The notes under the pieces: generated by a model | What the model was told of the DNA's origin: nothing | The model's database searches: none | Seen by the model: only the letters and a program-made list of their open reading frames with translations | Assembly: GCA_023264735.1 (NCBI GenBank) | Contig: JAHFVD010000018.1 | Span: 52,279-116,278 of the forward strand | DNA length: 64,000 nucleotides | Origin: Mycobacterium sp. | GTDB taxonomy: Bacteria; Actinomycetota; Actinomycetes; Mycobacteriales; Mycobacteriaceae | Direction of reading: 5' to 3' | Position numbers and translations under genes: made by a program | Part shown: positions 1 to 64,000 of the stretch, piece after piece | Layout of the letters: every line of letters starts with the position of its first letter | How positions within the stretch are numbered: the stretch's first letter is position 1

Positions 1-646
1 CGCCTGCGCGGGCCAGCAGCAGAAGGCTCACCGCCAGCACCCAGATCGGGAACCCGAGCGTCAGCCACATGCTGATATCGCCGGCGATCAACAGCGCCAC
101 CGCAAGCAGATAGCTGATGTACACCAGCCAGCGCGGCATCAGCCCAGTGCGCAGCCAGATCGTCGCCAGCGAGATCATGAACACCGCCGCCATTCGCAGG
201 GCATAGGTCTTCGACAAGGCCAGCACCACCATCTGCCCGAAGAGCGCCACCTCGCTCTGGCTCATCGCCTCGTGCCCTACCGCAGTGTTACTGGCGGACA
301 GGCCCGCCCCGATTGCGCTGGTGATGAACATCATTGCCAGGAAAAGCAATCCGCTGCCCAGGAACACCGTGGAGAAGAACCGGTCTTCGAGCCGGCCCAG
401 GTTGTCGCGGACGACGCCGATGAACCACAGGAAGCTGATTCCCGCGAACGGCATCAGGATGGCGGCGATCTTCATCTTGCCGCTGGCGGCGTCCAGCCAT
501 TGCGTGCCCGGTTGCGCGCCCTCCGGCAACGACGAGCGGATCAGGATCAGGCTGGCGCCGAACAACAATGCGAACGCCACACCGGCCGCCGCGGCTGCCC
601 GCGGGGTGGTCAGGGTTTTCAGTGTTGACGAGCGGCTTTCCGGCAC
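1..646 (-). CDS. Multi-pass membrane protein of unknown function (3' end cut by window edge)
   Basis: I do not recognise a named family. Only the first 215 or so residues are present because the gene runs off the left edge. The visible part holds about six hydrophobic segments (starting with AGVAFALLFGASLILI and ending with a Leu-rich helix at the window edge), with a short polar N-terminus, so it is an inner-membrane protein. The GTG at 646 is chosen because the frame has a TGA a few codons upstream and the first codons after GTG are plausible. It starts 18 nt after the stop of the thioesterase gene and probably belongs to the same purA-led transcript. Confidence 0.7.
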   Translation of the reverse strand, partial: MPESRSSTLKTLTTPRAAAAAGVAFALLFGASLILIRSSLPEGAQPGTQWLDAASGKMKIAAILMPFAGISFLWFIGVVRDNLGRLEDRFFSTVFLGSGLLFLAMMFITSAIGAGLSASNTAVGHEAMSQSEVALFGQMVVLALSKTYALRMAAVFMISLATIWLRTGLMPRWLVYISYLLAVALLIAGDISMWLTLGFPIWVLAVSLLLLARAG

Positions 647-664
647 CTCGTCATGGTGACAGAC

Positions 665-2625
<1,961 letters not shown>

Positions 2626-2658
2626 CTACCCTATCGGAGCACAGCACCAGGAGTGTCG

Positions 2659-3267
2659 TTGACCAACACCGAGATCGCCGTGTTGCGTTTCGGGGGCCGT
2701 CGGCTGCCCCGTGCGCTGGCCTCGTTGCCCTGTCACGACGGCCCCGATGCGGACGCGATCGACACCGCCATCGAGGGAGTGTCCCGGGTGGTAGTCGTGG
2801 GTTCGGCGGCCGACCTCGCGACGGTGCTGACCCGGCTGATGCGCTACGAACGCCTCGACGTCGAGGTGGCCTTCGCATCCCGGTGGCGCGGCGCCAGGCG
2901 GGCGTTAACCGGTGTCGCGCAACGTATTCCACTGATCCGCGATGAGACGGGCACGGTACTGGTCGACGCCGCGTTCTGGCTTCCACCCGGCGACGACCGG
3001 GTGATCTACGGTGAGGCCGTCGTCGACGACGACGTGTTGTTCGACGGTGAGGTGACGGCCGTGCGGATCGAGCCGACCACCTCGATGCCGGGCCTACGGG
3101 CGGCCGTGCTGACCAGCCGGATGCGGCCGAGGCGCTGGCTGACCGGCCGGGCCGTCCAGCTCGGCACCACTGGCGCCCGCGTCGTGCGCGACGGCGTCGA
3201 ACTGCCCCGGGAGGCGAAACGGTCGGCGTTCTACCGCCACACCACCGGCTGGCTACGGGTCTCGTGA
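2659..3267 (+). CDS. Conserved hypothetical protein (Rv0358-like)
   Basis: A cytosolic protein of about 202 residues with no recognisable catalytic motif and no membrane segment or signal peptide; the sequence alternates beta-rich stretches (VVVVGSAADLATVL, VLVDAAFWLPPGDD) with Arg-rich turns. The frame is open from 2560, but I prefer the TTG at 2659 because an AGGAG at 2649-2653 lies 5 nt before it; GTG at 2653 is the alternative and would sit inside that ribosome-binding site. It diverges from purA, as Rv0358 does in M. tuberculosis. No function is proposed. Confidence 0.75.
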   Translation: MTNTEIAVLRFGGRRLPRALASLPCHDGPDADAIDTAIEGVSRVVVVGSAADLATVLTRLMRYERLDVEVAFASRWRGARRALTGVAQRIPLIRDETGTVLVDAAFWLPPGDDRVIYGEAVVDDDVLFDGEVTAVRIEPTTSMPGLRAAVLTSRMRPRRWLTGRAVQLGTTGARVVRDGVELPREAKRSAFYRHTTGWLRVS

Positions 3268-3303
3268 CCCCAGGTCACGGGGCATGTCCGGTAGTTTCGT
3301 GAG

Positions 3304-4083
3304 GTGAACATCCGTCCGCTGCACCAGTCGGTGCGGCCCAGCCCCGTCTTCCTGGTGATCGTCGCGATCACCGTCGCCGGCGGGGTGCTGGCCTGGCTGG
3401 CCGCCGAATCTGTGCGGCCACTGGCCTACGTCGGGGTGTTCACCTTCGTCGTCGCGGGCTGGCTGGTGTCGTTGTGCCTGCACGAGTTCGGTCACGCGTA
3501 CACGGCATGGCGGTTCGGCGACCACGATGTCGCGATGCGCGGCTATCTGACGCTCAACCCGCTGAAGTACTCCAGCCCGCTGCTGTCCCTGGGCCTGCCG
3601 CTGCTGTTCATCGCGCTGGGCGGTATCGGGCTGCCCGGCGGTGCGGTCTACGTCCGCACGGCGTTCATGACCCCGCGCCAGCGCACGCTGGTGAGCCTGG
3701 CCGGCCCGGCAGCCAACCTGCTGCTTGCCGTCGTCCTGCTGGCAGCGGTGCGGGCGTTCTACGACCCCGGCCACGGAGTGTTCTGGTCGGCGGTCGCGTT
3801 CCTGGGATTCCTGCAGATCACCGCGCTGTTGCTGAACCTGCTGCCGATCCCCGGCCTGGACGGCTACGGGGCGCTGGAACCCCATCTGAGCCCCGAAACA
3901 CAGCGCGCCGTGGCGCCGGCCAAACAGTTCGGGTTCTTGTTCCTGATCGTTCTGCTGCTGGCCCCGGCATTGAACCAGTGGTTCTTCTCGGTGGTGTTCT
4001 GGTTCTTCGACCTGTCCGGGGTGCCCGCGCCGCTGGCATCCATCGGCGCTCAGCTCACGCGCTTCTGGTCCGCCTGGGCCTGA
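3304..4083 (+). CDS. Site-2 protease-like M50 zinc metalloprotease (Rv0359-like)
   Basis: A polytopic membrane protease of 259 residues. The zinc-binding motif HEFGH lies at residues 60-64 inside a hydrophobic helix, and the third-ligand motif NLLPIPGLDGYG, with Asp186, lies in a later helix; both are needed for intramembrane cleavage in this family. There is no PDZ domain, unlike the RseP-type Rip1 proteases, so it belongs to the short group whose substrates are unknown. A TAGTTT box 6 nt before the GTG start suggests a leaderless transcript. A strong hairpin at 4095-4135 ends the gene. Confidence 0.88.
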   Translation: MNIRPLHQSVRPSPVFLVIVAITVAGGVLAWLAAESVRPLAYVGVFTFVVAGWLVSLCLHEFGHAYTAWRFGDHDVAMRGYLTLNPLKYSSPLLSLGLPLLFIALGGIGLPGGAVYVRTAFMTPRQRTLVSLAGPAANLLLAVVLLAAVRAFYDPGHGVFWSAVAFLGFLQITALLLNLLPIPGLDGYGALEPHLSPETQRAVAPAKQFGFLFLIVLLLAPALNQWFFSVVFWFFDLSGVPAPLASIGAQLTRFWSAWA

Positions 4084-4094
4084 TTCTTACACCA

Positions 4095-4135
4095 AGCCGG
4101 GGGGCAGCGATCCCCTCCGTCGTTGCCCCCCGGCT
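4095..4135 (+). terminator. Hairpin terminator after the M50 protease gene
   Basis: Perfect 12-bp GC-rich inverted repeat (arms 4095-4106 and 4124-4135, AGCCGGGGGGCA and its complement) with a 17-nt loop, beginning 12 nt after the stop codon. There is no clear U tract, as is common for mycobacterial terminators. Confidence 0.65.
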
Positions 4136-4219
4136 CAGCTCCATCCCCCGGTTAGCAAACTTCAACCTAGCGACCTGTATGCGGGCTGGGCACGGGTTCG
4201 CAGGATTTGGGACAAATAA

Positions 4220-4256
4220 TTGGGTCCTAGGGACGAAGGTGCCCCCTAGGACCCAA
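4220..4256. repeat. 13-bp perfect inverted repeat with 11-nt loop
   Basis: Arms TTGGGTCCTAGGG (4220-4232) and its complement (4244-4256). It lies between the M50 protease terminator and the CDF transporter promoter. It could be a second terminator, an operator for an unknown dimeric regulator, or a structured RNA; nothing in the sequence decides between these. Each arm contains the palindrome CCTAGG. Confidence 0.6.
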
Positions 4257-4289
4257 CTCACACGAACAGTGGGCGCCGGCCCTTGCAAC

Positions 4290-4312
4290 ATATGCGCCTT
4301 TACGCATATATT
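4290..4312 (+). promoter_or_regulatory. Inverted-repeat operator overlapping the promoter of the CDF metal exporter
   Basis: ATATGCG (4290-4296) and CGCATAT (4303-4309) form a 7-6-7 inverted repeat of the imperfect AT-rich type bound by ArsR/SmtB metal sensors. The right arm runs into TATATT (4307-4312), a good -10 box that ends 6 nt before the ATG at 4319, so the transcript would be leaderless and a bound repressor would cover the promoter. No ArsR gene is present in this window, so the regulator would act in trans. Confidence 0.6.
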
Positions 4313-4318
4313 TCCGGC

Positions 4319-5215
4319 ATGGGTTCCGGACACGACCACAGCCACGGTGGTGACACGCGGGTGAGCCGGATGCTCATCGCCGCGGGCATCTTGACCGTGT
4401 TCTTCGTCATCGAGCTGACCACCGCGCTGATGATCAATTCGATCGCCCTACTGGCCGACGCCGGCCACATGCTGACCGACCTGGTCGCCATGTTCATGGG
4501 GCTGACTGCCGTGCTGCTGGCCCGCCATGGCCCGGCTTCGGCGGCGCGCACCTATGGCTGGCATCGCGCCGAGGTGTTCACCGCGGTGGCCAACGCCGTT
4601 CTGCTGCTCGGCGTCGCGACGTTCATCCTCTACGAGGCGATCGAGCGGCTGGGCAACGCACCGGAGATCCCCGGCGTCCCGATGATCGTGGTGGCTATCG
4701 CCGGCCTGATCGCCAACCTCGCCGTGGTGGTGCTGCTGCGCTCGCAATCCCAGGAAAGCCTGGCAGTCAAGGGCGCCTACATGGAGGTCGTGGCCGACAC
4801 CGTCGGCAGCATCGGCGTGCTGATCGCGGGCATCGTGAACGTGACGACGCACTGGCCGTACGCCGATGTGGTGGTCGCGGTGTTCGTCGCGCTGTGGGTG
4901 CTGCCCCGGGCGATCGGGCTGGCCCGCGCCGCACTGCGGATTCTGTCCGAATCCTCGCCTCAGCACATCGACGTCGACGAGCTGCGCGCCGCGCTGGCCG
5001 CCGTCGACGGGGTCACCGAGGTGCACGATCTGCATGTGTGGACGCTGGTGCCCGGCAAGGACATGTGCACCGCCCACCTGACCAGTAGCGGCGACTCCGA
5101 CCGGGTGCTCGACGACGCCAGGGCGGTGCTGGCCGCCCGCGGACTGGACCACGCGACCGTGCAGGTCGAGCCGCCCGGCTGCGCCGACGATTGCCCCGAA
5201 AAGACCGACTGGTGA
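4319..5215 (+). CDS. Cation diffusion facilitator (CDF) metal exporter, ZitB/CzcD type
   Basis: A 298-residue inner-membrane exporter of zinc or a related divalent metal by proton antiport. The N-terminus has a His/Asp metal-binding stretch (HDHSHGG, residues 5-11), then six transmembrane helices and a cytosolic C-terminal domain ending in a Cys pair (CADDC). The transport-site helix 2 shows D47, H50 and D54 in LADAGHMLTD. In helix 5 the usual His of the HxxxD site is Glu156 (MEVVAD, with D160), which may change metal preference. I chose ATG 4319 over the upstream TTG 4283 because the coding signal and the -10 box place the start there. Confidence 0.92.
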   Translation: MGSGHDHSHGGDTRVSRMLIAAGILTVFFVIELTTALMINSIALLADAGHMLTDLVAMFMGLTAVLLARHGPASAARTYGWHRAEVFTAVANAVLLLGVATFILYEAIERLGNAPEIPGVPMIVVAIAGLIANLAVVVLLRSQSQESLAVKGAYMEVVADTVGSIGVLIAGIVNVTTHWPYADVVVAVFVALWVLPRAIGLARAALRILSESSPQHIDVDELRAALAAVDGVTEVHDLHVWTLVPGKDMCTAHLTSSGDSDRVLDDARAVLAARGLDHATVQVEPPGCADDCPEKTDW

Positions 5216-5263
5216 GTTAGTTGAGTACTCCGTCGCGCTGGCCCATCGGCCTGCGCGCGGCGA

Positions 5264-8200
5264 TCAGCACCGCGGAAGCGGCACACTGCTCTCACGCAGC
5301 AGGGCTTCAAAATCCTCCGCCGGGACGGGTCTGCCGAAAAAGTAGCCTTGGGCCTGGTCGCAGCCGGCGCGACGCAGGAAGGTGCCCTGCTCCTCGGTCT
5401 CGACGCCCTCGGCCACCACGGTGATGCCAAGGTTGTGAGCCAGTGAGATCACCGCCCGCACGATAGTGGCATCGTCGGGTTCGGTGAGCATGCTCCGCAC
5501 GAAGGACTTGTCGATCTTGAGCGTGTCGACGCGGAAGCGCCGCAGATCGGACAGGGCCGAGTAGCCAGTGCCGAAGTCGTCGATGGCTATCCGCACCCCC
5601 GCGGCCCGCAGCCCGTCAACCGTCGCGACCACCGCCTCGGCGTCGCGCGTAATCAGATTCTCGGTCAGCTCAAGCTCTAAAAGAGTTGGCGGCAAACCTG
5701 TTTCATCCAGAGTGCGCATCACGCAGGCGACCACATCCTGGTCGTGAACCTGCCGGGCGGACACGTTGACCGCGACACTGACGGCTGGTAACCCGGATTC
5801 CAGCCAGGCCTTGGCCTGCCGACACGCCTCGTGCAATACCCAGTCGGCGATCGGCACAATCAGGCCGGATTCCTCGGCGATCGGGATGAACCGGTCCGGA
5901 AGCACCAGGCCCAGCTCCGGATGCACCCACCGCACCAGCGCTTCACATCCCACGACGCGGGCGTTGGCGAGCGTCACCTTGGGCTGGTACACCAGCCGCA
6001 GCTGCCCAGCCGCCGCCGCACCACGCAGGGCCGACTCCAGATCCACCCGCTGCAGGCTCCGCTCACCCATTTCACGGGTGTAGAACCGGACGGTGTTGCG
6101 GCCCTCCTCTTTCGAGTGGAACATTGCGACATCCGCATTGCCGATCAAAGCGTGGGCAGTCCGGCCATGATCCGGGAACAGACTTACTCCGATGCTGCCG
6201 GACAGGTAGACCTCACGGCCGCGGATCAAGAACGGCGTCGCCAGATTGTCCACAACGTTCTGAGCGACCTCGCCTGCATCGTCGGGGCCGGCGATCTGGG
6301 GCAGCAGGATCAAAAATTCGTCACCCCCGTGCCGGGCCACCACGCCTTCGTCAGGGACCACCGATACCAGCAACTCGCCCACTGCTTTGAGCAACACGTC
6401 ACCGAACGGATGTCCATAACCGTCGTTGACGACCTTGAACCGGTCGAGGTCGACGTAAAGGAGCGCGAACTGTCGGCCGGCCCGCCGCGGGTCGACAGTC
6501 AACTGTTCGATACGGTCCTCTACGAGGGCCCGGTTGGCCAGACCGGTGAGGTCGTCGTGGGTGGCCAGGTAGCGCAACGTCCGCTCGACCTGGCGACGGT
6601 CGGAGATATCGCGGTAGGACCAGATGCGTCCGTAATAATGCCCCTCGTCGTCCACGATGGGTCCAGAAAGCCGATCCAGCACGGTGCCGTCGAGCAGTTC
6701 GACTTCGTCGCGTGCCTGTTCGGTGGGGTGCTCCAGGAGCCAGTTGGCCTTCGCGGTGAATCCGTCTGGATCGACCATCTTGCGTGCGATGTACGCCAGC
6801 TGGCGCTGCGGGTCCGCATCGTTCTCAACCTCGGGCGTCAGCGCCAGTAGCTCGCTGAGCCGCGTGTTCTGGATGATCCGCCGGCCGTCGATGTCCGTGA
6901 CGACGATGCCGTCCGGGGCGTGGGCGACCACCCCCTCGAACATCGCGGTCTCGGCGCGCAGCGCCTCCTCCATGTTGCGGAGTTCGGTCAGGTCTGTCCC
7001 GACACCGACATAACCGAGTTCGCCGTCGTGTTCGAAGGGCGTCGCGGTGAATAGGTACGGAATACGCCGCCCGTCCTTGAGCGCAAGGTGGGTCTCCACG
7101 CGTGCTTCACCGCGGGTGAAGATCTCCCCAATCCGCTCGACAACCAGATCCCGATCCTCTTCGGCGGTGAATTCGACAGAGTCGATCTGACTCAATTCGC
7201 TTTGCGTATAGCCGGTGATCCGTTCCAGGTTGCTGTTCCACCTCACCAGGAGCCGGTCGCTCCCGACGTGGAAGAAGACGCCCGGCAATGTGTTCAGCAC
7301 GGCATCGGCGTAGTCCCGCTCCTGACGCACCATTTCCTCGGCACGCAGGCGTTCGGTGACGTCCCGACCGATAGCGATGAAGACACCGGCCGGGGCGAAT
7401 GCCACCGACCACACCAGGTGGCGAATCTCGCCGGACTTGTGCACGTACCGGCATTCCACCCTGGAAACGCTCTCCCGTGCAGCCAGGGCAGCGAACTCTT
7501 CCTCCATCGCGGCCAAGTCCTCGGAGTAGACGATTTTGTCGAACCGCTCGCCGATCAGCTGCTCAGGCTGGTAACCCAGCATCGCGGAGACGGCCGCATT
7601 GACCGTCAAGAATCGGCCCTCGGTATCGCAGAGGACGATTAGGTCATGGGAGTGGTCGCAGACGAGCCGCATCAGCTGGTCCCCAACCCGACGCCCACGA
7701 CGCTCGTCGGCCCGAACCATCGCTTGCCCGATCGCTGCGGACAGCTTGTCCAGGCTCGTCGCCAGCAGGTAGTCGTCGGCTCCGCGTTGCAACATCTCCA
7801 CTGCGACCTCCTCGCCGCGGACCGCGGAGATCACGATGACCGGAATGGCGAGTCCGGACCGCTGGAGGATGTCAAGCGTCACCCGGGCGTCAACGCCGGC
7901 AGCGCCGCCATGACCAGCGAGGACAATGTCCCACGCCCTCTCACCCAGGGCACGGCACAGCCCATCTTCGCTATCGACCCGTACAGAGCGCACGTCACGG
8001 CCGCTGCGCCGCACCGCCTCTGCAATGGCACCATCGCCGGCCTCGGCCTCGGCCTCGACGATCAGGGCGACCAGCGCGGTCCCCGCCTCGAGATCGGCCA
8101 CGGGATCAGACTTTGCGCTAGAACGGGCTAAACCATGTTGTCCGGACTCATCCTCGGATTGTTGTCCGGACTCATCCTCGGATTCGGCGAAGTGATCCAC
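5264..8200 (-). CDS. Pseudo-receiver/PAS3/GGDEF/EAL cyclic-di-GMP protein
   Basis: A 978-residue cytosolic signalling protein. Domains in order: a low-complexity acidic N-terminus, a receiver-like domain (about 42-160), three PAS domains (about 170-290, 300-415, 420-540), a GGDEF diguanylate cyclase domain (about 550-705) and an EAL phosphodiesterase domain (about 715-970). The GGDEF signature is intact (RHGGDEF), as are the EAL motif (CEALVRW) and the later DDFGTGYSAL and KIDKSFV blocks, so both making and breaking cyclic di-GMP are possible. No transmembrane helix is seen, so the PAS domains should sense a cytosolic cue. It stands alone, convergent with the CDF gene. Confidence 0.92.
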   Translation of the reverse strand: MDHFAESEDESGQQSEDESGQHGLARSSAKSDPVADLEAGTALVALIVEAEAEAGDGAIAEAVRRSGRDVRSVRVDSEDGLCRALGERAWDIVLAGHGGAAGVDARVTLDILQRSGLAIPVIVISAVRGEEVAVEMLQRGADDYLLATSLDKLSAAIGQAMVRADERRGRRVGDQLMRLVCDHSHDLIVLCDTEGRFLTVNAAVSAMLGYQPEQLIGERFDKIVYSEDLAAMEEEFAALAARESVSRVECRYVHKSGEIRHLVWSVAFAPAGVFIAIGRDVTERLRAEEMVRQERDYADAVLNTLPGVFFHVGSDRLLVRWNSNLERITGYTQSELSQIDSVEFTAEEDRDLVVERIGEIFTRGEARVETHLALKDGRRIPYLFTATPFEHDGELGYVGVGTDLTELRNMEEALRAETAMFEGVVAHAPDGIVVTDIDGRRIIQNTRLSELLALTPEVENDADPQRQLAYIARKMVDPDGFTAKANWLLEHPTEQARDEVELLDGTVLDRLSGPIVDDEGHYYGRIWSYRDISDRRQVERTLRYLATHDDLTGLANRALVEDRIEQLTVDPRRAGRQFALLYVDLDRFKVVNDGYGHPFGDVLLKAVGELLVSVVPDEGVVARHGGDEFLILLPQIAGPDDAGEVAQNVVDNLATPFLIRGREVYLSGSIGVSLFPDHGRTAHALIGNADVAMFHSKEEGRNTVRFYTREMGERSLQRVDLESALRGAAAAGQLRLVYQPKVTLANARVVGCEALVRWVHPELGLVLPDRFIPIAEESGLIVPIADWVLHEACRQAKAWLESGLPAVSVAVNVSARQVHDQDVVACVMRTLDETGLPPTLLELELTENLITRDAEAVVATVDGLRAAGVRIAIDDFGTGYSALSDLRRFRVDTLKIDKSFVRSMLTEPDDATIVRAVISLAHNLGITVVAEGVETEEQGTFLRRAGCDQAQGYFFGRPVPAEDFEALLRESSVPLPRC
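8137..8184. repeat. Exact 24-bp tandem duplication in the N-terminus of the GGDEF/EAL gene
   Basis: Two adjacent identical 24-bp units (8137-8160 and 8161-8184) encode two copies of an acidic octapeptide, SEDESGQQ then SEDESGQH. The unit length is a multiple of three, so copy number can change without breaking the frame. Confidence 0.9.
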
Positions 8201-8388
8201 CCTTCCCCCTAACCAGCATGGGCAAACTTCTCACAGTCTGCGTGCCCGGACCGTCGAGCGTTGGAAACCCGCACAAATGGTCGGTGAATGGGCCTACCAG
8301 CGCATCTCGGTCTACCGCTGCTGCTTCGCTGGCCCCTCAGTACTGACGTCGGCGGGAGGTCACGCCGCACGGTGACCGAACTGCTAGC

Positions 8389-8805
8389 TCAAGCCAGGCC
8401 GAGCTCGACCCGGGCAGCCGGATCACAATCGTCGAGCAGATCCAGGCACCGGGCGAACTCCTCGGTCTCCCCGATCGTGTCGGCCGCGCGCGCCAGGGCC
8501 GCCACACAGCGCAGGAAGCCGCGATTGGGCTCGTGGCGATACGGGACGGGGCCGAAGCCTTTCCAGCCGTTGCGGCGCAGCTGGTCCAGGCCGCGGTGGT
8601 AACCGGTCCTGGCGTAGGCGTACGCGGTGATCGCCTTGTCTTCGGCCAGCGCTTCCTCGGCCAGAAGGGCCCACGCCACCGATGCGGACGGATGAGCGGC
8701 CGCCACGATCGCCGGCTTCTCACCGGCCAGGAGCTCGGCTTCGGCCTCGATATCACCGGGCAGGAGCACGGGCGGAGGTCCCAGAAGATCACCAAACGAT
8801 GTCAT
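8389..8805 (-). CDS. DUF3151-family protein (Rv0360c-like)
   Basis: A 138-residue cytosolic protein rich in Ala-containing helices, with the conserved core ARTGYHRGLDQLRRNGWKG and VPYRHEPNRGFLRCVAAL that I associate with the actinobacterial DUF3151 family. The helical repeats resemble TPR-like packing but no function is established. It diverges from the Rv0361-like gene across a 91-bp promoter region, the same arrangement as in M. tuberculosis. Confidence 0.8.
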   Translation of the reverse strand: MTSFGDLLGPPPVLLPGDIEAEAELLAGEKPAIVAAAHPSASVAWALLAEEALAEDKAITAYAYARTGYHRGLDQLRRNGWKGFGPVPYRHEPNRGFLRCVAALARAADTIGETEEFARCLDLLDDCDPAARVELGLA

Positions 8806-8896
8806 TGCCCCATTGTGCCGGTGCCACCGTCAGCAGATGGTCATACCCAACCGTTAGGGTCGAAGCACCAGCACTTCAGGAGGACGGCAGCACCCC

Positions 8897-9628
8897 ATGT
8901 CGAACCCATCCGGGCCCGACCACGACGACGCGGCCAACCCCGTCGTCGGACGAGACGACGAGCAGCCAACCCAGGAGACCGACGCCGCCACCGAGGCGAT
9001 CGGGGCTGCCGACGCAGAGCCCGAACGTCGTTACACCGCACCGGGATTCGATGCGGGATCGACGCAGATCATCCACCGCACGCCGGACGCCGAGACCGAG
9101 ATTTTCTCTACGCCGACCGAGGTCTTCGCGGTCTCCGGACCGCCACGGACCGGTCCCCAGGCCATCCCGGCGCGCCCGGCCGCAACACGCCGGCGCAGCT
9201 GGGCCCTGGTGCTCGCCGTGATCGCCGTCATCGCGGCGCTGGCCGCGGTGGCCGTCCTGGCCACGTTCCTGCTCACCCGCGACGATGCCTCCAAGGCGAC
9301 ACAGGAGGACATGGTCCGCTCGACCATCCAGAGCTTCGATGCGGCGGTGCAAAACGGTGACCTGGCCGCCCTGCGCGGCATCACCTGCGGCCAGACCAGG
9401 GACAGTTACGTCAAGTACGACGACCAGGCCTGGTCGGACACCCACGCGCGGGTGGCCGCGGCCCGGCAGTACCCGGTGGTGGCCAGCATCGACGAGGTCG
9501 TCGTCAACGGCGACCATGCCGAGGCCAACGTCACCTCGTTCATGGCCTTCGATCCGGCCACCCGATCCACCCGCAGCTTCGACCTACAGTTCCGCGACAA
9601 CCAGTGGAAGATCTGCCAGGCGTCCTGA
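8897..9628 (+). CDS. Single-pass membrane protein with extracytoplasmic NTF2-like domain (Rv0361-like)
   Basis: A 243-residue protein: an acidic disordered cytosolic N-terminus (1-93), a Pro/Arg-rich juxtamembrane stretch, one transmembrane helix (about 97-120, LVLAVIAVIAALAAVAVLATFLL) and an outer domain of about 120 residues. The outer domain has the alternating helix/strand pattern of small lumazine-binding or NTF2-like folds (IQSFDAAVQNGDLAALRGITC followed by strands). Two Cys residues (in GITCGQ and KICQAS) could form a disulfide. An AGGAGG-like site precedes the ATG. It converges on fba with only 9 bp between stops. Confidence 0.78.
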   Translation: MSNPSGPDHDDAANPVVGRDDEQPTQETDAATEAIGAADAEPERRYTAPGFDAGSTQIIHRTPDAETEIFSTPTEVFAVSGPPRTGPQAIPARPAATRRRSWALVLAVIAVIAALAAVAVLATFLLTRDDASKATQEDMVRSTIQSFDAAVQNGDLAALRGITCGQTRDSYVKYDDQAWSDTHARVAAARQYPVVASIDEVVVNGDHAEANVTSFMAFDPATRSTRSFDLQFRDNQWKICQAS

Positions 9629-9637
9629 GCGATTTCG

Positions 9638-10675
9638 CTAACCGGCTGAGACGCTGCGGCCCGCGCTGTGCAGATCGTTGCAGGCCTCGACGACGCGCTC
9701 GGACATGGAGGCCTCGGCCTTCTTGAGGTAGCTGCGCGGGTCGTAGACCTTCTTATTGCCCACCTCGCCGTCGACCTTCAAAACACCGTCGTAGTTGGTG
9801 AACATGTGCGCCGCCAGCGGGCGGGTGAACGCGTACTGGGTGTCGGTGTCGACGTTCATCTTCACCACGCCGTACTTCAGCGAGTCCTCGATCTCGGACT
9901 TCAGCGAGCCCGAGCCACCGTGGAAGACGAAGTCGAACGGCTTGGAGCCCTCGGCCAGACCCAGCTTCGCGACGGCGACCTTCTGGCCCTCGGCCAGCAC
10001 CTCCGGCTTGAGCTTGACGTTGCCCGGCTTGTAGACACCGTGCACGTTGCCGAACGTCGCGGCCAGCAGGTACTTGCCGTGCTCGCCGATGCCGAGAGCC
10101 TCGATGGTCTTCTCGAAGTCCTCCGACGTGGTGTAGAGCTTGTCGTTGATCTCGGCCTCGACACCGTCCTCTTCGCCGCCAACCACGCCGATCTCGATCT
10201 CGAGGATGATCTTGGCGGCGGCCGCCTGCTTCAGCAGCTCCTGCGCGATCGACAGGTTCTCGTCGATCGGGACCGCCGAACCGTCCCACATGTGCGACTG
10301 GAACAGCGGGTTCGCGCCCTTGGCCACCCGCTCGGCCGAAATCGCCAGCAGCGGACGTACGTAGGTGTCGAGCTTGTCCTTGGGACAGTGATCGGTGTGC
10401 AGCGCCACGGTGATCGGGTACTTCGCGGCGACGATGTGAGCGAACTCCGCCAGCGCCACTGCCCCCGTCACCATCTCCTTCACACCGAGTCCCGAAGCGA
10501 ATTCGGCTCCGCCGGTGGAGAATTGGATGATGCCGTCACTGCCGGCGTCGGCGAATCCCTTGATGGCGGCGTTGACGCTCTCCGAGCCGACGCAGTTGAT
10601 CGCCGGGAACGCGAACGAGTGCTCCTTGGCGCGGCCCAGCATCTCCGCGTAGACCTCGGGCGTTGCGATGGGCAT
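9638..10675 (-). CDS. fba: Class II fructose-bisphosphate aldolase
   Basis: Zinc-dependent aldolase that cleaves fructose 1,6-bisphosphate to dihydroxyacetone phosphate and glyceraldehyde 3-phosphate in glycolysis and runs in reverse in gluconeogenesis. The 345 residues match the family. Seen motifs: LHTDHCPKDK (zinc His and catalytic Asp), the Glu-rich EIEIGVVGGEEDG block, NVHGVYKPGN (second zinc His) and FHGGSGS (third zinc His and phosphate-binding loop). A GAGAGGAAG ribosome-binding site lies before the ATG. It diverges from the DedA gene as Rv0363c does from Rv0364. Confidence 0.98.
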   Translation of the reverse strand: MPIATPEVYAEMLGRAKEHSFAFPAINCVGSESVNAAIKGFADAGSDGIIQFSTGGAEFASGLGVKEMVTGAVALAEFAHIVAAKYPITVALHTDHCPKDKLDTYVRPLLAISAERVAKGANPLFQSHMWDGSAVPIDENLSIAQELLKQAAAAKIILEIEIGVVGGEEDGVEAEINDKLYTTSEDFEKTIEALGIGEHGKYLLAATFGNVHGVYKPGNVKLKPEVLAEGQKVAVAKLGLAEGSKPFDFVFHGGSGSLKSEIEDSLKYGVVKMNVDTDTQYAFTRPLAAHMFTNYDGVLKVDGEVGNKKVYDPRSYLKKAEASMSERVVEACNDLHSAGRSVSAG

Positions 10676-10787
10676 GGGACTTCCTCTCGACGCTGGCGTT
10701 GAATGAAGTCAGTATGTCAAGAAGCGTGTCGACTGGCACGGGGCGCTGGACCTTCCTAGCCAGTTGCCACCGGTACCCTTGGGCCTC

Positions 10788-11468
10788 GTGACCACCACCA
10801 CCCTGGCGCTCATGCCGGACTTTCTCGACCCGCTCAAGCTCATCGAGCAGTTCGGCACCTGGGCGCTGGTCGGCATTCTGGTCGTCGTCTTCATCGAGTC
10901 CGGCGTGCTGTTTCCCGTGTTACCCGGTGACACGCTGCTGTTCGTGGCGGGCATGCTGGCCGCAGGCACCGCCGCGACGGGCGCCGACGTCAACGCCAAC
11001 TTCCAACTCTGGCAGCTGCTGGTGTTCATCCCGATCGCCGCGACCCTCGGTGGGCAGGTGGGCTACTTCATGGGCCGCTTCCTCGGGACGGCGATGTTCA
11101 GGCCGAACGCGCGGATCCTCAAACAGCGCTACCTGGACGAGGCCCACCTCTTCTTCGAGCAGCGCGGACCCTTCGCGATCGTGCTCGCCCGGTTCGTCCC
11201 GATCGTGCGGACGCTGGCTCCGCTCACCGCGGGTGCGGCGAAGATGAAGTACGGGGTCTTCACCCTCTACAACGTCATCGGCGCGATCCTGTGGGGTGTC
11301 GGCCTGACACTGCTGGGCTACGGGCTGGGCCAGTTCGAGATCATCCAGAAGCTGCTCGAGCCGATCTTCATCCTCATCGCAGTCGCGTCGTTCGCGCCGA
11401 TGATTTGGGAGTGGTACAAGCGCCGCAAGGCGGCCCGCGCCGCGACGGACCCGGTTACCGAGTCCTGA
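10788..11468 (+). CDS. DedA-family membrane protein (Rv0364-like)
   Basis: A 226-residue polytopic protein of the DedA/VTT family, linked in other bacteria to lipid-carrier (undecaprenyl-phosphate or phospholipid) flipping. Visible family features are the re-entrant loop acids in VVFIESGVLFPVLPGD, the GGQVGYFMGRFLG block and the ARFVPIVRTLAPLTAG loop with conserved Arg residues. The C-terminus is Arg/Lys-rich and cytosolic. I place the start at GTG 10788, with a TACCCT box 8 nt upstream, giving a leaderless transcript; TTG 10764 is an in-frame alternative. Confidence 0.9.
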   Translation: MTTTTLALMPDFLDPLKLIEQFGTWALVGILVVVFIESGVLFPVLPGDTLLFVAGMLAAGTAATGADVNANFQLWQLLVFIPIAATLGGQVGYFMGRFLGTAMFRPNARILKQRYLDEAHLFFEQRGPFAIVLARFVPIVRTLAPLTAGAAKMKYGVFTLYNVIGAILWGVGLTLLGYGLGQFEIIQKLLEPIFILIAVASFAPMIWEWYKRRKAARAATDPVTES

Positions 11469-11480
11469 CGACCGGTACCG

Positions 11481-11786
11481 TTACGGCCAGGAGCGTCCGC
11501 CCGAACTCGACACTGTCGGCTTCGGCAGGTTGGCACCCGGCGCTTGCGAGTTCTGTACCGCAGCCATGCACAGACCCAATCGGCCGGGCAGGCAGGTCCC
11601 GCCCGTGCCCGAGATCACGATATTGCCGCTGGCCTGCGACCAACAGATCCCGGTTTTAGAGTCGTACACCTGCCCAGCCGTGCACGCTGCGTGCGCCGAC
11701 GGTGCGGTCACCAACGGTGCGGAGATCAGCGCCGCGCCGCACGCCGCAGCCAGAAGGAACCCTGGAGCCGTGATTCGGAATTTCAT
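11481..11786 (-). CDS. Small secreted four-cysteine protein
   Basis: A 101-residue exported protein of unknown function. Residues 1-33 are a Sec signal peptide ending SAHA, and the mature part of about 68 residues has four Cys (starting ACTAGQVYDSKTGIC) that can form two disulfides, then a Pro/Ser-rich tail. The frame is open up to 11846, but ATG 11786 is preferred because it gives a standard signal peptide and leaves a GGAG site upstream. It lies 56 nt downstream of the lipoprotein gene and is probably cotranscribed. I recognise only the general type of small mycobacterial exported protein. Confidence 0.75.
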   Translation of the reverse strand: MKFRITAPGFLLAAACGAALISAPLVTAPSAHAACTAGQVYDSKTGICWSQASGNIVISGTGGTCLPGRLGLCMAAVQNSQAPGANLPKPTVSSSGGRSWP

Positions 11787-11842
11787 GTCGCTGCTTCTCC
11801 GTCGGTGAGCGGGGCTGGGGAGGTCTCGGATCGAGCTGGCGC

Positions 11843-12541
11843 TCATGCCGGCGGGGTGATCACGGTCTGCCCGTCGATGACATTGACGGCATCGATAATG
11901 ACGTCCTGCTGTCCATCGGGAGCGTCGGCATTCAGCTGCAACGCGAACAATCCGTCCTTGCCGGGGATCACCACGGTCTTCTGGGCGGCGATGTGTTTCT
12001 TACCGTCTTTGGTGTAGGTGCCGGCGTACTGGACGGCATCGAAGCCGGACAGCGAGCTCTTGTTCGGGGGCCCGAGCGGCGCGAAATCGGGCAGGTCGTC
12101 CAATTGGCCCGGCGCCAACTCGAGCACCTTGGTCGCGTCGACGTTGCCGGCCAGCTTCACCGCGATCGCATACATGAACGGCGGGTCGTTCGGATCGGCC
12201 GGCTTGTCATAGAGGATCGCGCCGTATGCCCAATCCGGCTTCTTGTCGCCTGCGGGACTCCACCCGGGCGGGAACGGGAAGTCGAAGTCCGGCGTGCCGG
12301 GATCCCCTGGCTTGATTGGGGTTTCGGCGATGTTGTTCTCGGTGATGTATTCGTTGATCGTCTTGTTCCGCGCCGGAGCCGCAGACGTCGAGGGCGCAGC
12401 GGTGGCGGTGGCCGACGTCGATGTCGATGTCGCGGAGTTGGTGGCCGATGTCCCCGAGCCGGTCTTGGAGCCGCAACCGACGAGCGTGACGCCCAGAACC
12501 ACTGCCACTCCGGCCGTGGCGATTACCGTGATCTTGTTCAT
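11843..12541 (-). CDS. LpqN/LpqT-like lipoprotein
   Basis: A 232-residue exported lipoprotein. A signal peptide ends in the lipobox LVGC (Cys23), followed by a Ser/Thr/Ala linker of about 35 residues and a globular domain (about 60-232) of the LpqN/LpqT type, with the typical TINEYI start, the FPFPPGW strand and the LPDF and FDAVQYAGTY blocks. LpqN-type proteins in M. tuberculosis are reported to interact with lipid-transport and envelope proteins; that role is only inferred here. It diverges from the small exported protein at 12776 across a region holding a 9-bp inverted repeat. Confidence 0.85.
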   Translation of the reverse strand: MNKITVIATAGVAVVLGVTLVGCGSKTGSGTSATNSATSTSTSATATAAPSTSAAPARNKTINEYITENNIAETPIKPGDPGTPDFDFPFPPGWSPAGDKKPDWAYGAILYDKPADPNDPPFMYAIAVKLAGNVDATKVLELAPGQLDDLPDFAPLGPPNKSSLSGFDAVQYAGTYTKDGKKHIAAQKTVVIPGKDGLFALQLNADAPDGQQDVIIDAVNVIDGQTVITPPA

Positions 12542-12621
12542 CGAATTCCACGTCCTTTGTTCTGGTTGCCCGATGGAGGCTAGTCCGAGGCGCTGTAACA
12601 GAAAGTGAAATTGACGGATAA

Positions 12622-12649
12622 GTCAGCAATGGGCCCATCAATTGCTGAC
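12622..12649. promoter_or_regulatory. Inverted repeat in the divergent lipoprotein/exported-protein promoter region
   Basis: GTCAGCAAT (12622-12630) and ATTGCTGAC (12641-12649) are perfect 9-bp arms around a 10-nt spacer that itself contains GGGCCC. It sits near the middle of the 234-bp space between two divergent genes, a position suited to an operator for a dimeric regulator. No regulator gene is adjacent. Confidence 0.5.
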
Positions 12650-12775
12650 AAAAGTCCCTCAGGCCCTTCCCGCCGCTGGTCAACCACCCCGCCCAAGCGG
12701 ACTCCCAGGCGACGTACAGCGGTTCTCACAGCAATGGCCATTACTTTGCGCTGATCGCGTGAAAGGTCACAGCAA

Positions 12776-13012
12776 ATGGTAAAGATCGTCTTCAGTGGAC
12801 TCATAGCTTCGGCGGGTATTTGCCTGGCGGCATTGTTCGGTGGGATCGGCGTAGCCTCCGCCGGCAGCCCGACAACCACATTTGCCGTCCAGGGCGGCGA
12901 CAGTGGGAATGGCGGTGCGGCAATCGACTCCGACGGCACCCAGGGTGACTACAAGGCGGCCGTGGACGGAACGATGAACGGCCCGCTGATGGTCGCCAAA
13001 CCACAGACCTAG
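12776..13012 (+). CDS. Small exported protein, unknown function
   Basis: A 78-residue protein with a clear Sec signal peptide (MVKIVFSGLIASAG... ending ASAG near residue 30) and a mature part of about 48 residues rich in Gly, Asp and Ser, with no Cys. A GAAAGG sequence lies 10 nt upstream of the ATG. Length and composition match the many small exported proteins of mycobacteria; I do not recognise a family. A short inverted repeat (GCGGCT/AGCCGC, 13013-13026) directly after the stop may help termination. Confidence 0.6.
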   Translation: MVKIVFSGLIASAGICLAALFGGIGVASAGSPTTTFAVQGGDSGNGGAAIDSDGTQGDYKAAVDGTMNGPLMVAKPQT

Positions 13013-13017
13013 GCGGC

Positions 13018-13108
13018 TAGAGCCGCGCCAGCGCGGCGAACAGCTCCTGCAATCCGCTCACTGAGCCGGCCGCCAATCCGGCCATGTCGACACCGCGCAG
13101 CAGCGCCG
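13018..13108 (-). pseudogene. Possible remnant of a CoxE-like (Rv0368c-type) gene
   Basis: Directly after the CoxG stop, in a different frame, the minus strand reads DLSALLRGVDMAGLAA and then QELFAALARL followed by a stop. The first part looks like the N-terminus and the last like the C-terminus of VWA-domain CoxE proteins, which follow CoxG in cox loci. If so, an in-frame deletion removed nearly the whole gene. The stretch is short, so chance similarity cannot be excluded. Confidence 0.3.
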
Positions 13109-13113
13109 ATAAG

Positions 13114-13803
13114 TCAGTCGGTGCGCCGCCGGCGCAGCAGCACGATGAGGATCAGGAGTACGAAGGCAGCCACACCCGCCGCGGCGTACTTCGTGACCGC
13201 GGTGCCGCCGGCCAGCTGCAGCAGGTCGATCGGCTCCGGCTCGGGGGCTGGCGCGATCCGGGGTGCCGCGGTGGCGGTCGGGGCGGCCGCAGGCGCACCA
13301 AGAGCTTCGGCGCCCGGCGTCGCCGGGGTTGCCACGACCTCCTTTGGAGCGGGGGTCTCGCCCGCAGCCAGCTTGGCCTCCAGCGCATCGACGAACTGGC
13401 CAAGGAGCTTCTCGGAGACCTGCTGCAGCATGCTGCTGCCGAACTGGGCCAGCTTGCCGACGATCTTCAGGTCGGTCTCGACAGTGACCCGAGTCTGGTC
13501 CCCGGCCTCGTGCAGCTGCAGGGTGACGACGGCCGCGGCATTACCCGTGCCTCGTGCCTCCTTGCCCCGGCCGTCGACGACAGCCCGGTGGGTTGCCTCG
13601 TCGCGCTCGACGAAGTGCGCCTTGCCGGCGAACTCGCTGTTCACCGGACCCACCTTGATCTTGACCTTGCCCAGGAAATCGTCGCCTTCCTGACCCGTCA
13701 GTTGCGCACCGGGCATCAATGGGACCACCTGCTCCATATCGCTGAGGACTTCCCAGGCCTTCGCGATCGGGACGCTGATGGTGAACTCGTTGTCGATCTT
13801 CAT
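13114..13803 (-). CDS. CoxG-like SRPBCC-domain membrane-anchored protein (Rv0369c-like)
   Basis: A 229-residue protein. Residues 1-150 are an SRPBCC/CoxG domain (starting MKIDNEFTISVPIAKAWEVLSD, with MPGAQLTG and the KVKIKVGPVN strand typical of carbon monoxide dehydrogenase subunit G), then a Pro/Ala-rich linker, then a C-terminal transmembrane helix (about 203-223) and an Arg-rich tail. CoxG in Oligotropha anchors CO dehydrogenase to the membrane. Here the enzyme genes are absent, so its present job is unclear. ATG 13803 is preferred over the longer frame because GGGAGAG lies just upstream. Confidence 0.85.
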   Translation of the reverse strand: MKIDNEFTISVPIAKAWEVLSDMEQVVPLMPGAQLTGQEGDDFLGKVKIKVGPVNSEFAGKAHFVERDEATHRAVVDGRGKEARGTGNAAAVVTLQLHEAGDQTRVTVETDLKIVGKLAQFGSSMLQQVSEKLLGQFVDALEAKLAAGETPAPKEVVATPATPGAEALGAPAAAPTATAAPRIAPAPEPEPIDLLQLAGGTAVTKYAAAGVAAFVLLILIVLLRRRRTD

Positions 13804-13909
13804 GGGCTCTCCCTCATCCGGTGGCCAGTGCAGTGCGGTACTCAATGGGTTCAAGCGTGCCAGGGCTCCGGTGGCCCAACGCACCGGCCCCCGATGTGAT
13901 AGACCGACG

Positions 13910-15112
13910 TCAATAGCGACTCAGATGGTCGCTCAATTGCTCTGGCGCCGAGGCGCTGTCGTGATCGTCGTCGTGGTGGATTCGTCCATTGAGAGCCGAC
14001 AGCGGACGGCCCCCGCCGCCCCAGCGGCGGGCGATGATCTCGGCGGCGATCGAGACCGCCGTCTCCTCCGGGGTGCGCGCCCCCAGGTCGAGGCCGACCG
14101 GGCTGGCGAGTTTGCTCAGCTCGGCCTCGGTCAGCCCCGCCTCGCGCAGCCGGGCCAGCCGGTCGTCGTGGGTGCGCCGCGATCCCATCGCGCCGACGTA
14201 GCCGAGGTCCAGCCGCAGGGCGACCTCCAGCAGTGGCACGTCGAACTTGGCGTCATGGGTGAGCACGCAGACGACGGTGCGGGCATCGATGGCTCCGGCT
14301 GCGGCTTGCGCGGCCAGGTAGCGGTGCGGCCAGTCGACCACGACCTCGTCGGCCGTCGGGAACCGGGCCGGGGTGGCGAACACACTGCGGGCATCGCACA
14401 CCGTGACGCGATAGCCGAGGAACGAGCCCTGTTGGGCTACCGCGGCAGCAAAGTCGATGGCGCCGAAGACCAGCATCCGCGGGCGCGGCGCGTGGCTGGC
14501 CACGAACACCTCCATGCCCTCGCCGCGACGTTGCCCGTCGGGGCCGTAGGTGATTACCTCGCTGCGGCCGGCGGCCAGCAGACCGCGAGCGTCGTCGGTG
14601 ATCGCGGCGTCGGCCCGGGCCGATCCCAGGGCTCCCTCGACGAGGTCTGGCCCGAGGACCAGCCGACGCCCCAGCCATTCCGGGTCCGGGTGGGTGATGA
14701 CGGTGGCGATCGCCACCGGCCGGTGGCTGGCGATGGCGTCGATGACCTGGTCGAGGTGCGGAAAGCTGCGCTGCGAGACGGGCTCGATGAAGATGTCGAG
14801 GATCCCGCCGCAAGTCAGCCCGACGGCGAAGGCGTCGTCGTCGCTGACCCCGTAGCGCTCCAGGCGTGGCATGCCGGTGGCGACGACTTCGGTGGCCGAT
14901 TCGTAGACCGCGCCCTCCACACAGCCGCCCGACACCGAGCCGCTGACCGAGCCGTCGGGTGCGACGACCATGGCCGCGCCCGGCTGGCGTGGCGCCGACC
15001 GGAAGGTGCGCACCACGGTGCCCAGGCCGGCGGTTTCACCGGTTCGCCAGATCGCGGCAAGTTCCGCGAGAACGTCTTGCACAACGTCAAAAGTAGGCTG
15101 ATTCAGTGACAC
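13910..15112 (-). CDS. XdhC/CoxI-family molybdenum-hydroxylase maturation protein (Rv0376c-like)
   Basis: About 400 residues. XdhC proteins bind and sulfurate molybdenum cofactor and insert it into xanthine or CO dehydrogenases. Seen here: the N-terminal VVRTFRSAPRQPGAAMVV block, the SVSGSVSGGCVEGAV segment with the conserved Cys, the LTCGGILDIFIEP segment and a C-terminal Rossmann-like domain ending YVGAMGSRRTHDDRL. Start GTG 15112 overlaps the start of the divergent LysR remnant; GTG 15082 is another good candidate. No molybdenum hydroxylase is encoded in the window, so it may serve an enzyme elsewhere or be a leftover. Confidence 0.88.
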   Translation of the reverse strand: MSLNQPTFDVVQDVLAELAAIWRTGETAGLGTVVRTFRSAPRQPGAAMVVAPDGSVSGSVSGGCVEGAVYESATEVVATGMPRLERYGVSDDDAFAVGLTCGGILDIFIEPVSQRSFPHLDQVIDAIASHRPVAIATVITHPDPEWLGRRLVLGPDLVEGALGSARADAAITDDARGLLAAGRSEVITYGPDGQRRGEGMEVFVASHAPRPRMLVFGAIDFAAAVAQQGSFLGYRVTVCDARSVFATPARFPTADEVVVDWPHRYLAAQAAAGAIDARTVVCVLTHDAKFDVPLLEVALRLDLGYVGAMGSRRTHDDRLARLREAGLTEAELSKLASPVGLDLGARTPEETAVSIAAEIIARRWGGGGRPLSALNGRIHHDDDHDSASAPEQLSDHLSRY

Positions 15113-15323
15113 CGGCGCAACTTCGAGCCTTCTCGGCCGTCGTGCGGTTGGGCTCCGTGCATGCGGCAGCCGCCGAATTGGGCGTCTCCGACGCTGGGAT
15201 CTCCATGCATGTGGCGCAGCTGCGCAAGGGCGCATCGAGTTGTTCTCGTCGCGAGCCGCCGAGATCGACGAAATGTCGCGATCTACTCGCACTTCATCTG
15301 CGGTTTGTCGGTTTGGGCACTGA
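15106..15323 (+). pseudogene. LysR-family regulator with internal deletion and frameshift (Rv0377-like)
   Basis: The first 41 codons encode a normal LysR N-terminal helix-turn-helix (MTPAQLRAFSAVVRLGSVHA, then AELGVSDAGISMHVAQLRK). The frame then goes to a nonsense tail and stops at 15325. In another frame, from 15231, the DNA reads RIELFSSRAAEIDE, which resembles a segment of the effector domain of the LysR neighbour of XdhC in other mycobacteria. So a deletion of roughly 80 codons joined two parts out of frame and the rest of the gene is lost. The GTG start has a TAGGCT box 6 nt upstream. Confidence 0.75.
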
Positions 15324-16154
15324 TTAACTCGGGAAGTTCACGTCCTTGGTGACGGCTTCCCACTGGTCGATCGACGCCGACAAGGCGGCGATCTTGTCCC
15401 GTACCGCCTTGAGGACGTCGCGGCCCAGCAACAGGCGCAGCGGCGGCTCGTCGAGGCCCGCGACCATCACCACCGCCTCGGCGACCTTACGTGGATCCCC
15501 GGGCAGGTGGTCGGCGAAATCCTTGATCAAGGATTTACGGGTGCCGACACTGTCGTCGTAATCGCCTATCGGCGTTGACGATTCCCACATCGATCGTTTG
15601 GCCCAATCGGTGCGGAAGGCGCCGGGCTCGATGGCCGTCACCTTGATCCCGAGTGGCTTGACCTCCTGGGCAAGCGCCTCGGTGAGCGCTTCCAGCGCGA
15701 ATTTCGTCGACGAGTAGTACGCGTTGGGCGGGTTGGCCACCAGTCCCGTCATCGACGAGATGTTGATGATGTGTCCGGCCCCACGTTCCCGCATCGAGGG
15801 CAGCACCGCCTTGATGGTGTCGACGACACCGAAGTAGTTGGTGTCGAACAAGAGTCGGACCTTCGCGTCCTCACCTTCCTCGACTGCCGACAAGTACCCG
15901 TTGCCTGCGTTGTTGACCAGTACGTCCACCCCGCCGAACGTCGCATCGGCCGCGGCCACCGCGTCGGCGATCAGGTCCTTGTCGGTGACGTCCAGGGCAA
16001 TGGCCAGGGCACGATCGCCGAACTCGTCGGCCAGGTCCTGCACCGACTCGATCCGCCGAGCCGTCACCACCACATTGTTTCCGGATTCCAACGCGGCCCG
16101 GGCGATCTCGCGCCCGATGCCGGTAGAGCATCCGGTAACCAGCCAGCAACCCAT
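15324..16154 (-). CDS. Short-chain dehydrogenase/reductase
   Basis: A 276-residue classical SDR, cytosolic, with the cofactor motif TGCSTGIG (residues 8-15), the NNAG motif, the catalytic Ser in INISSMTG and the YSSTK active-site motif (Tyr/Lys). An Arg pair after the second strand (TARRIES) suggests preference for NADP. The substrate is not evident. It is the last gene of a four-gene minus-strand operon after the SnoaL-like, sulfotransferase and DUF1214 genes, with 1 nt between this start and the DUF1214 stop. Confidence 0.9.
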   Translation of the reverse strand: MGCWLVTGCSTGIGREIARAALESGNNVVVTARRIESVQDLADEFGDRALAIALDVTDKDLIADAVAAADATFGGVDVLVNNAGNGYLSAVEEGEDAKVRLLFDTNYFGVVDTIKAVLPSMRERGAGHIINISSMTGLVANPPNAYYSSTKFALEALTEALAQEVKPLGIKVTAIEPGAFRTDWAKRSMWESSTPIGDYDDSVGTRKSLIKDFADHLPGDPRKVAEAVVMVAGLDEPPLRLLLGRDVLKAVRDKIAALSASIDQWEAVTKDVNFPS

Positions 16155-16155
16155 C

Positions 16156-17418
16156 TCAGTTGGTCCTCTCGTTCGGGGTGCCTTCGGGCAGCCGGCGTAG
16201 ATACGCCTGTCGTCGGGTAGCCAACTGTTCGGCCCGCTGCGCGGGGGTCACCCGGGCGATGTCGGGCAGCTCGTCGTCGAGCCGGTCGAGTGCGACGACC
16301 CGGCCGTGCGCACCGAGATCCGGTCGCGGACCGCCCTCGTCGAACTCGGCCATCCGCAGCGTCAGGATGCCTTCCCGCAGTCCGGCCGAGTCGATCCAGT
16401 TCGCCACCCCGGGGTCGACGGGTGAGATCACATAGGTGTAGCTGCCGTCGTCGTTGGCCACCGACTGCGCCTTGTTCAGGCTGCCGGTGCGGTCGACGAT
16501 ATCCAGCGTGGTGCCCCAGATATTGCTCAGCGGCACGGTGAAGTACTCGGCGCCACCGTCTTTGACGTCGACCACGAATGTCTGGTCGGGACCCAGATCG
16601 AACCGGCCCATGACGTACACCTGGTTCTTCATGGCGCCCACTTTGTCCGCCGACCAGGCTAGGTTGAAATTGTTGGCAGGCATCTTGTAGATACCGTGGC
16701 TGAGCTTGCCGGTGAAGTTCGCGAAGTAGGCCATCATGTCCGCGGTGGCATCGGCTTGTTCGTCGAGGGTGCGCGCCGGTGTGGCCGGCGCCCCACCGAG
16801 CCGTTCCACCGTGATGTGGTTCGGATCGTCAGAGCCCCAGTCCAACAGAACGTCGCGGATGTAGAACTCGTGTGCTTCCGCGGTGGTCTGCACGTGATTG
16901 GGCCGGCCGCCAGCGGGCTCGGAATCGACTGTGATGGTGTAACTTCCGTCGCTGTCGACGTCCATGGTCTTGCCGTTCAACACGGCAACGGTGCCCATGT
17001 TGGGGTCCCACAGCGTGAAGTAGTTCTCCGTCATCCGGTTCCGACCGACGCGGCCGCGAATCTCGTAGCGTTCGTCACCCGAGATCGGGATCACTCGGTA
17101 GACGGTGTCGGGATTGTCGATACCCCAACGTGATCCGGGAATATGCCGGTCGCCGACCGGGTGCGCCAGCCGGGTGATGCAACTGACCTTCGGCCGCAGC
17201 TTGTCCTGGTTGGACGACCACACCGCCGCGGAGAACATGACCTCGGCGAACGCCGCATCGAACCGCTCCCGCATGGAGTCGGAGGCCTTGGCGCGGCTCA
17301 GCCAGTTCTCCGCGACGGCCGCATACGCCGCCTTGACGGTCGGGTGTTCGGTCAGCTCGAGTGCGGCCAGCTCCTGCTCGTGCTGCGATGCCGTCGCCAC
17401 CGCATCGTCGGCAATCAT
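16156..17418 (-). CDS. DUF1214/DUF1254-type protein
   Basis: A 420-residue cytosolic-looking protein with no signal peptide. The C-terminal half has features I associate with DUF1214 proteins: a beta-rich domain with FDLGPDQTFVVDVKDGG, YFTVPLSNIWGTTLD and the RMAEFDEGG tail. Function is unknown; relatives often sit near steroid or aromatic degradation genes. It overlaps the sulfotransferase stop by 4 nt and precedes the SDR by 1 nt, so the three products are very likely made together and may act on one substrate. Confidence 0.65.
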   Translation of the reverse strand: MIADDAVATASQHEQELAALELTEHPTVKAAYAAVAENWLSRAKASDSMRERFDAAFAEVMFSAAVWSSNQDKLRPKVSCITRLAHPVGDRHIPGSRWGIDNPDTVYRVIPISGDERYEIRGRVGRNRMTENYFTLWDPNMGTVAVLNGKTMDVDSDGSYTITVDSEPAGGRPNHVQTTAEAHEFYIRDVLLDWGSDDPNHITVERLGGAPATPARTLDEQADATADMMAYFANFTGKLSHGIYKMPANNFNLAWSADKVGAMKNQVYVMGRFDLGPDQTFVVDVKDGGAEYFTVPLSNIWGTTLDIVDRTGSLNKAQSVANDDGSYTYVISPVDPGVANWIDSAGLREGILTLRMAEFDEGGPRPDLGAHGRVVALDRLDDELPDIARVTPAQRAEQLATRRQAYLRRLPEGTPNERTN

Positions 17419-18590
17419 GGCTTGTCCTTTCGAAAACGTTTGTTATACAAGCCAAATCGTTCGTCTACTTGCGCATCGGTCAATCCGCACAGGCTCAGGT
17501 CGTACGGTGGCCTGGCGACTTCGGGCGGCCGATTGGCCATCCAGTCGGTCATCGCGGTGACCGCGGTATCCGTCAGTGGCAGGCCGACCGCGTCGTATAC
17601 CCGGCTCACCTGGCCGATCGGGTTGCCCACCGCGTCGTCGAAATGGATGTCGGTGACCCGCTGCGATTCGTCGGCCCAGCTGTCCCGCACGGCCATGGCC
17701 CGGTCGTTGGTCCACCCCATCCGCTCGAGCCACTGCGTGCCCACCCGGTGGGTGTCCACCTTGTCGGCGTGCATGGCGTGCAGGGTCGCGTTGAGGCTGG
17801 CGCCGGATGACACCGTGGTCCGCGGATTGCGGTGCATGTGCACGACGTGCACCTCGGGGAACTGGCTGCGCAGCGCATCGAGGTAGCCCAGGTGGGCCGG
17901 CGACTTCAGCACCCAGCGTCCGGCGGTGACCCCGCGCTGGCGCTTCTGCCACTGCAGGAATCGCAACATCCGGTGCAGGTAGTCATACGCCGGCGCGAAA
18001 TCCTGTGTGTTCAGCCATGATCGGTAGTTGGGCAGGTGCGCGCCGGACTCCGGGACGTGCGACAGGAACGCGTCGGCCAGAAAGACGATCTCCTCCTCCG
18101 CCTCCCGCGCGTACATCGGATGGATGGCGAACAGTTCCGGTGCCAGCTCCCGTGACTTGTTCTCCCGCGCTTCACTGATCGTGATCCGCGGGTCGGTCCC
18201 GGCGAAGTCGTAGTCCAGTTTGGGGGCGGCCTCCACCACCTCCCAGCCGCGTGCGCAGTGCAGCCGTGTGTCGGCGGCAAGCAGACGCTGCAGCAGAGTG
18301 GTGCCGCTGCGCATCATCCCCACGACGACGATCGGCGCCTCGACGTGTTCGTCGAGGATCTCGGGATGGCGGCGGATCCACTCCTCGGCGCGAAGCCGCA
18401 TCCGCAGGCTGTGCACCAGACCGGATCGCAGAATATGCTCGCCGATGACGTTGAGCCCGGCACCGGGATAGTCGTCGAGCAGCACCGCCAGGGGCTCCTG
18501 GAAATCCCCCGGCCCCCACTCGGTGAGGCCTTCCTTGCCGACCGCGGACGCCAGCACCGCGTCCATCGCGAAAGCGCCCGTGGTCGTCAC
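17415..18590 (-). CDS. Sulfotransferase-family protein
   Basis: A 391-residue protein of the large mycobacterial sulfotransferase family, which moves sulfate from PAPS to a hydroxyl group. The 5'-phosphosulfate loop VVVGMMRSGTTLLQRLL lies at about residues 87-103, and the 3'-phosphate-binding motif VVHMHRNPRTTVSSGASL is present further on. Relatives sulfate trehalose lipids or sterols, but the acceptor here is not evident. Coupling to a SnoaL-like protein, a DUF1214 protein and an SDR points to small-molecule metabolism. The start lies 4 nt after the SnoaL-like stop. Confidence 0.88.
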   Translation of the reverse strand: MTTTGAFAMDAVLASAVGKEGLTEWGPGDFQEPLAVLLDDYPGAGLNVIGEHILRSGLVHSLRMRLRAEEWIRRHPEILDEHVEAPIVVVGMMRSGTTLLQRLLAADTRLHCARGWEVVEAAPKLDYDFAGTDPRITISEARENKSRELAPELFAIHPMYAREAEEEIVFLADAFLSHVPESGAHLPNYRSWLNTQDFAPAYDYLHRMLRFLQWQKRQRGVTAGRWVLKSPAHLGYLDALRSQFPEVHVVHMHRNPRTTVSSGASLNATLHAMHADKVDTHRVGTQWLERMGWTNDRAMAVRDSWADESQRVTDIHFDDAVGNPIGQVSRVYDAVGLPLTDTAVTAMTDWMANRPPEVARPPYDLSLCGLTDAQVDERFGLYNKRFRKDKP

Positions 18591-18594
18591 CGGG

Positions 18595-19038
18595 TCAGAA
18601 CTTCAAATGCTGGCTCACGTCGCCGACCTGGTCGACGAACATCGTGCGCGAGTCGAACCACCACTGGCCGTCCACCCGGTGGAAGGTGTCGTGATAGTGG
18701 CCGGTGACGATGATCTGCAGGGGAAGATCCGGGGTCGCCTGGGTGACGGCGTAGTAGGCCTTGCCGCGCGCGGTGCCCGCGTCATCGTCGATGTAGAGCT
18801 GCACATTGCTGGTGTTGTGCTTGGTCTTCGGCGTGCCGTCCTCGTAGATGCGGGTCGCCATGTCGTACATCTGGCGCACCCGCTCCGGGCCCGCGAACAC
18901 CGTCTCGGGTGGGCCGTTCTCCACCCCGCAGATCCGGCCGTGCGTGAACAATGCGGCGACCCCGTCGAGGTCGCCGGCGTCCAGCAGTTCGGCATACGTG
19001 TAGACGAGGTTCGTGATCGCCTGCGCACTGTCACTCAT
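18595..19038 (-). CDS. SnoaL/NTF2-like protein
   Basis: A 147-residue cytosolic NTF2-fold protein, the fold used by ketosteroid isomerases, SnoaL cyclases and small-molecule hydratases. It has the typical start AITNLVYTYAELLDAGDLDGVAALFT, the central HNTSNVQLYIDDDAG strand and a hydrophobic C-terminal sheet with a Trp pair. First gene of the four-gene operon. ATG 19038 is preferred because relatives begin MSDSAQ; ATG 19050 is possible. It diverges from the SDR at 19101 over about 60 bp. Confidence 0.8.
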   Translation of the reverse strand: MSDSAQAITNLVYTYAELLDAGDLDGVAALFTHGRICGVENGPPETVFAGPERVRQMYDMATRIYEDGTPKTKHNTSNVQLYIDDDAGTARGKAYYAVTQATPDLPLQIIVTGHYHDTFHRVDGQWWFDSRTMFVDQVGDVSQHLKF

Positions 19039-19100
19039 AACTAGGGGCATGATCGCAGAGCGATTGATTAGATGGTCTTGTTTGTCCAGAATTCCCCGTT

Positions 19101-20000
19101 ATGCTCGCCGACGTGACGCAGTGGTCGCCGACTCGGCTCGGCAATCTGACCGGTAAACGGATCATCGTGACGGGCGCGACCAACGGCGTCGGACTCGGCA
19201 CGACGCGGGCGCTGGCTCGCGCCGGAGCGCACGTCATCATGGCGGTCCGCAACACCGAACTGGGTGCGCAGCGCGCCGCCGCGATCGGCGGATCCACCGA
19301 GGTGCTCAAGGTCGACCTGGCCGACCTGGCCTCGGTCCGGGCCTTCGCCGACTCGCTCGACGGCGACGTCGACATCCTCATCAACAACGCGGGTGTGCTG
19401 ACCGACCAGCGGCGGGAGACCGTCGACGGTTTCGAGGCGACGCTCGGCACCAACATGCTCGGACCGTTCGCGCTGACGAATCTGGTGTTTCCCCGGGTGC
19501 GCTCCCACATCATCAACGTCGCCTCCGACGGCCACCGCATGGCGAAGCTTCGGCTGGACGATATGCACCTGCGCCGAACCAAATGGACCGCGCTGAATGC
19601 CTACGGGCACTCGAAACTCGCGATGATGCTGTGGGGCCTCGAGCTCGACCGGCGCCTGCGGGCGGCCAATTCCGGCGTCGTCACCCACCTGATTCATCCC
19701 GGCTGGGTCGCGTCCAATCTGGCGCAGACCTCCGATTCGCCGTTGACGTCGGCGGCGTACAAGGTGGTCGACGGACTGGCCCGGCGGTTCGCCAACGACG
19801 TCGACCAAGGCGCGGTGCCCACGCTGTACAGCATCAGCGAGCCGATACCGCCGGGCAGCTACGTCGGGCCCGCCGGCCGCATGGGCCTGCGTGGCGCAAC
19901 GGCATTGATCGGCCGCTCAACAGAGGCGTGCGATTACGACGCCGCCGCCCGGGTCGTGCAGTTCGCCGAACAGGAAACGGGCACAACGCTTCCCGTCTAG
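19101..20000 (+). CDS. Short-chain dehydrogenase (retinol dehydrogenase-like)
   Basis: A 299-residue SDR of the extended retinol-dehydrogenase-like group. It has TGATNGVG (cofactor loop, about residues 25-32), VDLADLASVR, NNAG, VASDGH in place of the usual Ser block and YGHSKLA as the active-site Tyr/Lys motif. The Arg in AVRNTE favours NADP. Substrate unknown. It is divergent from the sulfotransferase operon. GTG 19113 (TQWSP) is an alternative start. Confidence 0.88.
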   Translation: MLADVTQWSPTRLGNLTGKRIIVTGATNGVGLGTTRALARAGAHVIMAVRNTELGAQRAAAIGGSTEVLKVDLADLASVRAFADSLDGDVDILINNAGVLTDQRRETVDGFEATLGTNMLGPFALTNLVFPRVRSHIINVASDGHRMAKLRLDDMHLRRTKWTALNAYGHSKLAMMLWGLELDRRLRAANSGVVTHLIHPGWVASNLAQTSDSPLTSAAYKVVDGLARRFANDVDQGAVPTLYSISEPIPPGSYVGPAGRMGLRGATALIGRSTEACDYDAAARVVQFAEQETGTTLPV

Positions 20001-20005
20001 CTGGA

Positions 20006-20671
20006 TTAGATACTGTCGTACGCGTCGAGATCGCTGCCGGTTGCCGCGAGATGGTCCGCAAAGAACGCGAGGATGCGCTGCCACGCGTTTTCCGCTTCCG
20101 GTGCCGAGTACGCGATGCCAGCGATACCGGCTACCAACCGAATTGGCGCCGGCAGCGGATGTTGATTCATAAAGCTGCGGCCGGCGCGCGGGTACTTCTT
20201 CACATCGTGTGGTACTTCTCCGCGGGTGAGCACCGCCTCGAGCTTGTCGACATCGTTGGGAAGGCCGGCATAGCTGGGCACTGCCGCGTCGAACAAGCCG
20301 CCGGGCGCCAACTGCAAACAGAAGCCCGCGCCCATGCAGAAGCCCGCCACGCCGACTTTGCCTGTGCATCGGCTATCAGAAGTCAGGTATTCGCGGGCGG
20401 CAAGCAGATTGCCGTAGGAGAGGCCGCGGCCGGTGAAGTGCGAACGGACAGTACTGACGCAATTGATTTTGGGGCCGGGGCCGTCATAGAGCGAGGGGGC
20501 GATCGCCAGGTAGCCACTGGCCGCAAAACGATCGGTGATCCGCCTCAAGTCGGCTGTCATTCCGAGAACATCGTGGACGACCACGACGCCAGGCCACGGC
20601 CCCTCGCCATCGGGTATCGCGAGGTAGCCGCGCAGACGGCTCTCGGCGGCCGGAATCGTGACCTCACTCAT
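20006..20671 (-). CDS. Dienelactone hydrolase-family protein lacking catalytic residues
   Basis: A 221-residue alpha/beta hydrolase of the dienelactone hydrolase (carboxymethylenebutenolidase) family. The nucleophile elbow GFCMGAG with Cys112 is normal. Two other parts of the triad look lost: the stretch after LPNDVDKLEAVL is short by roughly 20 residues where the acid Asp normally sits, and the catalytic His motif, usually AGHSF, reads AGRSF here with Arg165. The protein may be inactive or have a different role. It diverges from the TetR gene at 20878, which probably controls it. Confidence 0.8.
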   Translation of the reverse strand: MSEVTIPAAESRLRGYLAIPDGEGPWPGVVVVHDVLGMTADLRRITDRFAASGYLAIAPSLYDGPGPKINCVSTVRSHFTGRGLSYGNLLAAREYLTSDSRCTGKVGVAGFCMGAGFCLQLAPGGLFDAAVPSYAGLPNDVDKLEAVLTRGEVPHDVKKYPRAGRSFMNQHPLPAPIRLVAGIAGIAYSAPEAENAWQRILAFFADHLAATGSDLDAYDSI

Positions 20672-20796
20672 CCAGAGTCACCGTTGAGTCGGCGCTTCAC
20701 ATGCGGGCGTGCTTCGGTCACGCGTTAGGTCCTCCAACATCTGCCCTGCTCAGCCAGCGCGTGGCCAAAATATCCCGTGCGGGACCTCGATAGGTA

Positions 20797-20821
20797 ATAT
20801 GTATTGCAAACCAATACATAT
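20797..20821. promoter_or_regulatory. 25-bp palindrome, candidate TetR operator
   Basis: Perfect 10-bp arms ATATGTATTG (20797-20806) and CAATACATAT (20812-20821) around the 5-nt spacer CAAAC. It lies between the divergent dienelactone-hydrolase-like and TetR genes and is the typical size of a TetR operator. A weaker repeat, AGTGTAT/ATACACT (20841-20847 and 20863-20869), follows and shares the GTAT core. Confidence 0.65.
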
Positions 20822-20877
20822 ACATCGTGTTGCGCATCGTAGTGTATTGGATTAGGGCGTGCATACACTGGCTGCAA

Positions 20878-21510
20878 ATGGAGCTCGGACCACTCTTCCC
20901 GTACACCCCGCCGGCACCCCCGGAGCCGTCCAGTGAGGAACGGATTCGGGATGCTGCGCTGAGGAGCTTCGCGAACCACGGCGTCGCCGCCACCTCGATG
21001 CGGATGATCGCCGATGCTGCTGGCGTATCGCTCGGCTTGGTCCAGCACTACTTCAAGACGAAGGCTGATCTGGTCAACACAGTCGACCGCTACGTGTTAC
21101 AGGTCATCAGCGAGGCCCTGAGGGCCGCGGCGACGCCGGGTGCACCCGCAGAGGCGTTGGAAGAGGCCGGCAAACGGATGACGAAGTTGACGATCGATCA
21201 TCCTCTGGTCATCAACTACCTTGCCCGCGCGTTGTGCGAGGGCGGCGAGATCGGCTCGGTGGTGTTTGACGGATTGGTAACTATTAGCACGGCCCAAGGG
21301 GACCACTTCCGTGAACAGGGCTTGATACGGGAGAACCTTGATCCGTTGTGGGCCGTGTTGAACCCGTTGATCTTGCGCGTCGGCGCGTTCATCCTCCGCC
21401 CGCACATCGAGCGCCAACTTGGCGAGCCGTTCTTCACAGCTACCCAATTGGAACGTTGGGATGATGCAGTCACCAAGGTGCTGCAAGAAGGACAATTCCG
21501 CGACCGCTGA
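20878..21510 (+). CDS. TetR-family transcriptional regulator
   Basis: A 210-residue regulator with the TetR N-terminal DNA-binding domain: EERIRDAALRSFANHGV, then the helix-turn-helix TSMRMIADAAGVSLGLVQHYF at about residues 36-56 and KTKADLV. The C-terminal ligand-binding domain is divergent and gives no clue to the effector. ATG 20878 is chosen because the preceding open frame from GTG 20827 overlaps the operator-like repeats and does not look coding. The divergent hydrolase gene and the 25-bp palindrome between them suggest auto-regulation and control of that gene. Confidence 0.9.
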   Translation: MELGPLFPYTPPAPPEPSSEERIRDAALRSFANHGVAATSMRMIADAAGVSLGLVQHYFKTKADLVNTVDRYVLQVISEALRAAATPGAPAEALEEAGKRMTKLTIDHPLVINYLARALCEGGEIGSVVFDGLVTISTAQGDHFREQGLIRENLDPLWAVLNPLILRVGAFILRPHIERQLGEPFFTATQLERWDDAVTKVLQEGQFRDR

Positions 21511-21764
21511 AGATCCTGCAGGAACTTCATCGGCAAGCGTTGCAGCCTTGCGGCAGAATAACTTCCGCAGATGTTGGGATGTCGGCCGAATAGATCAGAT
21601 CGGTTTGCGGTGAAGCAAAGCGCAACAGTGCCGCCTCGTGACACGTTTGGCAGTGCAGAGCGGAGTCGGGGGTGATGGATCGTTGCCGGCATACGGATTT
21701 ACTCGTTCTGGCCGTTCGGCTGGCACACGCGGTCCCGACCTCCACCCAAGCAGACGAAGCCCAC

Positions 21765-23600
21765 TCAACGTCTGTGGTCAGTACATCTCGTCGGCCGGGT
21801 CGCTTCCAGGGCTCGGATCAGGCTGGCCGAATCCCACGGTCCGCGATGGCGAATGCCGTTGACGAAGAACGTCGGCGTCGCGTTGAGATCCATCAACTCG
21901 GCGTCCTGAGCGTCGTCATCGACCCGGTGTAGCACCCGCGGCGAGTGCAGGTCTTCGTCGAATTGGGTTATGTCACAGCCGACTTGGTCGGCGTAGCGGT
22001 AGATGTGCTGCCATTCCAGGTAGTCCTGGAACTCGAACATCATCGTTCCCATCTCGAAGAACTTGCCCTGCAGTGCGGCAGCTTCGCTGGCCCGCGCGGC
22101 GTCCGTAGCCCTCGGGTGCACCCGCTCCAGCGGCAGATGCCGCCACACGTAACGCAATTGGTCACCGAAGTGGGCGCGGACTTCGTCGATCCCGCCGGTG
22201 GCGCGGCTGCAGAACGGGCATTCGTAGTCGCCGTATTCGACCAGGGTCAGCGGCGCATCGACCGGCCCACGGATGTGATCGCGGTCCGGATTGATATCGC
22301 GGACCAGCTTGAGCCCCACCGCGACCGGCGGGCTGAATCGATCGGTGAGCCGGAAGACCGCCCACCCCAACGTGAATGCGATGACTGATGCCGCCAGAAC
22401 ACCGACGCGAGCCATATCGGCCGAGTGTGGGTCGGTGATCGCCAGGTCGACGATGAACAGCGCGATCGTGAATCCGATCCCGGACAGCGCCGCGCCGCCG
22501 GCGATCCGCCGCAACGTCAGCCCCGGCGAGAGCCGGCCGAGCCCGGTGCTCTGCACGAGCCAGGTTGCCCCGGTGATGCCGATCAGCTTGCCAATCACCA
22601 GACCGGCCACCACACCCCACGTCAGCGGTGACCGCATGGCGGCCATCACGGTGTCGGCGTCTAGTCGCACACCGGCATTGGCCATTGCGAACAGCGGCAG
22701 CACCCCGAAGGACACGTACGGCCCGAACCCGGTGACCAACCGCTCGTTGATCGAGATCGAGTCGCGGAGGCTGCGGGTGGCCGCCCGGGCGTACTCCGAG
22801 TTCGGCGACTGTCGAAACGCGCGGATGACGTCGACTGCCGCCTCCACCCGCTGGCGCTCGGGCGTAAACACCGGGATCACCAGTGCCACCGCCACGCCGG
22901 CGAGCGTGGGGTGCACGCCACCGTTGAACAGCGCCAACCACAGGGCAACGGCCAGAACGCAATACGTCACGCCGCGCATGACCTCGGGTAGGTAGCGCAC
23001 GCCAATCAGGGCGGCCACCAAGACGACAGCGATTAGCAGCGGTACGATCCGGACCTGCTCCGAATAGAACAGGGCGATGGCGGCCAGCGCCCCGACGTCG
23101 TCGACGACAGCCAACGTCAGCAGGAAGGTCCGCAGCCGGGCCGGGTACTTGGGTGCGATGATCGCCAGCGCGCCGACCAGGAACGCGGTGTCGGTGGAGA
23201 TGACCACTCCCCACGCGCTGGCATCGTCGCCGGATGGGTTGAACAGCAGGAAGATCACCGCGGGCAGGATCAGCCCGGCGAGCGCAGCGACCACCGGCAC
23301 CAGCGCCCGGGAGCGCTCCGTGAGTTCCCCGATGGTGAACTGGGCCTTGACTTCCAGTCCCACGATGAAGAAGAAGAACGCCATCAGTGCGTCGTTGACG
23401 ATCGCCTTGACCGTCAGCGCGCCGTGGTAATTGCCGAAGCTCAACCCGACGTGCGTTTCCCAGAACTCGGAATAGGTGTGCGCCCAAGGCGAGTTCGCCC
23501 ACAGTATGGCCACGACGGTGAAGATCAGCAGTAGTGCTGCGGCGGCGTTCTCGCCGAAACGCTTCGCTGTCGGGTCGCGACCCAGCCGGCTGCCTCTCAC
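21765..23600 (-). CDS. nhaA: NhaA sodium/proton antiporter fused to a DsbA-like thioredoxin domain
   Basis: About 611 residues. Residues 1-400 are an NhaA-type antiporter with about 12 helices; the paired transport-site aspartates are seen in TLAVVDDVGALAA, and the GLEVK and NGGVHPTLAGV blocks are present. Residues about 430-600 form a thioredoxin-fold domain of the DsbA/FrnE type with the CPFC redox motif (YGDYECPFC) and the cis-Pro segment ATPTFFVNG. Twelve helices would put this domain in the cytosol. GTG 23600 is chosen because it overlaps the GH76 stop as GTGA, the usual coupling pattern; an upstream ATG at 23636 would overlap further. Confidence 0.9.
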   Translation of the reverse strand: MRGSRLGRDPTAKRFGENAAAALLLIFTVVAILWANSPWAHTYSEFWETHVGLSFGNYHGALTVKAIVNDALMAFFFFIVGLEVKAQFTIGELTERSRALVPVVAALAGLILPAVIFLLFNPSGDDASAWGVVISTDTAFLVGALAIIAPKYPARLRTFLLTLAVVDDVGALAAIALFYSEQVRIVPLLIAVVLVAALIGVRYLPEVMRGVTYCVLAVALWLALFNGGVHPTLAGVAVALVIPVFTPERQRVEAAVDVIRAFRQSPNSEYARAATRSLRDSISINERLVTGFGPYVSFGVLPLFAMANAGVRLDADTVMAAMRSPLTWGVVAGLVIGKLIGITGATWLVQSTGLGRLSPGLTLRRIAGGAALSGIGFTIALFIVDLAITDPHSADMARVGVLAASVIAFTLGWAVFRLTDRFSPPVAVGLKLVRDINPDRDHIRGPVDAPLTLVEYGDYECPFCSRATGGIDEVRAHFGDQLRYVWRHLPLERVHPRATDAARASEAAALQGKFFEMGTMMFEFQDYLEWQHIYRYADQVGCDITQFDEDLHSPRVLHRVDDDAQDAELMDLNATPTFFVNGIRHRGPWDSASLIRALEATRPTRCTDHRR

Positions 23601-24697
23601 GCTGTCACCGTATGTGCAGCCTCCATCAACATCCAACCCGACAGCTGCACCGAGAGATCGCGCTCGGGTGTCTGCGACGAGTTGACCGCACCCTCGACGA
23701 ACTGCGCCTGTCCACCACCGGTCGTCGGGATCTCGGCGGTGCTGTCCCAGGACGGCCCGAACAATGGCAGCCCGTCCACACTTTGGCGGTTGTCCCAGGC
23801 GGCGCCGGCCGAGGCAAGCACGATCCCGCGGGCGGTATCCCTGGCCGCGGTGTCTTCGGCGGACTGCCCGGGCAGGTCGGTCGCCGCGAGCGCCAGATAC
23901 CGGGCGGTGATCCCGGAGAACAGCCCGCCATCTCCGCCGCCTGCCCCGTTCAGAATTCCGCCGGGCGCCATGCGTTCGCCGATCGCCGCGACCAGCCGGC
24001 GGACCCGGGCCGGGTGCCGATTGTCACGGGTGCGTACCGCCAGCTCGGTCTCCAATCCCAATACGACCCCCTGGCAGTACGTGTACTGCGCGCGGACCAG
24101 TGAACCGCCCACGATGCCGTCGAACACCAAGTGGGTCTCGGGATCGATCAACGTTTCGTCGATCCAGTCGGCCATCTGCTGGGCCCGTCGCAACCGGTCG
24201 TCATAGCGGGCCAGGAAGATCCCGGCGGGACCGTTGGCCGGCGCGTTGAAGAACTGATCCTGTTTACGCCAAGGGATTCCGCCGCCGTCCTCAGGCACCC
24301 ACGACTTGACGAACTGTTCGCAGAGGGTGGCCAGGGCGCGCGGGCGATCGACGCCCGCCACGCGCCCCGCACGCTCCAAGGCCAGTGCCAGCCAGGCCAT
24401 ATCGTCGTAATAGCTGTTGGTCCAGCGGCCGTTGTTGCGCAGCCGGTGACCACGGATCTGCCGTTTGATCCTGCCCAGCCGGTCGGGCTGCGGATCGCGC
24501 AGCTGCGCGTCGATCAGGCAGTCCAACAGGTGCGCCTGCCACCAGTAGTGCCAAGTTCCGAACCACCGATCACCGCGGGCGGGCGGCCAGCTGACGACGC
24601 CGAGCTGTGTTCCCGGTAGATTCCAGAGCGTGCGCAGATGGCGCTTCGCGATCGCGGATTCGGCACTGGCAGCTCGGTTGGCCCACAGCTGGTCCAT
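23597..24697 (-). CDS. Glycoside hydrolase family 76 protein (Rv0365c-like)
   Basis: A 366-residue protein resembling GH76 alpha-1,6-mannanases. The neighbouring catalytic aspartates typical of the family are seen in NSYYDDMAWLALALE (Asp98, Asp99), and the (alpha/alpha)6 toroid pattern is visible (FNAPANGPAGIFLAR, RAQYTYCQGVVLGLE). There is no signal peptide, so it would act inside the cell on mannan-containing lipids or released oligosaccharides. ATG 24697 (MDQLWANRAAS) is preferred to 24739, which would overlap the methyltransferase gene by 28 nt. Confidence 0.85.
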   Translation of the reverse strand: MDQLWANRAASAESAIAKRHLRTLWNLPGTQLGVVSWPPARGDRWFGTWHYWWQAHLLDCLIDAQLRDPQPDRLGRIKRQIRGHRLRNNGRWTNSYYDDMAWLALALERAGRVAGVDRPRALATLCEQFVKSWVPEDGGGIPWRKQDQFFNAPANGPAGIFLARYDDRLRRAQQMADWIDETLIDPETHLVFDGIVGGSLVRAQYTYCQGVVLGLETELAVRTRDNRHPARVRRLVAAIGERMAPGGILNGAGGGDGGLFSGITARYLALAATDLPGQSAEDTAARDTARGIVLASAGAAWDNRQSVDGLPLFGPSWDSTAEIPTTGGGQAQFVEGAVNSSQTPERDLSVQLSGWMLMEAAHTVTA

Positions 24698-24711
24698 GCG
24701 CCAATCCTGCC

Positions 24712-25356
24712 CTACCAAGCCTGCGAAAGATCGGCCCATTGTCTGATCCAGGCGTGCATGGCGATGCCGGCGGCGACGGCGGCGTTGACACTGCGGGTCG
24801 AGCCGAATTGCGCGATCGACACCGTGATCGCCGCGCCCTCGCGAGCCGCCTCGGAGATCCCCGGCCCCTCCTGGCCGAACACCATCAGGCAGTCGCGCGG
24901 CAGCGAGGTGGTTTCCACCGGCACCGCGCCGGCGATGTTGTCGACGGCGACGACGGTCAGTCCGGCGCCGGCCGCAAAGGCGAGTAAATCGTCGGTGCTG
25001 TCGTGGTGGGTCAGGCGTTGGTAGCGGTCAGTGACCATGGCCCCGCGGCGGTTCCAGCGCCGGCGTCCGACGATGTGCACGGTGTCGACGGCGAAGGCGT
25101 TGGCCGTGCGAACCACCGCGCCGATGTTGGCGTCGTTGCCGAAGTTCTCGATCGCGATGTGCAGCGCATGCCGGCGGCAATCGATATCGGCGATGATCGC
25201 CTCCCGCGTCCAGTACCGGTAGGCGTCGACGACGTTGCGGGAGTCGCCCTCACGCAACAGGTCTGGGTCATAGCGCGGGTCGTCGGGCAGCTCACCGACC
25301 CAGGGCCCGACGCCAGGGGCGCCGGTGCTCCACTCGGTAGGGCCTGCGTCAGTCAC
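24712..25356 (-). CDS. SPOUT (TrmH-type) RNA 2'-O-methyltransferase (Rv0380c-like)
   Basis: A 214-residue protein with the TrmH-type SPOUT knot: IENFGNDANIGAVVRTANAF (motif 1 with the conserved Asn and Arg), LMVFGQEGPGIS (motif 2, SAM site) and GSTRSVNAAVAAGIAMH (motif 3). It should methylate a ribose in tRNA or rRNA; which one is not evident. The start overlaps the stop of the upstream lipoprotein gene by 4 nt, and GH76 and NhaA follow closely, so four genes may share a transcript. Confidence 0.9.
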   Translation of the reverse strand: MTDAGPTEWSTGAPGVGPWVGELPDDPRYDPDLLREGDSRNVVDAYRYWTREAIIADIDCRRHALHIAIENFGNDANIGAVVRTANAFAVDTVHIVGRRRWNRRGAMVTDRYQRLTHHDSTDDLLAFAAGAGLTVVAVDNIAGAVPVETTSLPRDCLMVFGQEGPGISEAAREGAAITVSIAQFGSTRSVNAAVAAGIAMHAWIRQWADLSQAW

Positions 25357-25712
25357 GGGTCACCCAGCTCGGTGGCTTCGACCGGGTGGGCAAGAGTGCC
25401 GTATAGGCCGAATGGGACGTGTTGGGGTTTGGCGCGGGATGCCGCAGGGTCCGCCGGCGCAGCATCGATGTCGACGGGGACGAAATCACCATTCCGTCGG
25501 AAATCAGCAACCGAGACGTTCCAGCCCAGCAGTGCCAACGACGCCCCGATGCGGGCCTGAGCCGCTCCGTAACTGGATTTGCTGGACGAAGGTGAGCACG
25601 CCGCGGCGAAGATCACACAGACAACTGCCAGCGAAGCCGCTGTCGGGTGAGCGAATTTTCGTCCTTGAACAGCCGACTGGAGAGATCGCAACGCCGGTGC
25701 GATACAGGTCAC
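25353..25712 (-). CDS. Small lipoprotein (Rv0381c position)
   Basis: A 119-residue protein with an N-terminal hydrophobic segment ending in the lipobox-like AAAC (Cys39, followed by SPSSSKSS), so probably an exported lipoprotein with a mature part of about 80 residues. The mature part has no recognisable motif. The GTG start has an AAAGGG site upstream. It overlaps the methyltransferase by 4 nt. Its place corresponds to Rv0381c, which I remember as clearly longer, so this may be a shortened relative or a different gene. Confidence 0.6.
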   Translation of the reverse strand: MTCIAPALRSLQSAVQGRKFAHPTAASLAVVCVIFAAACSPSSSKSSYGAAQARIGASLALLGWNVSVADFRRNGDFVPVDIDAAPADPAASRAKPQHVPFGLYGTLAHPVEATELGDP

Positions 25713-26077
25713 CCAACGCCCTTTCTGACCCCTAGCTCATGCTCCGGACGTACCATCCGGCTTTTCGCGCGCCCGCAATAACAAATCGGTCTCCAACGAT
25801 GACGAGTGTAGGGTCTCCCGTTCAGTCAACAGCGGCGCCGCCCTTGACCTGGAATGTTGTGCGCACAGGTGTTCGCGGAGACCGTATTTTCAGCCGCTAT
25901 TCACCATCGCGTGCGACTGCTACCCCCCGGTAACCAGGGCTTTTCCAGCTAACGGCTGGAGTCTTTGCGCCCTTCGGCGGGATACTGATATTTGCAAGTT
26001 CGAATAAATAGCGCCCGCACAACCCCGGTGCCCGCTGCGGACACCCTATCCGCAAGGCGCCCGATAGATGGGAAACG
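25713..26077. other. 365-bp intergenic region upstream of the three-gene c-di-GMP operon
   Basis: No convincing reading frame on either strand. It must hold divergent promoters for the lipoprotein and for the operon starting at 26078. It contains two short inverted repeats: CCGGA/TCCGG (25743-25747 and 25755-25759) and TCCAGC/GCTGGA (25944-25949 and 25955-25960). AT-rich stretches near 25982-26010 could hold the operon promoter. I see no riboswitch-like structure. Confidence 0.5.
25944..25960. promoter_or_regulatory. Short inverted repeat, possible operator
   Basis: TCCAGC (25944-25949) and GCTGGA (25955-25960) with the spacer TAACG, about 120 bp upstream of the operon start at 26078. Short arms make it a weak candidate. 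Confidence 0.3.
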
Positions 26078-26830
26078 ATGAACGCTTCAGTGCTGGACTT
26101 CCCTGATCAGAAGCTCTACCACCTGCCTGAGACGATTAGCTGGCGCGACACGGATACGGGTTGCACGATCACGTGTGCCCAACCCGACAGCGAACCTGAG
26201 CTATGGGAAGACTACCTGCAGGGAGCCCTCCGCAGCTACGAAAAACACGGAGTCGAAGCCGCACTGGACCTCGAGTCGTTCGCCGACGGCCGCGACACCA
26301 CGCTGTTCTACACCGCCGTCGACGACAACGGCCGGATGCTGGGCGGCCTCCGGGCGAAGGGCCCGTACTTCAGCGCCGACGAATCGCACGCGATCGTCGA
26401 GTGGGAAGGGCAGCCCGGCCAGGAAACAGTCCGCAAGATGATCACCGACCGCCTGCCGTTCGGCGTGGTGGAGATGAAGTCGGCGTGGGTGAGTGACGAC
26501 CCCGCCCGCAGCGGCGAGCTGACCCGCACCTTCGCCCGCACCGCGTTCCCGACCATGGAGCTGTTGGGCGCCCAGTTCATCCTGGCCACCGCCGCTGCCC
26601 ACGTCCTTGATCGGTGGAGCACCTCGGGCGGTGTGGTCGCCACCAAGATTCCGGCCGCGGCCTACCCCAGCGAGCGCTACCGCACCAAGATGATGTGGTG
26701 GGATAGGCGCACCTTCGCCAACCACGCGGAGCCTCGGCAGTTGGCCAAAATCGTTAAGGAGATGCGCATGCTGGCGACGATCTCTGAGGAATTCAGCGAC
26801 TTCGGCCTGCAGTACGGGAGTGGCATGTGA
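26078..26830 (+). CDS. Conserved protein of unknown function, possibly GNAT-like (first gene of c-di-GMP operon)
   Basis: A 250-residue cytosolic protein. No firm family assignment. The central part (LFYTAVDDNGRMLGGLRAKGPY, later ELTRTFARTAFPTMELLGAQ) has the strand, helix and turn order seen in GNAT and autoinducer-synthase-like acyltransferases, and a basic/aromatic block follows (ERYRTKMMWWDRR). This is a suggestion only. The stop overlaps the GTG of the next gene by 4 nt, so it is made together with an E1-like/nitroreductase fusion and a GGDEF/EAL enzyme. From memory it corresponds to the gene next to Rv1355c in M. tuberculosis. Confidence 0.65.
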   Translation: MNASVLDFPDQKLYHLPETISWRDTDTGCTITCAQPDSEPELWEDYLQGALRSYEKHGVEAALDLESFADGRDTTLFYTAVDDNGRMLGGLRAKGPYFSADESHAIVEWEGQPGQETVRKMITDRLPFGVVEMKSAWVSDDPARSGELTRTFARTAFPTMELLGAQFILATAAAHVLDRWSTSGGVVATKIPAAAYPSERYRTKMMWWDRRTFANHAEPRQLAKIVKEMRMLATISEEFSDFGLQYGSGM

Positions 26831-28968
26831 GTTTCGACGTCTCCGCCGATTCCGGCGCGGACGCGTACAAGGCGCGAGTCTTGCTCAGCGACGATCCCCA
26901 AGACGACCCCATAATGGCCCGACTGCGCAATGACTCGCGCACCGAATTTTTCGACCGCTCAGCGGAGTTCGGCTCGGCGCTGCGCGCCCTTCGGCCCGAG
27001 GTCGAACCCGAGCTGCTCGCCGAGCCGATGCACTGGGCCTACTACCCGTGGCGGCATGCGGTGGTGGCGGTGCCGGGCCCGCGCACATTTGCGCGCCTGC
27101 GGCTCGACCGCAACCGCAATATGATCACCCTCGGGGAGCAGCGGCGACTGGCCGGACTCGCCATCGGTGTGGTGGGTCTGTCGGTGGGCCACGCGATCGC
27201 CCACACGCTGGCCGCCCAGGGCTTGTGCGGCGAGCTGCGACTGGCCGATTTCGACGATTTGGAACTGTCCAACCTCAACCGAGTGCCCGCGACGGTGTTC
27301 GACATCGGCGTGAACAAGGCCGTCGTGGCGGCCCGGCGGATCGCCGAGCTCGACCCGTACCTGCGGGTCCAAGCGATGACCGACGGTCTGACCATCGACA
27401 CAATGGGAACGTTCCTCGACGGCCTCGACATCGTGGTCGAGGAGTGCGACTCCCTCGATATCAAGGCGGCGGTGCGCGAGGCGGCACGGGCGCGCCGCAT
27501 TCCGGTACTGATGGCCAGCAGTGACCGCGGCCTGATCGACGTGGAGCGATACGACATCGAGCCGGAACGGCCCATCCTGCACGGGCTGCTCGGCGATATC
27601 GGCGTCAGTGAGTTGGCGGGCCTGAGCAGCACTGACAAGGTGCCCCACGTGCTGCGGATCATCGACGCGGGCCGGTTGTCCGATCGCGGCGCCGCCTCGC
27701 TGGTCGAGGTCGGCCGCACGTTGTCGACGTGGCCGCAGCTCGCCGGGGACATCGCCGTCGGTGCGGCCACCGTCGCCGAGGCGGTGCGCAGGATCGGACT
27801 GGGCGAGCGCCTGTCGTCCGGCCGGGTCCGTATCGACGTCACCCGCGCACTCGACGGACTGGAAGAGCCCGCACTACCGAGCCCGCCGGCCCCGTCGGCT
27901 TCCGCCGAGCCGACCGGGCAGTTGGACAGCGCCCCTGCGGAAGCCGTGGCAGCGGCCGCGCGGCGCGCCCCGTCCGGGGGGAACATGCAGCCGTGGCGCA
28001 TCGTGTCGCACAATAACTCGGTGATCGTCGAGCTGGACCCGAAGTACACCTCGACGATGGACGTCGCCTACCGGGCCAGCGCCGTTGCGATCGGGGCTGC
28101 GACGTTCAACGCGCGGGTGGCCGCCTCCGCACTCGGCGTGCTGGGTCCGGTCACGATTACCGAGGACGACGAGCGGATCCCGCTGCGAGCGGTCGTCAAG
28201 TTGGCGGCGGGCCGCGACGACACGCTGGCCGCGCTGTACGGACCGATGCTGGACCGGGGGACGAACCGGCACCGCGGCACACCGTCGCAACTGACGACGG
28301 CGACCGTCGCCGATCTGACAGCGGCGGCGCGGGTCGAGGGCAGCACGCTGCGGCTGCTAACGATCCGCACCGACATCGAACGGGCGGCGGCGATCCTGGC
28401 CGCCACCGACCGGATCCGCTATCTGCAGCCACGCCTGCACGCCGAGATGATCTCGGAGCTGCGCTGGCCCGGTGACGATAGTTCCGACGGCCTGGACATC
28501 CGCAGCCTTGAGCTCGCCGCCGCCGATATGGCCACGCTGGACATCTTGCGCCGCGGTGACGTGATGGCCCGCCTGGCGCAATGGCAGGCGGGCGAGGCGC
28601 TAGGTCAGGACGTCACCGAACGGGTGCTGTCCAGCTCGGCATTGGGCGTCGTCACCATCGCCGGCCACACCCTGACCGACTACGCCCGCGCAGGTGCTGC
28701 GGTGGAAGCGGTCTGGGTCGCCGCCGAGCAGCACGGCATGGGTGTCCAGCCCGTCTCGCCGGTGTTCCTGTACGCCCACGGCGATCGAGACCTCGACGAG
28801 CTCGCTGCCGAGCACGTCGCCGAATTACGCGACTTGCAAGGTCAGTTCCGCTCACTCACCGGGACCGGCCCGGACGAGGCACAAGCACTCGTGCTCAGGT
28901 TCAGTCACGCCCCTGGCGCATCGGTGCGTAGTAGGCGTCGTGCAGCCAACGGGGGGACACTCGGTTAA
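26827..28968 (+). CDS. E1-like (ThiF/MoeB) adenylation domain fused to a nitroreductase-like domain (Rv1355c-like)
   Basis: A 713-residue two-domain protein. Residues about 90-350 resemble ThiF/MoeB/E1 enzymes: a nucleotide loop GVVGLSVGHA (about 113-122), DFDDLELSNLNR ending near 152, NKAVVAARRI (about 163) and a later EECDS. The Gly loop departs from GxGxxG. Residues about 370-700 resemble nitroreductases, with the FMN-binding start RRAPSGGNMQPWR (about 379-391). H37Rv calls the relative MoeY, but nothing here shows a molybdopterin role. A plausible job is adenylating and then reducing or oxidising a small substrate or peptide end. Coupled by overlap to both neighbours. Confidence 0.8.
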   Translation: MSFDVSADSGADAYKARVLLSDDPQDDPIMARLRNDSRTEFFDRSAEFGSALRALRPEVEPELLAEPMHWAYYPWRHAVVAVPGPRTFARLRLDRNRNMITLGEQRRLAGLAIGVVGLSVGHAIAHTLAAQGLCGELRLADFDDLELSNLNRVPATVFDIGVNKAVVAARRIAELDPYLRVQAMTDGLTIDTMGTFLDGLDIVVEECDSLDIKAAVREAARARRIPVLMASSDRGLIDVERYDIEPERPILHGLLGDIGVSELAGLSSTDKVPHVLRIIDAGRLSDRGAASLVEVGRTLSTWPQLAGDIAVGAATVAEAVRRIGLGERLSSGRVRIDVTRALDGLEEPALPSPPAPSASAEPTGQLDSAPAEAVAAAARRAPSGGNMQPWRIVSHNNSVIVELDPKYTSTMDVAYRASAVAIGAATFNARVAASALGVLGPVTITEDDERIPLRAVVKLAAGRDDTLAALYGPMLDRGTNRHRGTPSQLTTATVADLTAAARVEGSTLRLLTIRTDIERAAAILAATDRIRYLQPRLHAEMISELRWPGDDSSDGLDIRSLELAAADMATLDILRRGDVMARLAQWQAGEALGQDVTERVLSSSALGVVTIAGHTLTDYARAGAAVEAVWVAAEQHGMGVQPVSPVFLYAHGDRDLDELAAEHVAELRDLQGQFRSLTGTGPDEAQALVLRFSHAPGASVRSRRRAANGGTLG

Positions 28969-30818
28969 TGGCGCTCGACACCCTCGTCACGAATGTGGCC
29001 ACCAAGCTGATGGCGGCCACCTCTGCTACTTCGGCGCAGGTGAGCCAGGACGTGCTGGCCGACCTTGTCGCGTCCTTCGGTGTCGACTTCAGTTTCCTGC
29101 GCTACAACGATCACGCGATCAGGGCCACGAAGCTAATCGCTGAATGGCCGCCGCGCCCCGACGTCCCCGATCCCGACCCGCTCGGCATCGTCTACTTCGC
29201 CGACGCCGATCCGATCTTTGCGGCCGCCGAGACCGCCAAGGAACCGGTCTTCTTCTCCCCCGAACCGATCGCGGACGACTCCGACGACTACCAGCGCCGG
29301 GTCCAGGAGGCTAGCGGGGTCGCCCTGCCGTCATTGGCCTCGGTGCCGCTGCTGTCCGGAGACGTCACCACCGGGGCCTTGGGGTTCATCAAGATCGGCA
29401 TCAAGGACTGGTCACCGGAGGAGCTGAACGCGCTGCTGGCGATCGCGTCGTTGTTCGCCCAGGTGCAGGCGCGGGTGGTCGCCGAAGAAGAGCTGCGTTA
29501 CCTCGCGGAGCATGACGACCTGACCGGACTGCACAACCGCCGGGCACTGCTCGCGTACCTCGACGACAGGCTGCGGGCCGGCAAGGCTGGGCCGGTGTCG
29601 GCGCTGTTCCTCGACCTCGACCGGCTCAAGGCCATCAACGACTATCTGGGTCACCACGCTGGCGACTGGTTCATCCAGGCGTTCGCCGAACGCCTGCGCG
29701 AGGAGACCGGCGAAGGCGATTTGATCGCCCGCCTCGGTGGTGACGAGTTCGTCGTCATCCCGGCGGCACCGATGGACGCCGACGCCGCCCTGGCGCTGGC
29801 TCACCGACTGCAGGCCGTGCTGCGCGACCGGGTGACGATCGGTGGCGAGATGCTCACCCGCACCGTCAGTGCCGGTGTCGCACTGGGAGTTCCGGGCAGG
29901 GACACGACGTCGGATCTGCTGCGACGCGCCGACCAGGCGGTGCTGAACGCCAAGAACGCCGGCGGCAACAAGATCGCGGTGTTCACCGACGAGATGTCAC
30001 TGACGAGCGAGTTCCGCAACGACATCGAGCTGCATCTACAGAACGTGATCGACGCCGGGACGCTGATTCTGCACTACCTGCCCGAAGTCGACATGCGCAC
30101 CGGGGAGATCCTGGCGACCGAGGCGCTGGTGCGCTGGCAGCACCCGACCCGCGGCCTGCTACTGCCGGATTCGTTCATCAATGTTGCCGAATCAATCAAC
30201 CTGGCAGGCGAATTGGGACGCTGGGTGATGCGCGCCGCCTGCTCGGAATTCAGCGGCTGGCAGGCCCGCGGCATCGCCAAGAACGCGGTTATCCGGATCA
30301 ACGTCTCCCCGGTGCAGCTGGTCACCGACGGATTCGTCGAGTCGGTGGCCGATACGATCGCCGAGTTCAACCTCGATGCCAAATCAGTGTGCCTGGAGAT
30401 CACCGAAAGCGTTGTGGTGCAGGACATCGAGACCACGCGCATCACCCTGGCCGGCCTCAAGGATGTCGGCGTGCAGGTCGCCATCGACGATTTCGGCACC
30501 GGTTACAGCGTGCTGACACATCTGAAATCGCTTCCGGTGGACACCCTCAAGATCGACAAGGGCTTCGTCCTCGATCTCGGCACCAACCCGGAGGACCTGG
30601 CGATCGTGCGCGCGATCATCGCGTTGGCCGAGGCCTTCAACCTCGAGTTGGTGGCCGAGGGTGTCGAGCAACCGAGCGCGGCGGTGACCCTGCTCCAGCA
30701 CGGCTGCCATCGCGCTCAGGGATTCCTGCTGTCCCGCCCGGTGCCAGGCGATGTCATGGCCGAACTGTTCGCCAAAAAGGTTATCCCGGTGGACTTTTCC
30801 GCCCAAGACCGGGGCTGA
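28968..30818 (+). CDS. dcpA: GAF-GGDEF-EAL cyclic-di-GMP synthase/phosphodiesterase
   Basis: A 616-residue cytosolic enzyme: GAF sensor domain (about 20-170), GGDEF domain (about 185-345, motif RLGGDEF near 256) and EAL domain (about 365-605, motif TEALVRW near 384, then DDFGTGYSVL and KIDKGFV). Both active-site motifs are intact. Length and order match the M. smegmatis DcpA and M. tuberculosis Rv1354c enzymes, which are reported to have both activities. The ATG shares one base with the upstream TAA (TAATG), so synthesis is coupled to the E1-like/nitroreductase protein. It converges on the flavoprotein-like gene with 1 nt between stops. Confidence 0.92.
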   Translation: MALDTLVTNVATKLMAATSATSAQVSQDVLADLVASFGVDFSFLRYNDHAIRATKLIAEWPPRPDVPDPDPLGIVYFADADPIFAAAETAKEPVFFSPEPIADDSDDYQRRVQEASGVALPSLASVPLLSGDVTTGALGFIKIGIKDWSPEELNALLAIASLFAQVQARVVAEEELRYLAEHDDLTGLHNRRALLAYLDDRLRAGKAGPVSALFLDLDRLKAINDYLGHHAGDWFIQAFAERLREETGEGDLIARLGGDEFVVIPAAPMDADAALALAHRLQAVLRDRVTIGGEMLTRTVSAGVALGVPGRDTTSDLLRRADQAVLNAKNAGGNKIAVFTDEMSLTSEFRNDIELHLQNVIDAGTLILHYLPEVDMRTGEILATEALVRWQHPTRGLLLPDSFINVAESINLAGELGRWVMRAACSEFSGWQARGIAKNAVIRINVSPVQLVTDGFVESVADTIAEFNLDAKSVCLEITESVVVQDIETTRITLAGLKDVGVQVAIDDFGTGYSVLTHLKSLPVDTLKIDKGFVLDLGTNPEDLAIVRAIIALAEAFNLELVAEGVEQPSAAVTLLQHGCHRAQGFLLSRPVPGDVMAELFAKKVIPVDFSAQDRG

Positions 30819-30819
30819 G

Positions 30820-31599
30820 TCAGGAGCTGTACAGCAGTTCGACGAGACCGAACCGGCTGGCGGTTCGACTCACGACGGCGACTTGCGATGCGCCGCTCAG
30901 CAACCCGGACTGAACCGGCCAATCGGCAGCGTCGGGCACAGGTCCGATAGACAGCGCGACGCCCACAATCGCGCGCACCAACCGAGTTCCGTCTGGTGTG
31001 GACAACGCCGCGCCGGCGACGCGCCCGTCCTCGAAGACCAGCCGCTCCAGCGCGGTGTCCGCCTCGTCCAGGAGGCCGCGCTCATCGGCCTGCCCGCGCA
31101 GCCATTCCGCCAGTTCCAAACCAGGGCGGTCGGTTTCGGGCCGGTAGTCGCCGAGCACGGCCGCCCGGATCGTCTCGCCACCGGCACGCAGTGACGTCAT
31201 GTTGTCGGGTATCTGGCTGTAGATGACGCCGAAGGGCGACGCGGCGCAGCGCGCGGAGAAGTCGCGCAGCCGCGAGCCGAAGAACGGCTCGATCGTGGCC
31301 CTGCGGTCCTTGCTCACGACAACCGGTTTGGCGTGAACGACCGCCAGTTCCAGGCCCCGATCCGCCGCTGGCTCCAGATCGTCGGTCATCGACTGCAAGT
31401 ACGCGGCGGTATCGGGATCGGAAGTCTGCGAAGACAACTCCGCATCGGCGAACTCGACATCGAGGTCGAGGTCCGTGCACCAGATGGCATGAGCCAGCAC
31501 GCCGGGACCCACACCAGCACAGATCACGTCGACGACGTCATCCCAGTGCAATTGCGAAGCCTCGACGAGCTCCTCGTCTGTGCTCACCATCGTCTTCAT
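30820..31599 (-). CDS. Short degenerate FAD-dependent oxidoreductase-like protein
   Basis: A 259-residue protein whose two ends resemble FAD-binding fumarate reductase/ketosteroid dehydrogenase proteins: WDDVVDVICAGVGPGV at the N-terminus (dinucleotide loop with its last Gly changed) and LERLVFEDGRVAGAAL near residue 190. The family is normally about 500 residues, so much of the catalytic domain is missing. It may be a non-catalytic relative or a decayed gene that still has an open frame. ATG 31599 lies 2 nt after the pyrE stop; TTG 31605 is an alternative. Confidence 0.6.
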   Translation of the reverse strand: MKTMVSTDEELVEASQLHWDDVVDVICAGVGPGVLAHAIWCTDLDLDVEFADAELSSQTSDPDTAAYLQSMTDDLEPAADRGLELAVVHAKPVVVSKDRRATIEPFFGSRLRDFSARCAASPFGVIYSQIPDNMTSLRAGGETIRAAVLGDYRPETDRPGLELAEWLRGQADERGLLDEADTALERLVFEDGRVAGAALSTPDGTRLVRAIVGVALSIGPVPDAADWPVQSGLLSGASQVAVVSRTASRFGLVELLYSS

Positions 31600-31601
31600 C
31601 G

Positions 31602-32162
31602 TCAAGACGTCGGCAGGCCGAGGTCGGCCAGACCCAGCACGCTGCGGTAGGGCACACCCTCAGCCTCGATCGCCTCGGCCGCCCCGGTCGCCCGGTCCAC
31701 CACGGTCGCGACACCGACGACCGTGGCGCCCGCATCCCGCACCGCGCGAACAGCGGTCAGCGCCGAACCTCCGGTCGTACTGGTGTCCTCGACCACCAGA
31801 ACCCGCTGACCAACTACATCGGCACCTTCGATAAGCCGTTGCATCCCATGGCTTTTCAGCGCCTTACGGACCACGAAGGCGTCGATCGGGCGGCCGGGCG
31901 CATGCATGATCGCGCCAGCCACCGGGTCAGCCCCCATGGTCAGTCCGCCGACCGCCGCATAGTCCCAGTCAGCGGTCAGCTCACGCATCAGCCGGCCGAT
32001 CAGCGGTGCGGCCTTGTGGTGCAGCGTGGCCCGACGCAGGTCGACGTAATAGTCGGCTTCCTTGCCGGAGGACAGGGTGACACGGCCGAACACCACCGAC
32101 AACTGGCGGACCAGCTCGGCGAGTTCGGCGCGTTCAGCGGCGTTGAGTTCAGGTGCGCCCAC
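31602..32162 (-). CDS. pyrE: Orotate phosphoribosyltransferase
   Basis: Joins orotate to PRPP to give orotidine 5'-monophosphate in pyrimidine synthesis. The 186-residue length is right for the family. The PRPP motif is VLVVEDTSTTGGSAL (about residues 116-130) and the flexible-loop lysines are in VVRKALKSHGM. It corresponds to Rv0382c (also called umpA) and lies upstream of the flavoprotein-like gene with 2 nt between, so they are likely cotranscribed. Confidence 0.96.
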   Translation of the reverse strand: MGAPELNAAERAELAELVRQLSVVFGRVTLSSGKEADYYVDLRRATLHHKAAPLIGRLMRELTADWDYAAVGGLTMGADPVAGAIMHAPGRPIDAFVVRKALKSHGMQRLIEGADVVGQRVLVVEDTSTTGGSALTAVRAVRDAGATVVGVATVVDRATGAAEAIEAEGVPYRSVLGLADLGLPTS

Positions 32163-32234
32163 GGCTACGTCCTCTTCCGTTGTTGATTGCGCGGTCCACC
32201 CGCGCGGGACGAGACACGCCGAGAACCTACCGGC

Positions 32235-33008
32235 TCAGCGCTGGTAGTTGGGAGCCTGTGTACCGTTCCGCGGCTGCTGCGGGCGCAGCGGCGGCGGAAC
32301 CTCGGCCCGTCCCGGCGGCAGCTCGCGGCGGCCGGCGGGCGCCAAGGGGCGACCCGGGGAGGCATTGCGGCGCCCCGCGGACGGCGGCAGTGCCGGTTGC
32401 GCGGTCGGAGGCAGCACCCGCAGCAGGTCGTTGAACTGCCGCACGGTGCGCAGACCCTCGTCCCACTGGGCGCGGGTCGAGGAGATCGGCATGGATACCA
32501 GGGTCCAGTTCTGTTCGTTCCACATGATTTCGGCGCAGTCCGGCGCGGTGTGGGCGAAGGTGACCATCCGGCGGTCGCAGGCCCGGCGGGCGGCGTCGAG
32601 GTTGGTTGAGTAGACCATCCGCGGGCCAATGGCGCCCAGCAGCCAGATATCGCTCTCACGCGGCTCGGCGATGCCCTTGAGCCGCAGGTCCATCACGACG
32701 TTGGTGCCGACCTTGCGGTGCAGCGCGATCACGGTGGCGACGTCCTCGAGGTCGAAGATGTACACCGCCTCACCGCGGATCTGACCGAGCACCACATTGC
32801 GGGCGGTGACATCGCCGACAGTCGACATCACACCGCGCTTCCAGCGGTCGATGATCTCGGCGGACTCGGGTTCGAAGTCGAACCCGTGCGACCGCGCCCA
32901 GGACTTACGGCGGCGGCCCAAGCCACGTCGACGGCCGATGTCGACGTACAACAGCACCGCCGCACCCACGAAGCAGAGCGCGGACAGCGTGAACCAGAAC
33001 GGAACCAT
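32235..33008 (-). CDS. ttfA: TtfA, trehalose monomycolate transport factor (Rv0383c-like)
   Basis: A 257-residue protein: one N-terminal transmembrane helix (about 4-24, WFTLSALCFVGAAVLLYVDI), a basic stretch, a cytosolic beta-rich domain (about 45-190, with SHGFDFEPESAEIIDRW) and a disordered Pro/Arg-rich tail. In mycobacteria this protein is reported to work with MmpL3 in moving trehalose monomycolate to the periplasm and to be essential. The assignment rests on overall match and on its place between pyrE and clpB, as in M. tuberculosis. Start ATG is at 33008. Confidence 0.88.
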   Translation of the reverse strand: MVPFWFTLSALCFVGAAVLLYVDIGRRRGLGRRRKSWARSHGFDFEPESAEIIDRWKRGVMSTVGDVTARNVVLGQIRGEAVYIFDLEDVATVIALHRKVGTNVVMDLRLKGIAEPRESDIWLLGAIGPRMVYSTNLDAARRACDRRMVTFAHTAPDCAEIMWNEQNWTLVSMPISSTRAQWDEGLRTVRQFNDLLRVLPPTAQPALPPSAGRRNASPGRPLAPAGRRELPPGRAEVPPPLRPQQPRNGTQAPNYQR

Positions 33009-33084
33009 TAGACGTAGCGTATCTGTTCACCCGCCCGAAGCGAGAACTCCAGCAGGTCACAAGCCCGTCACATAGCCTCCCGCC

Positions 33085-33900
33085 ATGGCCTACGACGACT
33101 ACCAGCTGATTCGCATCACCGTCGATGGGGGGATCTGCCGAGCCACGCTCGACAATCCGCCGATCAACCTCCTCGACGTCCCCCTGCTCACCGAGATCGA
33201 CCGCCTCACGCGGGAGATCACGGCAGACGACCAGGTCCGGGTGCTGATAGTCGACTCCGCCGACCCCGAGATCTTCATCGCCCACGCCGATGTGGCGTTG
33301 ATCCTGGACTTGCCTGCCGACGACATCGGCCTGCACGAGGAGCTGTCGCTCTTCCACGCGACGACTGAGCTGATCCGCACGCTGCCGAAACCCACGATCG
33401 CCGTCATCGAGGGTGTCTGTCGCGGCGGTGGCTGCGAGTTCGCGATGGCGTTCGACATGCGCTACGCCGCGCTGGGCGCCACGGTTCTCGGTCATCCGGA
33501 GGTGGCGGTCGGGATCATCCCCGGCGGGGGCGGCACCCAGCGGCTGCCTCGGCTGGTCGGCAGGGGACGTGCCCTGGAAACGATCCTGGGCGGGATGGAC
33601 GTCGACGCCGCGACGGCCGAAGCCTGGGGATACGTCGATCGAGCTTTGCCGCCCGAGAAGCTGCGGCGGTTCGTCGACAAGCTGGCCGCCCGCATCGCGG
33701 GGTACGCCCCGACGGCGATCACCGCCGCCAAACGTGCGGTCGACGCCGCGTTGGACACCGGCGTCGATCGGGAGACCGGCTTGCTCATCGAGGACCAGCT
33801 GTTTCGCGAGACCCTCGCCCAGCCGGCCGCGCGTCAGCTGCTCCAGGCGGTCATTGACGCCGGCGCGCAGACCCGCGAATTCGAACTGGGCACCGGTTAG
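33085..33900 (+). CDS. Enoyl-CoA hydratase/isomerase family protein
   Basis: A 271-residue crotonase-fold protein. The CoA-binding and oxyanion-hole segment reads FIAHADVALILDL and KPTIAVIEGVCRGGGCEFAMAFDMRYA; the conserved Glu of the first catalytic site is in GGCEFA and the second lies in GHPEVAVGIIPGGGGTQRL. Both acids normally used for hydration are present, so it should hydrate or isomerise an enoyl-CoA. Substrate unknown. It converges with the alpha/beta hydrolase gene, overlapping its stop by 4 nt on the other strand. Confidence 0.9.
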   Translation: MAYDDYQLIRITVDGGICRATLDNPPINLLDVPLLTEIDRLTREITADDQVRVLIVDSADPEIFIAHADVALILDLPADDIGLHEELSLFHATTELIRTLPKPTIAVIEGVCRGGGCEFAMAFDMRYAALGATVLGHPEVAVGIIPGGGGTQRLPRLVGRGRALETILGGMDVDAATAEAWGYVDRALPPEKLRRFVDKLAARIAGYAPTAITAAKRAVDAALDTGVDRETGLLIEDQLFRETLAQPAARQLLQAVIDAGAQTREFELGTG

Positions 33901-35297
33901 TCCCCAGCCGGGAACATCGCCGCGGCGAGTTCGAGAATCTCCGCGCGGTCCGCGGCCAACAGGAAGCCACCGCCGATCGCGTCGTCCAGCGCCGCGGTGA
34001 ACCGCTCCAGGTATTCGGCCCGGCCGCCGGGATACAGCCGGGCCAGTGTTTCGGCGTCGAACGGCTCGCCCGAGCCGAAGATCGCGAGCAGCACGTTGTC
34101 GTCGGCGCTGGCGCCGGAGGTGCGGGCGGTCGGGACGTCCACCCACGGTGTTCGCAGGCCGCCGGTCGCGACACCACCGGCATCGACGGCGATCGCGGGC
34201 GGGTCGGTGCCGGTCAAATCCATCTGCGGCGCACTCGGCGCAGGCCGCCCGGTGCGCACCCAATCGTGCAGCCCGGCGATCGCGGCCTGCAGGACGTAGT
34301 GGTGCTGCGGGGCGAAGTTGATGAAGTGCAGCAGCTGCTGGCCCATCAGGTCGTTGGTCGGCGCGTAGGCCGCGACGATCTGATCCAGCGGTACCGCTCC
34401 GTTGTCGATGAATCCCACCCGGATCGTGTAGTTGTCGGCGTGCGCCGAGCCGGGGATCTCCCAGACCCGAAGGTGCTCGGTGTCCGGCACGCGGGCGTGG
34501 ACGTAGCCGAGCAGTCGCGCACCCAGCAGGTCGGTTTCGGTGATCACGGCCAGCACCGGCACCCGCAGGTCGGCGCGGAACGGCACCGGCCGGGTGTGGA
34601 ACTCACCTGTCTCGTCGAGCAGGGACGTGCCGTCCAGGGGTGCCGCCGACCCGAACCGGGAGTGGATCAGGAAGCCGTCGTAGACACCGGCGGCCGGATC
34701 GACCTCGTTGACATAGGTGGTGAGGAAGGTGGCCGACTGCGACTCCCCCGCCGCCAGCACGAATTGCGGTGCGAGACCGTCGATCACGCCGGCGCGCACA
34801 CCTCGGCCGACCTGGGTGAAGATGTCGTAGGCGAAGGCGTCGCCCGGGTGATTCAGCCCTGAATATCGTTGGGGATCCAGGGTTTTCAGTGACGCATCGC
34901 CAACCAGGCTGAGGCCGCCCTCAATCCCGACTCGCTGGGCGGAGACGACGACGTAGGCGTACCCGGCCCTGGCGATCTCGCGGTGGGCCATGAACCAGAC
35001 CGCTGCCGCGTCGATCCCGCCGCTGACGTTGAGCCATTCGACGATCACCGTGCCGTTCCAGGCGGCCCCGTCCAGCGGGCGCAGGACGACGAGGCGGGTG
35101 GTGTAGGACGCGGTCTGGTCCGGCCGGCAGGCAGGAGCGGAGCGACCCGGGGATTGGTCGTGCGCGTAGGACGTCGCGGTGCCCGCGACGAAATACTCGT
35201 CGGCGCGGTAGCCCACGGTGGCCAGGTCGTAGGCCCCGATCAGGAGGTTCGGTTTCCCGGGGACGGCGGTGATGACGGGATCAGTGGCCAGCACCAT
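33897..35297 (-). CDS. Alpha/beta hydrolase-domain protein (ABhydrolase_10 type)
   Basis: A 466-residue cytosolic protein of the long alpha/beta hydrolase-domain family found in actinobacteria. A nucleophile-elbow-like motif GESQSAT (about residue 200) follows the strand FVLAAGE; a later Asp is in VITETDLLG and the His candidate in GSAHADNY. No signal peptide. The substrate is unknown. ATG 35297 shares one base with the stop of the upstream monooxygenase remnant, suggesting that the two were once coupled. Confidence 0.78.
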   Translation of the reverse strand: MVLATDPVITAVPGKPNLLIGAYDLATVGYRADEYFVAGTATSYAHDQSPGRSAPACRPDQTASYTTRLVVLRPLDGAAWNGTVIVEWLNVSGGIDAAAVWFMAHREIARAGYAYVVVSAQRVGIEGGLSLVGDASLKTLDPQRYSGLNHPGDAFAYDIFTQVGRGVRAGVIDGLAPQFVLAAGESQSATFLTTYVNEVDPAAGVYDGFLIHSRFGSAAPLDGTSLLDETGEFHTRPVPFRADLRVPVLAVITETDLLGARLLGYVHARVPDTEHLRVWEIPGSAHADNYTIRVGFIDNGAVPLDQIVAAYAPTNDLMGQQLLHFINFAPQHHYVLQAAIAGLHDWVRTGRPAPSAPQMDLTGTDPPAIAVDAGGVATGGLRTPWVDVPTARTSGASADDNVLLAIFGSGEPFDAETLARLYPGGRAEYLERFTAALDDAIGGGFLLAADRAEILELAAAMFPAGD

Positions 35298-35870
35298 CAA
35301 TCAATAGCAGAGGCGCCAAGCGGATAGTCGGGATATCCCATGGCGTCGTACAACCGCACGCCCTTGTTGTTGAGCCGGGCGATGGCCCTGGTCAAGCCGC
35401 CCGGAAGTGCCGACAATGTGCGGCCGGCGTTGACCAGCGCCCACACCCCCAGCTCCGATCGCGGCACCAGCGTCTTGGCGACCGTGCGGGCGAACGCGCG
35501 GCTGTGCCGCACCGGGTCGGCCATCACCCGCTCGTAGGCGGCGAACGCCGCGACATGATCACCGCCGCCTCGTTCGAGTTCACCGGCCAGCACGTAGGCG
35601 CCCAGCCAGCGGTCGACGACAGGGTTCAGGCCGGCGACGCCGAGCGCAGGAGCAGCCGCTGCCGGGCGTCGTCGCGATGGTGGTAGTCCAGCGGCGCCTC
35701 GGGGCGGAACAGGAACACCGCGCGGGCGTCGTCGAGGTGGTCGGCGGTGTAGATCATCGCCCACCGGCGGATATCGACGAAGTTCGTCGATTCACCATCG
35801 CGCGCAAGCTCTTTAGGCACCGACAGCACCGCCAGATAGCCCCGAGGAAACGGGTGTGCAACCAACCCCG
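35297..35870 (-). pseudogene. FAD-dependent monooxygenase remnant (5' truncated, internally deleted, frameshifted)
   Basis: Two pieces in different frames. From about 35870 down to about 35630 the reading is GLVAHPFPRGYLAVLSVP to LDYHHRDDARQRLLLRSA, like the middle of a TetX/PHBH-type FAD monooxygenase. In the next frame, from about 35640 to 35297, DRWLGAYVLAGELERGGGDH continues as a C-terminal domain ending PDYPLGASAID. The FAD-binding GDA block that should lie between them is missing, and so is the whole N-terminal Rossmann part. At least three lesions are needed, so it is not functional. Confidence 0.75.
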
Positions 35871-35879
35871 CGAGCCCGC

Positions 35880-36181
35880 GCGAGCTACTCGAGGGCTACT
35901 TCGATTTCCTCTTTCGGCACCGCTCCGATCTGGTGCTGGCGGTTACCGAGCTGACCACGCTGGCCGATCTCGGCTTGGTGGACAAGATATTGGCGTGGCA
36001 GAAACGGCTGTGCGCGTTGGTGTTCGGCTCGCGCCCGACGCTGGAGCAGTCCACCCGCGGTGTGATCGCGTTCGGCGGAATGCAGGACTGCAGTCTGCAG
36101 TTTCCCGATAGCCCACCCAAACGGCTACGGCAAGCCACAATTGCGGGTGCGCTGGCCGCACTGGGTCTGCCCGACGCCTAA
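35880..36181 (+). pseudogene. TetR regulator remnant (DNA-binding half deleted)
   Basis: The plus-strand frame reads RELLEGYFDFLFRHRSDLVL onwards to ALAALGLPDA, a typical C-terminal ligand-binding half of a TetR regulator of about 100 residues. No helix-turn-helix lies upstream; the sequence runs straight into the monooxygenase remnant on the opposite strand. The original pair was evidently divergent, and one deletion took the 5' halves of both and the promoter between them. Confidence 0.7.
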
Positions 36182-36186
36182 CGCAA

Positions 36187-36217
36187 AGAGCCCCCGCACA
36201 TTTCGTGCGGGGGCTCT
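36187..36217. terminator. Bidirectional hairpin terminator between the TetR remnant and clpB
   Basis: Perfect 13-bp stem (AGAGCCCCCGCAC at 36187-36199 and its complement at 36205-36217) with the 5-nt loop ATTTC, 11 nt beyond the clpB stop. On the clpB strand it is followed by a short T run (TTTGCG). Confidence 0.85.
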
Positions 36218-36228
36218 CGCGTTGGACG

Positions 36229-38775
36229 TCAGCCCAGAATCAGCGATTCGCCGTCCGGGGCCACATTGACCGGCACGACGTCACCGTCGTGCACCTCACC
36301 GGCGAGCAGCAGCTTGGCCAGCTGGTCACCGATGGCCTGCTGCACCAGCCGCCGCAGCGGCCGAGCGCCGTAGACCGGGTCGAACCCGCGATTGGCCAGC
36401 CACTGCTTGGCATCCAACGACACCTGCAGTTCCAGGCGGCGCTGGCTCAGCCGCTTCTGCAGCTGCGCCAGTTGGATATCCACGATCTGGACCAGTTCGT
36501 CGGGGTTCAGCGCATCGAAGATGAGCACATCGTCGAGTCGGTTGATGAACTCCGGCTTGAAGGCCGCCCGCACCGCCGCCATCACCTGCTCCTCGCTACC
36601 GCCCGACCCCAGGTTCGAGGTCAGGATGAGGATGGTGTTGCGGAAATCGACCGTGCGACCCTGACCGTCGGTCAGCCGTCCCTCGTCGAGAACCTGCAGC
36701 AGCACGTCGAAGACGTCCGGGTGGGCCTTCTCGACTTCGTCGAACAGCACCACCGTGTACGGGCGACGTCGTACCGCTTCGGTCAGCTGACCACCCTGGT
36801 CGTAGCCGATGTACCCGGGCGGGGCACCGACAAGCCTTGCAACGGAATGCTTTTCGCCGTACTCGCTCATGTCGATGCGGACCATGGCCCGCTCGTCGTC
36901 GAACAGGAAGTCGGCCAGTGCCTTGGCCAGCTCGGTCTTACCGACACCGGTCGGACCGAGAAACAGGAACGAGCCCGTCGGACGGTTGGGGTCGGCGACC
37001 CCGGCACGCGAGCGGCGCACCGCGTCGGAAACCGCTTGCACGGCCCGCTTTTGGCCCACGACGCGGCGGCCCAGCTCCTCTTCCATGCGCAGCAGCTTGG
37101 CGGTTTCGCCCTCGAGCAGGCGACCTGCCGGGATGCCGGTCCACGCTGCCACCACGTCGGCGATGTCGTCGGGGCCGACCTGCTCCTTGAGCATGACGTT
37201 CGTCTGGGCCTCCGCCTGGGGCAGCGCCGCGTCGAGCTTCTTCTCCACCTCGGGGATGCGGCCGTAGCGCAGCTCGGCGGCCTTGGCCAGATCGCCGTCA
37301 CGCTCGGCCCGGTCGGCCTCGCCGCGCAGTACCTCGAGCTGTTCCTTGAACTCACGCACGATGTCGATGGCGTTCTTCTCGTTCTGCCACCGGGTGGTCA
37401 GCTCGGCCAGCTTCTCCTTCTGGTCGGCCAGCTCGGCGCGCAGCTTTTCCAACCGCTCCTTGGAGGCGGCGTCTTCTTCCTTCTCAAGCGCCATCTCCTC
37501 GATCTCGAGCCGCCGTACCAGCCGCTCGACCTCGTCGACCTCGACGGGCCGCGAGTCGATCTCCATCCGCAGCCGCGACGCGGCCTCGTCGACCAGGTCG
37601 ATGGCCTTGTCCGGCAGGAACCGGCTGGTGATGTAGCGATCCGACAGGGTGGCCGCCGCGACCAGAGCCGAGTCGGTGATCTGCACGCCGTGGTGCACCT
37701 CGTAGCGGTCCTTGAGGCCGCGCAGGATGCCGACGGTGTCCTCGACCGACGGTTCGCCGACCAGCACCTGCTGGAAGCGGCGTTCCAGCGCGGCGTCCTT
37801 CTCGATGTACTTGCGGTACTCGTCGAGGGTCGTCGCGCCGACCAGCCGGAGCTCGCCGCGGGCCAGCATCGGCTTGATCATGTTGCCGGCGTCCATCGCG
37901 CCTTCGCCGGTCGCACCGGCGCCGACGATGGTGTGCAGCTCGTCGATGAACGTGATGATCTGCCCGGCCGAGTTCTTGATGTCGTCGAGGACGGCCTTGA
38001 GCCGCTCCTCGAACTCGCCGCGGTACTTGGCACCGGCGACCATCGACCCCAGATCCAGCGAGACGACCGTCTTGTTGCGCAAGCTTTCCGGTACGTCGCC
38101 GGCCACGATCCGCTGGGCCAGGCCCTCCACGATCGCGGTCTTGCCGACGCCGGGCTCACCGATGAGCACCGGATTGTTCTTGGTGCGCCGGCTCAGCACC
38201 TGGATGACGCGACGAATCTCGTTGTCGCGGCCGATGACCGGGTCGAGATCGCCTTCCCTGGCACGGGCAGTCAGGTCGGTGGAGTACTTCTCCAGCGCCT
38301 GATAGCTGGCCTCGGGATCCGGGCTGGTGACCCGGGCGCTGCCGCGGACCTTGACGAACGCATCCCGCAACGCCTGCGGGGATGCGCCGTGACCGGTGAG
38401 CAGCTTGGCCGTGTCGGAGTCACCGGTGGCCAAACCGACCATCAGGTGCTCGGTGGAGACGTACTCGTCGTCCATCTCTGTTGCGAGCTGCTGCGCCACG
38501 GTAATTGAGGCGAGCGCCTCCCTGCTCAGCTGCGGTTGCGAGGTCGCACCGCTGCTGGTCGGCAGCCGGTCGACCAGCCGTTGTGCCTCGGTGCGGATCG
38601 TGGCCGGATCGACACCGACAGCCTCGAGCAACGGCGCAGCAATGCCGTCAGCCTGCGTGAGCAGCGCCAACAGCAGGTGGGCAGGCCTGATCTCCGGGTT
38701 GCCGGCCGCACTGGCGGCTTGCAACGCAGCGGTCAGAGCCGCCTGAGTCTTGGTTGTCGGGTTGAAAGAATCCAC
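36229..38775 (-). CDS. clpB: ClpB disaggregase
   Basis: An 848-residue Hsp104-type AAA+ chaperone that, with DnaK, DnaJ and GrpE, pulls proteins out of aggregates using ATP. Order: N-domain (about 1-150), first ATPase domain with Walker [10 protein letters not shown] (about 205), coiled-coil middle domain (about 410-530, rich in [19 protein letters not shown] heptads), second ATPase domain with [14 protein letters not shown] (about 600) and a C-terminal domain. Both Walker B and arginine-finger regions look normal. Control is by a HAIR operator and a SigH-like promoter at 38849-38881. Confidence 0.98.
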
Positions 38776-38848
38776 GACACCTCACTTTCAGTCAGGCCGT
38801 GCCTGCGCGCAGTCGGCAGGGCACGGCAAAATGCTTGTCGCCTTCTTC

Positions 38849-38881
38849 AACATCGTCAAGGTTGAGTCTGTTCCGCTCAAC
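38849..38881 (-). promoter_or_regulatory. clpB control region: SigH-like promoter overlapped by a HAIR (HspR) operator
   Basis: On the minus strand GGAACA (38874-38869) and GTT (38851-38849) are separated by 17 nt, fitting the SigH/SigE consensus. The HAIR-like repeat GTTGAGT-N7-GCTCAAC (38861-38867 and 38875-38881; consensus CTTGAGT-N7-ACTCAAG) spans the -35, so bound HspR would block the promoter until heat or oxidative stress. Confidence 0.7.
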
Positions 38882-38955
38882 TTTAACTTTCTCGACTAAT
38901 TTCCGCGAGGGACTTTCGGCCCCGATTCCAGGGTATTCGAACATATGATCGAATC

Positions 38956-39264
38956 ATGGTGGAGCGGGTGTCGATCGGTTACACCGGACAACCCGTCCGG
39001 GACCCGTTTCGGGTGGTCCGCCCGCCGGTCCCGGTGCTGATCGACCTCACGGTGTTGTTCCCCCGCGAGCCACACCGGTCGGGGCGCTACCACCCGCACG
39101 GCCTCCAGATGCACAAGGTCGTCACCGGCATGCTGAGCTGCTGGGGCATCTGCGAGCAGGGCGACTGGTGGGGGCTGGTGACCTACGAGATCGCGTACGG
39201 ATCGCGCGGTAAGGCCGTGACGCACTGGGTGCCCGCGTGGACGCTGCGGCGAAAACCGGGCTGA
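38956..39264 (+). CDS. Conserved hypothetical protein, 102 aa
   Basis: A small soluble protein without signal peptide or Cys pairs beyond one CWGIC-like stretch. It is rich in Pro/Val/Trp (PPVPVLIDLTVLFPREPH, EQGDWWGLVTYEIAYG) and looks beta-structured. I do not recognise a family. It diverges from clpB, and its promoter region of 180 bp includes the clpB HAIR element, so it could respond to heat as well. Confidence 0.65.
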   Translation: MVERVSIGYTGQPVRDPFRVVRPPVPVLIDLTVLFPREPHRSGRYHPHGLQMHKVVTGMLSCWGICEQGDWWGLVTYEIAYGSRGKAVTHWVPAWTLRRKPG

Positions 39265-39387
39265 CCAACTCGAAATCAACGACCGAAATGACCTGCACCC
39301 CAGTACATTTCACATCAAATATTGCAATTATCCTGCGCCGCACGGAGAATCAGACGCTTGACCGACGGCAGATCGTGACGACGGCGG

Positions 39388-39804
39388 CTAGGTTCGCCCG
39401 GCGTTCGGTGACGACGTCGTCGCATACGGGTTGGTCATCGTCACCGTCGTGGTGGGGGTGGAGTAGTCCGTTTCTGGTGGACTCGTCAGCTCGCCTGCGG
39501 TTTCGGACGGCGATGTCGGCGTCGTCGAACCGGAGGTCGGATTCATATCGGTGGTCGAGATCCGCGGCGATGTCGTCCGCGATGTCGTGGACGTCTTGCG
39601 AGAGGTTGTCGTCGGGGTAGTGCTGATCGCCGGCGCGTACGTCACCGGGCCGTCCCGCCGCTGTGAGCTCTCCGCGGTGTCCATCACGGCATACACCAGC
39701 ATCACGAGCAGCACTATCGCTGCCACCCCGGAGACGTAGATCCAGGTGGTCTGCTGGCCGTCGTGGCCGTCGTCACCCTTTTCCTCGTCGGCATCCTTGC
39801 CCAC
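39388..39804 (-). CDS. Single-pass membrane protein with Thr/Ser-rich outer tail
   Basis: A 138-residue protein: an acidic cytosolic start (VGKDADEEKGDDGHDG), one transmembrane helix (TWIYVSGVAAIVLLVMLVYAV, about 20-40) and a long Thr/Ser/Pro-rich extracytoplasmic tail without folded domain. Unknown function, possibly glycosylated. GTG 39804 is chosen: a TACTAT -10 box (39818-39813 on the minus strand) lies 8 nt upstream, so the transcript is leaderless. Divergent from the GAP-family gene. Confidence 0.7.
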   Translation of the reverse strand: MGKDADEEKGDDGHDGQQTTWIYVSGVAAIVLLVMLVYAVMDTAESSQRRDGPVTYAPAISTTPTTTSRKTSTTSRTTSPRISTTDMNPTSGSTTPTSPSETAGELTSPPETDYSTPTTTVTMTNPYATTSSPNAGRT

Positions 39805-39865
39805 GGGGGGAGATAGTACGGTCAGCCGTGGCCGCACGTTGTCCGACTATCGCCAGGAGGCACCT

Positions 39866-40534
39866 GTGACGACGAGTCTCGGCTCCGAATTGGCCGAATT
39901 GATCCCCCTGGCGCTCGTCATCACGCTGTCCCCGCTGACGATCATCCCCGGCATACTCATGCTCCACACGCCCTCGCCCCGGCCGACCAGCGTGGCGTTC
40001 CTGCTGGGCTGGATACTGGGCATCGCCGGCCTCACCGCGGGGTTCGTGCTGGTGTCCAACGCGCTGGGCGGCCTCAACAAACAGCCGACGTGGGCGCCGT
40101 ACGTCCGCATCGTGATCGGCGCGGCACTCATCGTGTTCGGGCTCTACCGATGGTTCACCCGCAACCGCTCGGAGCACACGCCGGGCTGGCTGAAATCGAT
40201 GACCACCATCGGCCCCGGCCGCGCCTTCATCACCGCCATCGTCCTGGTGGTCGTCAACCCCAAGGTCCTGTTCATGTGCGCCGCGGCGGGCTTGGCGATC
40301 GGGTCAGCGGGCCTGGGCGCCACCGGAGCGTGGACGGCCGACGCGGTGTTCACCGGCATCGCCGCGTCGTCGGTGGCGCTGCCGGTGCTGGCCTACCTGG
40401 TGGCCGGCGAGCGACTGGACGCGCCGCTGACCAGACTCAAGAACTGGATGGAGGCCCAGCACGCGACGCTGGTCGCGGTGATCCTGGTCGTCATCGGTGC
40501 CATGGTGCTGTACAAGGGCATCCACGGCCTGTAG
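39866..40534 (+). CDS. GAP-family (LysE-like) membrane transporter
   Basis: A 222-residue protein with six hydrophobic segments of the GAP/Sap family, distantly like LysE exporters. The start segment LIPLALVITLSPLTIIPGILML and the central NPKVLFMCAAAGLAIG are typical. In mycobacteria a relative (Gap) is reported to affect glycopeptidolipid export; the cargo here is unknown. GTG 39866 has a strong AGGAGG ribosome-binding site 5 nt upstream, although the frame is open from 39746. Confidence 0.85.
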   Translation: MTTSLGSELAELIPLALVITLSPLTIIPGILMLHTPSPRPTSVAFLLGWILGIAGLTAGFVLVSNALGGLNKQPTWAPYVRIVIGAALIVFGLYRWFTRNRSEHTPGWLKSMTTIGPGRAFITAIVLVVVNPKVLFMCAAAGLAIGSAGLGATGAWTADAVFTGIAASSVALPVLAYLVAGERLDAPLTRLKNWMEAQHATLVAVILVVIGAMVLYKGIHGL

Positions 40535-40557
40535 GCGACGCGCCTAAAATCGCGCCC

Positions 40558-41733
40558 GTGGGCCTCGAGGATCGTGATGCACTTCGGGTGCTGCAGGCTG
40601 CATTCGAAAACTCCGGGGACCCGCAGTCCTCGTCTCACGAACTGCTTCGCCGCGTCTACACCCGGTGGTTCGCCCTCGACACGCACGTGCGGGACCTGTT
40701 CCCGCCGGAACTGGCGCCTCAGCGGGCGGCATTCGGGCAGGCCATGCACTGGGTGTTCGGCGAGTTCGTCGCCCAGCGTGCCCACGAACCGGTGGCCTTC
40801 CTCGCGCAGCTGGGCCGCGACCACCGCAAATACGGTGTCACCGAACAGCATTACGACAGCATGCGGCAAGCCTGGTACTCGACGATGCGCAGCTATCTGA
40901 ACAACAGCTGGACCGCCGCGGTCGACGACGCCGCCACCCAGGCCATCAACCTGATCACCGGCATCATGTCCGGTGCGGCCGACGCCGAGGACGGGCCCGC
41001 GTGGTGGGACGGCACCGTCGTCGAACACCACCGGGTCTCACGCGATATCGCGGTCGTCCGCCTGCACCTGGACCGGCCGATGCCCTACCACCCGGGTCAG
41101 TACCTCAACGTCCAGATCCCGCAGTGGCCGCGACGCTGGCGCTTTCTCTCCCCCGCCATGCCTGCCGATCCGGACGGCTTCATCGAGTTCCATGTGCGCG
41201 CCGTGTCGGGTGGCATGGTCAGCAATTCGATGGTGTCCGAAACCCGGTCGGGCGACCGGTGGCGGCTGTCCAATCCGCACGGCGCGATGGAGGTGGACCG
41301 CGACGGGGAGGACGTGCTGATGGTGGCGGGCAGCACCGGGCTGGCCCCGCTGCGCGCACTGATCATGGACCTGTGCCGGTTCGGCGAGAACCCCAGAGTT
41401 CACCTGTTTTTCGGCGCCCGCTATCCGTGCGAGCTGTACGACCTGCGGACGCTGTGGGAGATCGCCGCCTCCAGCCCGTGGCTCTCGGTGTCACCGGCGT
41501 CGGAATACGCCGGTGACCCACCGTGGGCGGCCGACTATCCCGACGTCCAACCGCCGCGCGGCCTGCACGTGCGCCAGACCGGACGATTGCCCGACGTGGT
41601 GACCAAATACGGTGCCTGGGGTGACCGCCAGATCCTGATCTGCGGCGGCCCGGCCATGGTGCGCGCCACCTATGACGCGCTGGTCGCCAAGGGCGCGCCG
41701 CCCGAGCGCATTCAGCACGACCCTGTGGGTTGA
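40558..41733 (+). CDS. Type II flavohaemoglobin (Rv0385-like)
   Basis: A 391-residue protein: globin domain (about 1-140, with the proximal-helix segment LGRDHRKYGV), FAD domain (about 150-250, RWRFLSPA near the flavin site) and NAD domain (about 255-391, GSTGLAPLRAL and ICGGPAMV). The FAD and NAD sites depart from classical Hmp. Type II relatives in mycobacteria are reported to oxidise D-lactate rather than detoxify nitric oxide; that is inferred here. A TAAAAT box (40545-40550) 7 nt before GTG 40558 gives a leaderless transcript. Confidence 0.88.
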   Translation: MGLEDRDALRVLQAAFENSGDPQSSSHELLRRVYTRWFALDTHVRDLFPPELAPQRAAFGQAMHWVFGEFVAQRAHEPVAFLAQLGRDHRKYGVTEQHYDSMRQAWYSTMRSYLNNSWTAAVDDAATQAINLITGIMSGAADAEDGPAWWDGTVVEHHRVSRDIAVVRLHLDRPMPYHPGQYLNVQIPQWPRRWRFLSPAMPADPDGFIEFHVRAVSGGMVSNSMVSETRSGDRWRLSNPHGAMEVDRDGEDVLMVAGSTGLAPLRALIMDLCRFGENPRVHLFFGARYPCELYDLRTLWEIAASSPWLSVSPASEYAGDPPWAADYPDVQPPRGLHVRQTGRLPDVVTKYGAWGDRQILICGGPAMVRATYDALVAKGAPPERIQHDPVG

Positions 41734-41767
41734 CCTGACCCACCGTCAACCCGAAGCACTGAGTTCT

Positions 41768-41781
41768 GTGACTTTCGTCCC
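41768..41781. promoter_or_regulatory. DosR-like box upstream of the ligase/dehydrogenase/ACP operon
   Basis: GTGACTTTCGTCCC matches 12 of 14 positions of the DosR core GGGACTWWAGTCCC, about 60 bp upstream of the ATG at 41843. It lies after the flavohaemoglobin gene. A hypoxia or NO-responsive operon would be plausible, but this single match is not proof. Confidence 0.4.
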
Positions 41782-41842
41782 TTACCAACCGGCGGGGCTG
41801 AGACGACCATCTGTGCGTGGGGGTGGTTAGTGAGGGGTTCTG

Positions 41843-42100
41843 ATGATGTCTGCCGGTCGGACAGACGAGACCGCCGAGTGTGAGCTCGATGCCCTCGCAT
41901 GGGAATTCCTGTGCTCGCCCTACACCGGGCGAACGTATTGGGACTGGTCCCTGGAGCGGCGACTCGACGCCTACCTTCGCCATCAGGACCGTGAGGACAT
42001 CCTCAAGAGCGGTGCCGCCTACGCCACGGTGCTGGACCGGGTAATGGCCAACCTGGGGCGGGCCCGCCGCGACGGCGTCCTGTCCCCACCCCACGTCTGA
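41843..42100 (+). CDS. Small conserved protein, 85 aa, leading the ligase/dehydrogenase operon
   Basis: An 85-residue soluble acidic/aromatic protein (WEFLCSPYTGRTYWDWSLERRL, then helical with ILKSGAAYATVLDRV). No known domain is recognised. Start ATG 41843 (41846 equally possible) follows an AGGGG site. Its stop is 6 nt before the ATG of the acyl-CoA ligase gene, so it is the first gene of that operon and may be an accessory or regulatory subunit. Confidence 0.65.
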   Translation: MMSAGRTDETAECELDALAWEFLCSPYTGRTYWDWSLERRLDAYLRHQDREDILKSGAAYATVLDRVMANLGRARRDGVLSPPHV

Positions 42101-42106
42101 GAAATC

Positions 42107-43878
<1,772 letters not shown>

Positions 43879-43882
<4 letters not shown>

Positions 43883-44855
43883 CCGACCAGGACTTGGCCC
43901 GCGGGCTGCTCTCCGACATGATCCGGGTCCGCAGGATGGAAGAGATGTGCGCCGAAATGTACAGCGCCGCAAAGATTCGCGGCTTCCTGCACCTCTACGT
44001 CGGCGAGGAAGCGGTCGCCGCGGGTTCACTGCGCGCGCTGGGGCCCGACGATGCGGTGGTGACGACTTACCGAGACCATGCCCATGCGTTGCTGAGCGGT
44101 ATCCCGATGACCAAGATCATGGCCGAGATGTACGGGAAGGTCCAGGGGTGCTCGGGCGGACGCGGTGGATCCATGCACCTGTTCGACGCGGACCGGCGGT
44201 TCTACGGCGGCAACGCGATCGTCGCCGGTGGCCTGCCACTGGCGGCCGGGCTGGCATTCGCCGACGCCCAACTGAACCGAAAGAACGTCACCGCATGCTA
44301 TTTCGGTGAAGGTGCGATCGCTGAAGGGGCGTTCCACGAGTCCATGAACATGGCCGAACTGTGGCAGCTTCCGGTGCTGTTCTGTTGTGAGAACAACCGA
44401 TATGCGATGGGCACGGTGATCGACCACGAGCTGTCACAGCCCGATCTGGCCGCCAAGGCGGCCTCCTATCGCGTGCCCAGCGCGTCGGCGGACGGAATGG
44501 ACGTAGAGGCCTGCCACACCGTCACACAGCAGGCGGTCGAACACATCCGCACCGAAGGCGGACCGTTCTTCATCGAGTTCCGCACCTACCGCTTCCGTCC
44601 GCACTCGATGTTCGATCCCGAACTCTATCGGGAGAAATCCGAAGTCGAGGAGTGGCGCAAGCGCGACCCGATCCATCTCTTCGGCGACAAGTGTCTGGCT
44701 GACGGCACTCTCACCGCCGAGGACATCGCCACGATTCGGGCGGCCGCCGAGACCGAGGTGGCCGAGGCGGTCGCCTACGCCGAGGCGGGCACCTGGGAAA
44801 GCGTCGACGACCTCGCTCGGCATCTGATGTCACCGGCGACCACGGACATCCGCTC

Positions 44856-44859
<4 letters not shown>
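43879..44859 (+). CDS. 2-Oxoacid dehydrogenase E1 alpha subunit (pyruvate/acetoin type)
   Basis: A 326-residue thiamine-diphosphate-dependent E1 alpha subunit, which decarboxylates pyruvate, acetoin or a related substrate with the beta subunit. The ThDP/Mg motif [31 protein letters not shown] is complete, the [11 protein letters not shown] loop is present and the phosphorylation-loop region [15 protein letters not shown] is typical. Starts with a 4-nt overlap with the ligase and ends with a 4-nt overlap with E1 beta. The substrate cannot be told from sequence; resemblance to AcoA and PdhA is about equal. Confidence 0.9.
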
Positions 44860-45832
<973 letters not shown>

Positions 45833-45836
<4 letters not shown>

Positions 45837-47050
45837 TCGAGTTCACGATGCCCGCCCTTGGTGCGGACATGGACGAGGGCACCCTCGACGAGTGGCTGAT
45901 CAAACCCGGCGACACGGTCACGCGCGGGCAGATCGTCGCCGTCGTCGAAACCACCAAGGCCGCAGTGGAAATCGAGTGCTGGCACGAGGGCGTCGTTGCT
46001 GAGCTGCTCGTCCCGGTCGGGCAGACGGTGGCGGTCGGCGCACCATTGGCAATCCTGGCGGAGTCCGGTGAGGCGGTGCCACCGCGCACCGCCTCACCGG
46101 CTGCCACGCCCGTCGCCGCCGCACACACCGATATTGGCCACCCGCCCGTCACGGCGGCACCGGTGGGTCATCGGCTGTGGGTGTCCCCGGTGGCCCGGCG
46201 GACGGCGGCCTCGCTGAACGTCGATCTGAAAGCCGTCACCGGAACCGGCCCCCAAGGGGCGATCACGCTGAGCGACGTCGAGCATGCCGCGGCCACCAAG
46301 CATCACGCCGAGCCCAAGCCCGCCCCGGCCGCCGCGCCGGCCGCGAGCTCGGAACCGAAGTCCGCGGCCGAGAAGGCCAAGGAGCGCGGTGCGGCCATGC
46401 GCGCCTCGATCGCCGCGGCGATGAGCCGGTCCAAACGCGAGATTCCGCACTACTACCTGGCCGACGAAGTCATCCTAGACACGGCGCTGGCCTGGCTGAC
46501 CGAGCAGAATATGAACCGGCCGATCACGGAGCGATTGCTGCCGGCCGTGTTACAGCTCAAAGCAGTGGCACTGGCCGCGCATCGGTTCACCGAGTTCAGC
46601 GGGTTCTGGCGCGATGACGGCTACGAACCGCACCCGGCGGTGCATGTCGGCGTGGCGATCTCGCTGCGCGGCGGCGGGCTGGTGGCCCCCGCGATCCACG
46701 ACGTGGCCGAAAAGAAGCTCGACGAGTTGATGGCTGACCTGACGGATCTGGTTGGCCGGGCCAGGGCCGGCTCGCTGCGCAGCTCGGAGATGTCGGACCC
46801 GACCATCACCGTCACCAACCTGGGTGACAAGGGTGTCGACTCAGTGTTCGGCGTCATCTACCCGCCGCAGGTCGCCATCGTGGGATTCGGCCGACCAGCA
46901 CAGCGCGTCATTGTGGTCGACGGTGGCATCCGGGTCGCCACGACGGTGCAGGCCAGTCTGGCCGCCGATCATCGCGCCAGTGACGGCCATCGGGGCGCGC
47001 TGTTCCTGGCCGAAGTCAACCGGCTGTTGCAGCAGCCTGAAGAGTTGTAG
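45833..47050 (+). CDS. Dihydrolipoamide acyltransferase (E2)
   Basis: A 405-residue E2. Lipoyl domain at 1-78 with the lipoyl-lysine motif ETTKA, an Ala/Pro linker, a small subunit-binding domain (about 115-150, [16 protein letters not shown]... [11 protein letters not shown]), a second linker and the catalytic domain (about 185-405) with the active-site motif [10 protein letters not shown]. It takes the acyl group from E1 on the lipoyl arm. No E3 gene is nearby, so E3 must come from elsewhere. GTG 45833 overlaps the E1 beta stop by 4 nt. Confidence 0.9.
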
Positions 47051-47062
47051 AAGGGAATCGAC

Positions 47063-47305
47063 GTGAGCGATACCGGGATCCGCGACCAGGTCGTGGACGA
47101 ACTGCTGGCGATCGCACCGGAGATCGAAGAGGGCGATCTGTCCGATACTGAATTGCTGCGTGATCAAGTCGACCTGGACTCGATGGACTGGCTGAACTTT
47201 CTGGTCCGGTTGCACAAGCGCTTCGAGGTCGACATCCCGGAGTCGCAGTACGCCTCGCTGCGCACGATCGACGATCTGACGAGCTACATCGGCGCGCACC
47301 GCTAA
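47063..47305 (+). CDS. Acyl carrier protein
   Basis: An 80-residue acidic four-helix ACP with the 4'-phosphopantetheine attachment Ser in DLDSMDW (residue about 39). It is 12 nt after the E2 gene and has an AAGGGAA site before the GTG start. An ACP as the last gene of an E1/E2 operon is unusual. It suggests that the acyl group is passed to a carrier protein for further use instead of, or besides, CoA. Confidence 0.9.
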   Translation: MSDTGIRDQVVDELLAIAPEIEEGDLSDTELLRDQVDLDSMDWLNFLVRLHKRFEVDIPESQYASLRTIDDLTSYIGAHR

Positions 47306-47314
47306 ACTTCGACC

Positions 47315-48217
47315 GTGGCCCAGCTGCCGTCTGTCGTTCTAAAAGATCCGTCTTCCCCACTGACCGCCACCTACGTGCCGTCCGCGGGCATGATCTGCAC
47401 CTCGCTGTCCGCCGACGGCGTCGAACTGCTTGGGCAGCGCCGCGGCTTGGGCGCCTACCTATCCGACGCCAAGACGATGGGTATTCCGCTGCTGTATCCA
47501 TGGGCGAATCGGTTGAGCGGCAACGGTTATCCCCTCGACGACGGGGCGGTGACCCTGACGCCCGGGGTGGGCGGTGTCCGTACCGACGAGCACGGCCTAC
47601 CGATTCACGGCGTGCTCGCAGCCAACCCGAGCTGGCTGATTACCGAACACACCGAGAACCGGCTGACCGCCGACCTGGACTTCGGGGCACAGCCGCGATT
47701 GCTGGCCAGCTTCCCGTTCCCCCACGTGCTCACCCTCGATGTCACGCTGGCCGAGCGCGCGCTCACGGTACAGACGACAGTCACGCCGACGACCGGGGTA
47801 TCGGTGCCGCTCTGCTACGGCTTCCACCCGTACTTCACCGTTCCCGGAGTACCACGCTCGGAATGGACGCTGCAGACTCCGCAGCTGCGCCATCTGCCGG
47901 TAGACGGTCAGGGCATCCCCACCGGGGCCACCGATGAGTGGCCAGCCTTCTCGGAGAAGCTGGGCGACAAGATATTTGACGACGGCTTTGACGAGGTGCC
48001 GCAGGGAGCGGTATTCACACTCGCCGGCGGCGACCGGCGCATCGAGGTGGTCTACGACCAGGGTTACCCGGCGGCGCAGATCTTCGCCCCGGCCAGTGAT
48101 GATCTGGTCGCGATCGAGCCGATGAGTGCGCCCACCAACGCATTACGCGCGGGTGGTTACCACACGGCCGAGCCGGGACGGCCCGCCGTCTCGGTCTTCA
48201 CCGTCCGCGTGGGGTGA
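47315..48217 (+). CDS. Aldose 1-epimerase family protein
   Basis: A 300-residue GalM-like mutarotase domain. Family blocks present: PWANRLSGNGYPLDDG, HGLPIHGVLAAN (first active-site His) and CYGFHPYF (second His), plus a Glu in LVAIEPMSAPTNAL that fits the catalytic base. It interconverts alpha and beta anomers of sugars or sugar phosphates. TAAACT (47303-47308), which includes the ACP stop, lies 6 nt before GTG 47315, so it also has its own leaderless promoter. Confidence 0.88.
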   Translation: MAQLPSVVLKDPSSPLTATYVPSAGMICTSLSADGVELLGQRRGLGAYLSDAKTMGIPLLYPWANRLSGNGYPLDDGAVTLTPGVGGVRTDEHGLPIHGVLAANPSWLITEHTENRLTADLDFGAQPRLLASFPFPHVLTLDVTLAERALTVQTTVTPTTGVSVPLCYGFHPYFTVPGVPRSEWTLQTPQLRHLPVDGQGIPTGATDEWPAFSEKLGDKIFDDGFDEVPQGAVFTLAGGDRRIEVVYDQGYPAAQIFAPASDDLVAIEPMSAPTNALRAGGYHTAEPGRPAVSVFTVRVG

Positions 48218-48292
48218 TTGCGTCCAAACCGACAAACGGCAGCGAAAGGACGAGTCGATCGCAGTATTTCGTCGATCTCGGCGCAAGCTCGC

Positions 48293-48673
48293 TCATCGGC
48301 GCGGCTTCCAGACCACCAGCGCCGTGCTCTTCGGCACCACCGCCAGGTCACGACGCTGGTTGGCGCGCAACGCCTCGATCTCGTTCATCATCTCCTCGAC
48401 CCGCGACTGCAGGGCCTCGACCTGATTGGTCAGTTCGATGATCCGCTTGATCCCAGCCAGGTTGACGCCCTCGTCCTGGGAGAGCCGCTGCACCTCGCGG
48501 AGCAGCTCGACGTCACGTTCCGAATACCGCCGTCCGCCACCGGAACTGCGCCGGGGGCTGACCAGACCGAGCCGGTCGTACGTGCGCAGCGTCTGCGCAT
48601 GCATACCGGCCAGCTCGGCGGCCACCGAAATGAGAAATGTTCGAACCTCTCGGGACTCATTAGAAGAAGCCAT
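48293..48673 (-). CDS. hspR: HspR heat-shock repressor
   Basis: A 126-residue MerR-fold repressor that binds HAIR sites with DnaK as co-repressor. The helix-turn-helix is VAAELAGMHAQTLRTYDRLGLVSPRR, followed by SGGGRRYSERDVELL and a coiled-coil (EVQRLS to EALRAN) used for dimerisation. Last gene of dnaK-grpE-dnaJ-hspR, with its ATG overlapping the dnaJ stop by 1 nt. HAIR sites in front of dnaK and clpB in this window are its expected targets. Confidence 0.97.
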   Translation of the reverse strand: MASSNESREVRTFLISVAAELAGMHAQTLRTYDRLGLVSPRRSSGGGRRYSERDVELLREVQRLSQDEGVNLAGIKRIIELTNQVEALQSRVEEMMNEIEALRANQRRDLAVVPKSTALVVWKPRR

Positions 48674-49857
48674 CAGCGATTACCCGCCCATCCAGCACGG
48701 GGGTCGAAGCCACTCACCCGCTCCGCGGTCGCATAGGCCTCCAGCGCCTCCAGCGCCGAACCCTCGAGGTTGGGTGGCACCGCGACCTTGACGGTGACCA
48801 ACAGGTCACCGTGGCCTCCGTCGCGCTTGGGCACACCGCGCCCACGCACCCGCAGGATCCGGCCGTCCGAGGTGCCCTTGGGCACCCGCACACCGACCTT
48901 GCCCTCCAGGGTGGGAACGGAAAGCGTTGTGCCCAAAGCCAGTTCGGTGAAGCTCACCGGAACCGTCACGGTCAGGTCGTCGCCGTCGCGGCCGAACACC
49001 TTGTCGGGCCGCACGTGCACGGTGACGTACAGGTCGCCTGACGGCGCACCGCGCAGACCGGCTTCACCCTGACCAGCCAGCCGAATGCGCTGGCCGTCCT
49101 CGACGCCCGGCGGGATCCGGACATTGATCGTGCGGGTCCGAGTGGTCACCCCGGTGCCGTGACACTCGTCGCACGCGTGCTCGATGAGCGAGCCACTCCC
49201 CCGGCAGTCGGTGCACGGCTCGGAGAACCCGAACGCGCCCTGGTTGCGGTTGATCACCCCGGAGCCGTTGCAAGACGGGCACACCTTCGGGCTGGTGCCC
49301 GGACGTGCGCCGCTGCCATGGCAATTCGTGCACGGCGCAGGGCTGGTCAGCCGCAGCGGCATGGCCACGCCCTTGGTCGCTTCCAGGAAATCGAGATCTG
49401 TCTCGGTCTCCAAGTCCTTGCCACGCCGCGGCCGGCTGGGACGCGGCGGAGCGCCGCGCCCGAACAGACCACCGAACAGGTCGCCGATGTTCGTCCCGCC
49501 GGTCTGGCCGGCGTTGTCGAACAGATCGTTCAGGTTGAACTCGCCGCCGTCGGAGCCATAGCCACTGAAGCCGCCGAAACCACCGCCACCGCCGTTGCCA
49601 CGGCGGCCGAAGCCACCGCCGGCGAACATCCGACGGGTCTCGTCGTACTCCTTGCGCTTGGCCGGATCGGTCAGCACATCCCTGGCCTCGCCGACCTCTT
49701 TGTAGCGTTCGTCGGCTGCGGCGTTGTCCGGGTTGCGGTCGGGGTGATTCTCGGCGAGTAGCTTGCGGGCTACCCGCTTGATCTCGTCCTCGCTGGCGTC
49801 GGAGGAGACGCCGAGCACTTTGTAGAAGTCTTTCTCAACCCATTCGCGTTGAACCAT
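48673..49857 (-). CDS. dnaJ: DnaJ chaperone (dnaJ1)
   Basis: A 394-residue type I J-protein that feeds substrates to DnaK and stimulates its ATPase. J domain at 1-75 with the HPD motif (ENHPDRN), Gly/Phe-rich linker ([17 protein letters not shown]), zinc domain with four CxxCxGxG repeats ([32 protein letters not shown]) and C-terminal substrate-binding domains. The ribosome-binding site AGGAGGTGA is strong. It is 34 nt downstream of grpE. Confidence 0.98.
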
Positions 49858-49891
49858 GCAGCGTCACCTCCTCTCACCGTTCGTCATGTTG

Positions 49892-50530
49892 CTAGTTCGA
49901 TTCTGCGTTCTGAGCGCCGCTCTGCCCTCCGTTGACAGGCGTGTCGGCCGTCCCGGCTTGTGTCGCAGGCGCATCGTCGACGGTGTCGACCACCCCGACG
50001 AGCGCGTGCCTCAGCACGAGGTCGCCGAGCTTGTAGCCCTGTCGCATCACCGTGCCGAGCACCGGCTTGGAGCCCTCGCCCTCGTGCTGCACGGCCTCGT
50101 GCAGGGACGGGTCGAACTCGTCGCCCTCGGCTCCGAAGGCCGTCAGGCCCAGCCCGGCCAGTGCGGCCGTGAGCTTGTCGGCAACCGATTTCAGCGGGCT
50201 CGTCTCGAGGTCGCCGTGGCTGCGGGCGCGGTCGAGGTCATCGAGGATCGGGAGCAACTGACTCACCACAGCAGCCTTGGCACGCTCGCCGGCTACCTGT
50301 TGATCGCGTAGCGCGCGCTTGCGGTAGTTGGCGAAATCGGCTTGTACGCGCTGCAGGTCACCCAGCAGTTCAGCGGCCTTGTCAGCCTCCTCCGGCGTTT
50401 CGCCCGCGAACCCCTCCGGCGCCGGCCCACTCGGGGCCGGGCCGGAGGGCTCGCGAACTTCTCCGGTCTGGGGGTCGATTCGGCGCTTGTCGGTGACAGT
50501 TACCGGTTCGTCCTCGCGACCTTCGCTCAC
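49892..50530 (-). CDS. grpE: GrpE nucleotide exchange factor
   Basis: A 212-residue GrpE that releases ADP from DnaK. It has a disordered acidic/Pro-rich N-terminus (about 1-50), the long coiled-coil ([20 protein letters not shown]), and the C-terminal beta-wing domain with [18 protein letters not shown] and VLRHALVGV. Its start overlaps the dnaK stop by 4 nt. Confidence 0.97.
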
Positions 50531-52377
50531 TTGCGCTCCTGATCATCGTCATCAACGACCTCGGCGTCCACGACGTCGTCGTCGGATGAACCGCCCGAAC
50601 CGCCGGCAGCCTGATCGGCCTGCGCGGACTCATAGATCGCCGAAGCAAGAGCCTGAGACTCCTGGCCCAGCTTCTCCATCGCGGACTTGATCGCCCCGAT
50701 ATCGGTGCCGGCCAGCGCCGTCTTGGCCTCGGTGACCGCGGCTTCGACCTTGGTCAAGGTGTCCTCGGGGACCTTCGATCCGCCTTCGGCAGAACGCTGT
50801 TCGGAGACGAACTTCTCCGTCTGGTAGACCAGCGACTCGGCCTGGTTGCGGACGTCGGCCTCTTCGCGACGCTTGCGGTCTTCCTCGGCGTGCGCCTCGG
50901 CGTCCTTGATCATCCGGTCGATCTCTTCCTTGGACAGGCCGGAGCCTTCCTGGATCTTGATCGTGTTCTCCTTGCCGGTGCCCTTGTCCTTGGCGGTGAC
51001 GTGCACGATGCCGTTGGCATCGATGTCGAAGGTCACCTCGACCTGGGGCACACCGCGCGGAGCCGGCGGCAGGCCGGTCAGCTCGAAGGAGCCGAGCAGC
51101 TTGTTGTGCGCCGCGATCTCGCGCTCACCCTGATAGACCTGGATCTGCACCGACGGCTGGTTGTCGTCGGCCGTGGTGAAGGTCTCCGACCGCTTGGTTG
51201 GGATCGTGGTGTTGCGCTCGATGAGCTTGGTCATCACGCCGCCCTTGGTCTCGATACCGAGACTCAGCGGGGTGACATCAAGCAGCAGAACGTCTTTCAC
51301 CTCACCCTTGAGGACACCCGCCTGCAGCGCGGCACCGACGGCCACAACCTCGTCGGGGTTGACGCCCTTGTTGGGCTCTTGCCCACCGGTGAGTTCCTTG
51401 ACCAGATCGGTGACGGCGGGCATACGGGTGGAACCACCCACCAGAACCACGTGGTCGATATCGGACACCGAGATGCCGGCGTCCTTGATGACCTGCTGGA
51501 ACGGCGCACGCGTGCGGTCCAGCAGATCCTGAGTGATCTTCTGGAACTCCGAGCGGGTCAGCTGCTCGTCGAGGAACAGCGGGTTCTTGTCGGCGTCGAC
51601 GGTGATGTAGGGCAGGTTGATCGAGGTGCTTCCGCTGGAACTCAGCTCGATTTTCGCCTTCTCGGCGGCTTCACGAAGCCGCTGCATGGCCATCTTGTCC
51701 TTGGTCAGGTCGATGCCGCTGGTGCCCTTGAACTTGTCCACGAGCCATTCGACGATCCGGTCGTCCCAGTCGTCGCCACCGAGGTGGTTGTCACCCGAGG
51801 TCGCGCGGACCTCGACGACACCGTCGCCGATCTCCAGCAGCGAGACGTCGAACGTGCCGCCACCGAGGTCGAAGACCAGGATGGTCTGTTCCTTGCTGCC
51901 CTTGTCCAGGCCGTAGGCCAGGGCGGCGGCGGTCGGTTCGTTGACGATGCGCAGCACGTTCAGGCCGGCGATCTGGCCGGCCTCCTTGGTGGCCTGGCGC
52001 TGGGCGTCGTTGAAGTACGCAGGCACGGTGATGACCGCGTCGGTGATGTCCTCGCCGAGGTAGCTTTCGGCGTCGCGCTTCAGCTTCATCAGCACGCGGG
52101 CGCTGATCTCCTGCGAGGTGTAGTCCTTGCCGTCGATCTCGACGGACCAGTCGGTGCCCACGTGTCGCTTCACCGAACGGATGGTCCGGTCGACGTTGGT
52201 CACCGCCTGGTTCTTGGCGGGCTGGCCGACCAGCACTTCGCCGTTGCGTGCAAAGGCGACCACGGACGGCGTGGTGCGGGACCCTTCGGAGTTGGCGACG
52301 ACGACAGGGTCGCCACCCTCCAGTACCGCCACGACGGAGTTGGTGGTCCCGAGGTCGATGCCGACCGCACGAGCCAT
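50527..52377 (-). CDS. dnaK: DnaK (Hsp70) chaperone
   Basis: A 616-residue Hsp70. The ATPase domain opens with [19 protein letters not shown] and contains [15 protein letters not shown] and GGSTRMPAV; the linker [18 protein letters not shown] leads into the substrate-binding domain and the acidic tail ends [13 protein letters not shown]. First gene of the heat-shock operon, with an AGGAGG site before ATG 52377 and a HAIR site at 52464-52484. Adjacent TTGACA-like sequence downstream of the HAIR on the minus strand is a likely housekeeping -35. Confidence 0.99.
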
Positions 52378-52463
52378 GATGAATCCTCCTGATAGTTACT
52401 TCTTTGGATCTGAGCGAACCAGGCTCAAGACTGCCTCCGCGGGTGGGCGGTTGTCAAGCCATA

Positions 52464-52484
52464 GTTGAGTCTAGTCCACTCAAG
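52464..52484 (-). promoter_or_regulatory. HAIR operator upstream of dnaK
   Basis: GTTGAGT (52464-52470), 7-nt spacer CTAGTCC, ACTCAAG (52478-52484): all but one base fits the HspR-associated inverted repeat CTTGAGT-N7-ACTCAAG. It lies about 90 bp upstream of the dnaK start. Confidence 0.85.
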
Positions 52485-52548
52485 TTGTCAGGACGGTCAA
52501 CGGCGGTCATTCCAGATTTGTTCCCGGGCGTCGTTCCCGACCTCGACC

Positions 52549-53250
52549 CTGGACACCGAGATCGGTTCGCGCAGTGATTGGGAGACAGCTGCCGCTCTGG
52601 ATCCACACAGCTACAACCCGAAGAACAAGGGCGTGGAAGCGAACATCGTTGTCGCGCGGGTTAAACCAGTACCCGGACAGGGGGTCGTGCGCACCAATCT
52701 GTTCATTCCCAGCAAGGATGTGTGGGCACCCGCGCGTGAGTTGCCGCTCTTCAACGGTCACCTGCTGCCTTACGACAACAACCTCGGCGACAACCGGGGT
52801 TTCGACCCTTCCGTCGTTCCCGAGGAATCGCGCGTCGCCATATACACCGATTTCGAAAACGGGATCATCGTCGCCCGGCAAAACCCCTCGGTGAATGCGG
52901 ACACCGGACAAGTGCGGGCCGGGAGGCCTGACATCTCGGCGGTTCAGCAGACGGACGGTGCGGTACTGCTCCGCTACAACGCAGCCGATCCCTTCTCCCC
53001 CGGGCGGGGAAAAGCCGGCCAAAACCATCCCCTTCAGCGTCAACGGAACACTGGGCATCAGCCCGGGCACTGACGGGCCACGAGTCGGCGGCACTGTCAC
53101 CGGCTTCCCGGCGCTCGAGGTCTACAGCGACCGGAATGGCACCACCACACAGCTGTTGCGGTCATGGCCCAGCTTCGCCGCGGACGCCTCTGGACCGACC
53201 TTTAGCTTGTCGGCCACCGCGCTCCCCTCACAGAGATTTGTCTGGAAGCG
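52549..53250 (+). pseudogene. Frameshifted gene for a protein of unknown family
   Basis: From about 52549 one frame reads LDTEIGSRSDWETAAALDPH through to GAVLLRYNAADPFSP; from about 53005 a second frame continues with TIPFSVNGTLGISPGTDGP and LLRSWPSFAADASGP. The two pieces make one continuous, protein-like sequence with a shift in the C/G run near 53000-53010 (an extra base). No start codon with ribosome-binding site is seen at the left end, which abuts the dnaK control region, so the 5' part is probably lost as well. I do not recognise the family; ends are uncertain. Confidence 0.6.
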
Positions 53251-53372
53251 TAAGTCGCGTTCCTCACCCGCGGTAGTCGGTCCGCCGCGGCTTTTGACGG
53301 GATCGTCAGAGTTTGCGCGCAACTTGGACCATCTGCCAGACACATCCGACACGCCAAGCTACCTATAGACGA

Positions 53373-55451
53373 ATGGGTGCAGCGGGGTACGTGGGTCGAG
53401 TCGGTGGGTTAGCGGTAGCGCTGGGGATCGGGGTCGCGATCGCCGCCGGCGCCGGAGAGGCCGCGGCCGCACCATCGGATTCATCGTCCTCCTCGTCCAC
53501 CACGCATCAGGCCGGCTCGGCGCGCGCCTCGTCGGCCCCGAGCGCCAAGGCCGAATCCGCCAAAGCGAGCAAGGTCGCGCAGCCGGTAGCCACCCGGCCC
53601 ACCGCCGTGATCCGGGTCGGCGCGACGGGCGCGGTCAGCAAGGTGCGCACGCCGGTCGACGACAGCCCGGCCGTACCCGCCGACAACCCGGTGACGCTGG
53701 CTCTCGCGGCGGCATCGCGCCGGGAATCGGCGGCCGGCGCATCGGCCACCCCCACCGCGGCCGTCGCCGCAGTGACCACCAACCCCATCCCCACCGACGT
53801 CGTCGCAATCCCGCAGACACCACCGCTGGCATTCCTGCAGCACGTCCCCGTCCTCGGGCCGGTCCTGGTCACCCCGATCGTGGCGTTCATCCACCAGAGC
53901 CCGATCGTCGGCGACATTCTGCATCCGCTGCTCGGCTACCCGGTCCAACCCGGCGCATCGCCCAACGCAGCACAACCGCGGGACGTCAAGGTGGTCTCGT
54001 TCGACGGCACCGAGATCTACGTCCATTTCATGCCCGCCACCGGGCTGCAAAAAGACGGCCAGGCGCCGACAATTCTGGACGGCCCGGGGCTGGGACTGCC
54101 GGGCCAGACCAGCATTTACGGCAGCTTCCTTGACGGCGTGCTCACCAACGCCGTTGGTATTCCCAGCATCCTGGCCCTGCGCAATGCCGGCTACAACGTC
54201 GTGACGTGGGACCCCCGGGGCGAATACAGCTCGGGCGGCACACTGCAGATCGACTCCCCGGATTACGAGGCGCGCGACGTCTCGGCGATCATCAGCTGGC
54301 TGGCCACGCAGCCGGAGGTCGCGCTCGACGGCGATCCCACCAACCTTGATCCCAAGATCGGCATGGTGGGCGCATCCTACGGCGGTGGCATCCAATTGGT
54401 CACGGCGGCAACCGATCACCGGGTTGACGCGATCGTGCCGACCATCGCATGGAACAGCCTGAATACCTCGCTCTACAAGGCCCAATCGTTCAAGAGCGGC
54501 TGGGGAACGATTCTCGCTGCCGCACTTGTGCTTACGCTCGCGCGGACAAACCCCAAGATCATTCCCGCCACCATCTACGGCGATCTGACCGGGATGATGA
54601 CGCAGGCCGACCAGGACCTGCTGGGTGAGCGTGGCCCCGACTACCTGCTCAACCAAATCACCGCTCCCACACTGCTTGTCGAAGGCACCGTCGACACCCT
54701 GTTCACCCTGCAGGAAGCTAACGCCAACGCCCTAGCTCTGATCGGCAAGGGCGTACCCACCAAAGTGCTCTGGTTCTGCGGCGGGCACGGCGTATGCAGC
54801 AATGACCTGTTCAACACCGGCGGTGTACTCATCGAGGAGCGCGCCCTCGAATGGCTCGACCGGTACGTCAAGGGCGATGCCAGCGTGCCGACCGGTCCGC
54901 AGTTCGAGTGGGTCGACCAACGGGGCCAACGCCTTTCGTCGGCGTCCTATGACCTGACGCCCAGCGACCCGGTGGTGGCGTCCAACCCCGATTCCCAGGT
55001 CCTGCACATGGCACCCTTCCTGGGAGCTGGTGGATTGCTCGGCGTACTTCCCATCGGGTCGTCGCGGGCGATAAATGCCCTGAACCTCAGCACCCCGGCT
55101 GTCACGACGACCACCTACGTCGTGGGCACACCGCACGTCACCTTCACGTACTCCGGCGCGGGCAGCGGGAACCACCTTTACGCCCAGCTCGTCGACAACT
55201 CCACCGGGCAGGTACTGGGCAACCAGGTCACCCCGATCCTCGTGACGCTGGACGGTACCGAGCAGACCGCGAGCGTCGACCTGGAGATGGTGGCGCAGAC
55301 ACTCAAGCCCGGCCAAAAGGTGACAGTGCAGCTGTTCTCGTCGTCCGCCTCGTACCGGGCGGTCGGGGCCGTGGGTGAGGTGACCGTGTCGAACATGCAG
55401 CTGTCGCTACCGACCGTGGATCCGTCAACCGTAACGATCAACGCGGCGTAG
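53373..55451 (+). CDS. Secreted alpha/beta hydrolase with S15/CocE-like C-terminal domain
   Basis: A 692-residue exported protein. Signal peptide at 1-33 (ending AAAAP), a low-complexity Ala/Ser-rich linker (to about 145), an alpha/beta hydrolase domain with the nucleophile motif VGASYGGG, Asp in VEGTVDTLF and His in CGGHGVC, and a C-terminal beta domain like the one in X-Pro dipeptidyl-peptidase/cocaine esterase proteins. The long linker is typical of mycobacterial cell-wall-associated hydrolases. Substrate unknown. ATG 53373 is chosen since it begins the signal peptide; the frame is open from 53313. Confidence 0.85.
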   Translation: MGAAGYVGRVGGLAVALGIGVAIAAGAGEAAAAPSDSSSSSSTTHQAGSARASSAPSAKAESAKASKVAQPVATRPTAVIRVGATGAVSKVRTPVDDSPAVPADNPVTLALAAASRRESAAGASATPTAAVAAVTTNPIPTDVVAIPQTPPLAFLQHVPVLGPVLVTPIVAFIHQSPIVGDILHPLLGYPVQPGASPNAAQPRDVKVVSFDGTEIYVHFMPATGLQKDGQAPTILDGPGLGLPGQTSIYGSFLDGVLTNAVGIPSILALRNAGYNVVTWDPRGEYSSGGTLQIDSPDYEARDVSAIISWLATQPEVALDGDPTNLDPKIGMVGASYGGGIQLVTAATDHRVDAIVPTIAWNSLNTSLYKAQSFKSGWGTILAAALVLTLARTNPKIIPATIYGDLTGMMTQADQDLLGERGPDYLLNQITAPTLLVEGTVDTLFTLQEANANALALIGKGVPTKVLWFCGGHGVCSNDLFNTGGVLIEERALEWLDRYVKGDASVPTGPQFEWVDQRGQRLSSASYDLTPSDPVVASNPDSQVLHMAPFLGAGGLLGVLPIGSSRAINALNLSTPAVTTTTYVVGTPHVTFTYSGAGSGNHLYAQLVDNSTGQVLGNQVTPILVTLDGTEQTASVDLEMVAQTLKPGQKVTVQLFSSSASYRAVGAVGEVTVSNMQLSLPTVDPSTVTINAA

Positions 55452-55453
55452 AC

Positions 55454-56175
55454 CTAGAGTTTCGGATCGCCCTTGCGGGCGTAAAGCCGTGCCAGCGCCA
55501 GCTGCGCGACGGCGAAGACTCCCAACATGCCACCGACGATCCCGAACGCACCGTACACGCTGGCGCCCGACGAAAATGCGCTGCCCACAGCACTATTGAC
55601 ACCGACCGACACCGCTGTCCGGCCAAACTCGGATGCGGCCGTGACACCGCCGGCATGGTCGAGCGGGGTCAGTTCCTGACGCCAGCGACCGCCGAGCATC
55701 AACGGCCCGGCCACTGCCCCCACCTCGAAGGCCACTTCATAGCGAGAGTTGATCCGGTCCAACAGATCTCGGCGATGGCCCACCATTTCCAGAGGAACGG
55801 TGTGCACCGCAGTGTCCACATAACCGCGGACCAGTGCCTCGAGCGTGTAGAGCCCCATCACGACGGGCAGGGTGGCGAACCCGAAGACCATGACGAGCGG
55901 AATTCCGGCCAGGACGACACCGCGCAGAACGTCGAGAACACCAGGACGAGCCGGGCGCCCCACCGATCGGTCGGCCAACCGGCAAGGAAGGTGCCGAGCA
56001 TGTGGATCCCCGTGCCGAACGCGGCGAAGAACGCGGCACTGCCCAACGATCCGGACAGGTCGGCGACCAGGAGCGGCTGCGCCAGATGCACGGCGCTATT
56101 GACGATCTGGGTCAGCAGCACGCCGCTGAGCAATCCGCCCAGACGGACCGAATCGCTGTCGGTCTCCAGCTTCAC
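55454..56175 (-). pseudogene. Major facilitator superfamily transporter pseudogene
   Basis: The N-terminal part (starting MKLETDSDSVRLGGLLSGVLL, with the motif GWPTDRWGARLVLVF) is in one frame until about 55920; the continuation (VVLAGIPLVMVFGFATLPVV, then DRINSRYEVAFEVGAVAGP) is in the next frame. The shift lies between about 55908 and 55930. The total of about 240 codons is far below the usual 400, so parts of the C-terminal half are also missing. Its remnant ends 2 nt after the secreted hydrolase stop on the other strand. Confidence 0.7.
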
Positions 56176-56180
56176 CGGTG

Positions 56181-56939
56181 TTAGCGTCCTGGCATGTGCT
56201 CGAACGCGTTATGGGCGACGAAGGCGGCAGCCGCCAGGAGGAGCACCGCGACGATCCAGCGCCCGTGCACCTTCATGATGCGCTCGTAACCGTCCTTGAT
56301 CCGCCCGGCCGCCCCGGGCCGCACCATCTCGATGACTGTCGGCGCCAGCGCGGGAATGACGGCGATCACCGCGAACACGACAGCACCGAGCGTGCGTTCA
56401 CCGCGATGGGTGATCTCCAGGATCTGATGACCGGCGGCGATGGCGATGGGGAAGACCTTCGGGTGCAGTCCGCAGACGGTGAAGCCGGCCAGTCCGGCTC
56501 GGGTAATCCGTTGGCGCGCAGACAGATCAGCTTTCGGGTCCAGCCCGGGGAAGCGTTCTACGAGCCGGGTGCGCAGCTTGCCGGGAGGGCGCTCGTGCTT
56601 GGACACGTCGGCGATCGGCTTGTGCCGGATCGCGCCGAGCGCCCGCCTGACTCCGATCGCCAGCAGCGCGGCCGCGATCAGGATCCGCACGACGAAGCCC
56701 GGCCAAGATGTGTGGTCGGCACCGGACTCCGCGGGGTAACCCGTCAGGGCCGCGATCCCCACACCGATACCGGTGGCGAATGCGATGCCGGCGATGGCGC
56801 CGGCCGCGAAGGCCAATGCCGCCTGCCGGGGCACCACCTTGTCGCTGGCCACGACCAGACCCAGGACCAACGTCTCGGGGCTGAACAGCAACGCGAGCGC
56901 CAGGGTGGCGATGACGGGGAGGTGAGTGCTCACGGGCAC
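56181..56939 (-). CDS. GAP-family (LysE-like) membrane protein
   Basis: A 252-residue polytopic protein of the same broad family as the one at 39866. Six hydrophobic segments; the start HLPVIATLALALLFSPETLVLGL and the central LHPKVFPIAIAAG are typical, separated by a basic cytosolic loop (about 95-145). Cargo unknown. The start codon could be the GTG two codons later. It lies 5 nt upstream of the MFS remnant and was probably cotranscribed with it. Confidence 0.8.
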   Translation of the reverse strand: MPVSTHLPVIATLALALLFSPETLVLGLVVASDKVVPRQAALAFAAGAIAGIAFATGIGVGIAALTGYPAESGADHTSWPGFVVRILIAAALLAIGVRRALGAIRHKPIADVSKHERPPGKLRTRLVERFPGLDPKADLSARQRITRAGLAGFTVCGLHPKVFPIAIAAGHQILEITHRGERTLGAVVFAVIAVIPALAPTVIEMVRPGAAGRIKDGYERIMKVHGRWIVAVLLLAAAAFVAHNAFEHMPGR

Positions 56940-57025
56940 CGCCGGACAGACCGTCGGTGAACGCCTCTGCGCATGGCCCGCAGGTTACTCCCGCCGACTG
57001 CGTACAGCTCAGCGACACCTCTGCT

Positions 57026-58048
57026 TTAACCGGCGCCCTGGGACAGCTGGCGTGCCACCTCGCCGTAGCGTTCGAAACGCTCGTCGTCACCCAGTGCGTT
57101 GTAGAGCACGACGCGGCTGGCGGTGCCCTGGTATTTCTCCGCCAGCGCGGTGGCCAGTCCGTCCCAGGTCGACTCGGTGGCGAACGTGGCGATGTGGTCA
57201 TCGGTGATCTGGGCGGCCATCCCGGGGAGGTCGCCGGCCTTCTGCTTCTCCCGGATGCGGGCCGTGGTGCCCTCGAAGCCCGCCTCGTCCCAGATGAACG
57301 CGTAGTTGGGCGTGCTGCCGTAGAAGCTCATGGAAAAACGCACCCGCTCGCGTTCGGCCGCGCGCTCCTCGTCGGAATCGCCGACAACCGTCATCACCGG
57401 CACGATCAACGCGATATCAGCTGGTCTGCGCCCCGACTTCGCTGCTCCCTCAGCCACTTTCGGCGCAACGTGGCGCGCGATGTAGCCGGGCTCGCCGATC
57501 GGGTGGACGTGCACGCCGTCGGCCACCTCGCCGGCCATCCGCAGCATCCACGGGTTCACCGCGGCGATGTCGACCTTCGGATCGGGCGCCTCGATGGGTC
57601 CGGCGCTCCACTGCGGGGTGATGAAGTCGAGGTTGTAGAACTCGCCGTGGTGATCGAGCGTGCCGGTACGAAATGCCGAGAAGCAGGCCTTGACGGCCAG
57701 CACGTAGTCACGCAGTCGCGGACCCGGGCGTTCGAACGGCATGCCGTACCGCCGCGTGACGTGGGTGCGGACCTGGGTGCCCAGCCCCAGTCGGAAGTGT
57801 CCGTCAGTCGCCTCTTGAAGTTCCCACGCGGTCGCCGCCGTGATGAACGGGCTGCGCGGAAACGCTACGGCGACACCGGTCGATAGCTCCAGGCCAGGTG
57901 CAGCTTGCGCAGCAACGGCGGCGTTGAGGTAGGGGGTTCGGCCGGTCTCGGTGAACAACATTCCCGAGAATCCGGCAGCCAGCGTGCGCTGTGCCAGGCC
58001 GCCGATCTGTCCCAGCGGAAGGGCGGTGGTCATGACGTCGACGTCCAC
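57026..58048 (-). CDS. LLM-class F420-dependent oxidoreductase
   Basis: A 340-residue TIM-barrel enzyme of the luciferase-like family, most of which in mycobacteria use coenzyme F420. Features: TGVAVAFPRSPFITA, RLGLGTQVRTHVTRRYG and the C-terminal ALAEKYQGTASRVVLY. The substrate is unknown; many relatives reduce activated alkenes or ketones. GTG 58048 is chosen because TACCAT (58061-58056 on the minus strand) lies 7 nt upstream, giving a leaderless transcript; the frame is open to 58069. Confidence 0.85.
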   Translation of the reverse strand: MDVDVMTTALPLGQIGGLAQRTLAAGFSGMLFTETGRTPYLNAAVAAQAAPGLELSTGVAVAFPRSPFITAATAWELQEATDGHFRLGLGTQVRTHVTRRYGMPFERPGPRLRDYVLAVKACFSAFRTGTLDHHGEFYNLDFITPQWSAGPIEAPDPKVDIAAVNPWMLRMAGEVADGVHVHPIGEPGYIARHVAPKVAEGAAKSGRRPADIALIVPVMTVVGDSDEERAAERERVRFSMSFYGSTPNYAFIWDEAGFEGTTARIREKQKAGDLPGMAAQITDDHIATFATESTWDGLATALAEKYQGTASRVVLYNALGDDERFERYGEVARQLSQGAG

Positions 58049-58154
58049 CGATCGAATGGTAACGGGCACGCAGAAACCCGATGCGCGGGCTCATCCTGGA
58101 TCCAGTCTGTGACACAGCTGTGTAATAGCTGGCAAAGGATCCGGGGACGACGAC

Positions 58155-58739
58155 GTGACGACGATCAAGCAGGTGTCTAGGAGTTGCGGTCGCCGGTGTG
58201 GTCGCCGGCGGTGGTGCGGCGTTCGCGACCGCCGTAGCCTCCGCCGACTCGGGTTCCCCGGATTCAACGGCTGCGGCCAAGTCTTCGAGTTCACCGTCGT
58301 CGTCGACCGCCAGGTCGGGTAAGCCGGCGCCGAAGGCCAGTGGTGTCGTCACGGGGCCGCCGCTGCCGCTGGCCCCAGCCCGATCGTGGACGTCACGCCC
58401 ACCGTCCTGTCTTTGTTCGGCGCCCCGCCGCCGGCCGGCTCACCCGGGGTGTCCCTGGCCACGCTCGGAGACAGCAATGTTCTTCCGGTCGATCTGGATC
58501 AGGCGCTCAACGACGCCATCGCGCGCAACGGCTGGCCTGACATCCCCACCAATGTGGCCCTGAGCGTGCGCACCATCTTCGCCAGCATCCCGTACTTCCT
58601 GAACGGTGGCATCAACAGCCTCACCGCCACGCTGCAAGGCGTCGCTGACGACAACATCTTCCTGATCAGCCAGCTGGCCGCGGTGTCCAAAGTGGTGGTT
58701 CAGGTCCTAGCCCGAGGCGCCTCGGTGTTGGTGGCCTGA
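58155..58739 (+). pseudogene. Small secreted protein gene broken by two frameshifts
   Basis: The GTG at 58155 starts TTIKQVSR, then the sequence shifts near 58180 into a frame reading GVAVAGVVAGGGAAFATAVA (signal peptide ending ASADSG) and a Ser/Pro-rich stretch, then shifts near 58370-58385 into the frame PIVDVTPTVLSLFGAPPPAG through to LARGASVLVA. Put together it is a normal mycobacterial secreted protein of about 190 residues. Two shifts make a sequencing error at both places less likely than real decay. Confidence 0.65.
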
Positions 58740-58775
58740 CATCTCACGAGGACATCGGTAGGCCATACTCGCTCG

Positions 58776-59633
58776 ATGGGTACCTACGCCGTCACCGGCT
58801 CGGCATCCGGCATGGGAAAGGCCGCCGCGGAGAGGCTGCAGGCCAACGGCCATACCGTGATCGGGGTCGACATCCAGCAGGCCGATGTGGTGGCCGACCT
58901 CTCGACACCGGCAGGTCGGCGAGCCGCCGCCGACGCCGTGACACGCGCCTGCGGCGGGCGACTCGACGGCGCGGTACTGGCGGCCGGGCTCGGGCCGACG
59001 CCGGGTCGCGACCAGCCAGCGCTGATCACGCAGGTCAACTACTTCGGTGTCGTGGAGCTGCTGGAGGCGTGGCGGCCCGCCCTCGCCGCCGGCGAACGAG
59101 CGAAAGTTGTGGTGTTTTCCAGCAATTCGACCACCACCATTCCAGCGATACCCAGGCGCGCCATCCGCGCGTTGCTGGCCGGTGACAGCGACAAGGCGGT
59201 GCGGACACTCCGACTGTTCGGCCGCGGCGCACCGTCGATGGCCTACGGGGCGTCGAAGGTCGCGGTGAGCCGCTGGGTTCGGCGCCACGCGGTGACCCGC
59301 GACTGGGCGGGCGCGGGGATCCGTCTCAACGCCATCGCCCCGGGTGCCATTCTGACCCCGCTGCTGCAAAAGCAGCTGTCCACTCCGGCAGAGGCCAAGG
59401 CGATCCGTTCGTTCCCGGTGCCGATCGGCGGGTTCGGCGACGCCGGGAAACTGGCCGACTGGGTGGTGTTCATGCTGTCCGACGCAGCCGATTTCCTCTG
59501 TGGCAGCGTTCTTTTCGTCGACGGGGGATCAGATGCCTACTTCCGTGCCGACGACTGGCCAGGCTCGGTGCCCGCCCGGCGGCTCGTGCCATACCTGCGC
59601 CGGTTCAAGCGATTCAAGAGCTTCGGCAACTAG
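58776..59633 (+). CDS. Short-chain dehydrogenase (3-alpha-hydroxysteroid dehydrogenase-like)
   Basis: A 285-residue SDR with TGSASGMG (cofactor loop), VDIQQADVVADLS (acidic residue favouring NAD), the catalytic Ser in VVFSSNSTT and YGASKVAV as Tyr/Lys motif, plus the C-terminal FVDGGSDAYFRADDW common in hydroxysteroid dehydrogenase-like members. A CATACT box 6 nt before ATG 58776 suggests a leaderless transcript. It converges on the acyl-CoA dehydrogenase and shares a CTAG as stop for both genes. Confidence 0.88.
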   Translation: MGTYAVTGSASGMGKAAAERLQANGHTVIGVDIQQADVVADLSTPAGRRAAADAVTRACGGRLDGAVLAAGLGPTPGRDQPALITQVNYFGVVELLEAWRPALAAGERAKVVVFSSNSTTTIPAIPRRAIRALLAGDSDKAVRTLRLFGRGAPSMAYGASKVAVSRWVRRHAVTRDWAGAGIRLNAIAPGAILTPLLQKQLSTPAEAKAIRSFPVPIGGFGDAGKLADWVVFMLSDAADFLCGSVLFVDGGSDAYFRADDWPGSVPARRLVPYLRRFKRFKSFGN

Positions 59634-61369
59634 GGACGCATGGCATAGGCACCGTCGTAGGCTCGCACCTGCTGCCACATTCGATCGAAGCGGTCGGCGT
59701 CGGTCACCGGTTTTCGCACTGCGGACAGCGCCCATTCCTGTTGCGCGGGAGTGGAACTCGCCTTGCCGTGTAGAGCCACCGCATAGCCGGAGAAGTCCCT
59801 GACCTGAATGTCGAAGATCTGGTCGACCACGTCGGGGTCGATTCCGCGCAATTCCGCCTGCTCGAGGATCAGCTGACCGTAGACCACCAGGGTGAACAGG
59901 TGCCCGACGACAAGCATGAAGTCGAGGTCACGCTGCTGCTCGGCATCGGGTGCCGCAGTGGACAACAATGCCTGAAGCGCCCGCACCTGCTCGGTGAAGC
60001 GCGCGACATTCGGTATGGCCGAAGCCTTCTCGAAGACCGGAACCCAATCGGCGAACTGCACTTTCGACGCACCCTTGGCCGGGCCCTGCCCCCAGAAGAA
60101 GACGTCGTCGGCCGGGTCGTCACGGGTGCCGACCTCGGGATAGGAACCCGGGTTGAACAGATAATTGGGCATGAACTTCAGGATCTGCGCGACGTTGACG
60201 TGCACGGTGCCCTCGAGACGAGGCAGGGCGCCGATCAGACTCTTGACTTCCGCGAAGTAGGTAGTGCGTTCGAAGCCCTTGGCGGCCAGCACATCCCATA
60301 GCAGTCTGACCACGGTCTCACCTTCCGACGTCACCTTAGCCTTGGTCACCGGATTGAACAGCAGGTAGCGGCGATCGTCGAGGCCGGCACTGCGGAAGTA
60401 GTCGATCGCGCGGTCGCTGAACAGTTTCATCGCGACCAGCCGGGCGTAGGCGTCGACGAAACTGGCCCGCACATGGGGGAAATCGGTGACCGGGTTGCCG
60501 TACAGGATGCGGTTGTTGGCATGGGTGATCGCCTCGTAGAACGCGTGCTCACACATCCCGATCGAGGCAGTGCACAGGTTGAACTTGCCAACGTTCACCG
60601 TGTTGAGTGCGGCCGAGAACGCCTCGGGTCCGGTGCACAGGATGTCCTCCTCGTGAACCGGATAGTCCTGCAGCGCAAAGCTACTCACGAACATCTGGCC
60701 GTGTACGACGTTGCCGATCAGCTCGTAGGCAGGATGCGCACTGTCGGCGACGAACCACACGTAGCCGTCGGGGCCGTCGACGTCGGCGCGGCGGGAGAAC
60801 ACCGACACCATGCCTGCCACATTGCCGTTGCCGATGTAGTACTTCTGGCCCGTCGCCCGATAGACAACGCCGTCGTCGTCTTCCTCGGTGGGGGTGAGGA
60901 CCATGTCGGTGTTGTAGATATCAGCACCGTGCTCGCGTTCGGAGAGTGCGAAGGCCATCACGCCGCCCGCGTCGAGTTGCTCGGCGGCGCGTTGCTTGGC
61001 CTTGATGTTGTCGCTCTGCCAAATCGGGCCGAGTCCGAGGATGGTGACCTGCTCGGCGTACCAGTACGAGAGCCCGTAGAAGCCGAGGATCTCACTGAGC
61101 GCGGCGTTGCGGGAGGTGTCCCAACGTTTGTTGTCGTCGCCGAGGCCGAATTCCGACGGGGTGAGGAAGGTCGCGAAGATCCGCTCCCGCTTGATGAAAT
61201 CCAGGAAGTCCGATACCCACACCGCGTCGGAATCGTCCTGCAACAGCCGTGTCTTGCCGCGTTCCTCGAACCAGTCGATCAGCGCCCGCAGCTGGCGCCG
61301 GGTTCCGGGATCGAACTGTCGCGGGTCGTAGGTGTTCGGATTGAACAACAGCCCGCCGGTGCTCGCCAT
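59630..61369 (-). CDS. Acyl-CoA dehydrogenase family protein
   Basis: A 579-residue flavoprotein of the long acyl-CoA dehydrogenase group. It has the FAD-binding strand GGVMAFALSEREHGADIYN (about 130-150), a middle beta domain (YYIGNGNVAGMVSVFSRRA) and a helical C-terminal domain with extra length compared with the usual 380 residues. The usual catalytic Glu cannot be placed with confidence. Oxidises an acyl-CoA of unknown type. ATG 61369 is chosen because GGGAGGG lies 6 nt upstream. Confidence 0.85.
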   Translation of the reverse strand: MASTGGLLFNPNTYDPRQFDPGTRRQLRALIDWFEERGKTRLLQDDSDAVWVSDFLDFIKRERIFATFLTPSEFGLGDDNKRWDTSRNAALSEILGFYGLSYWYAEQVTILGLGPIWQSDNIKAKQRAAEQLDAGGVMAFALSEREHGADIYNTDMVLTPTEEDDDGVVYRATGQKYYIGNGNVAGMVSVFSRRADVDGPDGYVWFVADSAHPAYELIGNVVHGQMFVSSFALQDYPVHEEDILCTGPEAFSAALNTVNVGKFNLCTASIGMCEHAFYEAITHANNRILYGNPVTDFPHVRASFVDAYARLVAMKLFSDRAIDYFRSAGLDDRRYLLFNPVTKAKVTSEGETVVRLLWDVLAAKGFERTTYFAEVKSLIGALPRLEGTVHVNVAQILKFMPNYLFNPGSYPEVGTRDDPADDVFFWGQGPAKGASKVQFADWVPVFEKASAIPNVARFTEQVRALQALLSTAAPDAEQQRDLDFMLVVGHLFTLVVYGQLILEQAELRGIDPDVVDQIFDIQVRDFSGYAVALHGKASSTPAQQEWALSAVRKPVTDADRFDRMWQQVRAYDGAYAMRP

Positions 61370-61525
61370 GGCGTGCCCTCCCGTCATCGAGGCGTCGAAT
61401 CTAACGCGATCGCCGTGGCCGGATCAGCGGTTCGCGGGATGCCTGTGAGTCTCGACCCCGCGAGTCACTCCAGTCCCTTCCGTCACTGACTGCGTACCCT
61501 GACATTCGACGGCAGGAGTTTCGGC

Positions 61526-62065
61526 GTGCGGATGTCCAACGGCATGAGGGCCGGTGTGGCGGCGGTGTGGCTGGTGGCCGCTGCCGCCGGATGCAGCACC
61601 ACCACCGACGGCGCCGCCAGGTGCCCCGGCTGCGGAGCCGGTGGCGAGCCGAGCTTTCCGACCAGCAAGCCGACCGTCTCAACGCCGACGACGCCGCCCA
61701 CCCCAACGCCGCCCTCTGGCGGCGGACAGACACTGGCGCCCAGCGACACCGGCTACGTCTACATCGAAACCAAGTCGGGCCTGACCCGCTGCCAGATCAA
61801 TGCCCAGACGGTCGGCTGCGAATCGGACTTCACCAACCCACCCGTCGTCAACGGCGAGCCGGCCAACGGGGTCGAGGTGACCGCCAGCGGCAGTGTGCGC
61901 TGGATCGCCGGCAATCTTGGCGACATCCCGACCACCCCGCTCGACTACGCGATCTATCACGCGGTCGGCTGGACCATCGATGCCAGCCCCGACGGAACCC
62001 GGTTCACCAATGACGGGACCAGCCACGGAATGTTCCTCAGTACCGAAAGCGTCAAGGTTTTCTAA
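61526..62065 (+). CDS. Putative lipoprotein
   Basis: A 179-residue exported lipoprotein. The signal peptide ends in the lipobox AAGC (Cys23); it is followed by a Cys/Gly stretch, a Thr/Pro-rich linker (about 45-68) and a compact domain (about 70-179) with a Cys pair (TRCQINAQTVGC) that probably forms a disulfide. I know the pattern as a common mycobacterial exported family but cannot assign a function. GTG 61526 has AGGAG about 7 nt upstream. Confidence 0.75.
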   Translation: MRMSNGMRAGVAAVWLVAAAAGCSTTTDGAARCPGCGAGGEPSFPTSKPTVSTPTTPPTPTPPSGGGQTLAPSDTGYVYIETKSGLTRCQINAQTVGCESDFTNPPVVNGEPANGVEVTASGSVRWIAGNLGDIPTTPLDYAIYHAVGWTIDASPDGTRFTNDGTSHGMFLSTESVKVF

Positions 62066-62075
62066 GCTGGGCGGC

Positions 62076-63008
62076 ATGGACTTCCGTGTCTTCGTCGAAC
62101 CCCAGCAGGGCGCCAGCTACGCCGATCAGCTCGCCGTGGCTCAGGCCGCCGAATCTCTCGGCTACTCCGCGTTTTTCCGCTCCGATCACTATGTCGCGAT
62201 GAGCGGTGACGGGTTGCCAGGGCCGACCGACTCCTGGGTGACGCTGGCCGGCATTGCCCGCGAGACGTCCACGATCCGGCTGGGCACGCTGGTGACGTCG
62301 GCGACGTTCCGCTATCCGGGGCCGCTGGCGATCTCGGTGGCGCAGGTGGACGCGATGAGCTCGGGCCGGGTCGACTTCGGGATCGGGGCGGGCTGGTTCG
62401 ACGAAGAACACCTGGCCTACGCGATCCCGTTCCCGCCGCTGGGCGAGCGGTTCGACCGACTACACGAGCAGCTCGACATCATCACCGGGTTGTGGACCAC
62501 CCCGGCAGGCCAGACCTTCGACTACGACGGCACGTATTACACCGTCAAAGACTCGCCTGCACTGCCCAAGCCGGTGCAGGATCCCCATCCGCCGATCATC
62601 ATCGGCGGCAACGGGGCCAAGCGCACCCCCGCGCTGGCCGCGCAGTTCGCTGCCGAGTACAACTTCGCTTTCCCGGCGCTCGACTTCATCGAACCCCAGA
62701 TCGGCAGGGTCCGCGCCGCGCTGCAGGCGGCAGGCCGCGAGTCCGACGACTTCGTCTACTCGGCGGCATTCGTGGTCTGCGCCGGCCGCAACGACGCCGA
62801 GATCAGCCGCCGCGCAGACGCGATTTCGCGCGAGGGTGACGAGCTGCGCACCAACACTCCCCTGGTCGGCACACCGGCCGAAATCGTAGACCAGCTGGGG
62901 CCTTTCATCGACGCGGGCGTGCAGCGGGTGTACCTGCAGCTGCTGGATATGTCCGACCTCGACCACATGGAATTGTTCGCCACCGAGGTAGTCCGCCAAC
63001 TGGCCTGA
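62076..63008 (+). CDS. LLM-class F420-dependent oxidoreductase
   Basis: A 310-residue enzyme of the luciferase-like monooxygenase fold. Family blocks: FFRSDHYVAMSG, IRLGTLVTSATFRYPGPLAI, FGIGAGWFDEEHLAYAIPFP and HPPIIIGGNG. The probable cofactor is F420. Substrate unknown; it is not closely related to the one at 57026. ATG 62076 follows TAAGCT (62063-62068), 7 nt upstream, which includes the lipoprotein stop, so it is leaderless. Confidence 0.9.
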   Translation: MDFRVFVEPQQGASYADQLAVAQAAESLGYSAFFRSDHYVAMSGDGLPGPTDSWVTLAGIARETSTIRLGTLVTSATFRYPGPLAISVAQVDAMSSGRVDFGIGAGWFDEEHLAYAIPFPPLGERFDRLHEQLDIITGLWTTPAGQTFDYDGTYYTVKDSPALPKPVQDPHPPIIIGGNGAKRTPALAAQFAAEYNFAFPALDFIEPQIGRVRAALQAAGRESDDFVYSAAFVVCAGRNDAEISRRADAISREGDELRTNTPLVGTPAEIVDQLGPFIDAGVQRVYLQLLDMSDLDHMELFATEVVRQLA

Positions 63009-63056
63009 TTGCGGAATGCTGCGTTTGCCCTGGCAAGGCAATTAGCATTGGTAGCC

Positions 63057-63638
63057 ATGCGCAAGCAGGACCCCGCCGGGGATATCGACGAGGCGGTAAC
63101 GCCCGTCGCCCACGGGGATCCGTTCGGCCCCTATCCGGAGACCCCGTATCCGGGTTCGGCCCAGGACCCGCCCACTGATCCGGGCCTGCCGGTGATCGCC
63201 GCCGACGAGGGGTTCGACCCGTTCGCTCCCGACGCGTTCTGGTTCCCGGAACGGCCCTGGTACCGCAAGAAACAGGCCACTCTGGCGATGGGCGCCATCG
63301 GCGCGGCGGTGGTCGCGATCGTGGTGGCGGCGGTCCTGCTGGTGTCGCTGGATTCCGGTCGTTCCGAACGCTCCAAGACCACCCCGTCGGCCACCGTGAC
63401 CAGCGAGCCGACCACCACCGGCCTGACCAGCTCACAAGCCCCTGAGCCGCCGCCGCCACCCCCGCCGCCGCCGGAGACCCCGCCCTCGGACCAGCCCCAG
63501 AGCACCTGGTATCCGCAATATCCGCAGCGCGACGGTGGCGACCGGCCCAATGTGACCACGCCGCAGACCAGGCCGCCGCAGATCAGCGTGCGTCCCACCC
63601 ATCGCCCGGCCTTCCCCAACCAGCCCGGCAGCGGCTGA
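63057..63638 (+). CDS. Single-pass membrane protein with Pro-rich outer tail
   Basis: A 193-residue protein: an acidic/Pro-rich cytosolic start (about 1-78, with aromatic FDPFAPDAFWFPERPWY), one transmembrane helix (about 84-105) and an extracytoplasmic Pro/Thr tail containing a run of nine prolines. No folded domain or enzymatic motif. Leaderless: TAGCAT (63043-63048) 8 nt before ATG 63057. Resembles in layout the next gene, so the two may be a tandem duplicate that has diverged. Confidence 0.7.
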   Translation: MRKQDPAGDIDEAVTPVAHGDPFGPYPETPYPGSAQDPPTDPGLPVIAADEGFDPFAPDAFWFPERPWYRKKQATLAMGAIGAAVVAIVVAAVLLVSLDSGRSERSKTTPSATVTSEPTTTGLTSSQAPEPPPPPPPPPETPPSDQPQSTWYPQYPQRDGGDRPNVTTPQTRPPQISVRPTHRPAFPNQPGSG

Positions 63639-63656
63639 CAGTTACTATCGGAACCC

Positions 63657-64000
63657 GTGGCACGTGACGGTTCTGACGACCCGAACTACTCCGACAGCGA
63701 CCCGACGCAGTACGCCAACTACGGCGGCACGGGTGGCGAGGCCTACAGCGAGTACACCCAACCGGGTCACACACCTGCGACCGGCTACGGCGACTACCCA
63801 CCGCCGCCGCCCGAGTCCACGCCCTGGTTTCGGAAGCCCGCCGCGCTGGTCGGCCTCGGGGTGCTGACCGCGGTCATCCTGGCCCTGCTCGTCTATGCCA
63901 TCGTCAAGTTCACCGGCAGCGGCGGCTCCAGTCCGGTCACCACGACGACGACATCCCCGACGACGTCCACCTCGGCGGCGACGTCGGCGTCGGTCGCCCC
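63657..64000 (+). CDS. Single-pass membrane protein with Thr/Ser-rich tail (3' end cut by window edge)
   Basis: Only the first 114 codons are visible. An acidic/Tyr-rich start (SDDPNYSDSDPTQYANYGG) leads to the Pro stretch YPPPPPEST, a WFRKPAAL anchor, one transmembrane helix (about 62-85) and a Thr/Ser-rich outer tail. GTG 63657 has TACTAT (63643-63648) 8 nt upstream, so the transcript is leaderless. Same layout as the gene before it. Confidence 0.65.
   Translation, partial: MARDGSDDPNYSDSDPTQYANYGGTGGEAYSEYTQPGHTPATGYGDYPPPPPESTPWFRKPAALVGLGVLTAVILALLVYAIVKFTGSGGSSPVTTTTTSPTTSTSAATSASVA

Follow-up and report, generated by a model that had tools for sequence, protein, structure and literature searches.

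What do three overlapping genes for an acyltransferase-like protein, an E1-like/flavin enzyme and a cyclic di-GMP enzyme have to do with one another? They lie in a 64,000-nt stretch of Mycobacterium sp. DNA (the window) as three open reading frames, all on the plus strand, and are orthologues of trzA, trzS and dcpA, in that order. A preliminary description of the sequence had suggested that the first two make or sense a small molecule, which the GAF domain of the third detects.

The chemistry of the orthologues is known. TrzA and TrzS make N-acyl tryptazolones (PMC12856293, December 2025): the M. tuberculosis TrzA N-acylates L-tryptophan in vitro, the ThiF domain of M. smegmatis TrzS closes the oxazolone ring with ATP, and its flavin domain desaturates the product with O2. 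The idea that the first two genes make a small molecule was thus right for the orthologues and already published. The same paper remarks on the cyclic di-GMP genes adjoining trz in M. tuberculosis, did not detect tryptazolones in M. tuberculosis itself, and singles out what oxazolones do physiologically as a major question still to be answered. What is new here is the comparative evidence for the linkage of trz to cyclic di-GMP genes; we found no survey of this linkage in the literature searched or in the Results and Discussion of PMC12856293.

Organization of the locus

The genes of the cassette and its surroundings are as follows.

24712-25356, minus strand: SpoU-type methylase gene, left of the cassette
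26078-26830, plus strand: trzA orthologue, 250 aa, ATG start; predicted acyl-CoA-dependent amino-acid N-acyltransferase with a GNAT/AHL-synthase-like fold (structure model; orthologue function from PMC12856293)
26827-26830, plus strand: GTGA, the 4 nt shared by the end of trzA and the GTG start of trzS
26827-28968, plus strand: trzS orthologue, 713 aa, GTG start (Pfam domains and NCBIfam family NF005901)
28968-28968, plus strand: the 1 nt shared by the stop codon of trzS and the start codon of dcpA (TAATG)
28968-30818, plus strand: dcpA orthologue, 616 aa, ATG start; encodes a GAF-GGDEF-EAL protein with predicted cyclase (diguanylate) and phosphodiesterase activities
30820-31605, minus strand: gene right of the cassette, presumably a homologue of Rv0381c by name
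31602-32162, minus strand: pyrE, beyond the preceding gene

The coordinates bear out the overlaps of 4 and 1 nt described earlier. The cassette had also been placed between the Rv0381c homologue and pyrE, and this has to be corrected: the SpoU methylase gene is on its left, and both of the other genes are on its right. An Rfam scan of positions 20000-36000 returned nothing at E ≤ 0.1. A consensus scan of 25300-31700, which is a weak method, gave no promoter-like sites and two terminator-like sites, against 2.6 in shuffled sequences.

The acyltransferase and the ThiF-flavin enzyme

TrzA has no Pfam match above the cut-off and no NCBIfam match. Searching solved structures by sequence yielded nothing useful either for TrzA (best E 1.4) or for the GAF domain of DcpA (best E 4.3), and we therefore compared folds instead. 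The AlphaFold2 model of TrzA (pLDDT 91.8) has a GNAT fold. Its best solved-structure matches in Foldseek were BjaI (5w8a, E 5.9e-7), an acyl-homoserine-lactone synthase, and FeeM (2g0b, E 7.7e-7), an N-acyl amino acid synthase. The initial guess of a GNAT or autoinducer-synthase-like protein was therefore a good one. The likeness to LuxI-type enzymes is one of fold only, as no autoinducer synthase family of Pfam or NCBIfam matched at E ≤ 1. By analogy with its orthologues, TrzA is predicted to use tryptophan and a short acyl-CoA.

TrzS was correctly recognized as a fusion of a ThiF-type adenylation domain to a flavin redox domain: Pfam finds ThiF and Nitroreductase domains, and the NCBIfam 'Rv1355c family' NF005901 covers residues 11-708 of 713, with a near-full-length score of 1013.5 bits against a curated cut-off of 476. 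Its features are listed below.

27106-27522, plus strand: ThiF domain, residues 94-232 (Pfam)
27448-27450, plus strand: Asp208 within an EECD motif, probably equivalent on positional grounds to Asp217 of M. smegmatis TrzS
27940-28947, plus strand: flavin-dependent oxidase (FDO) domain, residues 372 to about 707 (domain matches and alignment)
28417-28419, plus strand: Arg531, probably equivalent to Arg540 of M. smegmatis TrzS, at the same offset of 9

Mutants of Asp217 and Arg540 of the M. smegmatis enzyme have been described (PMC12856293), and we map the two residues onto the window protein from the constant numbering offset. Arg531 is invariant in all 110 aligned FDO domains (TrzA is present at 100 of the 110 loci; 96 were left after removal of near-duplicates, and sequences containing a stop were dropped from this and the GAF alignment). 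By analogy, the product of the window TrzS is predicted to be an N-acyl tryptazolone.

DcpA and its GAF domain

The third protein had been described as a GAF-GGDEF-EAL enzyme that makes and breaks cyclic di-GMP. The domains occur in this order with both catalytic motifs intact, from which cyclase and phosphodiesterase activities are predicted; the M. smegmatis DcpA is reported to have both.

29040-29462, plus strand: GAF domain, residues 25-165 (Pfam, model)
29217-29219, plus strand: Phe84 of the GAF domain (comparison of linked and unlinked DcpAs)
29289-29291, plus strand: Tyr108 of the GAF domain (same comparison), in a stretch of the model with a mean pLDDT of 58
29505-29972, plus strand: GGDEF domain, intact GGDEF motif at residues 257-261 (Pfam, motif)
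30036-30740, plus strand: EAL domain, EAL motif at residues 385-387, with DDFG, KIDKGF and AEGVE present (Pfam, motif)

For the model of the GAF domain, Foldseek and VIA returned GAF folds of many kinds, from which a ligand could not be inferred. A comparison of DcpAs encoded near trz with those encoded elsewhere was more telling. Of the 123 distinct DcpAs linked to trz, 119 have Phe84 and 119 have Tyr108, against 4 of 13 and 3 of 13 unlinked ones, respectively, whereas Arg45, Pro61, Pro127 and Gly136 are each present in 13 of 13 unlinked GAF domains. The linked copies number 129 with repeats, and second copies at one locus and the copy at L060 were counted among them; the copy at L069, on a 3.7-kb contig, was excluded, and upstream of the unlinked copy at L087 the contig extends for only 1.6 kb. 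Phe84 and Tyr108 are hence candidate ligand-site residues. Within the host's family, GAF distances also follow TrzA distances (partial r 0.36) better than those of GGDEF (0.02) or EAL (0.16), whereas at 34 loci outside the family the TrzA distance follows GGDEF (0.58) more than GAF (0.33).

Linkage of trz to cyclic di-GMP genes

We surveyed 151 genomes of the host's family. A GGDEF/EAL gene lies within 10 kb of 71 of the 72 above-cut-off NF005901 matches, each mapped singly to a fetched locus and together spread over 64 genomes; in 69 of the 72 it lies within 5 kb, and the largest distance among the 71 is 6.3 kb. About 4% of random points would be expected to fall near such a gene. The sole miss, L046, is a TrzS-like fusion without TrzA, and its stretch has no cyclic di-GMP gene. 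An alternative threshold (a ThiF score of 430 bits or more, or else TrzA no farther than 6 kb away), chosen after the results table had been seen, likewise gave 71 of 72, in a set of 72 that differs in its loci; here the miss is L061, which lies at the end of a contig, and dcpA is on the other half of its cluster, L060.

As a control, none of nine sub-threshold ThiF loci without TrzA had a GGDEF/EAL gene nearby, in stretches of about 8 kb per side (1.8 kb on one side of L121). This set excludes L061, as half of a split cluster, and L063, a sub-threshold locus inside the family with TrzA and an adjoining GGDEF gene. Sub-threshold loci are not clean of all links, since L063 and also L144, outside the family, have a GGDEF gene nearby (about 6 kb away in L144).

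The association also holds for whole genomes. GGDEF is present in 65 of 65 trz-positive genomes against 34 of 86 trz-negative ones (the P-values for this co-occurrence and for the GAF residues ignore shared ancestry). Per-genome counts of GGDEF matches reach at least 22, and 13 trz-positive genomes have one match each, located at the trz locus.

The linkage is to cyclic di-GMP genes in general rather than to one fixed operon. Three-gene linkage, proposed at the outset as the item to survey, stood in this broader sense; the strict order trzA-trzS-dcpA was found at only 33 of the 72 family loci, which rejects the notion that the genes always form one operon, and 28 of the 72 have a cyclic di-GMP gene other than dcpA. 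In lineages without dcpA another cyclase adjoins trz, consisting of a GGDEF domain with a common N-terminal membrane domain of about six helices; a separate EAL gene may or may not accompany it. There trzA, trzS and the cyclase gene stay neighbours although, for the most part, they lie on different strands and do not form one operon. The dcpA gene also occurs without trzAS nearby, as in the 13 unlinked GAF copies and the single-GGDEF genomes G051, G084 and G111. We also considered whether dcpA is tied to just one of trzS and trzA, and rejected this as each pairing occurs with the third gene apart.

In two other classes, all six full-length TrzS matches found are TrzA-TrzS fusions beside dcpA, which is upstream in three loci and downstream in three. 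In a named collection of 80 loci, which partly overlaps the genomes above and is therefore not independent, a GGDEF/EAL gene is in the stretch at 75. In three of the five misses trzA immediately precedes dcpA at another place in the genome, so that trzA still adjoins dcpA where trzS stands apart from the cluster. M. simulans (L214) has trzAS and no GGDEF match genome-wide. The arrangement found in the window is thus more than chance, and it recurs across the host's family and in other classes. Linkage alone is silent on the direction of control.

A signal and its receptor?

As relatives of trzA and trzS are nearly always near a gene for a cyclic di-GMP enzyme, and rarely without one in the surveyed genomes, their compounds appear to belong with cyclic di-GMP turnover and are likely a signal that such an enzyme reads. 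For the window, we put at about 0.5 the probability that an N-acyl tryptazolone or its acyl-tryptophan precursor is bound by the GAF domain of DcpA and thereby adjusts cyclic di-GMP. TrzA would N-acylate L-tryptophan, as its M. tuberculosis orthologue does. TrzS, in which the key residues are present, would use ATP to form the oxazolone ring in its ThiF domain and O2 for the subsequent desaturation in its flavin domain. As reported for the M. smegmatis enzyme, DcpA would both synthesize and degrade cyclic di-GMP. That the pathway and cyclic di-GMP turnover form one functional unit is suggested by the linkage to two enzyme architectures, the genomes with a sole GGDEF match and the fused or reordered loci. 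The least certain steps are the direct ones, in which the ligand may bind to GAF in this lineage and perhaps to the membrane domain of about six helices in the lineages with the other cyclase.

The most serious rival reverses the control: GAF would read a nucleotide such as GDP, and cyclic di-GMP would regulate TrzA, TrzS or the release of a tryptazolone that is an output and not a signal. Binding of GDP to the GAF domain of M. smegmatis DcpA has indeed been reported, and GDP is thought to inhibit the cyclase (Chen 2018, cited in PMC8846402); some genomes, too, retain dcpA with no trzAS in its vicinity. Moreover, the linked enzymes have two different N-terminal domains, so that their common element is cyclic di-GMP and not one receptor domain. 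However, if GAF were a housekeeping sensor of nucleotides, one would not expect Phe84 and Tyr108 to be kept mainly where trz is nearby, or GAF in the family to track TrzA better than the catalytic domains do; besides, neither Pfam nor NCBIfam finds a cyclic di-GMP-binding domain in TrzA or TrzS. We therefore regard reversed control as rather unlikely.

Alternatively, a single stress or stationary-phase regulon could drive both tryptazolone synthesis and cyclic di-GMP turnover, the genes being kept side by side for joint expression without direct contact between their products. The overlaps of the reading frames would permit this here, stress-linked expression has been discussed (PMC12856293), and our weak scans found neither internal promoter-like sites nor known regulatory RNAs. 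Joint expression alone leaves unexplained why the genes stay together on different strands in the GGDEF-only-cyclase lineages, and why trzA stays beside dcpA when trzS is apart; we consider this explanation unlikely. Finally, a cassette inherited or transferred as a block, with no functional need, would agree with the varying chromosomal location among mycobacteria, with the scattered distribution (65 of 151 genomes), and with the finding that dcpA at other sites shares its stretch with a relative of the right-flank gene. Given two kinds of cyclic di-GMP enzyme, gene orders that run either way, fused genes and single genomes that contain both arrangements, such a cassette would have to have been assembled repeatedly and independently, which makes it very improbable.

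Returning to the signal-receptor reading, we tentatively extend it, with less confidence than for the window itself, to Actinomycetota at large. N-acyl tryptazolones or N-acyl-tryptophans might be dedicated intracellular or cell-cell signals that adjacent cyclic di-GMP enzymes read directly, through GAF in DcpA and through the membrane domain in the other lineage. If this is true, signalling would be the missing function of tryptazolones, and the compounds would be the true input of the sole cyclic di-GMP synthase of some species. The survey in any case turns the question of oxazolone function into a specific, directly testable proposal, with Phe84, Tyr108 and a second candidate receptor type named.

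Comparison with known systems

The trzAS genes of M. tuberculosis (Rv1356c-Rv1355c), M. smegmatis and R. jostii RHA1 belong to the same family above the curated cut-off; for RHA1, a strain deleted for trzAS is available from the published work. As in the published loci (PMC12856293), trzA is upstream of trzS, and the catalytic Asp and Arg are matched by position; the window copy differs in its site, between the SpoU methylase gene and pyrE, and in that its product is a predicted one. The oxazolone pathways TyzACB of M. tuberculosis and OxzAB of P. rubra are described as combining the same acyltransferase, ThiF cyclase and flavin oxidase activities, but their products derive from tyrosine, and TyzB and TyzC are separate proteins (PMC12856293; PMC10404671). 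The LuxI/BjaI AHL synthases and FeeM are the nearest solved folds to the TrzA model, and BjaI, too, uses an acyl-CoA donor. Identity in the fold alignments is only 9-18%, however, and the TrzA orthologues acylate tryptophan and leave ring closure to a separate ThiF enzyme.

RpfF is a crotonase-type synthase whose gene neighbours that of RpfR. Pfam gave no match to a crotonase-type domain in TrzA or TrzS at E ≤ 1, and the window module may work like RpfF-RpfR without being a member of that system. Both combine the maker of a small acyl compound with a cytosolic sensor-GGDEF-EAL protein, the known pair being a BDSF synthase and a PAS-GGDEF-EAL receptor (PMC8846402). The sensor of RpfR is a PAS domain for a fatty acid whose binding has been shown, according to the same source, whereas here it is a GAF domain for which binding is proposed from the genes.

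The gene trio and its site

The three reading frames lie on the forward strand and overlap by 4 nt and 1 nt, just as the preliminary description had placed them. The trio and its flanks are:

24712-25356, - strand, SpoU methylase, left flank
26078-26830, + strand, trzA
26827-28968, + strand, trzS
28968-30818, + strand, dcpA
30820-31605, - strand, right-hand flanking gene adjoining the trio, called Rv0381c in the preliminary description
31602-32162, - strand, pyrE, right flank
32235-33008, - strand, ttfA, right flank

The reading of the second protein as an E1-like/nitroreductase fusion agrees with its Pfam matches (ThiF and Nitroreductase), and it scores 1013.5 bits (cut-off 476) against the NCBIfam equivalog "Rv1355c family" (NF005901). 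The third protein has the proposed GAF-GGDEF-EAL order, with both the GGDEF and the EAL motif intact. For the first protein, NCBIfam gave no match and Pfam none above cut-off; its nearest named homologues come from Mycolicibacterium. The trio had also been placed between the Rv0381c homologue and pyrE. This turned out to be incorrect, as the order SpoU methylase, trio, 30820-31605, pyrE puts it to the left of that gene.

A small frame (25353-25712, - strand, 119 aa) with a lipoprotein-like N-terminus lies between the SpoU methylase gene and trzA, and has a homologue (61%) in L194 (L-numbers denote loci fetched from other genomes). The close relatives L073, L074, L194 and L199 share the SpoU site, but there dcpA directly follows trzA, and trzS is found ~4-5 kb away, beyond a homologue of the window gene 21765-23636. 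Apparently trzS has either left the trio or joined it. Relatives of the 30820-31605 gene (32-37% identity) share a fetched stretch with dcpA at sites without detected SpoU or pyrE flanks (L093, L094, L166, L193, L203, L208, L213, L216, L217, L219, L222 and L232-L234). One may speculate that recombination between copies of this type brought the cassette to its site in the window.

Relationship to the tryptazolone pathway

The window locus is an orthologue of the published tryptazolone pathway, in which N-acylation of tryptophan by Rv1356c (TrzA) has been demonstrated and purified M. smegmatis TrzS uses ATP for ring closure and then O2 for desaturation, yielding N-acyl tryptazolones (PMC12856293). 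In M. smegmatis TrzS, the cyclised product is absent with D217A, and with R540A tryptazolone is much reduced and the cyclised intermediate builds up (PMC12856293). The EECD-motif aspartate of the window TrzS is D208, and its R531 is identical in 110/110 aligned flavin-dependent oxidase (FDO) domains; the common numbering offset of 9 suggests that these are the counterparts of D217 and R540. For the TrzA model (pLDDT 91.8), the best structural matches are BjaI, an AHL synthase, and FeeM, which makes N-acyl amino acids; this bears out the earlier guess of a GNAT or autoinducer-synthase fold.

In four clusters of genus g16 (L088-L091), TrzA, ThiF and DcpA are present and FDO was not found in the stretch. 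The pathway would therefore end there at the saturated oxazolone unless an oxidase elsewhere acts.

Linkage to c-di-GMP enzymes

Among 151 Mycobacteriaceae genomes, a search with NF005901 at its curated cut-off gave 72 rows in 64 genomes, with later fragments of the same genes set aside. The surroundings of all 72 rows (for the genome of this study, the window itself) were searched with ThiF, FDO, TrzA, GAF, GGDEF and EAL models built from these loci. Row-by-row mapping placed a c-di-GMP gene (GGDEF or EAL) no more than 10 kb away in 71/72 rows and no more than 5 kb away in 69/72; the single miss, L046, is without TrzA. For random points, ~4% is expected. An alternative threshold (a ThiF score of 430 bits or more, or TrzA no further than 6 kb away) again gave 71/72, the miss being a contig end with dcpA on the other half of the cluster. 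As a control, 0/9 sub-threshold ThiF loci without TrzA have GGDEF/EAL (~8 kb searched per side; 1.8 kb on one side of L121); a tenth sub-threshold locus, L063, has both TrzA and a GGDEF neighbour. Thus, of the conserved three-gene linkage envisaged earlier, the nearby c-di-GMP gene holds, but the strict gene order applies to fewer than half of the loci.

Arrangements at the 72 loci of the alternative-threshold set
Strict order trzA-trzS-dcpA: 33
Same order without flavin domain: 3
dcpA close by, different order: 7
GGDEF/EAL genes without GAF: 28
No c-di-GMP gene: 1

In genera g4, g9, g11, g17 and g19, the trz neighbour is a GGDEF protein of ~400 aa, as it is in g6 clusters without the flavin domain, and a separate EAL gene often accompanies it. 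Most copies have an N-terminus with ~5-6 predicted membrane helices (examples with ~6 are L036:5716-6936, L041:11010-12212, L035:10426-11688 and L123:7217-8410), for which Pfam showed nothing above cut-off in the scanned copies. Probing the family genomes for this membrane domain yielded 42 matches, spread over 33/151 genomes; when coordinates were compared by hand, 29 of the matches lay close to a ThiF locus and 2 next to a TrzA standing alone. Both arrangements coexist in seven g6 genomes. Near its start, the domain has one Asp and one Arg that are identical in 30/30 aligned copies, of which L070 and L076 may be unrelated.

GGDEF is present in 99/151 family genomes: 65/65 with trz (alternative threshold) and 34/86 without. 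Among the trz genomes, 13/65 have exactly one GGDEF match, with one located at the trz locus; a single GGDEF is also seen in nine family genomes that lack trz. In three g28 genomes (L077, L078, L092), the sole GGDEF match is in a dcpA-like gene, trz genes were not found in the fetched stretch, and the neighbours belong partly to the same gene families as in relatives that carry trz; the EAL part of L092 is ~2 kb distant. These genomes are possible natural controls for the absence of trzAS.

A wider search covered 346 genomes of the phylum and two class-level sets (66 and 198 genomes). It gave six full-length TrzS matches in two other classes, and all six are TrzA-ThiF-FDO fusions adjoining dcpA, which lies upstream in L141, L142 and L149 and downstream in L143, L150 and L151. 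Two sub-threshold partial matches in these classes, L144 (ThiF only) and L145 (FDO only), also have a GGDEF gene ~6-7 kb away, so distance by itself does not amount to proof. In a named collection (the best 80 of 349 relatives, overlapping partly with genomes of the other surveys), 75/80 stretches contain a GGDEF/EAL gene, which is a GAF-type dcpA in 74 and lacks GAF in one (L183). The five misses among these best 80 include a 3.3-kb contig (L172), three genomes in which trzA immediately precedes dcpA at another place (L232-L234), and M. simulans (L214), in which trzAS are present and no GGDEF match was found anywhere in the genome. The linkage of trz to c-di-GMP enzymes is retained when the enzyme type, the gene order or the strand differs and when genes are fused.

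The GAF domain and the direction of control

From these findings we infer, with a probability of roughly 0.9, that the trz product belongs with c-di-GMP in a single functional unit. That the DcpA GAF domain is the receptor in this module is a more tentative proposal, to which we give slightly less than even odds. The GAF model (pLDDT 90.8) is plainly a GAF fold. In a comparison of 123 distinct trz-linked with 13 unlinked DcpAs, F84 is kept in 119/123 and 4/13, Y108 in 119/123 and 3/13, and V126 in 111/123 and 4/13, respectively (125/129, 125/129 and 116/129 linked before removal of repeats), the unlinked set being small, with some paralogues in it, and shared ancestry being left uncorrected in the test. 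The difference is less sharp at P71, D81 and D40, among others, and R45, P61, P127 and G136 are found in 13/13 unlinked GAFs. In the model, F84 and Y108 would fall in two helices that often cap the GAF pocket, the Y108 block having a mean pLDDT of 58.

Within the family, TrzA distance has a partial correlation of 0.36 with GAF distance, 0.02 with GGDEF and 0.16 with EAL, and in 95.5% of 200 subsamples the GAF value exceeds the other two; in loci outside the family, TrzA distance tracks GGDEF (0.58) above GAF (0.33). As a sign of a tie between TrzA and GAF, these correlations are suggestive only. The main competing explanation is that control runs the opposite way, with GDP as the GAF ligand. 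Consistent with it, the GAF domain of M. smegmatis DcpA has GDP as a ligand, with inhibitory effect, according to PMC8846402, which cites Chen 2018 for this. Dual activity is attributed to that enzyme in PMC5517500.

Comparison with known systems

Full-text searches of one literature library turned up no survey of the trz/c-di-GMP linkage. What is new here is a general linkage with two types of c-di-GMP enzyme, together with the trz-associated GAF residues, and these turn a remark on adjacency, made for M. tuberculosis in PMC12856293, into a testable claim. In the RpfF-RpfR system, the receptor is a GGDEF-EAL protein whose PAS domain binds the BDSF signal (PMC8846402). A Pfam search at E <= 1 showed no RpfF-like domain in the trzA and trzS products of the window, and the trz-dcpA locus is therefore not a member of that system. 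RpfF-RpfR is nevertheless its closest working analogue, with a PAS domain as the sensor in RpfR and a GAF domain as the proposed sensor here.
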